Assembly (NCBI RefSeq): GCF_002865645.1 | Contig: NW_020194620.1 | Location: 193,353-257,352, forward strand | Reading direction: 5' to 3' | Length of the DNA: 64,000 bases | Source of the DNA: Hyaloscypha bicolor E | Lineage: Eukaryota; Ascomycota; Leotiomycetes; Helotiales; Hyaloscyphaceae | Shown here: one piece after another, positions 1 to 64,000 of the stretch | How positions within the stretch are numbered: the stretch's first letter is position 1 | Layout of the letters: each line of letters starts with the position of its first letter | Made by a program: the position numbers and the translations under genes | The notes under the pieces: generated by a model | What the model was told of the DNA's origin: nothing | Databases searched by the model: none | Seen by the model: only the letters and a program-made list of their open reading frames with translations

Positions 1-1032
1 TAAGCCGGGGATGTTATTCCTCGAGCATGCGCTATTCAATAAACAGTGTGTGATATCGAATTGTATGAGCAATTTGAAGCAATTGATAAATACCGCCTGG
101 TTCGATGACTCATAATCGATCGGTATGTAGCTTCGGAGATCCCTACTGAGAAGGCCAGTAATAGCGTAGATTCTGTCAACTTCCTTTGTGCATGCTCTAG
201 TCCGGGCTACCTCTAGGAGCATAGGCCAAGATATGTATCCGAATTCGGCCTTCGTTTGGCGCAGATAATGAATATGCTGGACCGCAGTAAACCCACCGGC
301 GCGATCCTTTGGCATGGCAGTTTCACCCCTCATATGAAAACTCAGGTTTGCTTTTGCGATGCGAAAAGCCAACGAAGATAACACATCCCAGTCGAGAAGA
401 TAGGACCCCATTTGGAATTTTAACTTCCTCCCAAGCACAACTTCCTGCAAAGTCCAGAGACGTTCGAACCAACTACTCCCAAATATCGCGCCAAGGGTCT
501 GCCAGACAGGCGATGAGACTTCCGGAAGACCATGAGACTCAAAGTTCGCCTGGTTGACCAAGAATATTCCATCGATATTATTCAATCCATTTTGAATTGA
601 TGGTATTAAATCAAGAGCATGTTGCATTCCCTCGGGAGCTTCGCCCAGCCAGACGGCAACATTCTCAGCGTTGCCATAGATTAGGTGCATCGATCTGATT
701 TGAGTTGCTTTTTCCTCGCCATCATCCTTCTGATTGATACATATCTGATCTATCCACAGATAACGGAAGTCGCTAGGGGATACAAGGCGATGTAGCGCGA
801 GATTGAGATTACTTGAAATTTGGAGCACGGCACCATCGCATAGAAATGGAAAAGTTGGCCCCGGATCACCCTATGCGTATGAGAGTGCATCGTACAGCAA
901 TGGTTTATCTAACGGCCATATTTCCAGTTGTCAATGAGGCGAGTTCTCTCCAGGTTTCCATTCAAGGCGCAGCATTCGAATGTGGCCAGTAGGTGCTTGC
1001 TCATATTGAAGTGAGGCTGGATGGCCCGCCAT
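1..1032 (-). pseudogene. HET-domain (heterokaryon incompatibility) gene, 5' part only, with two in-frame stops
   Basis: The minus strand from an ATG at 1032 to the window edge reads as a HET-domain protein. Near the start is PTGHIRMLRLEW, then LSYA(stop)GD where the family has SYxWGD, then LWIDQICINQ, WFERLWTLQEVVLG and DRIYAITGLLS, all hallmark HET motifs in the right order. HET proteins trigger cell death after fusion of incompatible hyphae. The frame is broken twice: a TGA about 930 and a TAG at 871-873. The TAG replaces the invariant Trp (TGG to TAG), which on the plus strand is CCA to CTA, a CpA to TpA change typical of RIP. No intron can remove both stops because conserved residues lie between them. 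Beyond 870 the frame is open to base 1, so the gene continues outside the window. I infer a recently inactivated gene; the family assignment is firm. Confidence 0.8.
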
Positions 1033-1728
1033 CTTCTTGGAGGTACTGAGATATCGCAATAGAATGAAATCTATATCTCGTATGTTCGCAAATGAGAAGC
1101 AAAATGGGAATCCCTTGCTAGCCAATTCGCGGAACAATGAACGTACGGAGATCTTCGATGATGCCCTAAAACGCCCTAAGCTTAGCCACATCAGCTGTTC
1201 AGAGCCTAAGCTAACAAAACGGAACGAGACATACGGTACAGTGGCTCTGTACCTGTTGCTTGATATAGTGCTGAACCTAGTCAAAAGAAGAGAGTCTCGA
1301 CAGTCGAACTTGATTTCTGAGAGTCTAGAGTCACATCCGGAGAAAAAAATTATACGATAAATGACTACTGTAGGGCTTTCCTGTCACGTTGGGATTGTAA
1401 TTGATGAGTGAAGCATTCGATAGATAAAGAAAGTAAAGTGAATTACTTAGAATTGCGCTAAGCCCAGCGTTTCATGTTATTTTAAGTGTTAACTTCATCG
1501 TACGTGAACGAGAGCCTTCCATTTTAAGGCTCTGTCAATGGCCGGAGCAAAATTCGCGCTGGAAAGGAATGACGTGGGCAAGTTTTGGCTCCGGCTGCCG
1601 GCGCATTCATTTCGCTGGCGTTTGACGGGAAAATGTAAAACGACCCGGGTGTCGATTGGGGGGTGCCCATTGAGGGCCAGACTAGCCACTAACCCAAAGG
1701 GGAGGCGCCCGAACAGTAATACCAAAAA
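1033..1728. other. intergenic, no gene seen
   Basis: Short overlapping frames on both strands show no recognisable domain or codon pattern. GC content is normal until the abrupt change near 1729. Confidence 0.5.
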
Positions 1729-2186
1729 TCTAGTTTTCTCTATTATCTTATTTTATAAGAAATCAATATAACTAAACAATTTCTTTATTTCCTGATAGTG
1801 CTACTCAAGAACTATTTAAATACAAACTTTTTATAAATATAAAATAGTAATAGTTCCTTAAATTAAAGAAATTAAAAAGTTAATATTTTCTAATTTATAT
1901 ATAAGCTTAAGAAAGCCTAGATATTTAGTAAACAAGTCTAAAACTAGATACGAGAGCCTATAAACCCTTGATTTATAAGGCATTATAGGGCTTGAAAACT
2001 AGAGCTTAATTAATTAATATATAATCTTTTTTAAATTAAAATTTTATTTAAAGAAATCTTTATATTATAAGTTAAAAAGCATATAATTATATTATACTAG
2101 CTTATACTTGTATTTAAAATCTAATTTTAGGCCTTTAAAAAAGCTTAAGTAGCAAATACAAGTCGTTAAAACCCTAGCCCCTAATG
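1729..2186. mobile_element. AT-rich, RIP-like relic
   Basis: Base composition drops abruptly to mostly A and T with many TAA/TAG/ATA words and no open frame. This matches repeat DNA decayed by RIP. No terminal repeats or protein remnants could be read, so the element type is unknown. Confidence 0.5.
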
Positions 2187-2213
2187 CCCCCCCCCCCCCC
2201 CCTTGGGGGGGGG
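2187..2213. repeat. C16-TT-G9 homopolymer palindrome
   Basis: Sixteen C (2187-2202), TT, then nine G (2205-2213) lie exactly where the AT-rich tract ends. The two arms can pair as a hairpin, and both can form G-quadruplex or i-motif structures. The length could also be an assembly artefact of a homopolymer. Confidence 0.7.
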
Positions 2214-2693
2214 AGTTGTTTTACATTTTCCCCTATTGCTTGCCGTTATTAAGCGAGGACTGTCAAACTGGACTTGGTCTTCCACTGTATGCCGCGACAT
2301 TGAAGTGCGAAACCCGGTCAATTGGATGGCCTAAATACAGGAATCTCAAGCTAAGGGGGTGGAAATCCTCGCCATTGTGCCGTCCTCCTTCCTCGAACTC
2401 TTGATGGCCGCCGGCACACAATCCATCTGCCTGCTACAGTTCGGCAGAGTCGACCCTCCAACCTCTGGGCCCCGCTAATAACACCATACGATATAACCGC
2501 CCGAGCTTGCATGAACTCATTTGGCCTGGATGAAAGGCGTTCATGGCTGGGCAGCGATAGAGCTGATGGAAGGTAAGAGGAGGGATGAAAGCTGAGCCCA
2601 GCCTCGAAAATACTGTCGCGTACTTCTCCTCCGGTCCACATCTTTCCACAACTCATCCTCCTGTCGGCATCACACCATATGTAGGTCGAACAC
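2214..2693. other. intergenic, 3' flank of the DUF7703-like gene
   Basis: Several short frames overlap on both strands. None has a recognisable domain. Confidence 0.4.
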
Positions 2694-3695
2694 CTATTGA
2701 GCCCGTTCGTCTGAGCCTGTGTTCGGGGACTCCGCTAAATGACCGTCGGCCTCACGATGCGTTATCCTAACGTTCCACACAGAGTCCTTCTCAGACCCGA
2801 CTCGAGAGGTGTCTACTCTGCTGGTGCCAGTGCCAATGCTATAGTCGCCGCCAGTGCTGTAGCTTTGCAGTATCCCGTTCGCGTTGGGGTTGGGATGATG
2901 TACGTTGCCTTCAGCGGTGTTCGGAGGGTAACAAGTACAGAAGCGGTTTTGGAGGACGGAGAGCAGCTGATTCAGGATATTGAACTCCATTTTGAGTTTG
3001 ATGCTGTACACGGCGGTCTTATAGGTGGTCTGGATGTGAAAGTTGTCCGTGTATTCGGTGACAAGGAGGGAGATATCCAGAAAGACAACGAGAAGGTTAA
3101 TAAGGATGAGGTCTCGGATGACCTTCCGCTGCTTCAGGCTTTTGATCGCGAGGACTGGTTTGAGGGCATGCATCGCCTCCCAGATGTAGAGTCCAGAAAT
3201 GATAAATTCCTGAACGCAGAAGCCGGTGAGTTGAATCTTTTCGTAGATGATGAACGGCCCGAGAAAAGGTTTTGGGTTGCCCGCGTTGCTGCCAAGAAAA
3301 AGTACCGTCACCGGAAAGTGAAGGATGCAGACGTTTGTTACAATCATGACGAGGACCCAACGAGTTTTCCTATCGTCGCGAACGACGAGATGCAGGCGGG
3401 AGTAAAGGACGACGGCTTGTCCTGTTACCATGGCATACCAGCCAATGATTGTGACGACGCACATGGCGAAATCCGGTGCCAGCTTGAAGAAGCGTAATAA
3501 AACGGCGACAGCGTGTACCACAATCCCCAACGAGGCGACAAGCATGCTCCAGAAGAAGAGACCATTGCGCCGCTTGAAGATGTTAAATATGTGGATGACG
3601 ATTTCAATGACGTTGAAACACGAGATTGCGAAGAACCCCGCGATTACCATAGCGACTGGCAGTGACACCGAAATGGGTCCTGTCTCGCCCGCCAT
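2694..3695 (-). CDS. DUF7703-like integral membrane protein
   Basis: A single-exon frame of 333 residues. Six to seven hydrophobic segments run through the first about 215 residues (roughly 12-34, 46-68, 76-98, 111-133, 156-176, 190-212). Motifs such as CFNVIEIVIHIFN and GLFFWSMLVASLGI resemble the fungal DUF7703 membrane family. The last 100 residues are hydrophilic, rich in Asn, Gly, Ser and Thr, and probably cytosolic. Fungal proteins of this layout have no settled function; they look receptor-like but lack a known ligand site. The chosen Met is the first in the frame and leads directly into helix 1. No intron is needed. The family name rests on memory of its sequence pattern; the membrane topology is seen directly. 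Confidence 0.8.
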   Translation of the reverse strand: MAGETGPISVSLPVAMVIAGFFAISCFNVIEIVIHIFNIFKRRNGLFFWSMLVASLGIVVHAVAVLLRFFKLAPDFAMCVVTIIGWYAMVTGQAVVLYSRLHLVVRDDRKTRWVLVMIVTNVCILHFPVTVLFLGSNAGNPKPFLGPFIIYEKIQLTGFCVQEFIISGLYIWEAMHALKPVLAIKSLKQRKVIRDLILINLLVVFLDISLLVTEYTDNFHIQTTYKTAVYSIKLKMEFNILNQLLSVLQNRFCTCYPPNTAEGNVHHPNPNANGILQSYSTGGDYSIGTGTSRVDTSRVGSEKDSVWNVRITHREADGHLAESPNTGSDERAQ

Positions 3696-4937
3696 GGCAC
3701 AAAGTCCGGTTCTGAAGGCAAGAGTCGAACCTTAGAAGCACTGTGAATGTATAGAATAGCAAAGTCAAGTAAAAGTTGGGCAGAGGTAACTTGAGAAAGA
3801 ATCAAAAGAGGCCAGCGATGCTTCAAACCAAGGAGGAGTAACGTCAAGCCACCGGGACCAGGGTGTTTCACGGGATTCACCCAGTCTAGGAAATGAGGGT
3901 CAGTTGGGGATACGGGGGAATTAGTAGGATTTCCAGTTCGGTTTGTGTCTTCCTGGACTTGCCTCCGTCACCCTTGCTGCTCTAGATCGAGGGGAAATGC
4001 CAGGTGGCGCATTTCCAGCTGCCAGAGTGCTGGAATTTCCCCGCCAAGGGTTGCCAAATACGAGACGAGCGTTGCGTTTTGTCGGCACCACCGACATGAA
4101 TACTGTACGCCTTCTCCAACTGCCCAAGTTTGCTTTCAGCAGTTGCGCCAGCTTCGTGCCATAGGTCAGGTCTCGCACGTTTCGAAGCGGTGTGTTGCGG
4201 TGGAAGTGAGATTGACCCGTGGTCGATGTGACGATGTGGGTGCGATCGGTCGATCGGTGCTCGGACAGTGATGTTCAGCCAATAACACTAGAATCCTGAC
4301 CCCCACTTATCCCCCCTATTCCTCAAGCAAATTTGCGGTGACATAGCCAAGGAATAACACGAGTCTCAAGGAGTCAAGCTCGTGAATCCTTTCTTTTTCT
4401 TCCACTTTTTCTTTTTTCTGCCCTCGTTCTCTGCTCGTTACTCTGCCTCGACCAAAAGTGAAATCTGGTTTTGAATAAGGCCACTCTTTTCGATCGGGGC
4501 CGGGATGCAACCCCACGCAGAACCCACTCCGTAATGGGTAGAAGAAGATGGCGATTGGAGAAAGTTGGAACGGGCACCAGGGGCCTAGCGCCTGGTTATG
4601 TAAGCTATCCGACAAGGCAGATTCTGACTACAGTAAATCAATAGTATAACTCTTTAACAAATGATCGATTGAGATACGTGCGGTATATCTATAATTCAAC
4701 TACTAATAATAGCCTAGACTCTAGCAAACCCGTTCCTTCTGATTAATAGCGTGATTCACATAGTTGGCAGGAGTCTAACTTCCCCCCCGATATTTGTTTC
4801 TCGGTTGAGCCATTTTTAGCCGAGCTAAAAGCCCCTATTTTCCCAACCACCATGCCTGGATTGCCACCCCAGTACGTCAATTAAAATTACCAACAGCCAA
4901 CCTCATATCAAACATACTTTCCCAACAACTTACAAAT
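3696..4937. other. intergenic
   Basis: Short frames at 3921-4271 and 4316-4615 have no domain and overlap each other on opposite strands. The 4390-4445 stretch is a C/T-rich tract. Confidence 0.4.
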
Positions 4938-6506
4938 ATGTGGTTTAAAGTTTTCATCTGGATCATCACGACTGTACTCCTAATATTCTCAGCCCTCTTT
5001 ATCGTAGGCCTCATGCTTGGCAAAGAATGCATCAGGTTCTTCCCTGCAGTAAGTCGGCCCCCAAGATGCAGAAGAGCGTGGCGGTTAGTGTCGATCATGT
5101 GACTCTCCTTTCTGCCCTCACTAACAGAATCTAGCTACTGGTCCAGCGTACGAGATTCCGACTTTCAATCAACCCCTCACTGCTGCATTCTCTGGAGAAA
5201 TGCCAGGGAATGTCAAGGCTGAGCTACCACTCTTTCCGCAGACAGTGACGGCGCACTTTAGGGAACGTGATATCTGGGAAGAAAGGTCCAGATACAATTG
5301 AGAGGAGTTTCAAAGTTACGAAGACAAAGGTTAGGTCTAATCCACGACGTGAGAACTCTGCTAACGTTTCAGTTCTGGTTCGGCATCGCTCCGGTATCTG
5401 AAGCGCGCTGGAAAGCCAAGAAATTGGACGAAGAAGGCGATCATCGAAGAAGCAATGGTTACCATTCAAGAGTAATCGATATCTTTGACTACCTTCGCAA
5501 CCTAGAAGTTTAAGGAAATGCTGTCACGTCTACAACAAGATGTGGGCCGAGATTGATATTTTCCAAGATGAGTGCAATGCAGTCCACACCCAGCGCGGCG
5601 AGCCAGTACCACACTGGAGCCTCACCATGCTGTGTGAGGAATAGGACAAGTAATTTCCTTCCCTTCCCCTCTCTACCTCGTTGTTAATCATATCCTTCAT
5701 AGACTGCAGTTCAAGTTCAAGTCAAAGCCAAGCAAGCCCCCGGCGGAACCTCCAACATTTCAAAACCCTCTACACCGTCTGGAAATCCCGCTTCGTGGCA
5801 ACCTTCCAATCAGATCGACAAATCAACGTCATGCAGGCAGCAATTCGAATAGATTATTATGCGTTTCTGCGCTGCAAAAAGTCGTTAATGATAGAGTCAC
5901 GGAAAGGCCTAGAGTTGCACCAGGTCCGGATTTCATGGAGACGCCGAGTTAGCTGGTTAATAGGTAGTCGAGGCATCGCATGCTGCAGCCGGAGATTGAT
6001 AATTCACGTGAGAGGGGAATGGAGCCCAGGGAAAGAGATCAGATGGATGAGAAGGCTGAGGTTTGGGTTTGTGGTTTATGGGTTTTCGTATGAGGAGAGT
6101 GATACAGAGTGGAAAACCTCACCGGAGAAGTTGAACGAGGGGCTGGGGAGTGGATGGGAGGATGTGGTTGGTTCTGAAAAGGTTCGAGGGAAAGCGACGC
6201 TGCACTGGATCGATGGAAGGGAGAAGGATATTGCCGAAGAAGATCCTGCTATTGCTAGCACGTAAGTGCTGGTCTCCTTCTTACTGATCCCGTCTAATTT
6301 TATCGGCCAGCCAGATCGATGCTTTTAAAAATACACCAGCGCTCCTCACCGGCCTCAGCAAAACACTCTCTCTAGCTATCGCGCCTCAATGCGTAAAATC
6401 CTTTCTTTCCATGCCTTCCACGCCTACAGTTAAAACAGGCGACTATCACCTTTTCCTCCAAGCCATCTCAGTAGATTCCTCTTCGCCTTCTCCCCCTGAA
6501 CCCTAG
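4938..6506 (+). CDS. multi-exon gene, N-terminally membrane-anchored protein of unknown function
   Basis: Exon 1 (4938-5048) encodes 37 residues with one strong hydrophobic segment after MWFKVFI. An intron with a CTCACTAACAG 3' end (5049-5127) joins in phase 0 to exon 2 at 5128, beginning NLATGPAYEIPTFNQP. Further coding-like blocks are RYLKRAGKPRNWTKKAI (about 5400-5470), KCCHVYNKMWAEIDIFQ (about 5520-5640), a Pro-rich block (about 5710-5950) and TEWKTSPEKLNEGLGSGWED (about 6105). A GTAAGT intron at about 6262-6308 leads to the last exon, ending QAISVDSSSPSPPEP before TAG 6504-6506. The first and last junctions are convincing; the middle ones are ambiguous, and one frame change near 6060-6090 may be a frameshift. 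No family was recognised. Confidence 0.45.
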
Positions 6507-6923
6507 TCTTCAACCGCGCCAACCCGTCGGCAACGAAAGAGTCACTGCCCCAAAGGTTAGGACGGAATATTTAAGATCATTAACATGTTGATCTGGACTG
6601 AGCGCAATGAGTTCAGAGGCGGCGCAGGATACGGAGACGTATTGGGCGCCTGCGGGGCCGCATTCGTGAGAGGTGCATATTGGTCCCATAACGGGAGTGG
6701 GAAGGAGGATGTGAAGGGAGATGAACGGATTTCTTGGTGGAATGTTGGAAGCTGGGAAGGTTGCTGGAGGGTGAGGTGATGCAGATGTGAGTTGCAGTTA
6801 CAGGTTCGAGCTCAACGCGAGAGCTGTTCATCGGCTGCGCATCCTCCAGAGGGTTGTTCTAATAGACGCATATTATCCACTGCATTGGGAATGTAATGGG
6901 ATATAACTGGTAATATCAAACAG
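6507..6923. other. convergent intergenic gap
   Basis: This gap lies between the ends of two converging genes. A G-rich stretch at 6620-6780 has a short frame with no domain. Confidence 0.4.
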
Positions 6924-8899
6924 CTATCCGCCTTCATCTCTAATATCTCCATCAAAATCCGACTCTACTCTGCTCGATGGTTGAGTAATCGCAGCTTCCG
7001 CAAGCTCAAAATACTGCATCCCAGAAATCTCCTTCAACCCCTTTGGAACCTTAACCTCAAACAGCCCCTCTACCTCCATAATCTCTCGTACAAACCAAGC
7101 TCTGGCACCCACCTCTAAAGGATTGGCCCCCGACATCCCGAGCATCAACACCCAAAGCAGCAAATCCGGACACCACCTCGCCACATTATCCAACTCGATG
7201 AGATCTAATCCACTCCTAATCCTCTGACTCAGACAAATAGAAACGTTATTCCATTTTGGAACTTCCCTGAGCTCTTCATACACAAACACCAAACTGGCAT
7301 TCAGGAGCGCTGTTAGGAACGCGGCGGCTTTACTCTCGGCCAGACTCTCGGAAGCGAGAAGTGCTAAGATGGCACGCTCGATGAAATCAATTTTATCGGA
7401 GAAGAAGGATTCGTCGAGGGTGGTGGGGGAGGAGGAGGAGGAACTGGTGAGGGTGGGGACGGGGATGGCGGAGAGGAATTGCGTCAGGTAGCGCAGGCGG
7501 AGGTAGATGTAGATTAGGCCGGAGGTGAGGTGGGAGGAGGCGGTTAGTGGTTGCAGGCGTTCTGAGAGGTTTCCGACGGAGACGCCGGGAATAGCGGGCT
7601 CGAGGGCGTTGCGGATTAGGGTTGGCTGTAGGCTGGGGTTGGTACGGAGGAGGACGGCGCAGCATGTGTCGGCCCTGCACACAACGTCAGCGAGAGTCTC
7701 AAGAACAGTAAGGTTTGTACTCGGTTGCGGGAAAGAGAATGAGAGAAATGGCCACACACCAGGAGATCACTCGCTGGACCGAGCCGTTGAGGCCAAGGTT
7801 TTCGATGCCGCCTCTGCTGCATATCATGAGCTGGAGCCCTCTTCTGTGGACGACCCATTCCGCCGGCTCGCCGCCCATGCACTGCTTCTCATCAGCCTCT
7901 GACCTAGTCCGGGAAAGAAGGGGGTGTAGTGAGATACCTCAAGGAGAGTCATCACGGCGACGGCTACCATGGCATGATCGCTGGGTACCTTCTGCAGTTC
8001 CTTGTTAATATTTCGGATGGCGTTGAGTTTGCGGGGTAGATACGCGGGGGGGCACCTCTGCCCTCGGATGAAGAAGAAGTGGTTTATTGAACAGTAAACG
8101 CTGCTTTTCGTCAGTTTCGATCTGGATATCGGGAAATGTGGAGATGTTCACGTTACGGAAAGGAGGGTTTTATCGGAGAGATTGATCTGCATCCAAGGTT
8201 GTCTTGGATTCGTGGGCATCCGTGTATTTTGAAAAACATGGATCCCTTGAAAGTCAGTTGTTATCTTTTTATTCGCGAGAAGCTTGTGGGGCGGAAAAGG
8301 AGAGGAGGTCAAGCGACAACTAAGTCTTACAATGGTGAAGAGCAAGGTCAGTTGTTTTGTCTTGGGGAAGGTCGAAGACACCGAAGGGATCTGTTCCGCC
8401 CAGCTTTACGTCCACTTGCGGCTTCAGATCGAACCGCGCTTGTTTCTTTTCAGTATCTCGCGTTGCTGTTTGCCACCATTTAGTAGGTCGGTCAATTGAC
8501 CAGGGCGAATGCTAACCCACACTTCACGCCTGCGCCGGTACTGGGCGATGAAGATTTGCTGTACCGCTTTGCTTTCACTTTGGTTTGCCTCACTCGACGG
8601 ATACGGATTGGCTTCCGTGATGGTGTCCTCTTCTCCTTCAAGGGAGCGCTTTCTTCGAGTACGAGGTTATCCTCAATCTTATCAGCCTGTACTCTAGAAT
8701 GCACCTCGGTCTCATAGTGTACCTTTGTGTCTTCCCCCTCACCAGGAGCCTTGCTCTCCTCCCCCGCGCTCTCACTCGCTGCGTCCGGCCTCTCCTCTCG
8801 GTCAGTAACTAATCGGGACAAATGAACGACAACCGGCGCAACAAACATCGCGACGGGTAAGAATGAGGCTCGAGACGACGGCGGCGGCGTGGATCTCAA
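6924..8899 (-). CDS. fungal-specific transcription-factor-like protein (Fungal_trans_2 type, no zinc cluster seen)
   Basis: The last exon (7674-6924) carries a helical C-terminal domain and joins through an intron 7759-7675 to HRRGLQLMICSRGGIENLG. That exon in turn joins, through a short intron ending CAGAG, to KVPSDHAMVAVAVMTLLE. The order 'DHAMVAVA...E, HRRGL..RGGIE' is the signature of fungal transcription-factor domain 2 proteins. Upstream, KLGGTDPFGVFDLP (about 8400) matches the conserved middle motif of this type. The exon starting at Met 8899 has a basic stretch, RTPSRKPIRIRR, likely nuclear. A GTGAGG donor just after it joins well to HSPWSIDRPTKWW. The junctions near 8320 and 8130 are not fully resolved, and one may hide a frameshift. 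DNA binding is inferred, not shown, because no Zn2Cys6 motif is visible. Confidence 0.6.
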
Positions 8900-11054
8900 A
8901 AGGCACTTTTATAGAAGGCGGGGAGATGAGGAGTTGGGATCCGCGAAAGATTTCTGGGCGCGCTTAGCCCAGTTGGGGAAACGACAGGGCAGACTTTCAG
9001 GGGTCACACGCATATGCGATTTACACTGCGATTCTTGAGATCGCAACGATTGGCGCATCTGAGGAACCGAATTATATTTAGATTGTCAAGACATTTAGTG
9101 AAAAGGTTACCTGCAGATGGGCTGCAGGGGGGCTGCTGAATATGATTGGGAAGCCACACGACGAAGAAGCACCATGATATAGGTGGAGGATGGATACTTG
9201 GCATGCAACGTTTCGTTAGATGATGGTTGACAACACATCATGACGAGTGAAGGTGGAGTCTGAAGAATCATTTTTCAGCTCAAGGAACGCTCTAATTAGA
9301 CGGAGATCTCCCAGTCCTACAGTATAACTCTGCGCATTGTTGTACTAAAGTCTGACAAGTAATCTAGCCAGGTAGCTTCTCGAGAAATGATGTCTAAAAG
9401 CAGGGAATATATATTGATGTTCGTTCCCTTTAGATTTTAAAGTTCGATAACCCTGGCGTCAAATCCCGGGTCTTGGGGGTTGGTTTCGTGATCTGGGACA
9501 CGGGAAGGGGACTGGTTTCGGCAAAAGAGAGGTTCGGGGGTGCTGAGCTACCCCGCAATACCCGTTCCGCCTAAACTTTCTGCACCGATGTGTTCGTGGA
9601 TGTTTATGAATTGTTTTCCTACACCAGCAGTCGCTCGCTGCTGTGTGTCTGACGGAACTATGCTCTGCACAATCCCTCCCCCAAGTAATATGCAGAGCAC
9701 TCAGATGTCTGGGCTAACCCCCAACAACTTCGGACTACGAAGTGGCGGATACGGTTTTGTTGGCCAGAGCTGGCTGAGAAGCGGAGTAGTGGTGTGGTAC
9801 CAGAATGATTGACATGTGTTTGCGAATCATGGTCCTTGGGGAGAAGGTGTGAAGGGTTCGACATTGGACATTGGGCTGGTGGGGTTGATATCTTGAGTGA
9901 TCACTTGCTTCCCTGTAGGAGGTTGGACGATTCCGACCTGTTCCTTGCGAGCCTTGAAGCCTTAAGTCAGACCTTCATGGTCACGTCGATCGAGGACCTC
10001 GTTTCGGACTGCTTTGAATGAAGTAATTCTTAGAAGACGGCTGGTGCTCTGGAGATAATTGATTTGATTTCATCGTTGTGGAAAGGATGGCCTTCATCTG
10101 GAAGCTCCGTGGCGGTGATGGTGACTTGATCTTTCTTAAGTGAGTTTGATGAAAAGCTCGAAGGCATCGTGAAAACAGAAAGATGAGGATATCGCTTTCC
10201 AAAATATTACACCAGTACAACGCATAAAACAGGACAGAACCTTTTTAACTGTGAAGCATTTGGAAATGCATGATAGAGCTTTTCATTATATACCTCTCAT
10301 CTTCCAGCCACGCAATGTCGTGGCATGAGGTGGCATCATGTGGGAGATCTAGACTCAGAGGCTCGATCTCGGTATGTCATTCCGAAGCCACAGCGCCTAA
10401 TCTTGAGAACTATGGTGTTGTGACTTATTCCGGACCATTTGTCGGGTGGACTGTGATCGAGTGTTTTATCGTATCACTTCTACAAACCAAGTGCAGAGTT
10501 GATAACGGCATCGAAAACCAACAACGAATTATCAACGAATTCAAGGGGAAAGCTTGGCTGCATGAGTAGATAACCCCGCGGACTGGTGTCTGTTTGGATA
10601 AGAGAGGTTGTTTGGGAAATGGAAAAGTTGGAAAGGTAGGACGTTGTGCTTTTTGGGCTGAGGAAGGAGAGTGGATGTACTGAATGGTCGAGGGTTAAAA
10701 TGTATCTGTAGCGCAATTCTAGCCTCCCGAGAGAAAGGTTCTAGGGGTCGCATCTTCCATTCTTGTCTCAAGCTTGTATTCAGATGCTTTTTACCATCGA
10801 TCCCTGCTCTGGTTCTCCCCGGTTTCCAAACTATTTTCCTGTTCTACAGCCAAGTGGTTTCCATATAATTCAGTTATTCACTCTTATATCGTGATGTTTG
10901 TCCCAACCCGACAGAATGAGGGTATGATGGGGCCTACATCCGGGTGGGTACGGCCAGAGGAAAGGTGGACTTTGAAGAATTGGAATAGAGAGACAGTCAG
11001 TATCTATTGAATTTCCATGGTGGATGTGTTTTATGCTCCTGGCTGTCTTTTTAG
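8900..11054. other. long intergenic region without a convincing gene
   Basis: Only short frames are present. A minus-strand stretch about 9565-9690 reads QRATAGVGKQFINIHEHIGA and looks protein-like, but it ends in stops on both sides and has no start. It may be a gene relic. Confidence 0.4.
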
Positions 11055-11442
11055 ATTTGCTTCAGGACTCTTTACAATGCCCAAGGAAAATGCAGCCCGC
11101 CAAATATCTCTGCTGTGAATTCCACTTGTTTTCGGGCCGATCCTCAACACCGACTATTCGATGACTCCGGCACGACTGGCGTATCCAAAGTATGCGGCGG
11201 GATTGGATCTTGCACGGTGGCGTCATATCTTCAGGTTATCAAGACATGGTACAACAATTACTGCGCTACCCCTTCTACAAATCTCACTACAACATCGTCT
11301 GGGCCAGCCTTCGAGTACTTCCCCGATATTGGTATTTGCTAGTCATGGTGGTTTGAGTGTAGGTTTGGCAGGCGGAAGTGGCATGGATGCAATGATCAAG
11401 ATAGCTATGTTGCTAATCCTCTACTCTTCCGACATTTGTTAG
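11055..11442 (+). CDS. possible small cysteine-containing protein, 3' exons
   Basis: After a good acceptor (TGTCTTTTTAG) a frame runs through GKCSPPNISAVNSTCFRADP, SKVCGGIGSCTVASYL and WYNNYCATPSTN, with at least six Cys, Thr/Ser-rich spacers and an Asn-glycosylation site. A putative intron (about 11332-11371, GTATTT...GGCAG) joins it to a hydrophobic tail, MIKIAMLLILYSSDIC, before TAG 11440-11442. The pattern suggests a secreted or GPI-anchored fungal protein. The upstream exon with start and signal peptide was not found, so coordinates mark only what is supported. Confidence 0.3.
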
Positions 11443-12358
11443 GACGGCGAGCTGCTAGTAAAATGAATAGTGAGCAACATGAGGTTAAAACTTTAAGTCA
11501 AGGGGGCATAATGAAATAATATATTTTTTCTGTTTGATATACTCCTTATATAGTAGATAGAGAAGGGGGTAATGGTACCAAGTAGTGGTATTCGCGTTGA
11601 AGCGCTTGCAACCAATACCTACGTCTTTTTTGTATTTGGGGGTAAATGTGTAAGTCTTACTGCACTCTGCTTCATGTCAATTTTCTGACTCCTCTGATTT
11701 TCTTTATTTGAATTCCGTCCATCACTACTTACTCTTCCCTACGTTCACTCTCTGATCCGGATTTTGTTTTAGCCCTCTGTTACTCCATTTTTACCTTACT
11801 TCCCCTTTAGTCAACTCACCCCTTTTTAACCCACTTCCTCTTTCTTATCGTCCCTTTTTTTCTCCCAGTATTCTCTTCTTGATATATAGATTCACTTCCA
11901 TCCAATCTCTCATACCGCACCTCATTCGCTCTCAGAAAGTCACAAATCCCTACCCTTTAAACTATGTGCCTCTCTCTCCGAGTATGGTGGGGTTATTTCT
12001 GTATGCCTGTACCCCTGAAACACCGAAGGCTTTCAATTGGCTGTCCCCTGTAGAACTAGCCCCTGGCGCGCCCCGCTGATCAACGCCTCCACAAAAATGA
12101 TGCTCCAACTTCCATCACGACTTCACCACAAAATGTCAAGCAACAACTCGCAGCTATTCTCACCTCAAATATTTTCCTCTGTATTATTGCCTTCATCGTT
12201 CTATTTTGAGCTACCGCAAAAATTGCTTACGAGCCGTCGCATACAATAACACTGACCGTTGTCGCGCTCAATCCCACATCGCGGATCAACGAGGGACCCC
12301 ACTGCGCGCCGACTCCTCTACACCCTACTACCTGTACATCGACTCGCCTTACCGTCTA
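11443..12358. other. intergenic
   Basis: The stretch 11690-11880 is a long pyrimidine-rich tract on the plus strand. No coding frame with a domain was seen. Confidence 0.4.
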
Positions 12359-13150
12359 CGATGCATTGCCGAATCCCTCACTGCATATACCGCTGACACT
12401 GCAGCTCCGCAACTACCTCTCGTGCCAACGCCGTGCTGAACCCAACACACAACCACCATATACCTCGCTCCCTTCCGCAACGAATCCACCAACGACCTCC
12501 CCACCGCGCGCACAGTCTACGCCCTCCTCTCCCTCCTCGCGCCCACCCTCCGCAGCCTCGTCATCAGCGTCCCACACCGAAGTGTCTCCCCTACTCCGAG
12601 CGAGCGCTTCGGCATCCCTCGAATACTCAACAGCGGGTTCGTCCAACCGACTTCCCTTGCATATTCCAGCGATACGCGGGGCCAGACGTTCTTCAATCAT
12701 CATACCAATTTTAGGGACCGGCCGACGGAGCAGCACGAGATGTACGTGTGGTCGCTATGGCCTTAACTGAAGATGTTCACGCTGTACGAATGCAGTCTTA
12801 ACTTGGTGGAGTCCTGGGGGATACGGAGAGTTTGGAGACATTAGTGCTTGCAAGAGCGGATGGGGCGAGAGAGAGGGATTTCCAAGAGGAGTGGAATGCG
12901 TGTGGAAATGGGAAGAGTTTGACGGTGTGGTCTGTGGATGTGGATGGGATGCACTTGAGTGGCATACTGTACTCGGTGGAGGAACCGAGGGAAGGGGCGG
13001 CGAAAGCCACTATCGTCAGGAGCATTATGTGCACAGCTATATCCGGGATGGGGAGGAGAGTAAGGTGTGCCAGGATTGGATCAAGCGAGCGGCGCTGGAA
13101 GGGGAAAGTGGGTTTCGTGCGGCGTTGGGGGATCCTACCACATGTTTGAC
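12359..13150 (+). pseudogene. decayed F-box/LRR-like fungal protein
   Basis: Family-like blocks lie in order but in different frames: LPNPSLHIPLTLQLRNYLSC, then IYLAPFRNESTNDLPTARTV and YALLSLLAPTLRSLVISVP (about 12462-12560), MYVWSLWP followed at once by TAA (about 12740-12766), then ETLVLARADGARERDFQEEW (about 12836) and SKVCQDWIKRAALEGE (13058-13105). This order matches a common fungal family of F-box-associated proteins as I remember them; the F-box itself was not seen. At least two frame changes and one stop make it non-functional. No introns can be placed that repair all of them. Confidence 0.5.
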
Positions 13151-14389
13151 ATCGAGAAGACGAAGTTTTACTAACTATTATTGCAGAGTACTTATTACTC
13201 CTAATACCATGGTAATGCGATTCACCCTCCAGGAATAAGGCCTTTTGTCCAGAATGTTCCTCGAAGCAAGCAAGAGCGCGAGTGCAACGAGTGAAGCAAG
13301 ATGATGCATGTGAAACTTCTTATTGTGAGGAAGGTCTCGTGTATTCACTTTGACCCGACTTCCGACTTGCTTCAAGCGTTGCCCGAACTGTGTGGGTCGT
13401 TGGGGCTCTCGGCGAGAGATGCTCGAGCACTCTTCGTCGGCTGCATATAGGCACAAACCACCCTTTCTCGAGGAACCTTCCTCTTGTTCTGATTCCGAGT
13501 CCGAGTGCAGAGCCTCTTTTCCACTCAGAAGCTAGTCTTTCTTGCAATCTGAATTGTTGAGATTCTCGAATCGGCCCAATCACTGTGAAAATGAATCAAG
13601 GTAAACAGAAAGAGTCGCGAACGAGGTGGAATACAAGCTGAAATGCTAGATAGAAGGAGGCTTGGTCATCATATGACATATCCTAAAGACATGTTTTAGG
13701 AGTTTGCACACATTGATTGGCGGTACAAAAAATCGTTTCCTGGCTTTACCGTACTATTTTGACGTGGCTGGGTTGACGCAGGTGTTACAGCCTCCATTCG
13801 TGCCACAGGGTTACGTGAGAAAACTGCCCCGCACACAAACTTGGCACTATAGCACGTGTGATGATCCATTATTATCCTGCCAATTGTTCTCTGGATATTT
13901 TCTATGTGTTGGAGGAGGAATGCGGGATTCTGCCTTCAAATAATCGTCCGATGAACAAACATTGATAGGGAAGGACGGATAGGGGGTGGGGTCAGTTGCG
14001 AGCGGCCGCTAGCGGAGCCTCTACTGCCCCCTCACTGTGAATCAATCTTGCACAAGGAGGGGTTTGCAGCCCTGCCTCGTGCAATGGACAATCATCGTAC
14101 TAATCATGTATAGAACCAATTCTGGGCCTTCACGTCGAAGCCAATTGAAGTCATTGACCGAAATCTCTACTCGCTTTAAGCCTGCTATGAGATCTGCCTG
14201 GCGATGTCCCTGACCTAATCGCTGATATGTGCACGCTTCTGGCCCGGGAGTAGTTTCTATCGAGCTTCTTTATTGTTTTCCCGCCGCCACTGGCTACTAT
14301 GCTATATACACGAAACAAAACTCCAAGATATTTGCAAGAATGCTCTCAAAAAAGAAGACACCAAACCGGCCACCGTCAACAGACTCGGA
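13151..14389. other. intergenic
   Basis: No gene was recognised. Short frames overlap on both strands around 13180-13580. Confidence 0.4.
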
Positions 14390-15450
14390 TCAGAAATTGT
14401 TCTGGTTTGCGTTCCCCATCAACATACTCGAATCCGGCTTGTACTTCTTTGATAGCAGACGGACGTCGTACTCAACGTCGAGAGTGGCGCCACTAGGGTC
14501 GTTTTGGATGGGCTTGAAGTCCAAGAGCAGATCGTCCTTGACCGCACACACGGTGTCCGTCTCCAGCCACGGGTCGTCGTTCGGGTACAGCTGAGCCGTC
14601 ACGCCGATGTAGTCGGGATGAGTGACCATCATGTGGATGTGTGCGGGGCGGTTGGGGTGCCGGCCCATCAACTTGAGGAGGTCGCCCGAGGGGCCCGAGG
14701 TGTCGATCGCGTATTCGGTCGGCTTCAGGCAGTAGAACCAGAACTTGCCGTTCTCGTCGGTGCGGAACTTGCCTCGGAGGTTGTTTGACAGTTGGTGCTC
14801 GGGATCGAAGACGTCGTACTTCCCGTTGGTGCTGGCTTGCCACATATCGAAGACGGCGCCCTGGATCCCCTTGCCGGTTTCTGCGTCCTTGATGACACCA
14901 TGGAACAGCGTGAGCTGCCCATCTGCTGGCATATTCAGGACGCAGCTGGCACCAAGATCTCGGAATGGTGTGTCAGGGGACCAGAAGGGCCCGAGGATGG
15001 TTGAAGATGTGGGTTCGATGCCTTTTTCGGTGGCGATCTTGTGGTTGATCTCGTCGACGAGCCTAAAGCGGAATTGTTAGCCATATCTTTAATGAATATC
15101 ATTCTATTGCTGCCGGAGCCGGGGGCGATTGATTGTTGGTATAATGACACAAGTGGTACTCACGATTCGACGCCCAGGACATCGCACACCCTCCATGCTT
15201 CATTTCGGTTCTTCTTGTACGCTTGGCCGATCGAGTTGACGTAGTTGACACCGATAATCCATTCGTCCTGCGTGAGCTCGACCTCCCGGCAAAAGTCGTG
15301 CAAGTGCTTGATCAGAGAGCTGAGGATTTCTCTGTGTCTGGGTTGTGTCTCGGGGGCCATAAGGCCAATGACGTGTTGTGTAAAGTGGGGATCGAATTTG
15401 CTGTTATTGTCCTTGACGCCATTGGTGCTGTTGGTACCGTTGGCAGCCAT
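14390..15450 (-). CDS. intradiol ring-cleavage dioxygenase (catechol or hydroxyquinol 1,2-dioxygenase type)
   Basis: Two exons, 15450-15164 and 15062-14390, joined through a GTGAGT...TTTAG intron, give 319 residues. The enzyme opens aromatic rings between the two hydroxyls of a catechol using non-haem Fe(III), giving muconates for the 3-oxoadipate route. The four iron ligands are visible: Tyr about 178 (NGKYDVF), Tyr about 213 (PTEYAID), His about 237 and His about 239 (RPAHIHM). Their 35/24/2 spacing is nearly that of bacterial catechol 1,2-dioxygenase. The N-terminal helical domain (about residues 20-100) is the dimerisation part of the catechol subgroup. No signal peptide is present, so it is cytosolic. 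Whether the substrate is catechol or hydroxyquinol cannot be decided. No pathway neighbours are present. Confidence 0.9.
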
Positions 15451-16065
15451 TGCGATATTGCTTTTCTACAGCGTGGGAATGAAGAAGGTTGCTATCAGGC
15501 CTCGTTTTGGGAGAATTGTGAGAGCAAAGAGCGATGATGTCAGCTTAAGCTACGTCGAGAGTAAGATGGAGGTCGCTATTTCGAGTTCGAATTGACGGCA
15601 GCAGATTTATATATGAGGCCACAAACCGTACGTGTAAGGGCTAGCTACGCATGAGGGCACGAATCGAATGTTACCGCAACAGAGTTCGGCAGTTTGGCTG
15701 AAAGAGAAGATTCCATTGCGGGGAACTTTGCTGGTCATATGGAGCTGTTGGGAGAACATAAAGCCGCACGGAGCGGCGGAATAGTGGGGGCGGGGTGGCG
15801 GCTTGTAATTCGGCACGTGCGCCTAGCCGATGGGTAAGTTCAATTCCGACACCCAATTGCGGGGCGAGGGCCCAGAACTCCACAAGCAGCTCAGATTCGA
15901 GCGCAGTACTCCATGGACAGCTGAGTAAGGCGTCTTGCACAAGATCGATCGTGTGATTTGATTAATATTAGCGCAGGAATAACATGATCCCGTTGGAATG
16001 TCTGTATGATTATTACTTAACGAGCTTGAGGGCGTGTTTCCTGCAGGCACACGCACCCCCCCTCC

Positions 16066-16205
16066 CCCCTCAAAGGAAAGGAGGAAATAGAAGAAGATAA
16101 GAGAAGTGTTTAATCTTGGGGAGACCCCCGGAACTCCCCCTTATAAAAAGGAGGAAGTAGAAAAAGGCAAAAGTAGTCTTTGATCTTGAGGGGAGACCCC
16201 CCAAC
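16066..16205. repeat. two diverged copies of a purine-rich unit of about 70 bases
   Basis: Copy 1 (about 16066-16135) and copy 2 (about 16136-16205) share the order AAAGGAGGAA(A/G)TAGAA, then TTTAATCTT or TTTGATCTT, then GGGGAGACCCCC. Each ends in a short GGGG/CCCC palindrome. Confidence 0.6.
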
Positions 16206-16336
16206 CGCCCCTAAGCCTCCGGCGGCCGGTCAAATATTGCACATGGTCATGTGACTGCGCCTTTTCACAATCACGTGCGTTTTTTGCTACACCAGCCCAC
16301 CGCGCGTAACTAAAACCCAGCTTCCGACAAGTCTAA

Positions 16337-16372
16337 ATCAGGCTTTTAATCAGGCTTTTAATCAGGCTTTTA
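16337..16372. repeat. three tandem copies of a 12-base unit (ATCAGGCTTTTA)
   Basis: The three copies are perfect and end eight bases before the stop codon of the minus-strand gene at 16381. They therefore lie in its 3' untranslated region. Confidence 0.9.
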
Positions 16373-16380
16373 ACAAACGA

Positions 16381-18183
16381 CTATACCAATGTTTCCAGGC
16401 TCTCGGATGAAAAATGCTCCAGGGGGATACTGGTCGCATTCGTTCTTTCGCTGGGTACATCGCTCGACAAGTCGACTAGCATCATGACGGTACTAGTTTT
16501 GTCATACGTCCATTTGAACGTCATCCGATTCATTTCACTTGTCGCCAGAGTAGCATTCACATCTTCTTCGAACTCGTCGTCATTGATTGGGCATCTGGAC
16601 GGCGACAGCAGGGCAGCAGTAATGACGCTCTGCAAATTTGTAATGTTGAACGCTGGGAGATGGTGCCATGCTTTGGTACGAAACGATTCGGCCAGAACTA
16701 TGATTGCAAGTGTGATATTGATTGCCAGGGAAATATAAATGAGTCTTGGCGATCCCAACCGGATGGCATCGAATTTCTTGTACACAGGCGCAGCGACGCT
16801 TGAATTGTGGATTATCATTTGTCTGCTTGCTTCGGCAACCAACAAATCGTCGACAAGAGCAGCGATCATGTTCTCGCCTGCACGTAAATATATTTCGTCT
16901 TCCGTCATCCCAGGGTGGCTGGCGTTCATAGCGACCGAATTCGCGACGAGCGCGGCGCCCAAGCTTGATATGCCTATGTTAGAACTCATTCGGGAGATTA
17001 GATCAAGGTTGGCCATGACAGCTGTCTGAAGCGAGCCGGTCTGGTCGAAGTCCGCATGCGGACCGCTTGGAGAGACACTGATCATTGACTGAGTGAGATT
17101 AACGGTGACGTTAAAAAGTGTCGGCTGAAAGTCAACTGAACATTGCATCCTGTTCCAATGTGTATACCAATGACCACTAGCAACAGTAGCAATAGCGAGC
17201 ATGTTATGACCGTTTGCCGCAGCAGCCGACCATCCGAGCGCTTCGTTCCACCAAGGTGTACGGTCTGTCATCAACGTATAGGAGGAGATATTGTTTGCGA
17301 CTGTGTTTGGCAGTGAACCCTCGACCAGCCAAAGTACGAATGGAGCGTTTTCAAGAGAATCCAGACGGGTGATCGTCAAGTTTGAGGTTTCGTTGTAGTG
17401 GCAGGCCACTCGGCTCCAGTAACCGGGTTCTTCATATGAGTATGCCGTATACGAGTCATTGGAATTACTAGTGGGAGAGAAGAGACCTTGTGAGGCGCCG
17501 GCTCCGTATGAGCGATTGCTGTAGCTCCAAGCAGGAACTTCTATCTTGGGGTAAACTCTCGGAACACCTGGCGCACTTGTGGCACCCAGGGCCGTCGACA
17601 TTAAAGTTGTAATGAAATTAATCGTTGGGCACCGACTGATGGAGATGGACGAGGTAAGGTGGTAAGCGTTGCAGTTTTTTAAGAAGATTTTGCCTCCCGT
17701 CTGCAGCAACCAGCTCATTTTATAGGGACCGTTGTAGGTTGGTATCTGTACGGTTCCATCCTTGCGTATCGAATCGACCGCCAATGGTGTCAATGCGCCC
17801 GCCCAAATTGCGCCAAAAACATGTCCGATGACGGTAAATAATGCTGCAACAGCTATGCCACGATATCCGAGGCCCCAATCGATTCGTGGTATGGATAGTG
17901 CCGCGAGGAGTTTCAGAGAGCTCGCTGATATGAATCTCCGAAATACCTGGAGACGGGTAGCGAAGTTGACAAGTGTGCAGAGAACGTAGACTTGGGACGC
18001 AGCGAGAAGAGAAGCTGAGACTTGGACAATGATGGCGATAGTGTCGGGATGAGGGCCAACAAGACGTGGGAGCTTCCCTGTGAACCTGTGATTGAGCAAG
18101 AAGAGAAGGGTAACGGAGACCGCGTTGGAGAGAAGAACAAGAGGAATATGAAGGAATTTGATGATTCGATGCTCAGTCGCCAT
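16381..18183 (-). CDS. large fungal membrane protein with glycosylated extracellular loop
   Basis: A single-exon frame of 600 residues starting at MATEHRIIKFLHIPLVLL. Hydrophobic segments lie near residues 12-32, 45-68, 85-97 and 108-132, then a 330-residue hydrophilic stretch with many N-x-S/T sites (for example NRSYG, NETSNLT, NVTVNLT, NASHPG), and a last helix near 478-497 followed by a cytosolic tail. This topology, four N-terminal helices plus one C-terminal helix around a big outer loop, is common among unnamed Pezizomycotina plasma-membrane proteins. No catalytic motif was recognised. The start is the first Met and begins the first helix directly. Confidence 0.75.
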   Translation of the reverse strand: MATEHRIIKFLHIPLVLLSNAVSVTLLFLLNHRFTGKLPRLVGPHPDTIAIIVQVSASLLAASQVYVLCTLVNFATRLQVFRRFISASSLKLLAALSIPRIDWGLGYRGIAVAALFTVIGHVFGAIWAGALTPLAVDSIRKDGTVQIPTYNGPYKMSWLLQTGGKIFLKNCNAYHLTSSISISRCPTINFITTLMSTALGATSAPGVPRVYPKIEVPAWSYSNRSYGAGASQGLFSPTSNSNDSYTAYSYEEPGYWSRVACHYNETSNLTITRLDSLENAPFVLWLVEGSLPNTVANNISSYTLMTDRTPWWNEALGWSAAAANGHNMLAIATVASGHWYTHWNRMQCSVDFQPTLFNVTVNLTQSMISVSPSGPHADFDQTGSLQTAVMANLDLISRMSSNIGISSLGAALVANSVAMNASHPGMTEDEIYLRAGENMIAALVDDLLVAEASRQMIIHNSSVAAPVYKKFDAIRLGSPRLIYISLAINITLAIIVLAESFRTKAWHHLPAFNITNLQSVITAALLSPSRCPINDDEFEEDVNATLATSEMNRMTFKWTYDKTSTVMMLVDLSSDVPSERTNATSIPLEHFSSESLETLV

Positions 18184-18980
18184 AATAGAGCCGTAGATTC
18201 AGGACGAACAAAGGATGCTTCAAATTGAGAGGCTGGGGAGCTTATGAAGTCTACCTAAGTGGTTATAAGTGTTGAGATGGCAAAACAAAAGGGCGCATGC
18301 AAGGCTCCCCAGACGACTATCCATTTTACAGTGATCTAAGTCCTTTACTTATAGACATCCAAATAACCCCTATTACCCCCGAAAACCCTTGTTTAGCTGA
18401 ACAGCCAAACCAGCTGAACCTTAGTCGTACTTGCACATTTGAATCGCCACTGTCGGCCCCAATAATAAGCCGCCTTTGGCTGCCAAGTCTAACATGCAGC
18501 AGGATGCCGCGTGTACGTGTGCGACGGCTAATGTTTGCCTCACCGCCTTATGGCAGAACGTTCTGTCATTGATCAACCGTTCTTGCTCCCTATATTGTTT
18601 TTTTTTTTTTTTGCACAGCCATAAGGCTGTGAGGCTGCCATTCATCCTCCAGCCCAACCCCTTTTGAGGATCCAGTTTCGACTTCTTTGCCGTATAAGAG
18701 CAATTCAGGCCCCCTGTAAGTATTAAAACCCCGGCTGAAGATGAATCAGACCCTAATATGGTTTACGCCGAAGCCTTCACGCCTGCAAACTTCAGTTCCG
18801 AGTCCAATGGGTAGTGCATTATCACAGGACATCTGCATCGCACAAGCATTGAAGACAAAACCCAGATTTCCCGGACGTTCTAGACCAATGAAGAAGATTT
18901 CGGAAATTTCAATGCACTTTTCAGAAAGCATCACCGTTCCTCGAGGGCTATTTCTAGTCTGGATTAGTGTCAAATAAATA

Positions 18981-19017
18981 GAGTAGAGTAGAGTAGTGGC
19001 TACTACTCTATTCTATT
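18981..19017. repeat. (TAGAG)n microsatellite forming an inverted repeat
   Basis: AGAGTAGAGTAGAGTAGTGG is followed directly by CTACTACTCTATTCTATTC, so the two halves pair as a hairpin. Confidence 0.7.
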
Positions 19018-19462
19018 CATCAAAATCTACCTACTACTCAGATTCTATTCAAAATGTTCATGAATATTTTATATATCTTGAATCATTTTTTGGCACCCTG
19101 TGCCCCCCTTGCCGAATTCTCCAAGCGGAGGTCCTGTTTTGCGGCTCAAACGAAATCTTCACTAGTTCGGGTAGCTATGGCGCCTGCCTTGATCCTGACG
19201 CTGTTGGTGAGCTAAAGAAGGTTGCGTGGGGCCAGGTGGTCCTGAGAATAGTGGCATTCTCACATGGAATGTCTGTAAGAAATCTAAAAGAACTTGCTAA
19301 AGGGAATCACTAACAATAGACAGTCCCGAGGACAATACTTTCACATGCGTTACCTAAACGGGTTACCAAACATATCCCAACATCTCGCCTCTTACGAATT
19401 ACATTTGTGCTGGGTTTTGAAGCGCTTTTACCATTGATCGCACGAGACCTTCCACAGCTGCT

Positions 19463-19843
19463 TTATTGCCAGCGGCCACCTCTACTGAGGTGGCCGTAAC
19501 TCAACAATCGGCAAGTAGAAAGGCATCGGTAGCTAGGCCCGTCCTTGGCAGCATCGCGTTGGGAACATTCATTTGCTTCAGGCTGTGATATATCCACAAT
19601 CATCGACGGCCAAGCGAAAAGCCTCCAGAATATGAGATGTACAGTACAACAGGCCGATCTCTCATATACCGCGGGAGTCGGTTCCACTCCCGTCGTGTGA
19701 GGAGCAAAAGATCGCGAAGAGTGGAATGTGATCAACTGAATAGCTACAAAAGCTGGGAGCCTTGCTAACCGAGCTAATGCAGAAGAAGAAATTGCTGAAA
19801 ATGAAAATAATAAAAAAGTAGGCAATAACTGAGGCAAAATCAT
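19463..19843 (-). CDS. doubtful small secreted protein
   Basis: A 126-residue frame that begins with a plausible signal peptide (MILPQLLPTFLLFSFSAISS). It has six Cys in the mature part and no domain match. It may be chance; no introns or neighbours support it. Confidence 0.2.
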   Translation of the reverse strand: MILPQLLPTFLLFSFSAISSSALARLARLPAFVAIQLITFHSSRSFAPHTTGVEPTPAVYERSACCTVHLIFWRLFAWPSMIVDISQPEANECSQRDAAKDGPSYRCLSTCRLLSYGHLSRGGRWQ

Positions 19844-20088
19844 GTCATACGAGCGAATCTCTCAGTTCACTAGGGAAGGGTGAAGTCATGACATGCTTTT
19901 AAGCAAGCTAACATTTGCGAGTGACTCGATTTGTAAAAGGTTGGAAGAAGATTTCAATTTTGATATAAACTACAACCCCAGAACTCCTGTAAACCGTCTC
20001 CTTGTACACCCCATCATACAGTGCAATTCGTCAATCATGACATGCTGTATGTACTCAAGTCCCCATCGTCTTCACCCTTTGTATTGTC

Positions 20089-20838
20089 TCAAACAATCAA
20101 GGAGCCGAAGGCAGCTGCCACAACACCAGTGATAGCAACAACAGTCCACTTTACGCCTCCTCTCGCCTCAACACCAGCACTCTTTGTCGCGGACGGGCTG
20201 GCGCCACTAGAAGTCGCTGATGAAGTGGTGCTTGAGCTGAGTGTTCCCTGGATAAGGCCCTGGACGGTGCTCGGGATGGTGCTGGTTGCGGTCTTGGCAC
20301 TAGACTGATACATCGCGAGGGTTTTCGAACCATCAGATCTGCGAGGACTGGATTAGCGCCTGTTCGTTCTATGGACTTGCGGGACGTGGAGGACTTACGG
20401 TGCATTGATAACACCTGACATGCCGCTCGCGCAATGGCTAGCAACGCTGCAGTAGAACCAGATCGCAGCGGTGGAGGTGACGTTTAAGGTGAAGATCTCG
20501 GTATTGGCAGTAGTGCCAGAGGTGGTGATGGGACCGCTGAAGAAGGCGCTCGAGTTCACTGGGGCGCATGGCTTGGCAAAGCTGGATTGCGCGACGGAGT
20601 GCTTGGGGCCGTAGAAGTGGAACTCGACTTGGTCGCCGACGGCAGCTTGGATGTCGTTGGGGGTGAATGTCAGGTCTCCATTGGCGTTTGATACTTTGAC
20701 AACGTGGAGTGGTCCCGAGGAGGATGTCTGCGATGCGGCGGCGGCGGCGGAAGTGGTGGTGCTGCTGCCGGAATCGCCGTATTGAGCCAGCGCCAAAGGA
20801 ACGGCGGAAAAGATGAGGGAGAGCGTGGTGAAATGCAT
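20089..20838 (-). CDS. GPI-anchored cupredoxin-domain extracellular protein
   Basis: Exons 20838-20399 and 20338-20089 join through a GTAAGT...CGCAG intron to 229 residues. I start at MHFTTLSLIFSAVPLALAQ, a clean signal peptide, rather than at an in-frame Met eleven codons upstream. A Ser/Ala/Thr linker precedes a plastocyanin-like fold (about residues 45-145). Its type-1 copper ligands can be seen: His in GPKHSV, Cys in WFYCS, His in SHC and Met in SGM. A Ser/Thr-rich stalk and the tail GGVKWTVVAITGVVAAAFGS form a GPI-attachment signal. Fungal proteins of this kind ('extracellular serine-rich') sit on the plasma membrane or wall; their electron-transfer partner is unknown. Confidence 0.88.
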
Positions 20839-22244
20839 CTTGGATAGTGGATAAAATAAAATGTCTAGCAAAAGTCCAGCTTTAAGTTTGAAGTGAAGAT
20901 CGAAACAATTAGTTTTTGCAGGGGCGAGAAGAGGTAGTTTGAGAGAATTTCGAGAAGGACATGGAGGGGAATCTTGAGATATATATTATGGAGGTGTCAG
21001 GTCTGTGGCTTGATATCAGACGAATACTTCAAACTCAGCAGACAGCCTAAATTGAAGAATGCAAGGCCCCTTTCCTCTTTGGGGCACGGAGAAAGGTAAA
21101 TCCTAACGCTGGAGGCAGGTCTCAGCCAGGACGGGGCTGGAGGAGCGCCAACTTTGATACACAAGTGGAACGGTGTAACAGTGCGGGTGTGCCTTTGCCA
21201 GAAGAAGTTGACGCTGAAGTTTGATCACAGTTCCACCACTAATATTCCAGCCGTTGGCCAGCTCTGCTGCTTTGCGCTGTCCTATCCCGACTTTGAGACC
21301 CTGTGGCGGAAAGGAAACAATCAGATAAGTTTGACCATCGGCAGTCGGATGCAGTTAGCCAATAAGAACCCCCAGCAATAACACCTGAGACTCGTCCGAG
21401 CGTGAGCTGCCAGCGGCAGACGAGGATCTGTTGATCCTTCATGTCCTCACGGAACTTTAATAGGTGGAGTCCCGGACGCCAGGACGTGGGTGAAGCTTCA
21501 AGTGAGTTGACGTTGAGACGGGCTTTGGTATGCAGGAGGCCAGATTTAGACTCGTGGACGAATGGGAAAGGGGTAAAAGGCGCTACAGCGGTGATTAGGC
21601 CAACCTGAGACACGATGGGGGGCTGTGCAAACGCCTCGCTTAGCGAGCCCCTTCATTACCAGATGCTTGGTCAGAAACAGCCTTTATCTTGTCCCCCGCA
21701 AGCTGATTATCTTTGCAGGATCTGGAGATGATCTACTGATTGGCTTGCAGCCGGCTTCCTAAGCCGGGCAAAGCGTTTCCGGAAACCGAGCTTCGTTTCA
21801 AGTATCACGTGATATCCGTTCCCTGGTCTGCCATGTCTGATCTTCTTCCGCCTTGGCGTACATTGAATGAAAATCGAAACATCTTCTGTTTTTGTTAGCA
21901 ACTCTACCTTTATTTCAATTCCTCTCATCCCTCGCTGGGGCTTTCTCCATCTTGCAATCTCCGTATCACGTGTCTTGTTGATTCCCTTGCTCAATGGCCC
22001 ACCCCATTCCGCCTAACGAGACAGAAAGTTATTCGCAAAATCAACTGGTTAAGGGTCAAATTTTACTCCTTATGCTCTTGCCATTCATTATTTCTCCATC
22101 TTTGCTCAGCGTCCTACATCGAATTGAAAGGCGCACCCACACAAACCAAGATCTTCCCATCATCTCCTCATCGGCCAGCGGCACCAAACGTTCAAATTTC
22201 ATCTCATCCTCCCTCATCTTTCCGACGAATTCATCCGGTATCAA
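20839..22244. other. intergenic, upstream of the cupredoxin gene
   Basis: Short frames only. A 124-residue minus-strand frame (21239-21613) has no domain or signal and overlaps a plus-strand frame. Confidence 0.4.
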
Positions 22245-22658
22245 TTAAACGGAGCCCTTTCTCTCCGAATGCAACTGCACAAACCGTTTCATCCCGCCCG
22301 AGCTCCATCCCGTCTGTTCGCCCTTGTGAAACGTGACCCAACAGGGTTTGACCTTCGGTTGCAACCTTTCTTCCAGGGGTGGCGAAACGTCCAGGTCCAC
22401 GCGAACGAAATGAACATCGTTCAGCCTCTCGTAGTGGTGATACCATCCCTCCTCACTCACATCTGGATCTTTGTAGTTCGTTGTTACGCAGAAGACTACG
22501 ACGCGCCGGTGGTGATGGTCGTCGAGGATCTGCTCGAACTCTTCGATCGTTGTTATCGTGACGATTTTGTGGGCTTCGAGGGCTTTTGGAGGTTCTTCCG
22601 CGTGGTGACTGTGAGTTTTCGTCAATGTGAGAGCATTTGCTACTGTCTTGAGATGCAT
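22245..22658 (-). CDS. thioredoxin-fold protein lacking the CxxC active site
   Basis: A 137-residue single-exon frame. The central part follows the thioredoxin pattern: VTITTIEEFEQIL, a buried strand VVVFCVTT, then VHFVRVDLDVSPPLEERL and KPCWVTFHKGEQ. These match the thioredoxin order eF..l, vvvdF, v.f.kvdvD, and the 'PTf..fk.Ge' region. Where thioredoxins have W-C-G-P-C this protein has TTNYKDP, so a redox role is unlikely. The cis-Pro region reads VKPCWVTF. The start Met has a good context (TTCAAAATGC). Fold assignment is by eye only. Confidence 0.5.
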   Translation of the reverse strand: MHLKTVANALTLTKTHSHHAEEPPKALEAHKIVTITTIEEFEQILDDHHHRRVVVFCVTTNYKDPDVSEEGWYHHYERLNDVHFVRVDLDVSPPLEERLQPKVKPCWVTFHKGEQTGWSSGGMKRFVQLHSERKGSV

Positions 22659-22661
22659 TTT

Positions 22662-23290
22662 GAAAGGTTTCGATGGATAGCGGAGACGGCACGTATTCTG
22701 TATGATCTGGAGTCGACGTGCAGAAGATCACTTGGCTTTTCAACTCAAGGATATCCTTCCAGGTCATATTATCAATTGAATTGATATGCGACAGTCGGAA
22801 AAGTAATTCTTGTCTCGATAAGAAGAGGTGTGGTGTCTCCGATAGTGTGTATTGCTCATTGGAGGATGAGGTTCGCATCCGACCAAGCCGAATCGTGGCT
22901 TGAGAAAACGGTGTGGTTGCTGATAAGCTCCACTTCACTTTCCCCTCTCCATGATCACGACACTTCCTTCCATTTGAGCAACTGATTGAAAGTGTATCAT
23001 TTCTCAAGAGCATCAATTCTGGGATATAGCGAGCTCCATGGAAGTCGGACTGAGTATTGGAGAGGTGCAGCTCGTAGTCTAAGGATACTCCCACGGCTAG
23101 CATGCCCGATTCTTGAGCGCAGAAGCGTATGAAGCACGAGAGGCTCCATTTTCGCCTAAACTATCAGCATAGTATGTGCATCCGAAAGTTTTGGGGCATT
23201 CGGCGGCCTCTGATGTTTTCTAGTGTGATACACTCTCCGATACTCGCTGGAGACTTTTGCAGATGTCTCGTATCAACCAAGCACTCACTC
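22662..23290 (-). pseudogene. coding-like remnant of unknown family
   Basis: A minus-strand frame reads GECITLENIRGRRMPQNF, then two consecutive stops (TGA TAG near 23170), then continues in the same frame through SGMLAVGVSLDYELHLSN and KVKWSLSATTPFSQ until it fades near 22662. It looks like protein but has no family that I recognise. A tiny intron around the stops is possible. It lies just upstream of the thioredoxin-fold gene and may once have been part of it. Confidence 0.3.
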
Positions 23291-23498
23291 ACCATAAGTT
23301 ATACTCTTTATGTTAAACGCGTTCAATTGAATGGTTTGAAATTGGATTTCTGTTCTACATACAGAATTCAAAGTGCCGTTCACAAGCACAAATCTTAAGA
23401 GTTTAGTTAGACTCCTTAATTTGGGATTAGACTTTCAATATATTGCGACACATTCAGAGTTCCTGCTACGGTACACGATTTGATGTAGCTGATTCTCC

Positions 23499-23778
23499 CT
23501 ATTTTCCCTCATGCAAGGCATAGATGACGACAATTGTGATAATAGAGCCAATCACTAGAAACCAGAGGAAATATTTAAACCACCGCGGTCCACGCGCCCG
23601 CCAGTTCTTATAATCCGGAGCTGGAGATGCCTGTGGGCCGATTTGATTCTCGACGTCTGTCTGCCAGGGTAGACTGCGAATCTGGATTAGTTCGGGGCTA
23701 AAATGCGCTTTTTTTCAGGGGGCTAGGAGTGCTGGGAGTGTAGGGAACCTCCGCTTTGGGACTTTGGAGGTGGGTCAT
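23499..23778 (-). pseudogene. small single-pass membrane protein with one-base frameshift in an A7 run
   Basis: From ATG 23776-23778 the frame reads MTHLQSPKAEVPYTPSTPSP and meets seven A (T7 on plus, 23709-23715). Read as it stands it hits TAG a few codons later. With a one-base shift at this run the rest reads through ELIQIRSLPWQTDVEN to a membrane segment, YFLWFLVIGSIITIVVIYAL, and a natural stop at 23499-23501. The product would be about 92 residues: a hydrophilic Pro-rich N-terminus, one helix and a short tail. A sequencing error in the homopolymer is as likely as a true mutation. No family is known to me. Confidence 0.5.
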
Positions 23779-24421
23779 GGTGGGTGATGGATGACGAATA
23801 CGTTGCTGGGTCCGAGCAAGTCTGGATGCGGAACGAATTATAGAGAGGAGACCTGTACCTATACCCCGGGTTCTAAATAATGCACAGTACAATGCAATGA
23901 AATATTCAACAATATCACAAGCTCACTGTTCTCAGTAGGATTCCGCACAGTATTCACTCCCCAAAACTGGCTATTTTCCACCCACCAAGGGATCCCCGCA
24001 ATATCTTTCTGAATAAGGAAAACAAGATTTGTGATTTTGTTTATTGACTTCAACCTCGGATCCCGATGGCGGAAGCTAATCAAGAACAATATCATTGTTT
24101 GTTTTCCCACGTGAATACTAGGCAACCGACCGGGACTTTTGATTAATTTGAAGTTTATTACTTTCCCAACGATGGAATTTTTTTGATCTTTTGTAATCAG
24201 TCGCGAATTAGTTTTCCATTACCTAAGTCATTTTTTATTTCTTTAAGAAAGCGTAGATATTGAGTTCGGACTCTGAATTCCTAGTTTTTAAAGATATCAA
24301 TATATCCCTGGCTTTCAAATTTGTGCCTAAACGCCAAGATCCAGTGTACCAGCATCGAATCTGAAGTTTTATTTAATGCACTAGATACCGTTCACTTCCC
24401 GGTTTCCATGTACCGGCAAGC
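23779..24421. other. intergenic
   Basis: No gene was seen. The region becomes AT-rich around 24130-24330. Confidence 0.4.
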
Positions 24422-24673
24422 TTAGTTGCCTTGGGGATGGGTTGTTCTGGTTCCCAGTGCGACCCAGACACCGACAACTACCCCGAGAATAACAAGTGGA
24501 ATAAAGATGATGCACCACTTGCCGCACATCTTGGGCCAGAGGCCTCCCTGAACCAGATCTATGTTCGATTCGATTCCGGCACGTGCTTCTATGTCGGTGT
24601 GAGAGGCTCTGGAAGGATTCGCCTCAATCTGCCCGCAAATGTGGGTGTTATCTAAGGTCTGAGTGCAAGACAT
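24422..24673 (-). CDS. small single-pass membrane protein
   Basis: An 83-residue frame starting MSCTQTLDNTHICGQIEANP. About 50 hydrophilic residues come first, then GKWCIIFIPLVILGVVVGVW as the only membrane segment and a short polar tail, a type often found in fungal genomes without annotation. The layout is like that of the neighbour at 23499-23778 on the same strand, though the sequences are not clearly related. The function is unknown. Confidence 0.45.
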   Translation of the reverse strand: MSCTQTLDNTHICGQIEANPSRASHTDIEARAGIESNIDLVQGGLWPKMCGKWCIIFIPLVILGVVVGVWVALGTRTTHPQGN

Positions 24674-26073
24674 GGTGGATGGTAGATGCGGGTGAGGGGG
24701 TAGATAAAATCTGTGTGTGGGTCAATTACTTTGTGACCTACAGCCTACTTGTTATATCATTGGACTGGGAACAATATAGAGTGATGGGGGATGGCTGTTC
24801 ATCGTCACTGTCGTAGTATTCTGAGTAAGGTTTCCTAAATTTCAACACTTCCGGCTTGGTGGCCTGCAAAAAAGAAACGGGCTTATCTTAACAGCCAACA
24901 AGGAGAGCCAATTTTTGTTTGCACCTGCTTTGTTATGTCAAACCAGAGAACCTTTTCCAAGAAGCAACCCTCGAAATTGACACAATTTTGCATGAACTCC
25001 GTCCTCATGGGTGGCTATCCGTATGGGTACACAATACTAATTAAAGCTGTACTGTACTGCCTCTGTTGGTTGTAATGTTGACCTCGGTTGCAAGTATTTG
25101 TCTTCCCGAGTAATAGTGAAGAAACTTCATTGTCCCATCTCTGTTATCAGCAATCACGGAGCGGCAGGATCAGCAAGAAAAAAGACCCAGAATTGTTGCT
25201 ATTTTTCTTGATTTCGACCTCAATAGCGGCGGAGGCAGGTTGACATTGCTTTTCTTCATGTCTCCGAAGGAGGCGAGTCCTCACCCTCTACCCTCGCCCT
25301 TCAAAATTACACAGGCGACAAATTATATGCATAACTGTAATTTCAATGTGATAGAACCGTAGAGTCTAGTTTAAAGTATGTGCGAAAGTAGAGAGAATCG
25401 CGCTATTTTGAGGTGCGTAGAGAAAGTAGACATTATGCAAATACTTGCAAGCCTCTAGTGACCTCAAGAAGAGTGCGCATACATTTTCAACCCAAATTGA
25501 AAGAAATGTTAGGATTAAAAAAGAACTCGATTATAACAGCTAGAACTGCATGTTCGCCTTTGCCTTCGTCTTCGTCTTCATGCTCGAGTGTTAATGCGAG
25601 TTTCTCCTCTTTGACCAAAACGCTCATATAATTTCAAGATGAAAATTGTAAACCGTTGCATTATTATCTAATAAATTGAATTTAGTCTGAGCGCTCCATT
25701 TTCTTCGCACCGATTTACGAAGCGGGTCAAGAGTGTTTTGAGTTGGCTTGCGAGAAGAGATCTATCGGGGGATCCCTTGTCGAAAGCGACTTTCACAGCC
25801 AACCATGGGTCAACAAGAATAACGTCATGCGTTGTCTTGCTTGATCTGCATATGCGACGCTAAGAATATATATGTAATGTTTATGGGCTCCTCGTACTTC
25901 TCTTCGACAATTCCCCGAAATTGTCGACCTCCTTTGGACAAATTCTTGTCGAGGAAACAAACACTACTTTCATTGAAAAACTTTTGCTACTGCTGAATAA
26001 CTATTTTTTTCATTGAAAAGAATTACAGGTCGGATAATTACAAGAGAAAAGTACCGGCACCATCTTACCCCTA
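24674..26073. other. intergenic
   Basis: No convincing gene. A 46-codon minus-strand frame near 25485-25625 (MSVLVKEEKLALTLEHEDED) is acidic and may be chance. Confidence 0.35.
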
Positions 26074-27442
26074 ATGGCTGACAACACCCACCTACTCTCC
26101 ACGGTAGACTCTGAGAAGATCACGGCGAAGAAAACACGTCTGTTCACCTGTCTCCTCTTCAATGACAAGCTCCCTCCAATCCTCACCTTCGTCTCCGCGG
26201 CCATAGCATTCTCGCTTTCCCTCGTTGCTCTTCTCTCGGGGGCCGAGAAGGGCCAGCTGCAGGACTACGAAGTCGTCGTCGTATGTTTCTCTGTATCCTC
26301 TATCTTTAATATATATTATCACTGATAGTTTTCGGTATAGTTGAATACCTCAACCATTCTTCAAAACGCAATAAAGGTGGAAAATGCAGTATCTGTCACA
26401 GCTCGTGCCGTCCCACCCCTCGAGTCCAATCTCCCCACGCCGGCTATCGACGCAAGGCAACTCAGTCTCCCCTCCATCTCAGCAATCTCTTCATTCTTTA
26501 ACTCAGTGGGTTCGGACTTGACACCTCAGCCTACACCATCAGCTGGATCGCCCTCCTCTGGCGGATTGACCAGTGGAAGCGGAGTGCTTGGAGACCTAGA
26601 ATCATTTATCACAGACGTGTTAGGCAACGTTGCAACTTCGTCAGCAGAAGAAGTAGCAAGCGTAGCGAATACGCTTGTAGGAGATGTTGTCTCTGCTCTG
26701 GGAGTAAAGCAGTGGTACGCAGTTTACTTGACGGAGCTGTGTTCGGGGCACTACGTACCGAGTTATTCAATCCCCGGAGCCAGCAGGAACACTACGTCGT
26801 GTACACCACTAAGTGAGTCTCCAATCTTGGCTTTCGAAAGCAATTTTCCTGACAAAACTAGACAACTTGAAGCTCGCCAATCAAACAAACTCCACACTCC
26901 AGCTAGGAAACACAGTTCTCGATTTTTCAGCAATCAATATTCCGAATAAGTTAGGGAAAGGAGGAGGCGCGCTTAGTACGGTAATCGAAGCCGCCATCGT
27001 TCTCCAAATTATTGGGATAGTTTGTACCGGTGTCTTGATCGTGTTTACGCCGTTTAACCTCTTTATTGAGTTCTTTCGGAAGCGGTGGTTCACTGTGATC
27101 ATTGCTTCGCTGACATTCATCGCGACGGGGTGTTTCGGTTTCGTTACGGGGTTGGAAACGGGAATACATATTGCTGTTGAGGCGCTTGTGAAGGAAGTGA
27201 TAGATGGGTTAGGGGTGGAGACGTATGGAGGCACGGGATTGCTGGTGATACTTTGGGTGAAGCTTATATTTATGGTGACGACTTCGACAGTTTGGGTTTT
27301 AAGCTGGCATGACGCAAGGTATGTGGTGAGGGAGAAGGCAGAGAGGGAGGCAAAGAGGCCGGTGGTGACGACAGCGAGTTCGACTTATCCGAGGTCAATG
27401 GAAAGAATAGTAACGCCGGAGCGGATTGGGACAACGATATAA
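26074..27442 (+). CDS. SUR7/PalI family plasma-membrane protein
   Basis: Exons 26074-26280, 26341-26812 and 26862-27442 splice to 419 residues in one frame; both introns are GT-AG. The first helix (about residues 35-58) is followed by a long extracellular loop rich in Ser, Gly and Thr, with the family's short Cys motif TELCSGHY and a later Cys. Three more helices sit in exon 3 (starting TVIEAAIVLQIIG, WFTVIIASLTFIA and GLLVILWVKLIFM), then a basic cytosolic tail. SUR7-type four-helix proteins mark eisosome/MCC patches and affect endocytosis and wall integrity; PalI relatives act in pH sensing. Which role applies here cannot be told. Confidence 0.82.
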
Positions 27443-28285
27443 AAGACCGCAGAGGAAAGCTGGAATCGAAAAGCTGACGGATAGAACGGGAATCCAAGGA
27501 AAGAGGCAGACAGATCGCCATATGGAACACTTGCTGGTGTTTGTTTTTCGGCAAGGGGAAGAGCCAGAAATCGCGATGAGATGTCGAAGCATCTGCCGAG
27601 GTGGGTGAAGCATGAAGAAACAAAGCGAAGGGTTTAGAGAAACAGCGAATATATTTTGAAGCTTTGTCGGGAGTGACGAAGCTAGACTTTTGCTTCAGGA
27701 GTTAATAGAGATGCACATTGTGCGAGTCATCGAAACTAAGGCCGCCGATTCCACAATTAAACTCTTCCAAGTCACTCGCTAGCCTCGACTTCACCAACCG
27801 TGGATTGTCCACACCAGTCACGCATCACTATATTTCGTAAAGAACCCAATCAACTTCAATTTCACTCCCCTGTACAAGGAAATCTCAACGTCAAAATCCG
27901 TCGCCAATGACCGCAACTTGAAGTCGCTCCTCGACACGTCACGTGAGCGGCTCACGGACAGCACGCCATTCTTGGTTGCGACACCCCACCATACACCCTC
28001 TTTTTTGGCAATCATGACGTAGAACAAACAAGTCCTTCACTCCCGCACGATGCTTGCAGTCACCGTTTGGCTAGAGAGGCTTTTCCAGCGCCGCAATTGG
28101 AGGATTTTAGCAACAAGTACGGCTTTGTCCAAGTTCCGCTGGCCTAGAAAGTCTAAAACTCCTTTGAAGGACGCGAGCTTGCGAGTGTGGGCTGATGGCT
28201 CTTGAGTCTTGAATGAAGTTGTTAGGAAAAGGGGAAGTGAAGTTATTTTTAGGTTTAGAGTAGGCCAGTCCTCAAGGGATTTAGC
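27443..28285. other. intergenic, left flank of the transposon
   Basis: A 69-codon minus-strand frame (27818-28027) has no domain. The last five bases (28281-28285, TTAGC) are one copy of the transposon target duplication. Confidence 0.4.
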
Positions 28286-28325
28286 TACGGGCTGATTTAG
28301 CGACGCTACTGCATCTATTATTTTA
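28286..28325 (+). repeat. left terminal inverted repeat
   Basis: Contains TTTAGCGACGCTACTGCATC followed by TATTATTTT. Its reverse complement is found at the right end. Confidence 0.9.
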
Positions 28326-28451
28326 TCGCAATCGCAAAATGAGAATTATGAATCGAGATTTTTTTTAAAGCCATATTTTATATGGAAAACACACCTAATA
28401 ATGGCCAAATACGCAATTCCCATGCATTATAGTCGAATGCGCCCAGTACTA

Positions 28452-29110
28452 TTACTCTGTTCTCGCTTTTTTGAACTGCCCCCGATTATCCCTATGTCTT
28501 GACCTATTCCCCGGCCTATAATCACTATCCCCTGGTAATTCCTTCCCTCCATCGTCAAGATCTGATCTATTATCGTCGTTATCGCTTGATATAGTCACTT
28601 CCACTTGTCGCTTCCTCTTTAATATAGACTTCAGAGGAGGTTGAGGAGGTTTAGTAGGTGGAGCGGGAGCGAAGGCTAGTAAAAACGTCAGATCTACTAG
28701 TATATCTAAATTTATTAAAACTTACTAGCTATAGGAGCAGAAGCAGGAGCAGGAGTAGGAGCAGGAGCAGGAGAAACCGTAATTCTAGCTTCTAGCATAG
28801 GCATATCGTCCGAATTAAAATCGTCAGAATTCAGGTTATTACCTGACCCATTCTCTGAAGGAGTAACCTTCTCCCATAGGGCTTCGATCTGTTGATTAGG
28901 AGTCGAAGCAGGTAAAAAAGATGCCGTAGATATAACTATAGATATAGATATTACGTTGGGGGTGGTATCAGGAGAGCCTCCTAATAGGGGGCTAAAATCT
29001 AGGAAAGGTATCTCCCTATTAGCTCTTTTATACTTATCCTGAATCTCGTTATCTCTTTCCTGAATTATATTAATATCTTGATCAAATATAAGATAAATAT
29101 GCTTTGGCAA
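28452..29110 (-). pseudogene. C-terminal part of the transposon protein
   Basis: The frame 29110-28715 has an acidic then Pro/Ala-rich composition (PAPAPTPAPASAPIA). Through a GTAAGT...ACTAG intron (about 28680-28727) it joins to PPTKPPQPPLKSILKRKRQV, an acidic run, and QFKKARTE before TAA at 28452-28454. This is the best-preserved coding part of the element and has intact splice sites. The basic KRKR stretch may be a nuclear signal. It is cut off from its start by stops upstream. Confidence 0.6.
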
Positions 29111-32100
29111 GCTCCTATTTAATTAGTTAAAGTAAGATAATAAGCCATTAATATCCTTTTTAGCTTTAAATATCTGGCTAGTTATATAGTCGATTCTCTT
29201 ATTTTTGTCTCTTGGCCAAACCTATTTATATTAGTACTAATTCTATTAGGATACTAGTAAATAATAGCTTACTTTACTTGTAAAAGAGACTATATTTGTA
29301 TATTCTAAGATTATAATCCATTAATTAAGCTCCTAGTTTTCAAATAACGGAATTAATAATAAAAAAGCCTTGGCTAAATATATAGCAAAATCCTTATATA
29401 ATAGTTTTTGACTATAATAAATAACTATATTAGTAAAGAGGTATATGTTTCTATAAGTAAGCTTTATATATATATTAAACTGTTCTACTATCTATAGCTC
29501 AATTTGAATATTTTGAGCCTCCCGGTACTCTTCCAAGCTAAGGAACTTCTTTATAGTCGAAGCAGGTATACTCGTCCCAGTAAAGCTACTCTCTAGTTCT
29601 TCTATTTCATATATATATATAGTATAATAGAAATAAGGACCTTATATTGTTTTTCGATAATAGGAGCAGGAGGGATCATCGATTTACCCTTACTAAAGGC
29701 CTTTATATATATCTCCTGGCCAAGAGTAAAAGATCTAAAGGCTTTACCCCTTTTCTGGGCCGAATCTAATAAAATTAGTAAATAATATATTAATATTAGA
29801 AGTTAAATAGATAGATACGTACTTTCGCCCTGAGATTCCTAATAGAAATTACTACGTAATTGCTCTAAACGTTCGAGCTTAGCCTGCTGCCTTCTCTTAT
29901 ATACTTCTGCCTCAAGGACCTTCTCTAAGAGATCTATATCCGGAGGATAGTAAAAAAAATAGAAATTAGCTGAGATATTAATCCCTTAATCTCTTAATAA
30001 TTAGGCAGTAGTATTTTGAAGTTGGGTTTAACTAGAAAATAGTATACCGTCTAATATAATAATTAGTATAAGAGTAATAGGAGCCGGAGGAGGAGCAGCA
30101 GGGTTAATCGCACCGTATAGTAGATACTTTACTATAGAGGGGGGGTATAGTGCCTCCTGTATAAAACAAGAGTTCTATAGATTAATATTATCTATTATAA
30201 ATGTTTGGGGATAAAAGAATAAGGATTTGATTTATAATCAAATATTAGAAGGAGAGTATAGCTAATAAATCTAATAGTTTAGTAAATAATAGTATAAAGA
30301 TAATTAGTAGGATAGAACCATAATATATTAATATTATTTTAATCCTTTAGCCTATATTCCTATAACTTTTTCTCTAAAGAATTTATATACTAGGGACCCA
30401 TTTCGAAGATTATTAATAGTAGTATATTACTAATATATGAAAAGGAATAAATACAAGAACTATAAGGAATACCCCTTAGTATAAATTAAAATTGGATTTA
30501 TTTTATTTATCCCTAGTATTATTATTACTTAAAACATGGTTTCCTATATTAGGGGCAATAGAATATTAAGTAAGGGGCTATAGGAATTAAGGGGGAAAAA
30601 TTAAATTCTATATATTAAGATATAATTCTTGTTATTTTTACTAAATATATCTTATAATTATTTTAAAAGTTTATAAGAACTATTAATTTAATAAAGCTAG
30701 TATTAACGGAGAATTTGATCTATACTATAAAGTCCTTACTACCAAAACAATAAGTTAATAGAATAATTATAGGGGATATAGAAATTAAAAGAGTAGGGGT
30801 CGATTTTCTGAGAAGGCAAATCATATAACCTTTTAATATTAAATTAGAAATAAATCACCTGTAACTATATGAATTTGACTTATTAAATAGATTACTATTA
30901 ACTTCTATATTTAATTACTTTAGTAAATATTAATATTTTTAGCTAATTCTTTTTTTGGAATATATATTAATATATTCTTATTTAACTTCTCTAATACCGG
31001 ACAAACCGTCTAATATTTACAGGAGGAATTTCTAGATTATCTTTCTCCTCTGCTTTAGACTCAGATATATATCCATCTTCTATAAACTGCCTATACTCTT
31101 AGCCATTTATAACCCAATTGCCATTTGCCCTATTAAAAGTAATACTATCTATAGTAAATCCAGTACCTCCCGTATTATTTTTAACCTCCGCTTTATTATT
31201 AGAACTAATATAGATAAGATTTTTATCTCTATAGCTAGTATTTCTTTCTTTATTAATAAACTAAATACTATCTTAATTATTATAATCCTTTAGCCTTGCC
31301 TCCTCTAATTCTATAGCTACCTCTAGTAATAGATTCCAATTATATATATCCTTGGGTATTAATAAAAGCCCTAGCTTTAGACGAGTATTCTTCGTATTAA
31401 TTAGGTAGTCAGTAATTGATTCCCTTAAATATATATAAGTACTCAGGTGGTTTATCTCTCTATTCGAGTCACGTATAGATTCTATAATTAAGAGTATAAA
31501 GCCGGTATCCTTAAGTTCTTATTCATACTACTCAAGTATAACCTCCGGTAAATATATATCTTTATTATAGCTAGTATATCCTTTATATAGCTCGTTTAGT
31601 TTATTAATATTAATAGGAATATCATAGTCCCTGACCCCCTTTTATTCTGAAAACATATAGTTCTGGAAGGGTTAGCCAGGAATAATATATAGATAATTAG
31701 GCTATTTCCTAATTAAATAGATATTTCAAACCCGGATAAACTCCTTAGTTTGCTCTCGTATAATAGGCAAATAGACGAAAAGCATAGCTATATAATCGGG
31801 GAGAAGTTTGTAAGAGTAAAGCCTTTAAAAGTATAATTACTTAAAAAATATCTTTTATTTATTTAGTATACCCTATATAATATTAGCTAATTAAATTAGT
31901 CTATAGGATTAGACTAAATAAATTACCTTTGCAACTTGCCCCTACTATATCTCAATTCATTAATTAGCTATACTAGTCTCAAACCAATAAAGATCTAAGA
32001 ACTAATATGGATTAATACCCCTTATTTAGTACATCGCTTTATAAAGAATATAATAGGTATTAGTAACTATAGGTATTTCGTATTCTCTATCCGATTAAAT

Positions 32101-32399
32101 ATAAAATGGAATAATCTCTATTTCATTTACTAAGTCAAGATATTAAACTAGGATAGTAACCTAGAAGGTAGTATAAGTAAATATATATTAGTATAATATT
32201 AATCAGGCCAAAGAAGAATATAGTATAGAGATTCAGGGGTTTTATTACCTAAATTAAGTATAATTCAAATAACTAGTTCTCTATAATACTATAGAATTAT
32301 ATAGCCGGAATTACGACTAAGTAAATATTGGCTATTTGTAAGGGGGTATATCTATACCGAATTAGGAAATAATACTACTTATAGTATAACTATTTGAGA

Positions 32400-33176
32400 T
32401 TCCAATATAAATCCAAGGTATAAACCGTAAATAGGTATTAATACCGGTATATATCTTAATACTACAAAATCGTAGCTAAGTAAACGTATTAGTAGTTATT
32501 CAAATAATGATTTTTAAAGTTAAGTCCATACTATACTTACCTTATAATAGCTATTAATAGACTAAATAAAGTTCGGTCCATAAATATTATATTCTCCTCT
32601 AGCTGCCTTTATCTCTTCCGAATAATGCTATATACTTTCTGGATCAAGTTCCTATATTATAGAAGCTATTCTATTCCTAGAAAACTTCTTGCTATTACCT
32701 AGGAAATTGAGATAAGTATATAGAAGCCGGTATCCATAACTTCTAGTATTGCCCTATAGGCCTTTATCCACTATATATTACTTGAGGATATAGCGAAGTT
32801 GCTTCTTTTCTAGCTCAATTTGCGAATTAAGTATTCGATGTCAAAGCCCTATAGCTCGGCGAACCTGCTATAATAATTATAGATTAGGAATATTATATCC
32901 TAAGCTCCGGAGGTTGGTAAGTATATTGGCATTAGTCGTATGGATATTATAAAAGAACTATATGATAAGAGCCTTTACCTGAGGAGAAGGCTCGAATATC
33001 GAGCGTTAGGAAGGTGCTTTCCATTCGGAAAGCCTATTGCATAGAGTTCTAAGGGAAATATCGATATTAAAGTTATACTGTAACCTCTCAATAATCTCCT
33101 CATATAATAGCTGTTGCTTAATTAAATAAAGAATATGGGCTTAATAGCAATCGATATTAATCTTTAAACGAGCCAT
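32400..33176 (-). pseudogene. N-terminal and core part of the integrase-type transposase
   Basis: From ATG 33174-33176 the frame reads MARLKINIDCY(stop)AHILYL, then TLCNRLSEWKAP, TNANILTNLRSLGYNIPNL, QVRRAIGL and HYSEEIKAARGEYNIYGPNF. This is a helix-turn-helix N-terminus followed by the start of the DDE core. An intron-like GTAAGT...TTGTAG lies in the GPNFIW-SID region. More than a dozen TAA/TAG codons interrupt it. Confidence 0.7.
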
Positions 33177-33435
33177 TACGAAGAGGTTAATAATAGAAGA
33201 TTAAGGAATTAATAATAATAAAGGAATAGAAGTATGAACGAAGTATATAGGAGGGCTAGTATGTCAGGGGGCATATTACGTATATTTTATTGAATTTCCT
33301 ACCCTATTGCATTCCTACCATGGAATGCGATAAAACACCATATAGATCGACTGTTTTAATTATATTCAACTATAGGTATTAGTTATATTATTAATAATAG
33401 TACATTTTTGAAATATCGTCGAATTGATTTTCTCA

Positions 33436-33475
33436 AAAAATAATAGATGCAGTAGCGTCGCTAAAGGAGCCCGTA
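33436..33475 (-). repeat. right terminal inverted repeat
   Basis: AATAATAGATGCAGTAGCGT and onward to CCCGTA mirrors the left end. TTAGC follows directly. Confidence 0.9.
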
Positions 33476-34813
33476 TTAGCTAGCGTTTGCGGGCAATTTA
33501 TTGGTCGCTTCCAGCGGTTCAAATCTCCGTCCCGTTGGCAACTTTCAAGCTTTCACATCAATCCGAGTGGAACTTTTCTTATGCTTCAAGGTGGACAATT
33601 CATATGCCGCATTGAGACACGGGATTGTTATTCATCAATATCAGTAAAAGGGGGGGGGGGCCAATTCCAGTGTTTCGTCCAAGCCTCTGAATTTCCGACG
33701 CGCTGGCTTCTTGAACCATCAGTCACAGACGATCAGTGACATTCGCCGGCGTAGGGCAAAGAAAGTGGTTGGGCGCACCAATTCCCCCCCTCTGTGGTGA
33801 ACTTTCCGCTCTGGGCTGACATCCAAAAGCAATATAAAGATCATTCGATGCATCAGATCATTGTATTGCCTCATCAAATTTCGTGGCTAGCTATGTTTTA
33901 TTGTGACAGGATTGGGTTTTTGTTTTGCTTTTCTGGTGCATTTTGCCGAGAATCCGGGGTACCCCTCATGGTCTTCCTCTTCGTTCTCAACAATTCAGTC
34001 CTCTTTTCATTTGTATCCAACAAGTGGCCGGTGGCAAGTCGACCTGTCCGACTTTTCTGTAAATAACTTTTTCCCCCTTTATTATAATGTTCTCAAAACA
34101 GGGTGGCCGATGGGTCGATTGAAATTTTCGTACTTGGGCCAGGAATCGTTTGCAGATTGCAAAAGGAATGAATATTAAGTAAGTGCCAAAGGGAGTTCGC
34201 ATCGAGCCATTTGTTGGCGTATTCCCTCTCATTTCAGGCAGAATAGCTTCTAGAGTATGTCACTTCTCTGCTTTTGTTATCGATTTGTCTCAAGATCAGG
34301 GGGTGGTCCTCTCAGTGAACCCCGCACGGTGTGCCCCATCCAGTTGCATTAGTGGATAGTCACGTTACGCCACTACCAGTTGTTAACTCAGGGCCAATTC
34401 AAAAATGGACTGTGGCGATTGCCTTCCCAGCATCACCCTTAGCTGACCACTCTACCCCTTACACAGCGTTTTCTGTCCCGTCACTAATAATGATCCGATT
34501 TGTGAGGTTTCAAGCGAATCGATCTTCAAAACCTAGATTTTCTCAGCCTCTTCATTTCCGTGTGCGATCTCTTTCGGCCGGGGGCTTAAGACCAAAGCCT
34601 ACGCTCTATGAGCATACGAAAATATTGCGTTGCTCTGAACCGGAGATGCCGCTATCGAAAGAGATATCCAGGCGTTCCGTAACGCGATGAGGTTTGAATT
34701 TCATCATAAGGTAGCAACCTAATAGTTTGCCCATTCTCTCCAAGCTCCCTTATTCTGTCCATCCCAGCCATCTCATACTTTCCTTTACAGTTTTGCATCG
34801 TCACACATTCAAG
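33476..34813. other. intergenic, upstream of the repeat-exon gene
   Basis: A G9 run lies near 33652. Several short frames (33794-34178, 34331-34690) have no domain. Pyrimidine-rich sequence precedes the ATG at 34814. Confidence 0.4.
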
Positions 34814-37800
34814 ATGGCACCGTCATTCTCTTGGCTGCCTGTTTACTTCCTCTCCCTATTCACACTCGTTCAGGCAGCTGATGTTCGCGCTTTGCTTAAT
34901 GAACGAGCTGCCTGTGTTTCAACAGCCACAACTACTCGGACAAGTGTGGTAACACAGACTGTCAAAACCACAACAACTCACGAGGCAACAAGCAGGACAA
35001 AGACCGTTACCACAACAGTCCTCGCAACCTCAACACCAACGATCACAGTAAGTATTAGGAGATAGAACCTTTCAAGTTCTTTCTGTCCCCTACAAACAAT
35101 CTTTCTCCAAAGTTCATACTAAATCGCCCACCACGCAGGTCACAAAAACGATTGCCAAGTCCACGATTACAGTTGCTGGTTTCCAGGGCGTTACTGTCAC
35201 ACTATATACCACAGAAAGTGATACCTTGACCGATTTCTACACGAGTACATCGACAAATGTAGAAGTGGACGGCACGACCTTAACAAACACGGAAACTGAC
35301 CGTGCAACGATCACCAACACACAGTAAGGAGAATTGGTTTCTTAGATTCTTTGTCGCAAGTCCAAAGACTGCATCCCTTCGTCTTTACGCTCCCAACACA
35401 GCCTCTATTATTTAATTCGACCTTAGGAAATTCAAAATTAGAACAATGCTAACCCCACGATGTTCTAGGGTCGACAGCGCAACAATTACAAATACCCAAA
35501 CTGATTCGGCAACGATTACAAATACTGAGTAAAGCGATCCGGTTCCTAGATCCTTTCGTCCCAAATTCCCAGATTATTTTTCTCTCTCATATACCCTCGC
35601 AACCAATCCCGTAGAGCATCTCAGCTTCAATTTGATCCCGGGAATTTGCCAATGAGATGAATACTGACTCTCGGTGTTTCAGGGTGGACAGTGCAACTAT
35701 TACAAACACCCAAACTAATTCCGCAACGTAAGTATCCCGAGACATTGTCCCAGCTCTCAGGGAACACTCTGAATCAGGTCCGTGTTAACTCTCTTCTCCC
35801 AGGATCACGAATACCGAAGTGGACAGTGCTACGATCACGAACACACAGACTGAGAGTGCAACTATTACCAACACGCAGACTAACTCTGTAACGTAAGTCT
35901 CCCGAGACAGTCCCAGTTCTCCCAGAACACCCCGCATCTGGTATCTGCTAACTTTCGTTACTCAGGATCACCAACACCGAAGTGGACAGTGAAACTATCA
36001 CGAATACCCAGACTGACAGCGCAACTATCACAAATACTGAGGTTGACTCAGCGACGTAAGTTTTATAGGAGAAACGCCTCTGCAATTCTTCTTCTCTCGG
36101 TTCTCACGAATAATCTTATTAAGCACTTACTAATTTACATCTAGGATCACAAGTACCGAGGTTGATAGTGCTACAATTACCAACACCGAGGTTGACTCAG
36201 CGACGTAAGTGCTATAGGAGAAACGCCTCTGCAATTCTTCCTCTCTTGGTTCTCACGAATAATCTTATTAAGCACTTGCTAATTTACATCTAGTATCACA
36301 AGTACCGAGGTCGATAGCGCTACAATTACCAACACCGAGGTTGATTCAGCAACGTAGGTTTTGAGAGAATCTCATCTGAATCCTTCAAAGTCCTACCAAA
36401 TGAGCTATTCGGCGCTTACTAACATCCTGGTACTTTAGGATTACGAATACGCAGACCAATAGTGCAACTGTCACGAATACGGAGACTGATTCAGCAACGT
36501 AGGTGTTGTGGACGAACCTGCTCTCATGCTCCTATTTCTGAAGGAGCACGCCTTCTCAAAAACACTTGCTAACTCCGTATCTCTTAGAATCACAAACACT
36601 GAGGTGGATAGCGCAACTGTCACGAATACAGAGACTGATTCTGCAACGTAGGTGTTATGGACGAACCTGCTCTCATATTCCTATTTCTGAAGGAGCACGC
36701 CTTCTCAAAAACACTTGCTAACTCCGTATCCCTTAGAATCACAAACACTGAGGTGGATAGCGCAACTGTCACGAATACGGAGACTGATTCGGCAACGTAG
36801 GTAGCGGGAGATCTCCTTCCAGGTTATTTTCAGTTTGCATAAAAACAATAATCTATCTTAAGCACATGCTGACTCTACCTGTTACGCAGAATCACTAACA
36901 CTGAGGTCGATTCGGCTACGATAACAAACACAGAGGTTGATAGCGCTACAATTACCCGCACTGAGGTGGATTCAGCAACGTAAGTTCGAAGGAGAATCCA
37001 CTTCAAAATTTTCTCAATTCTCTTGCTAATCTGTCCACGCAGGATTACGAACACCGAGGTTGATTCTGCTACTATTACGAATACAGAGGTAGACTCAGCT
37101 ACGTAAGTTGTCTCATAGTTTCTCCTGAGGCATTGTACCAGGTCTCCTGAACCCCTCTGTATTAAACACTCACTAACGCCGGGGGCATCCAGGATCACGA
37201 ACACTCAAATTGATTCAGCAACAGTTACCCGAACCGAAGTGGATTCTGCGACGTAGGTCTGGGGCCGGAAGGACCTTTCATTTTTTTTTCATTGTCTCAC
37301 GGAATTACTCGAGACATTATTCCGGTTCTTACAAGACACTTGCTAACTCCCGGCAGGATTACTAATACTGAAGTCGATTCAGCCACAATTACCAATACAG
37401 AGGTTGATTCAGCAACGTAGGTGTCATAATTCCTCATAATCTTCTCGTCTACTCTAGTCAAAGACTGAATCATGCTTGCTAACTCCTCTATTCCCCAGAA
37501 TAACCAATACGGAAGTCGATTCGGCAACCGTCACTCTTATTTCCACCGCTTTTGCAACAATTACTTCAACTGAAAGCGACTCAGCTACAGTGACCTTGAT
37601 CTCAACAAGTAAGCACTCTTTTATTCTTCAATATGCTCACGAGGCATTCTGAAAGACTCAACTGGCAAATGTCCCGCAAGTTGCCGGGCATTGAAAAGAT
37701 GCTAAATTGTATTGCTCAATTTGATCCCGAGAAGTCGTGAAATCTCTCTACTGGTATGGTTCAGTCTGCTTGGGGATAATTTTGAAAATACGAAAGACGT

Positions 37801-38742
37801 TTCTCCTTACTCTCAACCACCACAGCCTGAAAGAACCTTAACCCACCAAATGTCCCTCAAGTTATGGAACATTCAAGACAACGCTCCACTATTATTCAAG
37901 ATGCTCTTAGGGCATTATTATAGAGAGAAAATTACTAATTCGAATATTCTAGGCTACGTTACAGCTTACTCCACCATTACCTCAACTCAGAGCGATCAAG
38001 CAACAGTTACAGCTACAAGCTACATCACTGCATACTCCACAGTATCTATTACCATCACCGGAACCAATTTCTACACTCTCTCGACGACGGTTGTTGATAC
38101 GAGCCTCATTCCAGGCACTACAACTGTATCGACGACTATCAGCGCTATTTCTACCGTCACCAGCTTTGTGCCCACCACACTTGGTACTACATTCACGACG
38201 GTGCAAACAACGACGTGCACTGCGGCAGCGATAGTAAATGGAGGCTTTGAAACCGTTCTGGCCCCCAACCCGTGGACTACTTCGGCACCCAATGGCTACA
38301 GCGTCACCACGAGTGGCCCGTCAACCCCGTCAGGAAAGCCACCCGGTCCACAAGCAGGTCAATACAACGTGTAAGTTCCATCTCTTGCGTTAATCATGAG
38401 CATACTCTTGACAAATTCTGTAGGAAGCAAACATTCCCTGCCAGCGCCGGCACTTCCAACCTTGTCACTTTGAGCCAGAAGATATCGGCTTGTCCCGGAC
38501 AATCGTACACACTGACTGGGTGGGCTGGAGAGGTGATTTCTGGCACATTCACCGGAAATTGTTTTGCTAAGATCTGTGCTGACGGCGGCTGTGGATCCGA
38601 GGCACCTCTTACTACCACGGCCTACTCGCAATTCAGTTACCAGTTCACGGCTTCTACCAGCCCTATCACAGTCAGTGTGGTGACTTACTGTACAAGTAGC
38701 AAAGTTGCAAGCGTGTACGTGGACAGTATTTCAGTGGCATAG
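34814..38742 (+). CDS. 18-exon secreted protein with about 31 Thr-rich decapeptide repeats and a C-terminal CBM-like domain
   Basis: Exons: 34814-35047, 35139-35323, 35469-35528, 35683-35727, 35803-35892, 35966-36055, 36145-36204, 36294-36353, 36439-36498, 36588-36647, 36737-36796, 36890-36979, 37043-37102, 37193-37252, 37357-37416, 37499-37608, 37953-38370, 38424-38742. All introns are GT-AG and the sum is 2121 bases (706 residues), a multiple of three. A signal peptide (to about VQA-AD) is followed by a Thr-rich region and repeats of TITNTEVDSA with variants (Q for E, T for V, N for D). The C-terminus starts IVNGGFETV and resembles CenC-type carbohydrate-binding beta-sandwiches, with several Cys. 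Exons 3 and 5-15 are 60 or 90 bases and encode whole repeats; exon 4 is 45. A wall-associated or adhesive role is inferred. Confidence 0.85.
36056..36353 (+). repeat. 149-base tandem duplication (intron + exon), two copies
   Basis: 36056-36204 and 36205-36353 each hold an 89-base intron and a 60-base exon and are nearly identical, including intron interior (GGAGAAACGCCTCTGCAATT). Confidence 0.9.
36499..36796 (+). repeat. second 149-base tandem duplication (intron + exon), two copies
   Basis: 36499-36647 and 36648-36796 again combine an 89-base intron with a 60-base exon and differ at only a few bases. The intron sequence differs from that of the 36056-36353 pair. Confidence 0.9.
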
Positions 38743-39492
38743 ACAACCAGGCTCGTGGGAATAGGATTCATTCGTTTCTCTGCTTATAGCAGCTTCCCTT
38801 TGTGCTAATCTTTCCCTTTCTTGAAATCCTGTCCGCGGAGGCATCCAGAAAGTTTTTTTTTCTGTCGGACTATCGGAAAGATATATATAGCGAGGAGTTT
38901 CTCGAGGAGAATTTGTTCCAAGTAATCTTAACGATTAAGAAATAATAAGTCAAATGTACCACCCGGTCTATGTTCATCCGCTTCCTATAGCTATAAAATA
39001 TATAGCGAGGAATTGACGTTCTCCGCGCTCAGCGCTCTCTATTGCATAGCCATTGGCTTGTACATCGCAATAACCAACCCTTGAAACAGGGGGTATTCGT
39101 GGACAAAGGCTTCCAGCTGAACCAAGGAGTGTCGACTGGGGGCCTACCACCAGCTCCTGTTACAACCATGCACCGCGAACGTCTTAATCGGGGTGCTCTT
39201 CCATGGAGATATTGACGATGGCCTGCTCAGGTCTGCTCACCTATTAAATCCTCTTGCTAGAATTCGCCAACTTTTAACGAAGAGCATGAAAGAGACACAC
39301 CCTCCACCCAGTCAGGGTCAAAAATTTGTCACTGCCGTATATCCTTAGATGCTCAGAATTCCTGCATCATATCATCTACCTTTACGTGTCTAAAAACGGT
39401 TCGTTGTTCATTCGGGAGCAGGGTCGCGGCGGAAGAGTACCAACTGAGTGATGGGATATATAGGCATTTTACTATATCATTCGCAAGTCCTG
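38743..39492. other. convergent intergenic gap
   Basis: Two similar TATATAGCGAGGA words occur at about 38885 and 38998. No gene was seen. Confidence 0.4.
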
Positions 39493-41217
39493 TCATTTAT
39501 ACACTTTTCCATCCTTCATTACGAATTTCACTTTCCTTATGGCCCCTATATTCTCTGTCGGGTTATCGTCTAGGGCGATGAGATCAGCAGCCCAACCTTC
39601 TTCTACTAACCCAAATCTCCTACCACAAAGGTCTCCGCCACAGGATTCCCAGCCGTGTAGAGTAGCAGCCTGCAGGACATCCGATATCGGGATACCCGCT
39701 TCCACCATTAGCTCTATCTCCCGCGCGTTCTCACCGTGTGCAATAGCACCCGTGTCACCGCCGCAGGCAAGTTTTATGCCTTTGTCGTAAGCCGCTTTCG
39801 TATGGTCAAGGATAGCCCCTAAAGTACGCTCTGAGTCCTTGCCACCTCCTCTACGAATCTCGGAGTCGAAAACGGAAAGCGTTGGGACGAATATCGTACT
39901 ATTTTCTTTCATAGCCTGCAGTGCTTCTTCGCTGGGCATACTGCCGTGTTCGACTGAAGTAACGCCAGCCTTGGCAGCCATGATGACCGCTTCTGGGTCC
40001 TGTGCATGCGCGGCTATGGGCGCTCTTCTTCTTTTTGCCTCTGCTACCATCTCATTCATCTCCATCTGCGTGAACTGAAGCAAGTTAGGGTTGCGGTCTC
40101 CTGTGAACAAATCGCTCGAGGGTGGGAACATTGTTGAAATTGGTACGCTACCATAGCTAGCTTACCAGTCCTTCCAGCACCAGGTTTAACCACTAATTTA
40201 GGGTTCTCCACTCTCATTTGTCATGCGTCACTCGCCGAGCTTACCAAGCTTACTAGTATATTGTCATTTTGATTACCTTTGGTTTATCAGCTGATTGATA
40301 ATGTATCGGAGAAAGCGGGTTCGGCATCACCGGTATCGCCGAAGGGTAATGGGAATAAATCCCTTACTTTGGACACTTTTCCTCTGTTTCCAGAACTCAC
40401 TCTTCTGTATCTAGTCATTCTGTAGTCTGTCAACCTTCAATAAATCGATTTTCCATTAATAAATCGATTACTTTTCAATAAACATGATGTCCCTCCCACC
40501 TGGCCAAGCTGCAGGAGGAAATCGCAGCACTCGTTTGCGATAGTCGGCGTAGAACTTCACTGTGTCTGCGCATGCCCCGAGTCGTCTGCGAACAGCAGCT
40601 CGCACTCCGTCGACCCCTTCGGCAGGATCGGATATCCTGGGCACAGTAGTCCCTCCCGACATACCGTTCTCCTGCCTGATCGCGTAGCCACTGCTGGAGG
40701 CGATGCATTCTGTGGCGACAAACATCCGTGGGCCGGGAATGATGCCTCGGTTGATAGTGTCTCTGAAATGGACGTCTGCATTCCCTAGCCCTTCCGTACC
40801 CAGATCACGATACGTGGTGTAGCCCGCCTCCAGCGCGGCTTTGGCATGATTTGTAGCACGCACGATCCTCTCCACGAAGCTTTCATCCCGCTCTTGGTTC
40901 AGCGATGGTGTCTCGGAGTAGGCATGCAGGAAGATGTGTGTATGTGCGTCCACTAAGCCTGGGAGCACTGTGAGGCCTCGAAGGTCAATTGTATTCGAGC
41001 TCGAGACATTACGAAGAGGTAATTAGTCTCGCTTGAAGACCCTGGTGATGAGGCCGGTTTCAGTGTCAATTACAATAGAAGTTTCCGAGTCGAGCTTCTT
41101 GTGCTTGGAGTCGAATAGAAGTGATGTGTGGACTGTGAGTTGAGAATTTGGACCCCGAGGCGCTGTATCTTTGCGCATGCTAGGCTGTCGCGTCATTTCC
41201 CACGGGAATTTCCACAA
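39493..41217 (-). pseudogene. amidohydrolase (imidazolonepropionase-like) split by a solo LTR
   Basis: The N-terminal part (41217 to about 41023) has the small beta domain (SIVIDTETGLITRVFKRD), then a TAA, and continues in the same frame with LRGLTVLPGLVDAHTHIFLH, the first metal-binding HxH motif. The frame runs to GGRDIMF near 40486. After a 349-base insertion it resumes with PPSSDLFTGDRNPN (40126 down to 39493), including PIAAHAQ (a metal His), SVEHGS and CGGDTGA (an active-site Asp). Without the insertion the two halves would form one amidohydrolase of about 430 residues with all expected metal ligands. The insertion adds stops (IEK-stop), so the gene is dead; the TAA near 41023 is a second lesion unless a small intron removes it. 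Confidence 0.85.
40132..40480 (+). mobile_element. solo LTR, 349 bases, with AACAT target duplication
   Basis: The insertion starts TGTTGAAATTGGTACG and ends TTACTTTTCAATA. AACAT flanks it at 40127-40131 and 40481-40485. It has LTR features: a GGAATAAATCC TATA-like word near 40350 and CAATAAA near 40437. The end CAATA probably was CAACA, so the terminal CA was lost by a C to T change in a CpA context. No internal retroelement sequence is left. Confidence 0.8.
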
Positions 41218-41968
41218 AAATAGTTGTTGACTTCAATGGACAATTGAGGAGAGTGAGCGGCTCTTTATTTGTGGTCGCAATAAAGGACAGGCAGCACTGC
41301 AATCTCGATGACATCACATGGCGCCATTTTCCCACCTTCCTATTCCGGAGTCGAGAAAGGGATTCTATATCTACGTTGAAAGTTCTCAAACAGATTTAAA
41401 TCTTTCTGCTACATTATTCGCTTCGATTGATATAGAAGGGGATTAAATTTTGTTTCAAAACCAGGGAGGAAATGTCTTTAGGGATGTCTTGGAGGGGCAG
41501 TGAGGGGTAACTCTCGGTCCTCTCAGGGCTCCTGGTGAAGTGGGGCATTGTGAGCTGAAAATCACCTCTCACCAGCTCAAATTGACATAGACGGAAATAG
41601 AAACTGGCACGAAAGCAGAAGAAGGTTTTCGTCTTCTGGGCGGTTTCGTCCAGCCGGGGGCATCTGATTAGCCACTGAATGAGCCGAGATGCAGTATAGA
41701 ATTGGCGGTTGTCCCGCCCCCGACGGACGTGAATGGGAGCCTATAAGAAAAATATTGAAATGGGAACAATATGAAGGTGCAAAACTGACATATTGAGAGT
41801 TGGCAAGGCCTAAAATAACTAAAGTACAGGTAGAATAAGAGTAAAAGCAGAGAGAAAAGTGTTTAAAGTAAAGTTCTTATCTGTATTAGCCTTTAATAAT
41901 ATAAATAATACCAAACTCACTTTCTCCGATATATTATGAATTAGCTAATAAAGCAAATAACTATATAT
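41218..41968. other. intergenic
   Basis: No gene was seen. AT content rises after about 41800. Confidence 0.4.
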
Positions 41969-42190
41969 TGTGGTGGGGATTTTACCCCTATTAGTCACGT
42001 GGTACGGTCATGTGACCTCCGGACGTCCGCAGTCCGCAACCCGCTTATATATTACCCCTCTTTCCTTCTTAGTTTAGAAATCAACTAACCTTCACTCTCT
42101 AATTTCACTCCTCACTCGTATACTGTAATCCCACGCTGTGGAAGCCCATTCTACTATCTATATTACTCCGTGTTTTATATCCCCATTACA
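41969..42190 (+). mobile_element. probable solo LTR, 222 bases
   Basis: Begins TGTGGTGGGGATTTTACCCC and ends ATATCCCCATTACA. The inner TATATATTACCCC box followed by a pyrimidine-rich leader is typical of fungal LTR promoters. ATAT occurs on both sides, a likely but short target duplication. The second LTR was not found in the window. E-box-like CACGTG lies at 41997-42002. Confidence 0.6.
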
Positions 42191-45100
42191 ATATTAGTGA
42201 GTATTTAATAAGCTCTGCAAGTAATGCATTACAAATAAGAGTAGAGAAGACTAAATTAGTAATTGAATCTAGTATTAGAAGAAATAGAAAGCTAGCCAGT
42301 GTGAGAGGGAAACTGTAACAAGACAAAAACCCATATAAAGTATACCAGAGTGCAAAACGTGACTTGACAGCAAAACAACAAGATCAAAGGTATAAACAGT
42401 AAAGCATAAACAGTGTGCAGTATGCAAAAGCTCAATTGATTAAATATAGAGGAGGGATTATTATCTAGAACTACAGAAAAACCAGCTTTCTTATGTGATT
42501 TCCGCAAGTCACGTGCAAAAGGCCCTAGCCTTTATTATGTGACCAAAATATCAAAACTGTCAAAATAAAGCGATTTTAATAGAGTACAGCTTGCCGTACT
42601 ATACCAGGCTAGTATATTAGTTTTAATATATTTCCTTTTTATACTCGAGGTTTAATATTATTAAGGCTAATAAGCTCTAGTATTTAATTATATTAATTTA
42701 AAAGCAAGTCTAATAATTAATTTAACAAGAATATTAGCTATTATTTTGTGATATATATAGGGTCGCATGTGACTCAAGGGCATGTAATGAACTTCGGATA
42801 TTGCGTGTATTAATTAGAGAGATCAACGGCTCTTTAATATTATAATTATACTACTATTTATATTATAAGTATTAGGCTTATAAATTACTAATTATATATA
42901 TATTATCGGGGCCTCCTATTTAGAGAAGGCTTCTCTAGACCTTATAAGAGAAATAGAGATTAGTTCTATACTAAATTTAATACTATAGTTTTATAACTTA
43001 CTAATAAATACCTCATATATTTTCTTTATAAATATATACTTAAAATTCATTTTCTTAATATTAATATAATTCTTAATAAAATAGTATTTAATATTAATAT
43101 ACTTGATTTTTTTTATAAAAGTTAAATATTTATAACTAAATATAAAATACTTTAAGTATTTGTTTTTACTTTAATTAAACTAATAAAAATTAATATTTTC
43201 TTAAGTAATTACTTTAGTTATAAATCTTCCATTATTACTAGTATTAAAGAAAAATATTTAGTTATAATAATAGCTATAATAAATTTTTATTTATTTAATA
43301 TTAGTTTAATTAATTAAATTACTAAATAAAATAAAATTGTATTAATAATTATTTTATAATTTTATATATTACTTTCATAATTAGTAATAAAGTATTTAAT
43401 AAGCCCTTTATTAAATAAAGTAATATATAAAATACTATAATTAAGTAATTTCTTAATATATTATATTACTTGCTTTTATATAAATATATAAAAGACTTTA
43501 AAATATAAATCAAATTAGCTTAAATAACTTATAATAAAGTAAAAATCGGCTCTTAATACTAGAGAAAGCTATATAAGTAATCTAGTACTATTTTAATGCT
43601 TTATAATATTAATATCCTCTTTATTTAGAGCTATAACTTGGGCTATTAATTTTGATATAAAACCACAAAATTGTTTTTATTGAACTCTTGCCCTAAATTC
43701 GTTCCCTGTAGAATACCAAGGGTCAAAATGCCCTGTATTCCAGATACTCTATACCGCGACCTCCGTAGATACTCAACAATGCGAAAATATTACACTGTAA
43801 ATATGAATAACGTTCTGAACTTGACGAGATTTACGGAGAATAGAGAGCTTGTGGTTTAATATTTTCAAAGCTATATTTCGGTCAAAACTGGTCTCTCCAT
43901 ACACCCAGTTAGGTTGGTCGATCCTGACGAATTAATCAGCAAAAACATGTCCAGCTCAGGCTTGGCTCAACCCCGGCTTAAGGGGGCTCAGAGCCTCAGT
44001 CCTACACTGCCACGGCTCTAGCTTGCTCAGCCTTGCTCAGCCTTGCTCAAGTTCAAGTCCAGCTTGCCTCAGGTTGCTCATGGTCTGTTCAGTCTCGCTC
44101 ACGGTCCCGGTTTTCGATCCTCCTTATTATCGGGATAGCCATGCATAATTAGCGTGGCACCTCAAAATCAATTTCAACTCTATGCGATGAGTATACAAAA
44201 GCTTGTACAATTCGCCGATATCCACTACTCATCTCCGTGCCAGGACAAATCACGGGTGCCTCAACTTCGCAGCAATTCAGATTTTGTGCGCAAATACATC
44301 TCCTCATAATTCTCCCAACAGTTGCAAGGTGCTTTTCGCTCAGCCTTCTATGGTGTTGCTTAGGGCGTTAACGCTTAGCTCGAATAATCAATAAAAATAA
44401 TCAGATGATAAGAAAAGTTTAGGAGGTTTCACTGGCCAACCGCCCAAACTACTCAACCGCCCAAAATTAAAATCTTAATATTTAATTAACGCCTTAATAA
44501 AATTTTAATTCCTATTGAATACTAATACTTTATAGTATTCTTAACCCCCTAATGGCTATATATTACTTTAAAACTATTTGGTATTGCTAAAATTATTTAT
44601 TTAGTAGCATTTTGGCATTTTCCCACTGATTTTTACCCTGCCATCTCCACCCTTCACTAATTTCTATACAATTAATTAAATATCTTATACAATGTCCTAA
44701 ATTCTTTGGTAATATATGGCTTAATATAAGAGAGTATATTAGAAGGTTTTTTGCATTATTATAATAACATTTCTTATTGAATTTTCTTTGGGGTAAGAAT
44801 TAGTGTCTTGCAACCCCCTTTCCCGGTTTCGCACTGGCAACATGTGTTACTCGGAGGTTCAGTCTCTCCCAATCTATCGAATCTTAACACATCGTGTTTT
44901 ATACAACCACAGAAATTCGCGGTTGCATTTGAAAAGCTGGAGAACGCCTATCGCTTTGCGCTGCGCCTCCACCATTGTGGGCGGTGCAAGCGCCATGCTG
45001 CTATGTGACGAATGCTAAAAGTGTGCATCGGGCACTCTCATCAGCCATTATTGAATGCAGGGTCTCACTCGTAATATCTTTAATTCCCTGCATCTCCCTT

Positions 45101-45192
45101 TCCCACTGTCCAAGGCTCCCACACTTCCTGAGCAGTTCTCGATCAACTTTCCAAGCTGGACAATTGACTAGAGGACACTGGACAGGTTTGAA
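42191..45192. other. AT-rich decayed DNA and intergenic sequence
   Basis: 42600-43660 is extreme AT sequence without open frames. Its minus strand gives short stretches that loosely recall the Copia RNase H region, too weak to call. 43660-44400 has normal composition with degenerate CTTGCTCAGC repeats, and 44400-44790 is AT-rich again. No gene was supported before 45193. Confidence 0.5.
44021..44050. repeat. three tandem 10-base units (GCTTGCTCAG-like)
   Basis: GCTTGCTCAG, CCTTGCTCAG and CCTTGCTCAA run head to tail, with looser copies up to 44105. Confidence 0.7.
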
Positions 45193-48100
45193 ATGGACAT
45201 TCCACAGAGTGAAGACGAGGCACGGGCTCATATTGCCCAGATTCGAGCTGCTAAAAGTTCGGACGATGAGACGAGCGATACCTCCGATCTTGAAAACGCT
45301 CTCGTCATGTAAGACACACCCGCAGAGACAGTCTGCAAATTGTATCATCGCTGATTGCATTCCGCAGCCTGGCAGAGCAGCTTTACCACAAATCTACTCA
45401 TTTTCTCCTGGAGCTTATCCAGAATGCTGACGATAATAATTATGCATCCTCGAATCCAACGCTTAATATCACCCTCGCCGGGCGTACATTGCGAATCGAC
45501 GCAAATGAGGTTGGCTTTACCAGACGTAATGCCGAGGCCATCTGTAGGATTGGTCGAAGTACAAAAGCAGGCCTCGATAAATCAGCAGGATATATTGGCG
45601 AAAAAGGCATTGGCTTCAAATCAGTCTTCAAGATCGCCGATATTGTTTGGATCCACTCGGGGCACTACTCCTTCATGTTCGATAAGAATTCCAAGCTGGG
45701 TATGATTACACCGGTTTGGACTGTGTTCCCATGTCCGCCAAAGGCTGCTTTCACGTCAATGTGCCTGCAGCTGACGGACGATTGCAATTTAAGCGAGCTC
45801 CGAGCCGAAATCAAATCGTTAGACACCAGGCTTCTCATCTTCCTCCGCAAATTACGAGAAATCAACATAGTCGTTCATGAGGAGACTTTCCCCACGTGGG
45901 AAACAAAGTTGAAGTGCGAAGAGGTCGGAACAACAAATGGCGAGGAACTGATCAAGCTTCACCAGGATGAAGAGTCTCGATTGTACAAGATCATCCGTCA
46001 TGCCATCTCAGGACTTCCACAGGAAATAAAACGTCCTGGTTGCCATACCTCCCAAATTGTCCTTGCCTTCCCTCTCGTCGACTTCGATGGGCCCTCGATG
46101 GTGTCGCAGAACGTGTATGCTTTTTTGCCCATACGTGATTATGGCTTCAAAGTGAGTAACTTCATAACCGCTAAAAGATTCCCAGCTAAGCATTCTAGTT
46201 CTTGATTCAAGCAGACTTCCTTCTGAGTGCAAGCCGCGAAGAAATCGACTGCTCTTCGCCGTGGAACCAGGCATTACTAGAGAACATTCCCCAGGCATTC
46301 CGCCTAGCTGTTGACGAATTCAACTCCGGAGACCTCAGATACTCCTGGGTAAAGTTTCTTCAAAATAGGTCGCCATGTTCGGACTTTTTCTCCCCCCTCG
46401 AAGGCGCAATCGTTGAAGAGTTGTCTACCTCGCCAATCCTAGAGTCTCAAAGTGGCGCGCTCATGATCCCGTCCAATTTAAGAACGGTCCCGGTCTCGAT
46501 GCTTGGAGATGATGAGCGGCCATTCCTCCCAAGCGATCTGTCCTTGTCCAAGTACATCTCACCGAAGTATCCCCTCGAAACACACAGGGCCGAGCTCGCG
46601 TTTCTGGGGGTAAAAGATGTTACCCCGGAAGAGTGTGTTGACGACCTGAAGGTGTTCATAACATCCTATCCAGAAAAGTTCCACAGTATGCCTCAAACTT
46701 GGCACTCGGGCCTCTGTAAATTACTTTCTCAGTTTTCAGAGGGTACAGCCGCCGTCAAGAACAAGGTGTCTTGTTTAGAACTCATTCCCCTCATCGGCGG
46801 TCAATGGATATCATCCTCGCATCAAGACTTGTACTTCTCCGACGAGAAAAAGAAAGACGTCCAGATTCCGAACGGCTTGGAAATGAAGGAGATCGACTTT
46901 GTAGCAGCGTCTGATCTTTCAAGACGGAATCTTTACATGCTACTAGGGGCTCGAATGTGGACGAACGAAAAGGTTTGCCAAGCCATCACTTCGACTCATG
47001 CATCTCGTTCATTTCGCCCCCAAAATCTTCCTCCCAAGGATCTGATTTCCCATATTATGTTCTTGTTTCATGCAAATTGGACAAGGGTTAAACCTAAGAG
47101 TCTATGGCTTGTAACGGAGTCCGGTACAGCGAAGGCTAGTTTCGATGCATACATAGACTCCGATAAGTCTTTTTCTGCTTCTATACTATTCGGAAAAGAC
47201 AGGAATTTATTTCCCTTCATACACAGTGACTACTTGGCAGTTCCTCCTAACACGCAGCCCAAACTGAGGGCATGGATGGTGGCGAACCTTGGCGTGGCAG
47301 ATATTCCGCGAATGGTGTCATACAATGACTCGGAGCCGGAGTTGAGTGAGGACTTTCAATTTCTTCTCAGTCATGCGGATTATTTACCCGTCCTATTACT
47401 GCTGAGGGATAATTGGGATCATTACGCCAAATGGATAAGCGAAGAAAAGAAATCTGCCAGAGAATGCGCGCGGCAGGTGAAAGAAGCAATTGGCAACCTT
47501 TCGGTGTCCTGCAAAGGTGGCATATCTGCGATGCTGAAAAAAACCCTTCTACCGACGCCTAACATGGAGGCCTCAAGCTTGGTATCCATGTCATTTCTTG
47601 AAATTCCAGAGCCGGAGCATCCTCAATGGAGACAGCTCCGTCATTTTGGCGTTCTTGTCACCCCCGGTATTGGCCCATTTATCAAGTACCTAGAGATCTT
47701 GAAAGAGTCCGGGGGTACGTCGAAGGAGGCATCTGAGCTTTACAAGCAGTTGCACACTCAATGCAACTTGGATCCAACACTTATACCGTAAGTCAAAATC
47801 ATCTATCGGGGACAAATGCCCGACATTAACAAATAATAGGGCTTGTAAGAGCGCCTTTGAATCAGATGCACTGGTATTTACACCAAAGTCTGCGAGATGG
47901 ACCGGAAAAGAATGGCATGGTCTTGAAAGCTGTGTTTGGGACGGACCGACCTGTTTAAGGAAAATAGCCTGCCTTTCGCGATTCTATCCGGAGCATTATT
48001 CTTTCTTTAGCATAACGCTAGGTCTGGGCAACGCGGATTGGACCACCCTGGCAGGTGAGGCTCAAATGATCGAACCCTGTGATCCCCTCAAGTACATTTC

Positions 48101-51100
48101 GGCCATTTTTGAGTTGATAAGTGAATACTTCCCAGCATCGGAGAAATCAAAGGCTACCAAAGCAAGGACGAAAATGATTGCGGCTCTTACAAGGTCAACT
48201 ATTGTTCCAGTTGACGAAGGAAAGTCTGGAAGCACATTCGACTATCTAAGTACTTCTCAAACGGACGCAACGTGGCTCATTGCTGACAGACCACACCTGA
48301 AACATGCATTTCGCGGTCACATTCCCCTGCTTGCCCTCGACGAAGAATCGATAGCGAAGATTGGTCCTCTTATGATGGCTCTCGGCTGGAATAGGAGATT
48401 ACTTTCCCGCCTTGCCCATGGAGTCCCAGATGCTGGAAGCGATGCGCAGCTAAATGACGACTATACGAGAGTCATTCACACTAGGGCTAGGTTCATTGCA
48501 AGGTAAGTACCATCCAATCCGCTCTAAGATAGTACAAGTTATCTTTAATCTCCCCCATCGACCTTTCATGCTCACAGGGTAGTACAGATTGTTGAAACCG
48601 AAGCTTGCAAATAGGAAGGCCATCATCGAGCAGCTATGCAACGCAAAAGTGTTTGTCGTAAGAAGAATCACTTTGAGATGGGCGGTCAAAGTGTCCGGTA
48701 GAGGAGAGGTTGTAGGGCGAGCCGATTCTGGGCGAGTAAAAATCGCTGTGGTGGGCAAATGTCTGGAAATATTCCTTCGCAAAAGTGATTCTGATATTTC
48801 TCGTCCGCCTCTCGAGCTGCTGGAGGAAATGACCAACTTCTGCCAACTGCTTGATGCCGCCAATGTTGCCATCCTTCATGGCGTGATGACTGTAACCAAC
48901 GCTAGTGATATGGATGCCATATTCGGGAGGCGGGGCTTGCAGAAAGATGCACCAGAATTCACATCCCTACTAGATTCGAAGAAGCTAAACCCAGACTTTT
49001 GGTCATCAATGGGGAACGGAAATTATGGAGACGATGATTACTTGCGAGATCGTGACGCAACTTTCGATGCAGTGTCAACCTTCATGGCTCGCTTCACCGC
49101 ACTGAACCGGTGGGACAACACCAAGGCACGACCATGGTCATCAATCAAAATGGATTCAGTGCTTTCCCACTTATGCAGACTTGAGAATGTCGATCCATAC
49201 ACACTGCTGCCACGAACGGTAATCTCGCCCTGGGACAATAGATTACGACAAGCAGGTGCTTATCTCGACGACCCAACCTCAATCAGCTTCATCACTGGTA
49301 CCGAAAGCTTTGGGAAAACATCTCGCCTTCGGCCTACTCAAGCCTTTCCGGCTCTTGTCAAAATTGATAGAGCTAAACACACCGTAATTGAAATGCTGCC
49401 AGCTTCGACGGTAGATGTCGCTAGAGATGTGATGCTAGCTGGCGAGCTCTACGTTTGTCCACTCTTCACGACACTGCCTTGCCGACAGACTGCTAACAAG
49501 TGGGACAGGTCTCCAAGTTGCTCGAGAACGAGTTGGGTGAGGTGTACAGCCCCGTTCTGCACTGGACCAGCTCACTTCGGCAAAAAGCTGGACTAAGCCC
49601 ATTCACGGGGGATGAGAATGAGGCATCGACTTTCACGATTAAGGACCAAGACGCCGCGCATGCCTTTGCTCATATGCTGACGAGAAAGGGCCACCCCATA
49701 CCCGACAAAAGCATCGGGGCCCCAGTGTTCCACATCGAAGTTGTCACCACTGAAGGAGGCCATATGTCCAGGTTTGCACTTGAGCCGTCCCAGGTTCAGA
49801 AGGTGAGTTTGCGTCGCTACTTGCGACTTCATTATTGTTTTCCGCCTTCTAACAATCTTGAGTGCCTCGCTTTTGCTAACATTTATTCAGGCCTGGAAGT
49901 GCCACCAGACTCGAAAAGTCAATGGCACACTCGTTACGTTTGGCGAGGTGTTCGTACTCATTCGTATAGTAGATGTTCGCGAATACCCTCAGGTAGCCCT
50001 CTATGTTGATCCGTGGCAAATGCACGCCGCCGGAGAATTGCAACTGACATCAGCATCTCGCTTCTCGGCAGCGTTCCAAAGCGCTCCTCCCTCCTCTGTA
50101 TTGTGGGACATGACGTTTGAAAAAGGCCGGCCGTCAAGAAAGAGGAAGAGGTCCGACACGGAGACGGTCACGGACGACACTCCTGTAATTCCACCGTCCG
50201 AACGACTGTATACCTACACAGCTTTGAAGCTTCAGCAGATCAGACTCTTGGAACTGCTTCCCGGAGAGGACGACGACGCAATCGAAGGACTTGTTCAGCA
50301 CGTATCTCTATCCGAGAACCACAAATTCAGCGCCATTTCCTATGCATGGGGGCCTCCTCTCAAACCGTTCCACATTCAGACAGAAGAAGGCAAAATACCA
50401 CTGACTTCATCGCTCCATGCCGCTCTAAAGAGACTTCGAACTAGAACTGAGTCCGTTATCTTGTGGGCCGATGCCATCTGTATAGATCAAGCTAACGTCC
50501 ACGAGAAAGTGACTCAAATTCGACTGTTGCCAAAGATATTTCAATCCGCCAGATTGGTTTTTGCGTGGATCGGGAATGAAGAGGATGACAGCTACCAAGC
50601 TTTGCAGACACTACTTCAGATACGAACAAATCAAGTCAAACCAGATGTTTGGCCGAAAGGCTTGCCTCGTGTCCCACTGACATGGCAATACCCGGGCATC
50701 CCCCCAGTGAAGAGTGACGTGTGGAAGCACATTGCCGTGCTATTTCAACGTGAATGGTTTCGGCGGGCTTGGATCGTTCAAGAGGTTGTGCTAGCTTCTG
50801 AAGTAAGGATTGTATGTGGCTCTTGGGAGATCTCCTGGGACGACATCTTCTTCGCCGTCAAACTCTGTTTAGAATGGTCCAGCACGCTAGGAGTAGATGA
50901 TAATCGAGTCAGAGAAATGCTCTCCAGCCTGAAGCCATCGTACACCCTTGCCGAGACCCGGGCAGCGTTCCAGCAGATGAATCTGGCTCCTCGTTTTAAC
51001 TTAATGGCACTCCTGGATGAGTTTGCGCATACTCAGTCGACAAAAGAGTGTGACAAGCTCTTTGCGCTTCTCGGCATCTCTTTTGGTGCCGAAACCGCAG

Positions 51101-51963
51101 CCTTTGATCCCGACTATTCCTCATCGATTCAGACAATCGTCCGTCGCTACGCCGCAGAGTTCATCGACAGGGGTCACGCGATGGATCTCTTACATAGAAG
51201 TGGTAGATCCAAGTCCTACTCCTTCTCCTCATGGATTCCGAATTGGACTTCGAACGAGCCATCCAGGACCATTTAAACATGGAGAGGCGCTCATGGAATA
51301 TTTTCAGCCGGTGGACCCTCTTTAGCATTTCCTAGACTAGCTCCACTTAACTCTAGCCAGCTTGAAGTCACTGGAGCCATGATAGACACGGTTGTCAGAA
51401 CTGGATGGAAAACCACAGCAACTTCCGACCTGATAACAGTCATCAATAGTCTAAATGACCTCGTCCAAGGGATAAAACGCTATCCTACCGGCGAAAGCCA
51501 GCGCGATCTCTTGCTTAAGATCCCGATTGGCAACGCGATCAAACCCTGTGACGATGAGATTGGATCGTTCCAAACTGCAGAGGACGGTGACCAGTACGTC
51601 GATTTCCAATGGAATGAGGCGGGCAATGGCATTCAATCCTTGGAAGATATGCTCCAATTCTTCAAGCAGAACCGAGAAAAGCGCGAAATAACCTGGAAAT
51701 ACTGGCTTACAGCGGCTACATTTTTGAAAAGACTCTCTCATGGTAGATTTTTTAGTACCAGGCGCGGCTACATCGGAGTGGGTCCACCGCTAACAAAGAG
51801 TGGTGATCAGATATTCGTCTTCGGCGGAGCAGTAGTGCCATTCGTGCTGGATAAAAAGGTCAGCACCTACAGTCTTGTTGGGGAATGCTATGTGCATGGC
51901 ATTATGTATGGGGAGTCGAGCAAGTTTTCGGGAATTCGGCAAGAGGTGTTACTTTTGGAATAG
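45193..51963 (+). CDS. sacsin/NO VEIN-type GHKL ATPase - DUF3883-like - HET domain fusion, with one internal TAA
   Basis: Exons 45193-45308, 45368-46151, 46199-47787, 47840-48502, 48588-49452, 49509-49802 and 49891-51276 (first stop) give 1898 residues with all introns GT-AG. The N-terminus is a GHKL ATPase of the sacsin/NO VEIN kind: N box LLELIQNADDN (about 50), DANEVGF (about 82) and lid loop IGEKGIGFKSVF (about 115). A long helical middle follows. FHIEVVTTEGG (about 1413) resembles DUF3883, with Val where Lys is usual. A basic RKRKR patch (about 1520) could be nuclear. The HET domain starts about 1542, with AISYAWGPP, LWADAICIDQAN and WFRRAWIVQEVVLA. After TAA 51274-51276 the frame remains open for 228 more codons of HET C-terminal sequence to a stop ending at 51963. 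It may be a nonsense allele or simply shorter. Confidence 0.85.
51274..51276 (+). other. in-frame TAA inside the HET region
   Basis: The frame before reads WIPNWTSNEPSRTI and, after the TAA, TWRGAHGIFSAGGPSLAFPR, which fits the HET C-terminal pattern. A single base change (from TCA or CAA) would explain it. No GT-AG intron spans it. Confidence 0.85.
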
Positions 51964-53020
51964 ATTGTGGCGTACCGGGATTTCTGCTTAAAGACTTGCC
52001 ATGATTTGACAGGCGCATTATCAGGAGCCTTGCGCTTAACTTGTTTCGAATTAACATACTGATCACACATTCTTGTGAACGTCGGGGTCGCCCCGCGGTG
52101 AGGAATTAAATCAATTGTGGTTTGCCTTAATTCGATATCGCGGCGTGATGAAATAGCCAAGTAAGAACAAGTTAATACCCTCATGTTTGCTCAAGATGGA
52201 TCACGCTAGGTGCCCAGGCTGCCCAGTCTCCTCTCACCCTCTGCTTGGGAAAAAGCGGCCACTGCCGACGTCTGCAGCCGTTTAGTGACGTGGCCAATGG
52301 GAGATTGATTGTCGGATCGACGGGATTTTGCTACGGTACGAGGTCTAGCTCCGTTTTGGGTGAGGCGGGCGAAAGTGGAATTCGCAACCTTCAAAGTAAG
52401 GAAACGCAGAGGGTAAGGCGACACGAAGGCGAACTTACCCGAAAACGAAACACCCCAGAAAACAGAGCTACAAGCCTCAAGTTTGCGTGGTATTTCGTTC
52501 GGTGTCGATTAAGATATATGCACAAAGAGTCGATCCACAAGTAGTGGATTTCTTACGCATAAGATACTCGGACAGCATCTCGAAATGTTCGTGGAAGATC
52601 CGTGATATCTATATCACATTCCTTTTGATCTATAGTAATGTCCCGCAACAAGGATGTAACTGCACCAAAGCAGAAGGGCGCAAAGTAGAGCGAGAAATCA
52701 GTTACCGCGATTGGTCGGAGGAGAACACTGGATATAGAAGAAATACAATGGGCCAAGCGTTGAGCCTTTTTTGCACCCAAACGTATTGCGACGTTGGGGA
52801 GGAAATAATGGTGGATGGTAGGATGGCGGGACTGGTGGGATAACGCCTCCGCTTACATAAGTTAATCAAGCGTGCATGTTTGTCCTGTTTGATCGGGTCT
52901 CATCACCTGACTTGAGGACTGAGGCACTCCAAAATCATAAACCACGATCTCAATCAACGACCAACTTCAACCCTCAACACCACGATCAATACCTAACAAC
53001 TCTCCCTTATCCTGCTCACC
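51964..53020. other. intergenic
   Basis: Short frames on both strands at 51888-52840, none with a domain. The last 200 bases are the H2A.Z promoter and leader (CAAC/CT-rich). Confidence 0.4.
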
Positions 53021-53048
53021 ATGGCAAAAGGTCCCAAATATATCACAG
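53021..53048 (+). promoter_or_regulatory. short upstream ATG exon in the H2A.Z leader
   Basis: An ATG in strong context (CTCACCATGG) encodes MAKGPKYIT and runs into a GTAAGT donor at 53049. It may be a short upstream frame split by a leader intron. It could regulate H2A.Z translation or be an alternative first exon. Confidence 0.35.
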
Positions 53049-53501
53049 GTAAGTCACTTGTCATCAGAATGGAGTTGGCGTGAAAGTTGCCAGTACCACG
53101 GCAACCTCACGCCTCTCGACGCTGTCACCCTCTCTCATATATGTCGCTGCGTCTCCTCCACCTTTGGTCTTTGTTCACGTTTCTATGGTTTCCATCAATA
53201 TTTCCAACTTCCTCTATCTCATCCATCTTTCTGTTTCCCTTCGCACCGCATATTGGTGATGCTTTACCCCTTTCCCCTTCGCCCATCTGGCGCTCTTCCA
53301 CTGCTCGAGGCGCATCGCTCCTGCCTCGCTTAGCCGCCCCAATCAGGCATCGCTCGGAAAGAAGGCTGGTGCATATCTTCCCTTTCAACGCGCCGTCTCA
53401 CCAAACATCAACATCTTCGACCATTCATCGACAACAAACATCAACTTCGTACCGACAACCTCAAAACAACTCGCTCATCTTCCGAATAACAAACATCCGA
53501 C

Positions 53502-54364
53502 ATGGCTGGAGGCAAGGGAAAATCATCTGGCGGCAAGTCGTCTGGAGGCAAGGTCGGAGCCGATGGCGGAAAGAAGCAACAGAGCCACTCGAGCAAGGCT
53601 GGTCTCCAGGTTAGTATTGCGCGAAGCTGAAATACACCTCCTGGAAGTGTTCTTGGGTAGTTTTGGAGCATTTCGAGGTCTGCATCAATGTTGGAGGGTC
53701 CTCGAAGGTCACCCCGCCGAGTCGCGTCACACCGATAAACAAGAACGAGATGGCTGGGAAGCTTGAATTTGGGGGAAAACACGATGCGCCACATCCAAAA
53801 TCATCGAGAAATACTTGCAAAATTGCCATTCGAGGGCAACTGAGCTCGAATTTTGTAACGCGCCCCGAATCAACAATCCCTGACCGCAGATCGAACACCC
53901 CGCAGCAGACCTCGAATCCGACCTTTCTCTCCATTTTCCGAATCTGCGCGTCTCTAAGCTAGAGATATCTGCTAATACCCAATTTTCCAGTTCCCCTGCG
54001 GTCGTGTCAAGCGTTTCTTGAAGAACAACACCCAAAATAAGATGCGTGTTGGAGCCAAGGCTGCAGTTTATGTTACCGCCGTCCTCGAATACCTGACCGC
54101 TGAAGTCCTCGAGCTCGCAGGAGTGAGTCATCTCAATCCTCTACCTGATTTACGTCACGCTAACCTGCTCTCTAGAACGCCGCCAAGGATCTCAAAGTCA
54201 AGCGTATCACCCCTCGTCACCTGCAACTCGCCATCCGCGGAGACGAAGAACTCGACACGCTCATCCGCGCCACGATCGCCTTTGGTGGTGTCCTCCCGCA
54301 TATCAACCGTGCTCTGTTGTTGAAGGTCGAGCAGAAGAAGAAGAACAAGGCTCTCGAGGTTTAG
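53502..54364 (+). CDS. htz1: histone H2A.Z variant
   Basis: Exons 53502-53609, 53991-54122 and 54176-54364 give 142 residues. The N-tail starts [16 protein letters not shown] with acetylatable Lys; the core continues [16 protein letters not shown] and the end reads [12 protein letters not shown]. Marks of H2A.Z rather than H2A are the [11 protein letters not shown] loop, [20 protein letters not shown] and the acidic-patch region [19 protein letters not shown], with no SQE phosphorylation end. H2A.Z replaces H2A in nucleosomes near promoters through the SWR1 complex. The first intron is long (381 bases), the second short (53 bases). This is a single-copy housekeeping gene and the firmest call in the window. 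Confidence 0.97.
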
Positions 54365-55207
54365 ATTCGGTCTGCTTGATCTTTGGTCTAGGCATTTTCT
54401 TTCTATTGAGCCCTTGCGCTTTCGTAATGTGGGATGGATTGGTGGTGTATGGGGAACCGAACGGAAGGAATCTTTCTTTGCTTCTGCGTTTTTCTGCCAT
54501 TGCTATGGGGTCATGAGGAGACGAGTCTGAGGAAATGACATCTCGAGGAACTTCATGCTCCGAGACAGAGAAATGGTTATGGGTTGTACTACTACTACAA
54601 GTCAATGAAAGCTTCTTACATTAGGTGGTGTCTTTGGATGCATCAGCATGTGATTCACATAAGTTTCGAAATCCAAGATGAGACGAAACAAATCATCCTA
54701 TCGTGTGTTTCGCAACCTTGAAATTTCCGATGTTTTATTCACTTGATGTTCGAGTCAATATCTTTCTTTGTCTCTAATCGAGCTGAGTGGCTCCGACTCC
54801 AACACTCGCCCAATGCGACGACGCTGCAACAGAGCCTCAAAGACGCACAAAGAATTTCGTCCGTTGAATTGAACATGTCTTTCTTCGATGACAGTCGGCG
54901 CCGCATTGAGCAGATGGAAGAGCAATATAACGGTGGCCACTTCGTTGCAAATTCTTGAGCAATTACATGCTCGAATTCAGATTTCTTTGTTAGATCTCAA
55001 AGCAGCTCTTCGAGGGTACCATGTTCTATTTCTATTCTACTTTTACTTCATCCCACTGACCTACACGTCGTGCCTCGCCTTTTGTAATCAATCACGAATA
55101 TCAGGTCTACATATCAGCCGTTCCGTCCGAACACCAAACGCACCACCCAACCCATCTTTAATCCTTCTCTCACGCCGCATTCACCAGATTCGGCGTTGAA
55201 GGAGAAA
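54365..55207. other. intergenic
   Basis: 3' flank of H2A.Z and 5' flank of the next gene. A frame at 54743-54958 has no domain. Confidence 0.4.
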
Positions 55208-56557
55208 ATGCCCCGCAAAACCCCCTCTCTCTCATTCCTCCGGCCCCGCTCCCCCCTCCAAAACGACGAATCGCCCTCCTCACCAGCCTCTCCTCGAACA
55301 ACGCCACCTAGTTCTGCACCTTCATCGCCATCAACACCCTCCTCTTCCTCTTCCTCTTCCTCATCCGATCCACCCACCGCACCAGCAGCCTTACACCTCC
55401 GCACCCTCATCTCTCCTCCTCCCGCCGCTCGCTTAAACCCCAGAATTCAAGCTACAGCACCAAAACTCCCCTATCCCTGGATCTGGAAATGCCATCTTTG
55501 CAGTTCGGTCTACCGCCTCAGCGTGACTCGGCGCTGTCTAGAGGACGGGCACTTCTTCTGCAGTATCCCATCTCCTCCGCCCTCACCTCCACCCTCCACG
55601 TTTTCCTCCTCCTCCTCCTCTTCCTCTTCTTCCGACCGCCAATCCCAAGATGCTCTCGGCGCAGGATTTGGCGATCCCGTTGAGCAGCTGCTGCGGGCTA
55701 AGGAGAGGGAGAGGAAGGAGAGGAGGCGAGAGAGGAAGAAGAAGGCTGCTAAAGGGTGTAAAACCGAGTTTGACTATACGGGTTGGTCTGGCTATAATGA
55801 TTGGCGGAGGGAGGTGCGGGCGATCAGGTATGGAGAGTTCGGGAACTTGAACTTTGATGAGAGAGTGAGGAGTAAGAAGGATTGCTGGCGCGATTGCGAT
55901 TTTCCGTCTGAGTGTTTGAATGAGAGGGTCAGGGAGCGGGAGTCGAGGGTGCGGAGGGAGAAGATGAGGATTCTTGAGGAGGAGTGGGCGAAGGAACAAG
56001 CGCGTGTGCAAGATCTTATGGACGCCGACTTCTCGAGCTCATCTTCATCCAATGACGACGGAGATGTTGGGATGCATGGCGTGGATGAGGTTGACACTGC
56101 GCAGTTCTATGATACTGAGAAGTGTTCGGAGCACGAAAATGCGCATGGTGATGAGGCGGAAATGTGTGGCGTGGTTGCAGAGGAACCCGGAGAGGAAAAG
56201 CCAGGGGAGAATTTAGGGCCTTTGGGCACGGATTGTGATGGGCTTGGGGAAGAGAGCAAGGAGGCTGCGTATGCGAAGTGTAGACGCAAGTCTCTGGATG
56301 CGGCTGCTGAGGGTGATGTGGTGCCGAGTAGTCCGTTGAAGGAGTGTGCATTTGGGTTTGAAGACGTGGATTTGGGGTGTAGTGTTTGGGCTTCTGAAGT
56401 GGGGAAGGTAAAAGTTGAGGTGGACGTGCAGATGGCTGAGGTAGAACAGGAGACGCAGATGAGTCTGCTATCAAAGAAGTTGGGGCTGGGTGATGAGGAT
56501 GCGGAAGATGGCATGACTGTGCAACCTCATGGCGCTCAAAAATGGCGCTTTTGTTAA
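55208..56557 (+). CDS. low-complexity protein with a Cys/His motif, unknown function
   Basis: An intronless frame of 449 residues from MPRKTPSLSFLRPRSP. Ser/Pro-rich stretches (about 20-60 and 120-145) flank a conserved-looking block, PWIWKCHLCSSVYRLSVTRR and CLEDGHFFC, whose Cys and His residues could bind zinc. A very basic, coiled-coil-like Lys/Arg/Glu run (about 160-180) follows, then FDYTGWSGYNDWRREVRAI and a long acidic C-terminus. Similar hypothetical proteins occur in many ascomycetes, but I know no assigned role. The poly-Ser stretches are TCC/TCT microsatellites that may vary in length. The start is the ATG after a purine-rich leader. Confidence 0.7.
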   Translation: MPRKTPSLSFLRPRSPLQNDESPSSPASPRTTPPSSAPSSPSTPSSSSSSSSSDPPTAPAALHLRTLISPPPAARLNPRIQATAPKLPYPWIWKCHLCSSVYRLSVTRRCLEDGHFFCSIPSPPPSPPPSTFSSSSSSSSSSDRQSQDALGAGFGDPVEQLLRAKERERKERRRERKKKAAKGCKTEFDYTGWSGYNDWRREVRAIRYGEFGNLNFDERVRSKKDCWRDCDFPSECLNERVRERESRVRREKMRILEEEWAKEQARVQDLMDADFSSSSSSNDDGDVGMHGVDEVDTAQFYDTEKCSEHENAHGDEAEMCGVVAEEPGEEKPGENLGPLGTDCDGLGEESKEAAYAKCRRKSLDAAAEGDVVPSSPLKECAFGFEDVDLGCSVWASEVGKVKVEVDVQMAEVEQETQMSLLSKKLGLGDEDAEDGMTVQPHGAQKWRFC

Positions 56558-56672
56558 AAGGATGGTGAGTCGATGTTGGGTAGAATTGTGTGTCATTACT
56601 GTTTTGCCCCTCTTTTGACCCGTTCGACAACTCATTCCTGACTCGTGCGCGAGACCTTCCCCAATCCCAAAT

Positions 56673-57836
56673 TCACAGATCCAACAGCGCCTGAACCAAA
56701 TCCCCCGGCGTGTCAAAGAAGTCAAACATCACAATCCCCACCCTCTTCCCCTTCATGCCCTTCAAGAAAGGAACAAGTTGTTGATTGACCCCGCCTTTCG
56801 GCGTCAATTGCGTCCCATTCCCCAACGCCATAATCCTCGGCGTCTCGGGCGGCGAATCCACATCATAATTACTGCTCGCAAAGCTCCAGAACAGACTATC
56901 TGGATACATCCCACTCGCCTTGACCAAATGTTGCGTTGTAGCGTTGAGCTTCAGCTCGATGTTGTACGCGGCACCCATGCCGATAGGGGAATTGGGCTGG
57001 TAGTAATCTTCTATGTATGCTGTAAGATTCTTGGCGCTGTTGTAGGTTAAGGCAATGTCAACGCCGTCGTCCGTCCAGAGGGCGGGTGAGAAATGGATCC
57101 CGGGAAGGGCGTCGCCGTATGATGCAGGCAATTGATCGAGATCAAACCTCTTCAAGAGAGTGATCTTTCCCCTTGCTTCCCCAAGAGTTCCAAACTGATC
57201 TTTCGTTTGCAGGAAATACTTTTTCGCTGCTGGTGTCGTGAGAGTCCTGAACAGCTCCATCTGAGTCGCTGCGTCGTTCTTCGCGTTGATGGTAGTTCCA
57301 CCCTCGTACTGGAAAGACAACATCAACGTCTCACTCGGTTGTTCATCCAGCCATCGGTAAAATCCAAAGAGCACGTCTTCTACCGTAGCCGTCTCGCTCA
57401 TCAACGCCTCCGAGTGCCAAAACACCAGCGTAGAATTTGTCGGATCATATGCGTATCGCACATCAAAGACCCTGATCCCCGCATTCAACATGTCAATGAT
57501 GCTTTTCTCCTGGCATCGATATATCTCAGGTGGATACACAGTGTTTCCGTCGAGGTCTGTCACGTGCTTGAGTGCGTCCTGGGTTGCTTGGGAGTAGTTC
57601 CATGTTTGGGCGTCGTGCACACCGGGCAGGTTCATGTGCACGAGCTTGGTGCTGTCAGGGTAGTGGTGCATCCAGCTAGCAGTTGAGAGGCTGCTCTTCG
57701 CGTAGGCCCCCAAGATAGGAGACGCATCGCTGAGGACTTTCTGCAGGGCGAGCGAGGACAGGGAGGAGGTACCGCGTGGGGCTGGGAATGCCAGAGCGGT
57801 GCCCAGGGCTAGGACGGTGGTGATTAGACCTTTCAT
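56673..57836 (-). CDS. secreted PLC-like phosphodiesterase (PI-PLC X-type fold)
   Basis: A single-exon frame of 387 residues with signal peptide MKGLITTVLALGTALAFPAP. The TIM-barrel PI-specific phospholipase C pattern is clear: LPGVHDAQTW with the first catalytic His (about 74), AGIRVFDVRYAY, and FWHSEALM with the second catalytic His (about 141). ETLMLSFQYEGG and VGIVMFDFFDTPGDL mark later strands. Such enzymes cleave phosphatidylinositol or GPI anchors by acid-base catalysis without calcium. The protein ends shortly after the last barrel strand, normal for the family. Substrate is not known; several N-glycosylation sites agree with secretion. Confidence 0.87.
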   Translation of the reverse strand: MKGLITTVLALGTALAFPAPRGTSSLSSLALQKVLSDASPILGAYAKSSLSTASWMHHYPDSTKLVHMNLPGVHDAQTWNYSQATQDALKHVTDLDGNTVYPPEIYRCQEKSIIDMLNAGIRVFDVRYAYDPTNSTLVFWHSEALMSETATVEDVLFGFYRWLDEQPSETLMLSFQYEGGTTINAKNDAATQMELFRTLTTPAAKKYFLQTKDQFGTLGEARGKITLLKRFDLDQLPASYGDALPGIHFSPALWTDDGVDIALTYNSAKNLTAYIEDYYQPNSPIGMGAAYNIELKLNATTQHLVKASGMYPDSLFWSFASSNYDVDSPPETPRIMALGNGTQLTPKGGVNQQLVPFLKGMKGKRVGIVMFDFFDTPGDLVQALLDL

Positions 57837-58797
57837 GATGAAGGTCGCTCGACGATGCGACGATCAAAAGATGGAGGAGCGGTGAGGTCTAAGACACGAG
57901 CCAACAGTGAGGTTGAAAGGTCATCTTATATGAATCCGAAGTGGTGCGGTTCAGGTGAGGCGGGAGTTGATGATGGATGTGGTAATCGCGCCGAAAGCTC
58001 CATCCCTGAGATTGGCCCTAAAGCTGCACAATTTACAGGGTAGCGCCGCCACGTGCAGGCTCTGTGGTGCCTGAGACATGGTGCAGGGATCACTATAAAT
58101 TAAGCTATCTGCTGCGCTATTCGGCTCTGCAGCCTTTGCTGTCGGCCGACCATACCCTCCGTAGATCAACGTCAACGTGCAACGAGAACATGCTCTTCAT
58201 TGGCACTTTGTCTCATCGCCCCCTTTGACATTCAGCGAGCTAAGAACGGAAGGCCGAGAATTCCGTACAAATCAAGCTTCTTCCGGACCTAGTGAGCTCC
58301 CACGGAAGACATTTATGCTCACCTGTCATCAGAGGTCGATTTACCCCACTCTCAAAGCTCACCGTTCTCAAAACCCGACTTGGCTTGACGAAGTTTGATT
58401 GATTTTTTCTCAAGCAAATTCACTGGAGGAAAATTGTGGGTTGAAAAGCCAATAATGTGTTGACGATGGATTAATGAACTGTGGTTGGCTGAATGCTTCA
58501 GCTGGTTTTGATTGTCTCCTAAACACTTTCGTTCCACAAGTTCAAGCCGACACTGAAGTTATTCCAAGCCCAGCTTATAGCTTTCTTTCTTGATGTCACA
58601 ACTGCTTAGCGCACTTTGAGATGCTTTTCATCTTGTCGGCCCTTCCTGTGGTCCCTGGGCAGTACTTACTGGGATGGCACAGATGTGAGCATATTCGACG
58701 CTTCTACCAATCCCAGTAAAGTCTTAGACCACCTACACTTTCATCAACTAACCCACCAAAACACGCCTCTCCCGCCTGACCGTATCTTCTTCAATCT
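57837..58797. other. intergenic
   Basis: Upstream region of the phosphodiesterase gene. No gene was seen. Confidence 0.4.
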
Positions 58798-59500
58798 TCA
58801 CCAAGCATAAATCCCATCCTTATAAACCAAACACCCAACATCAGCATCCCACTTCCCTTCCACAATACTCAACACCAACTCTCCAGCCACCTCCGCATCC
58901 CCTACCCCTCTCCACCCGCTCCTCGCCTGCTCGCTCTCTCCCCTCAAATTACTCCTCACACACCACAGGCTGGCAGCAAATACCTTCAACCTCTTCTCCC
59001 CAAATTCCGCATGCTCCAGCGCGACAAGAATATTCAGCGCTGCCTTGCTCGCCACATACCCATCCCCATTCCTGATGTTCCAATCCGCGCTTACATTCCT
59101 CGCGGTATTGCGAACGAGTGTCCCCTGGCCGCAACTCACGGAAAGTGAATTCGGGTTTCTAGACTAAAGTAGCAAAGACCCAAGACCGTTTTAAACCGAG
59201 TCTTAATGTTGTCCTCCATGGTTCCCAAGAGGCCCGCGTCGTTTATGGGCACGCCCAATCGTCCAAATTGTTGTACATGGACTACGGCTTTGGAGACTGA
59301 AACCTTGTCTGTGACATCGAATTAAATCGCTGAGAAAATACCTTTGATGCCTCCTGCTTCAATTTCGGCCTTTACGGTGCTGCCCTTCGAGAGAGAGCGA
59401 CTCGCTAATATGACTTGGAAAATGTTGGAGGCACTTGCGAGTGCCTTTGCTGCTGCAAAGCCCACACCGTGCTTGACCTGGATGGCAGGAAGGAGATGCT
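58798..59500 (-). pseudogene. short-chain dehydrogenase/reductase (SDR) relic
   Basis: Minus-strand pieces in SDR order are GVGFAAAKALASASNIFQVI and LASRSLSKGS (about 59470-59385), GGIKGIFSAI(stop)FDVTDKVSVS, then GRLGVPINDAGLLGTMEDNI, then a gap of roughly 25-40 missing residues, then GYVASKAALNILVALEHAEF with the YxxxK catalytic pair, ending VYKDGIYAW. The TAA at 59322-59324 stands where the family has Gln (CAA to TAA, a RIP-type change). The N-terminal TGxxxGxG cofactor loop is damaged and NNAG has become NDAG. This is clearly a dead SDR gene. Confidence 0.75.
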
Positions 59501-60197
59501 GAGTGGTGTTGTTGGGGGTGGGATGCCGGGGTCTGGCAGGCAGGGCAGGAGTTTGGGGGGCGTGGTGTTGTTCCCTGAGGAGGGTGAGGAGTGGAAGTAC
59601 CTGAAAGGATGGATTGGAAGATTGGGATATCGCTTCTCATATCAATCAGAAACCTAGTGGAACGAAGGCTGAGGCTGCTGCTAGGCAGTACATTACGATG
59701 CCAGGGAAGATATTAGGCACACGAGCATGAGATCTTGCCAAGGGTAGCTGTATACTCTATATTCTATTAGCATGACTTTAATTCCCTAGGTTAGACGTGA
59801 GGCGTCCGTGTTTATTTGAGTTGGGCGAGGTTGCTAGCATTCCTTTGTTGAAACTTCAGATTCGCTACTTTTCGCCTCTCATACTCGGACCTAATATTCA
59901 GTTCAGTGCATTGAACTCAAACTAGTACCCCCTATTTTCTAACACATATCTCTACGTCAAGCGAAAAGAAAGGGGTGGCTCGCTTAGGCCGCGCCGCAAC
60001 ATACACCAAGCTTTATAATCACTTTATTCCCCCCCTCTACGCCTGTTATATCGATAGCAAGTCATTCCCTGAAAAGTCACGGGCCACTGCGGCGCCATAG
60101 GCAACCACAGTAAATGAGCCTCCATAATTCTGCTTGGAAAGAGTGGGTAAGACTCTGCAATACAGCAATAAAAAATGAAAAAGTCGTACTATTAGTC
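59501..60197. other. intergenic
   Basis: No gene was seen. Confidence 0.4.
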
Positions 60198-60620
60198 TTA
60201 CATCGAAGCCACGTCTAAGCCTAATACAGGGCCCTTCTCTTTATTTAAATCCGCAGAGGCATTGGGACTAGAGAAGGGCACGAGTATCGACATCCACCTG
60301 GTCCCTTGTCCAGGCTCCCTGACTCCAAAGACATGAGCTCCCACATCTGCTTTCTCCTTTCTCGGTCCGACGATGGATGAATGAGTGGTCTTTGCAGTGT
60401 GGTCAGCGAGCTCAATTTCTCCTCTCAATTCCAACTCCGACTGAAGTTGATTGTTTAGGACTTCGTTCGCGGAATCTGGACTGAGGATTAAGGCCAGAGC
60501 TCGAGCATTTATAGAGGGCGAATGCTTGCGCGGGGGGTATCCGGCATCGCGGGTGGCGGTGAGTGGGAAAGATGTATTTAGTCTAGTCGGAATACCGGTC
60601 TTATCGCCATTGATCTAGGT
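60198..60620 (-). CDS. terminal exon of an unrecognised gene
   Basis: After an acceptor-like CCTAG near 60621 a frame of about 139 codons stays open: INGDKTGIPTRLNTSFPLTA, RALALILSPDSANEVLNNQL, GEIELADHTAKTTHSSIV, TRWMSILVPFSSPNA, ending LGLDVASM. The composition looks coding. A second coding-like stretch lies upstream on the same strand (FEILSHTSADTDPKKVVESE, about 60690-60775), so the gene probably has more exons. The start and family are unknown. Confidence 0.35.
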
Positions 60621-61082
60621 TTCCTAGAAATCGCCGTTTCTGATTACTCGACCACCATCCTCGTTAAGGTTGAGTGAGTAAGTCTCTTGAGGCTACATCT
60701 CCAAAGCGCTCTGATTCTACCACCTTTTTGGGATCTGTGTCCGCAGATGTGTGGGACAAAATTTCAAATCCCACATCGTGTGTACATGAGTGAAATACAC
60801 TTAGAACATGTTAGCTGAGAAACAGAATATGCTAAAAACCTTGGCGTGCTTAGTGCGCGAGACGTATGCTGCATGAATCGAGTTTCTTTCCTTGATACCT
60901 ATTTGTCTACAGCCTTTCCCACGTCGCAAAACTTTTCCCTCCGCTGAGAAACAAACAGAACGTAAAGGCGAAAACTCCATTACTATGCAACCCATTTCCT
61001 TCCTGCACCAATTGAGCAACTTGAACACCAGTCACAGTTATAAATTATGGAATGAAAGTGCATTAGTAGTGCGCCAAAGGGA

Positions 61083-62513
61083 CTACGCAATAGAAGAGCG
61101 AACTGGATTCCTTTTGTCGCATGCACCATCTTCCGAGCTGGTGGCTAAGCTCTTCAGTTGTACACTAGTGCCGGCATTGGTGCTTTTCTGTCCTTCGAAG
61201 ATATTCGATGAATCCTCCCGCTGTTGTGGGAAAGGCGTAGCAACATCAAAAGATGGTATTCTACGTCCGAGTCCTACATGGCTACCGTCGAAGAATTCTG
61301 GGAAGTAGTGCTTTATGAGGGCCTTGAGACTGGGTAGGCAGGCGCAGATTACACCAACATACATCTCAAGAATTCTGCATTTTGTCACATTAGGAGAGGC
61401 AAATGGAGGGTGGGGATAACCCACATCCAGATGATGTTGTCAACGTAATGCCATGTAGTATCCATTTGCGTTAGGCCCGGGAAAATAAATGCCAGTCTGA
61501 GTATACTCACGATGCACACGCTAAGGTCGGGGGTAAGCAAAGGTCCTCATCTCTCAGGGTTTGGTATTTAAAACTGGGAGCCACCTACAAAGATCCGATC
61601 ATCAATATGAGTGTGACGCCGATTTTCTGTCGTTTCTGGATCTTCAACGGCCCTAGCAGCCAAATCGGCAGCAGCAACATAACCACATCTGTCCCAACAT
61701 TGAATGCCGCCAATGCGACGAAATTAGCACTAATGTTAATGCATGTCCCTGGGACGGAGAAATCCCAGTATCGTTTCATCGGTGTACACACGAAAAAGGT
61801 GGCGAGGGCTCCAAACATACAATAACTGACAGCGACGATCATGGTGATGTATATGACGATCCGGACAGCTCGATGGGCCGAGAGTCGGAGGTAAAGTAGC
61901 AAGACCGAAACCTTGATAAAAAGCGTTCCGAGGCTATAGGATGTGCCACCAAAAATGGACCCCAGCTACCTCAGGAGAATTGTTAGGTGGGCTAAACGAA
62001 CTGGACAAGATACTGCGGATCGAGAGGACCTGCGCGCATGAACGTCTTGAAATTCTCAAGGGGAACATCCCAGATGTGAACGCCAACGCCATTTCTGGTC
62101 TCTGCAAACAGGTTAACCGTGAAATAACCCAATTCATATTACTGAAAACTGACGATAAATTGACAACGTTGCGTACGACAGGGAAAAAGCCTTGGAATAC
62201 GGCAACAAGAGTTAGAACTCTGGGCTACAACGAATGGGTGTAGGCATACGAATCCTAGAATGATCGAGTCTAATGCATATAGTCAGGTTAGTCTTTTAAG
62301 AATCGCGGAATATTACTCGCAGTCATCGAGTTCAAGTCTCCTTATCACAAAGCGTTTTGTGTATAATCGAACCGATAGAAATGCAAATGCGAGTGTGGTG
62401 AAGACGAGGGCCACGACGACAATGCGATATCCGATGTAGTCCGGATTCACAAAATTAGGAGTAATTCCGTCTGGCGGCGGAAATGCGCCAACAATGCCTG
62501 TGCTCGCACTCAT
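61083..62513 (-). CDS. PTH11-like rhodopsin-domain membrane protein, possibly damaged
   Basis: Coding blocks in order from ATG 62511-62513 are: MSASTGIVGAFPPPDG with helix 1 (RIVVVALVFTTLAFAFLSVR) and RRLELDD; SIILGFVC; ETRNGVGVHIWDVPLENF; GGTSYSLGTLFIKVSVLLLY and helices through ICVC-type segments (FFVCTPMKRYWDFSVPGTCI); FVCIVSILRLAFIFPGL; and EMYVGVICACLPSLKALI with a polar tail ending VRSSIA. This is the seven-helix fungal rhodopsin-domain (PF20684) family that includes PTH11-type receptors. The last two introns are clean GT-AG. The first fits only as a GC-AG intron (T|GCGAGT...TTAG), and the junctions near 62200 and 61960 do not keep frame, so one or two frameshifts are likely. Confidence 0.7.
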
Positions 62514-64000
62514 GATTGAACTTGCGAAGTGGTGGTCGCGGGAAACGAGGTTGAAATGTTCCCTGAACGCTAAGACCTGGGGATCTTGGGAGGTATCGGG
62601 CACACCCGTCTGACGAGAAGAACATACGAAATTAAGCAAGTATGAAGGATAGAAGGAAGGAAGAGTCTTCGAGTTTAGGAGACACTGAAGGAATAACAAT
62701 GACTGTCGTAGCTTTCGCAAAACCGATATCTTTGCTGAAGCTGAAACGGCAGAGTGAGGCGTTTCTCCAAGATCACCCCATCCTGTATTCTACCTGGGAC
62801 CCCATTGCTTTCCATAGTCATGGGCATGGGGACGGCGCGTTCCCTGGTGCTTGAAGTGCAGAGCGAATAGTACGGCCGACTAGGTATGACGAACGACAAC
62901 ATAGACCCCCAAGATGATGCCAAAACGCACAGGGCATGGTTTTCTGGGGCGTAGTGGGGAAGAAACCGTGCGCGGAAGGCTTCCCCAGAAGCGAGTAGGG
63001 TTAACGGATGATAAGCCGGGGAAATCCCATGCAAGGAGTTTTGAAATGCAGAACCGATGCCTTGAAATCGGCCACGCCTCGGCGACGGCTCCCACTCGGC
63101 CAGCCAGGGTCGCGGACTGTTGTGTTCAATCAATACGGAGTACTTCGTACAGACAGGACCCCCCCCTGATCATATGTTAGTTTGCCACTCGTGGTGCCGA
63201 TCTTACTGGCCAAATTAGGGCGAATTATCGGGCGGCTTTAGTAGTTAAAAACATAGGGGTTCCCTACCAAAATCAATATTATTTTGTAGCCAAACAATCC
63301 AAAATTGAAGTTATATTTGCTAGCAGAGTATATAAAAACCAGTGACGCAATTAATGTCCGAATGAGTTTTGCTTTTGGCTTATTGTTTATATCCTCTGGT
63401 CCGGAGCCTACTAGGCAACCAGAAGGACGTACGTACAAAGGAATGGTAAAGAGGCTGCCAAGACGCTAGTGGAAAACAAACATATGATCAGAGGGGAGGG
63501 GGCGGGGGGTAATAGTGGCTGGCATGGGATTACTAGGTCCATCGGCGATCCTCCCAAAAACCTTTCTTCGTTCAACCGTCGGAGCCTCCTGCACCGTTTG
63601 CGCAGGGGAGAGGAAAGTAAATTTACGACGTGGCGCTTGCACTGGCCTATTCCCCGCCCCTTGGCGTCATCCGGAATGTTTCATTGCCATCTGACTAGGG
63701 GTGGCATAATTAGGGATTTGGCCAGACCATTGTGCAATTTTATGTAGCCCGGTGGTGTAAAGGCTTCCCGAATAGGTAAGTCCGAAACCTGAGCATTCCT
63801 CGTATATAAGTTAGGGGGGGTTTTTATTTATTTATATAACTCAAGATTTTCTTCTAAGATCATATTTATATTTTTATTAGACTAGTATAATTCCGGTTTA
63901 AAGGTAGTATAAAATTATGTATTATATATTTGGCCAGATAATTATAATAATTAAGGCTAGACCGTTATTATTTAATTAAATAATTAAATAATTAAATTTT
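62514..64000. other. intergenic, AT-rich from about 63800
   Basis: No gene was recognised. From 63800 onward the sequence becomes AT-rich and ends in (AATTAAATAATT)-like repeats at 63970-64000, probably the edge of another decayed repeat. Confidence 0.5.

Follow-up and report, generated by a model that had tools for sequence, protein, structure and literature searches.

In a window of 64,000 nucleotides from the genome of Hyaloscypha bicolor E (contig NW_020194620.1, positions 193,353 to 257,352; all positions below are counted within this window), a gene was encountered in which almost every exon of a long repeat array is a whole number of decapeptides. This raises the question of how exon and repeat came to coincide, and whether the coincidence serves to vary the repeat number by splicing, as put forward in the initial annotation, or merely reflects the way in which the gene grew. 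Very probably, the gene at this locus is intact and encodes a repeat protein rich in Thr and Ser, probably secreted, the stalk of which grew by tandem duplication of modules that each consist of an exon and an intron.

Gene layout and intron model

The gene (34814-38742, forward strand; Table 1) was modelled with 18 exons and 17 GT-AG introns. Upon in silico splicing, its frame is open from the ATG at 34814 to the stop codon at 38740-38742 and encodes 706 residues. The N terminus of the product resembles a signal peptide by inspection. Residues 132-431 form 30 decapeptides with the consensus DSATITNTEV, spaced by exactly 10 residues, and Ser and Thr together make up 44% of residues 132-441.

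Table 1. Features of the repeat gene and of its surroundings in the window.
Feature	Position	Strand	Remarks
Exon 1	34814-35047	+	234 bases; N terminus (spliced translation)
Intron 1	35048-35138	+	Phase 0
Exon 2	35139-35323	+	185 bases; Thr-rich, ends within the first decapeptide (DRATITNTQV)
Intron 2, exon 3 and intron 3	35324-35682	+	First family of modules; intron lengths 145 and 154 bases; offset 8.67
Exon 4	35683-35727	+	45 bases; bridges intron offsets 8.67 and 3.67
Introns 4-15 and exons 5-15	35728-37498	+	Second family of modules; exon lengths 60 or 90 bases
Exon 16	37499-37608	+	110 bases; end of the array, degenerate Thr/Ser repeats begin
Intron 16	37609-37952	+	344 bases; halves related
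Exons 17 and 18	37953-38742	+	Thr-rich stretch, then C-terminal domain of ~150 residues
Intron 17	38371-38423	+	Between exons 17 and 18
Tandem duplication	35687-36034	+	Period 163 (90-base exon plus 73-base intron)
Tandem duplication	36018-36356	+	Period 149 (60-base exon plus 89-base intron)
Tandem duplication	36459-36802	+	Period 149 (60-base exon plus 89-base intron)
Amidohydrolase-like gene	39496-41022	-	At least 2 exons; adjoins the repeat gene
DUF7703 protein	2694-3728	-	
HET-domain protein	49807-51273	+	
PI-PLC-X-like protein	56676-57863	-	

In silico splicing returned the lengths that the initial annotation had listed for exons 3-15 (60, 45, 90, 90, 60, 60, 60, 60, 60, 90, 60, 60 and 60 bases). 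All of them are multiples of 3 bases and 12 of the 13 are whole multiples of the 30-base repeat, the 45-base exon 4 being the exception. The uniform phase described there was recovered too, as all 14 introns from the second to the fifteenth are in phase 2, and the split codon is mostly AC/N (12 of these introns), with CA/G at intron 2 and GA/G at intron 3. Relative to the decapeptide, introns 2 and 3 lie at offset 8.67 and introns 4-15 (63-104 bases, AC/N) at offset 3.67; exon 4 counts 15 codons because it spans the step from the one offset to the other. A 15-base sub-repeat behind this half-unit shift was considered and rejected, the DNA identity at a shift of 15 bases being 0.26, lower than at shifts of 3, 6 and 12.

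Support for the intron positions was obtained with a parser that is blind to repeats and reads only donor, branch-site and acceptor signals, with weights set by hand. When bound by the rule to take the first AG downstream of the branch site, it returned 14 of the 17 introns at each of five intron penalties from 4 to 8, the whole set of introns 4-15 (12 of 12) among them, while passing over exon 3 and shifting the acceptor of intron 17. Without this rule, 11 of the 17 introns were returned at penalties of 4, 6 and 8, seven at 10 and two at 12; the results with the rule cover penalties 4-8, those of 10 and 12 having been run only without it. In addition, the gene strand contains 13 instances of a loose intron signature, compared with 1.4 ± 1.2 (maximum 6) in 500 dinucleotide resamplings, and the other strand contains one. 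The donor is GTAAG or GTAGG in 16 of the 17 introns and GTAAAG in intron 3, and a CTAAC, CTGAC or CTAAT motif starts 14-21 bases before the intron end in 14 of the 17 (all but introns 1, 4 and 17). The introns are presumably spliced as modelled, and one full-length mRNA presumably prevails. Donors of the type GTAGGT are found in introns 8-11, 14 and 15 (36354-37422). At that place (+4), G accounts for 4% in Fusarium (PMC5677156, available text), and the GTAGGT donors were probably inherited by duplication.

Probable growth of the array by exon-plus-intron modules

Three pairs of neighbouring modules lie in tandem duplications, the periods of which comprise one exon and one intron each (Table 1). 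The introns concerned are 73% (introns 4 and 5), 94% (introns 6 and 7) and 95% (introns 9 and 10) identical, and the likeness extends across exon and intron jointly, the neighbouring modules being near-identical. When all 136 pairs among the 17 introns were aligned globally, only these three pairs exceeded a z of 5; introns 2 and 3 proved to be related in a later local-alignment test (z 10.2). Non-adjacent array introns never exceeded a z of 5 across their full length in the global alignments, so that the older duplications are inferred only from intron position, phase, codon class and the flank of the branch site.

This flank was compared over the stretch of 10 bases that precedes the branch site. 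Ten of the 12 array introns were used (introns 7 and 10 were omitted as near-copies, whereas introns 4 and 5 were both retained), and 4.9 of the 10 bases matched, compared with 2.5 ± 0.2 upon shuffling, a value reached in none of 5000 shuffles. For the five introns outside the array, the corresponding values were 4.9 and 3.2 ± 0.4, and 6 of 5000 shuffles reached the observed one.

The codon class bears on the size of the copied unit. The Ser codon is of the TCN type in all 12 intron-bearing units (offset 3.67) and in 5 of the 17 others (Fisher p 1.2e-4), the 30th decapeptide having Arg at this position. Since TCN and AGY codons are two base changes apart, this suggests that two decapeptides were copied together, the second of them holding the intron, rather than a single decapeptide. 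The ancestral module would thus have comprised two decapeptides (60 bases) with a phase-2 intron inside the second. Unequal exchange between such modules would add or remove ~20 residues at a time, and would do so in frame because both module ends split the codon after its second base. Changes in repeat number from strain to strain would be expected to arise in the same way, by unequal exchange.

The repeat units are under purifying selection, with a pN/pS of 0.20 over the 30 units and entropies of 0.43, 0.29 and 1.46 at the three codon positions. Such mostly synonymous differences between the units indicate that they are coding, as a non-coding repeat would not show this pattern.

As to the uniform phase, a Fusarium species has 147 phase-2 introns out of 534 (PMC5677156, available text). 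At that rate, 14 out of 14 by independent chance would have a probability of 1.4e-8, whereas the copying of one phase-2 module yields the same result automatically. Tandem duplication of symmetrical modules in phase 2 is the most likely way in which the repeat gene grew, an evolutionary explanation that is well supported.

Intron 16 is itself composed of two related halves (37609-37952; z 7.0, local alignment). Its first half weakly resembles intron 3 (z 4.1) and its second half intron 2 (z 4.0), and from these sequence likenesses it may possibly represent two introns around a lost exon.

Splicing variants, intron insertion and decay as other explanations

Because introns 2-15 are all in phase 2, the splicing of any of their donors to its own or a later acceptor keeps the frame in all 105 pairings, 14 of which are the normal introns. 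The statement in the initial annotation that exons can be skipped without a change of frame is hence correct. One reading combines the symmetrical array with the stop codon that is present at each repeat-intron donor into a splicing-controlled length ruler, by which stalk length would be set per cell through skipping or retention. Skipping would then lead to shorter proteins with both ends, and retention to truncations at a repeat boundary that lack the C-terminal head. In pentapeptide-repeat solenoids, four pentapeptides make up one coil. If the decapeptides form a solenoid of this kind, a 60-base exon (20 residues) would correspond to one coil, and splicing would add or drop whole coils. Such a ruler, which would make this the first fungal gene known to us that encodes a length series by splicing, is considered unlikely.

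Still somewhat less likely is a series of truncated products only, in which the retention of a given intron stops translation at a repeat boundary, yielding either a protein with the upstream repeats and without the C-terminal domain or a decaying mRNA. When any of introns 2-15 is retained, the reading frame indeed meets its first stop at the second codon, TAA or TAG, which lies at the donor (14 of 14). Base +4 of the donor is A in eight and G in six of these introns, while C and T together amount to 54% at this position in Fusarium (PMC5677156, available text). Furthermore, intron retention is the commonest event of fungal alternative splicing according to the accessible text of PMC3925392. 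However, such a stop needs no selection where phase 2 is combined with a GTAA or GTAG donor, the 14 donors lack independence, and intron-retained mRNAs would probably be degraded. A calibration of base +4 in the strain's own genome gave intron-like counts close to those of the controls (10 versus 5.6, 44 versus 37.8 and 148 versus 157.9). Given the immediate TAA or TAG codons, clean truncation at a repeat boundary, or decay of the mRNA, would be the more likely minor product.

The explanation proposed in the initial annotation, namely that the symmetry has been kept so that exon skipping can vary the repeat number within one cell, is possible, albeit very unlikely. It agrees with exon lengths that are all multiples of three and with the 105 in-frame pairings, but tandem duplication alone leaves the same symmetry and needs no regulatory purpose. 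In addition, skipped exons represent 3% of alternative splicing in 23 fungal species, compared with 61% for intron retention (PMC3925392, accessible text), and array introns of 63-104 bases would fit intron definition. Whether a symmetrical exon array gives rise to skipping under intron definition might be examined on the repeat gene.

Highly improbable is the repeated insertion of a mobile intron, or introner-like element, into an intronless repeat array, even though twelve introns share one place in the repeat. The likeness between neighbours covers exon and intron together, and in the genome (82 Mb, 76 contigs), intron 9, the sole intron searched singly, matched only itself and intron 10 (E <= 10), whereas region 35400-37700 matched only itself (E <= 0.001). 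Mobile intron insertion is hence not favoured, as no copy of intron 9 was found outside the array. Least credible is a decaying pseudogene or a chance tandem repeat without product, to which the position in an island between AT-rich blocks with signs of repeat-induced point mutation (RIP) and a composite RIP index of the gene slightly over zero (0.04) might point, as this conflicts with 706 open codons across 17 introns, 13 intron signatures where 1.4 are expected, and the low pN/pS of the units.

Known gene designs, relatives and predicted protein

The repeat gene has an exon-modular design, with repeat-multiple exons (12/13), uniform phase 2 (14/14) and three exon-intron neighbour duplications. 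This design is real and unusual. The initial annotation knew of no described fungal gene of this kind, and none was recognised in the titles and abstract openings of the open-licence literature; outside the fungi, close kinds do exist. The nearest known design, as far as the accessible text of the source goes, is that of the leucine-rich repeat (LRR) genes of Tetrahymena, with exons of exactly 90 bp of which more than 96% are flanked by phase-2 introns and which number ~72,000 in 10 species (PMC6564038). The authors of that study credit successive exon duplication, know of no other eukaryote with such uniformity and consider that it may have evolved once (PMC6564038, accessible text). The repeat gene shares with these genes the exact-length tandem exons that fit the repeat and introns that are nearly all in phase 2, but it is a single fungal gene, with a Thr-rich decapeptide and exons of 60 or 90 bases. 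No LRR family was found when the entire protein was scanned against Pfam (E <= 1).

Fibrillar collagen genes, with exons of 45 and 54 bp (PMC4450265, available text), are a second comparison. The likeness, within that text, consists of an extracellular repeat protein (predicted in the present case), exons that are whole multiples of the repeat, and lengthening by addition of exons. Fibrillar collagens differ in being metazoan and in their Gly-X-Y triple helix; their introns are in phase 0 and their exons begin with Gly.

Among fungi, surface proteins, including adhesins of the FLO type, carry Ser/Thr-rich repeats in variable number, and these repeats are not known to be split by introns; surface proteins with coding tandem repeats were reportedly described by Levdansky et al. 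in 2007. Unlike these, the repeat gene has an intron after every second or third repeat. Slippage inside one long exon is the usual account of how repeat proteins of fungi vary, whereas growth here proceeds by an exon and its intron at a time, as it does in the Tetrahymena LRR genes and the collagens. If general, this would mean that whole modules, separated by diverged introns, can be added in frame to fungal repeat genes. The SP7-like effectors of Rhizophagus are secreted repeat proteins with nuclear targets and a conserved intron before the first repeat (PMC11333574, available text). Here, the likeness is one of description, no layout with one intron per repeat being described in the available text (PMC11333574).

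In the search for homologous genes, which the initial annotation had suggested, decapeptide relatives were found in the Sordariales, none of which shares the C terminus. A search with the whole protein gave nine matches among 7989 scored candidates, three of them named fungal proteins and the other six unnamed or bacterial. The three, hypothetical proteins from Canariomyces notabilis (P0001), Cercophora newfieldiana (P0003) and Lasiosphaeria ovina (P0005), contain 9, 8 and 5 decapeptides, respectively, as counted with one pattern, indicating that the repeat number varies between species. Their decapeptides are of the DSVTITNTET type and in exact register, as in the repeat gene. In contrast, their C-terminal halves are alike among themselves but not like that of the repeat gene (best BLASTP E 0.31). 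From these sequence comparisons, the decapeptide motif is probably older than the repeat gene.

The Sordariales proteins thus display the same stalk with a different, conserved head, and their tails are more hydrophobic, with Kyte-Doolittle means of 2.08, 1.31 and 1.77 for P0001, P0003 and P0005, respectively. The tail of the repeat protein, where a GPI-anchored wall protein would carry its hydrophobic signal, is not strongly hydrophobic, its best 15-residue mean within the last 30 residues being 1.06. For its C terminus, homologues were absent at E <= 0.01 from the 7984 top candidates that were scored, and at E <= 10 from 583 candidates.

Similarly, no paralogue was detected in the genome. 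With a query of 60 residues assembled from the gene's unit types, 15 of the 16 matches at E <= 10 lay inside the gene, the other one being 26% identical (E 0.76). With the C terminus as query, two of the three matches at E <= 10 lay inside the gene, and the third had an E of 0.79.

The product may be secreted and reside at the surface or in the wall, with a Thr/Ser-rich stalk, which is probably O-glycosylated, and a C-terminal binding head; the label of wall protein in the initial annotation is plausible. The C-terminal domain had no Pfam match. Against the PDB, its matches were weak, namely two xylanase chains (E 0.19 and 0.39), which we take to be CBM4 modules, and a third chain named Prt (0.76). 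Among the NCBIfam families, exon 18 came closest to a fimbrial usher (0.015) and choice_anch_C (0.08), both far below the cut-off. These weak hints would fit a CBM-like sandwich as head; exon 18, when modelled by itself with AlphaFold2, gave a poor model (pLDDT 49.7).

Concerning the fold of the stalk, the decapeptide carries the I/V spacing of pentapeptide-repeat solenoids. The family Pentapeptide_4 matched the whole protein at an E of 2.5e-4, but with 21.5 bits where the Pfam cut-off is 38. In the PDB, two contiguous pieces of 90 residues matched chains of pentapeptide-repeat proteins, at best E-values of 2.4e-4 and 3.4e-7, whereas none of three permuted pieces did so. The best of these chains, named beta1, are presumably designed pentapeptide-repeat proteins, and others bear that name. 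The Pentapeptide_4 match tracks the five-residue I/V spacing, as it was absent from all 14 permutations that break this spacing. Compared with real pieces of equal length (E 0.01 and 0.0046), three of five permutations that keep the spacing and one of nine free permutations scored better. Permuted repeats also matched unrelated families and chains strongly (2.9e-5 and 1.9e-5), indicating that the pentapeptide E-values are unreliable here. An AlphaFold2 model of the C. notabilis protein (mean pLDDT 33; 47-65 in the stretch concerned) contains nine strands of 6-7 residues, one per decapeptide, and suggests, at low confidence, one short strand per decapeptide in this relative. A Foldseek search with this model gave no match at E <= 0.001, the best being 0.84.

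Regarding the surroundings of the gene, scans of the window returned no tRNA or Rfam matches, and an open frame of 605 codons (16384-18198, reverse strand) had no Pfam match at E <= 0.001. Further predicted genes are listed in Table 1. The introns, the RIP-like AT-rich blocks and the HET-domain gene are in keeping with a filamentous ascomycete. The diverged introns between the modules may limit slippage and perhaps repeat-induced point mutation, the gene lying beside RIP-like blocks. Two AT-rich blocks (28001-34000 and 42001-44000; GC 0.28-0.36) flank the repeat gene. Their indices are RIP-like, with a TpA/ApT of 1.19-1.25, a (CA+TG)/(AC+GT) of 0.75-0.92 and a composite index of 0.29-0.48, the latter ranging from -0.40 to -0.61 in 1-28000, 39400-42000 and 44001-64000.
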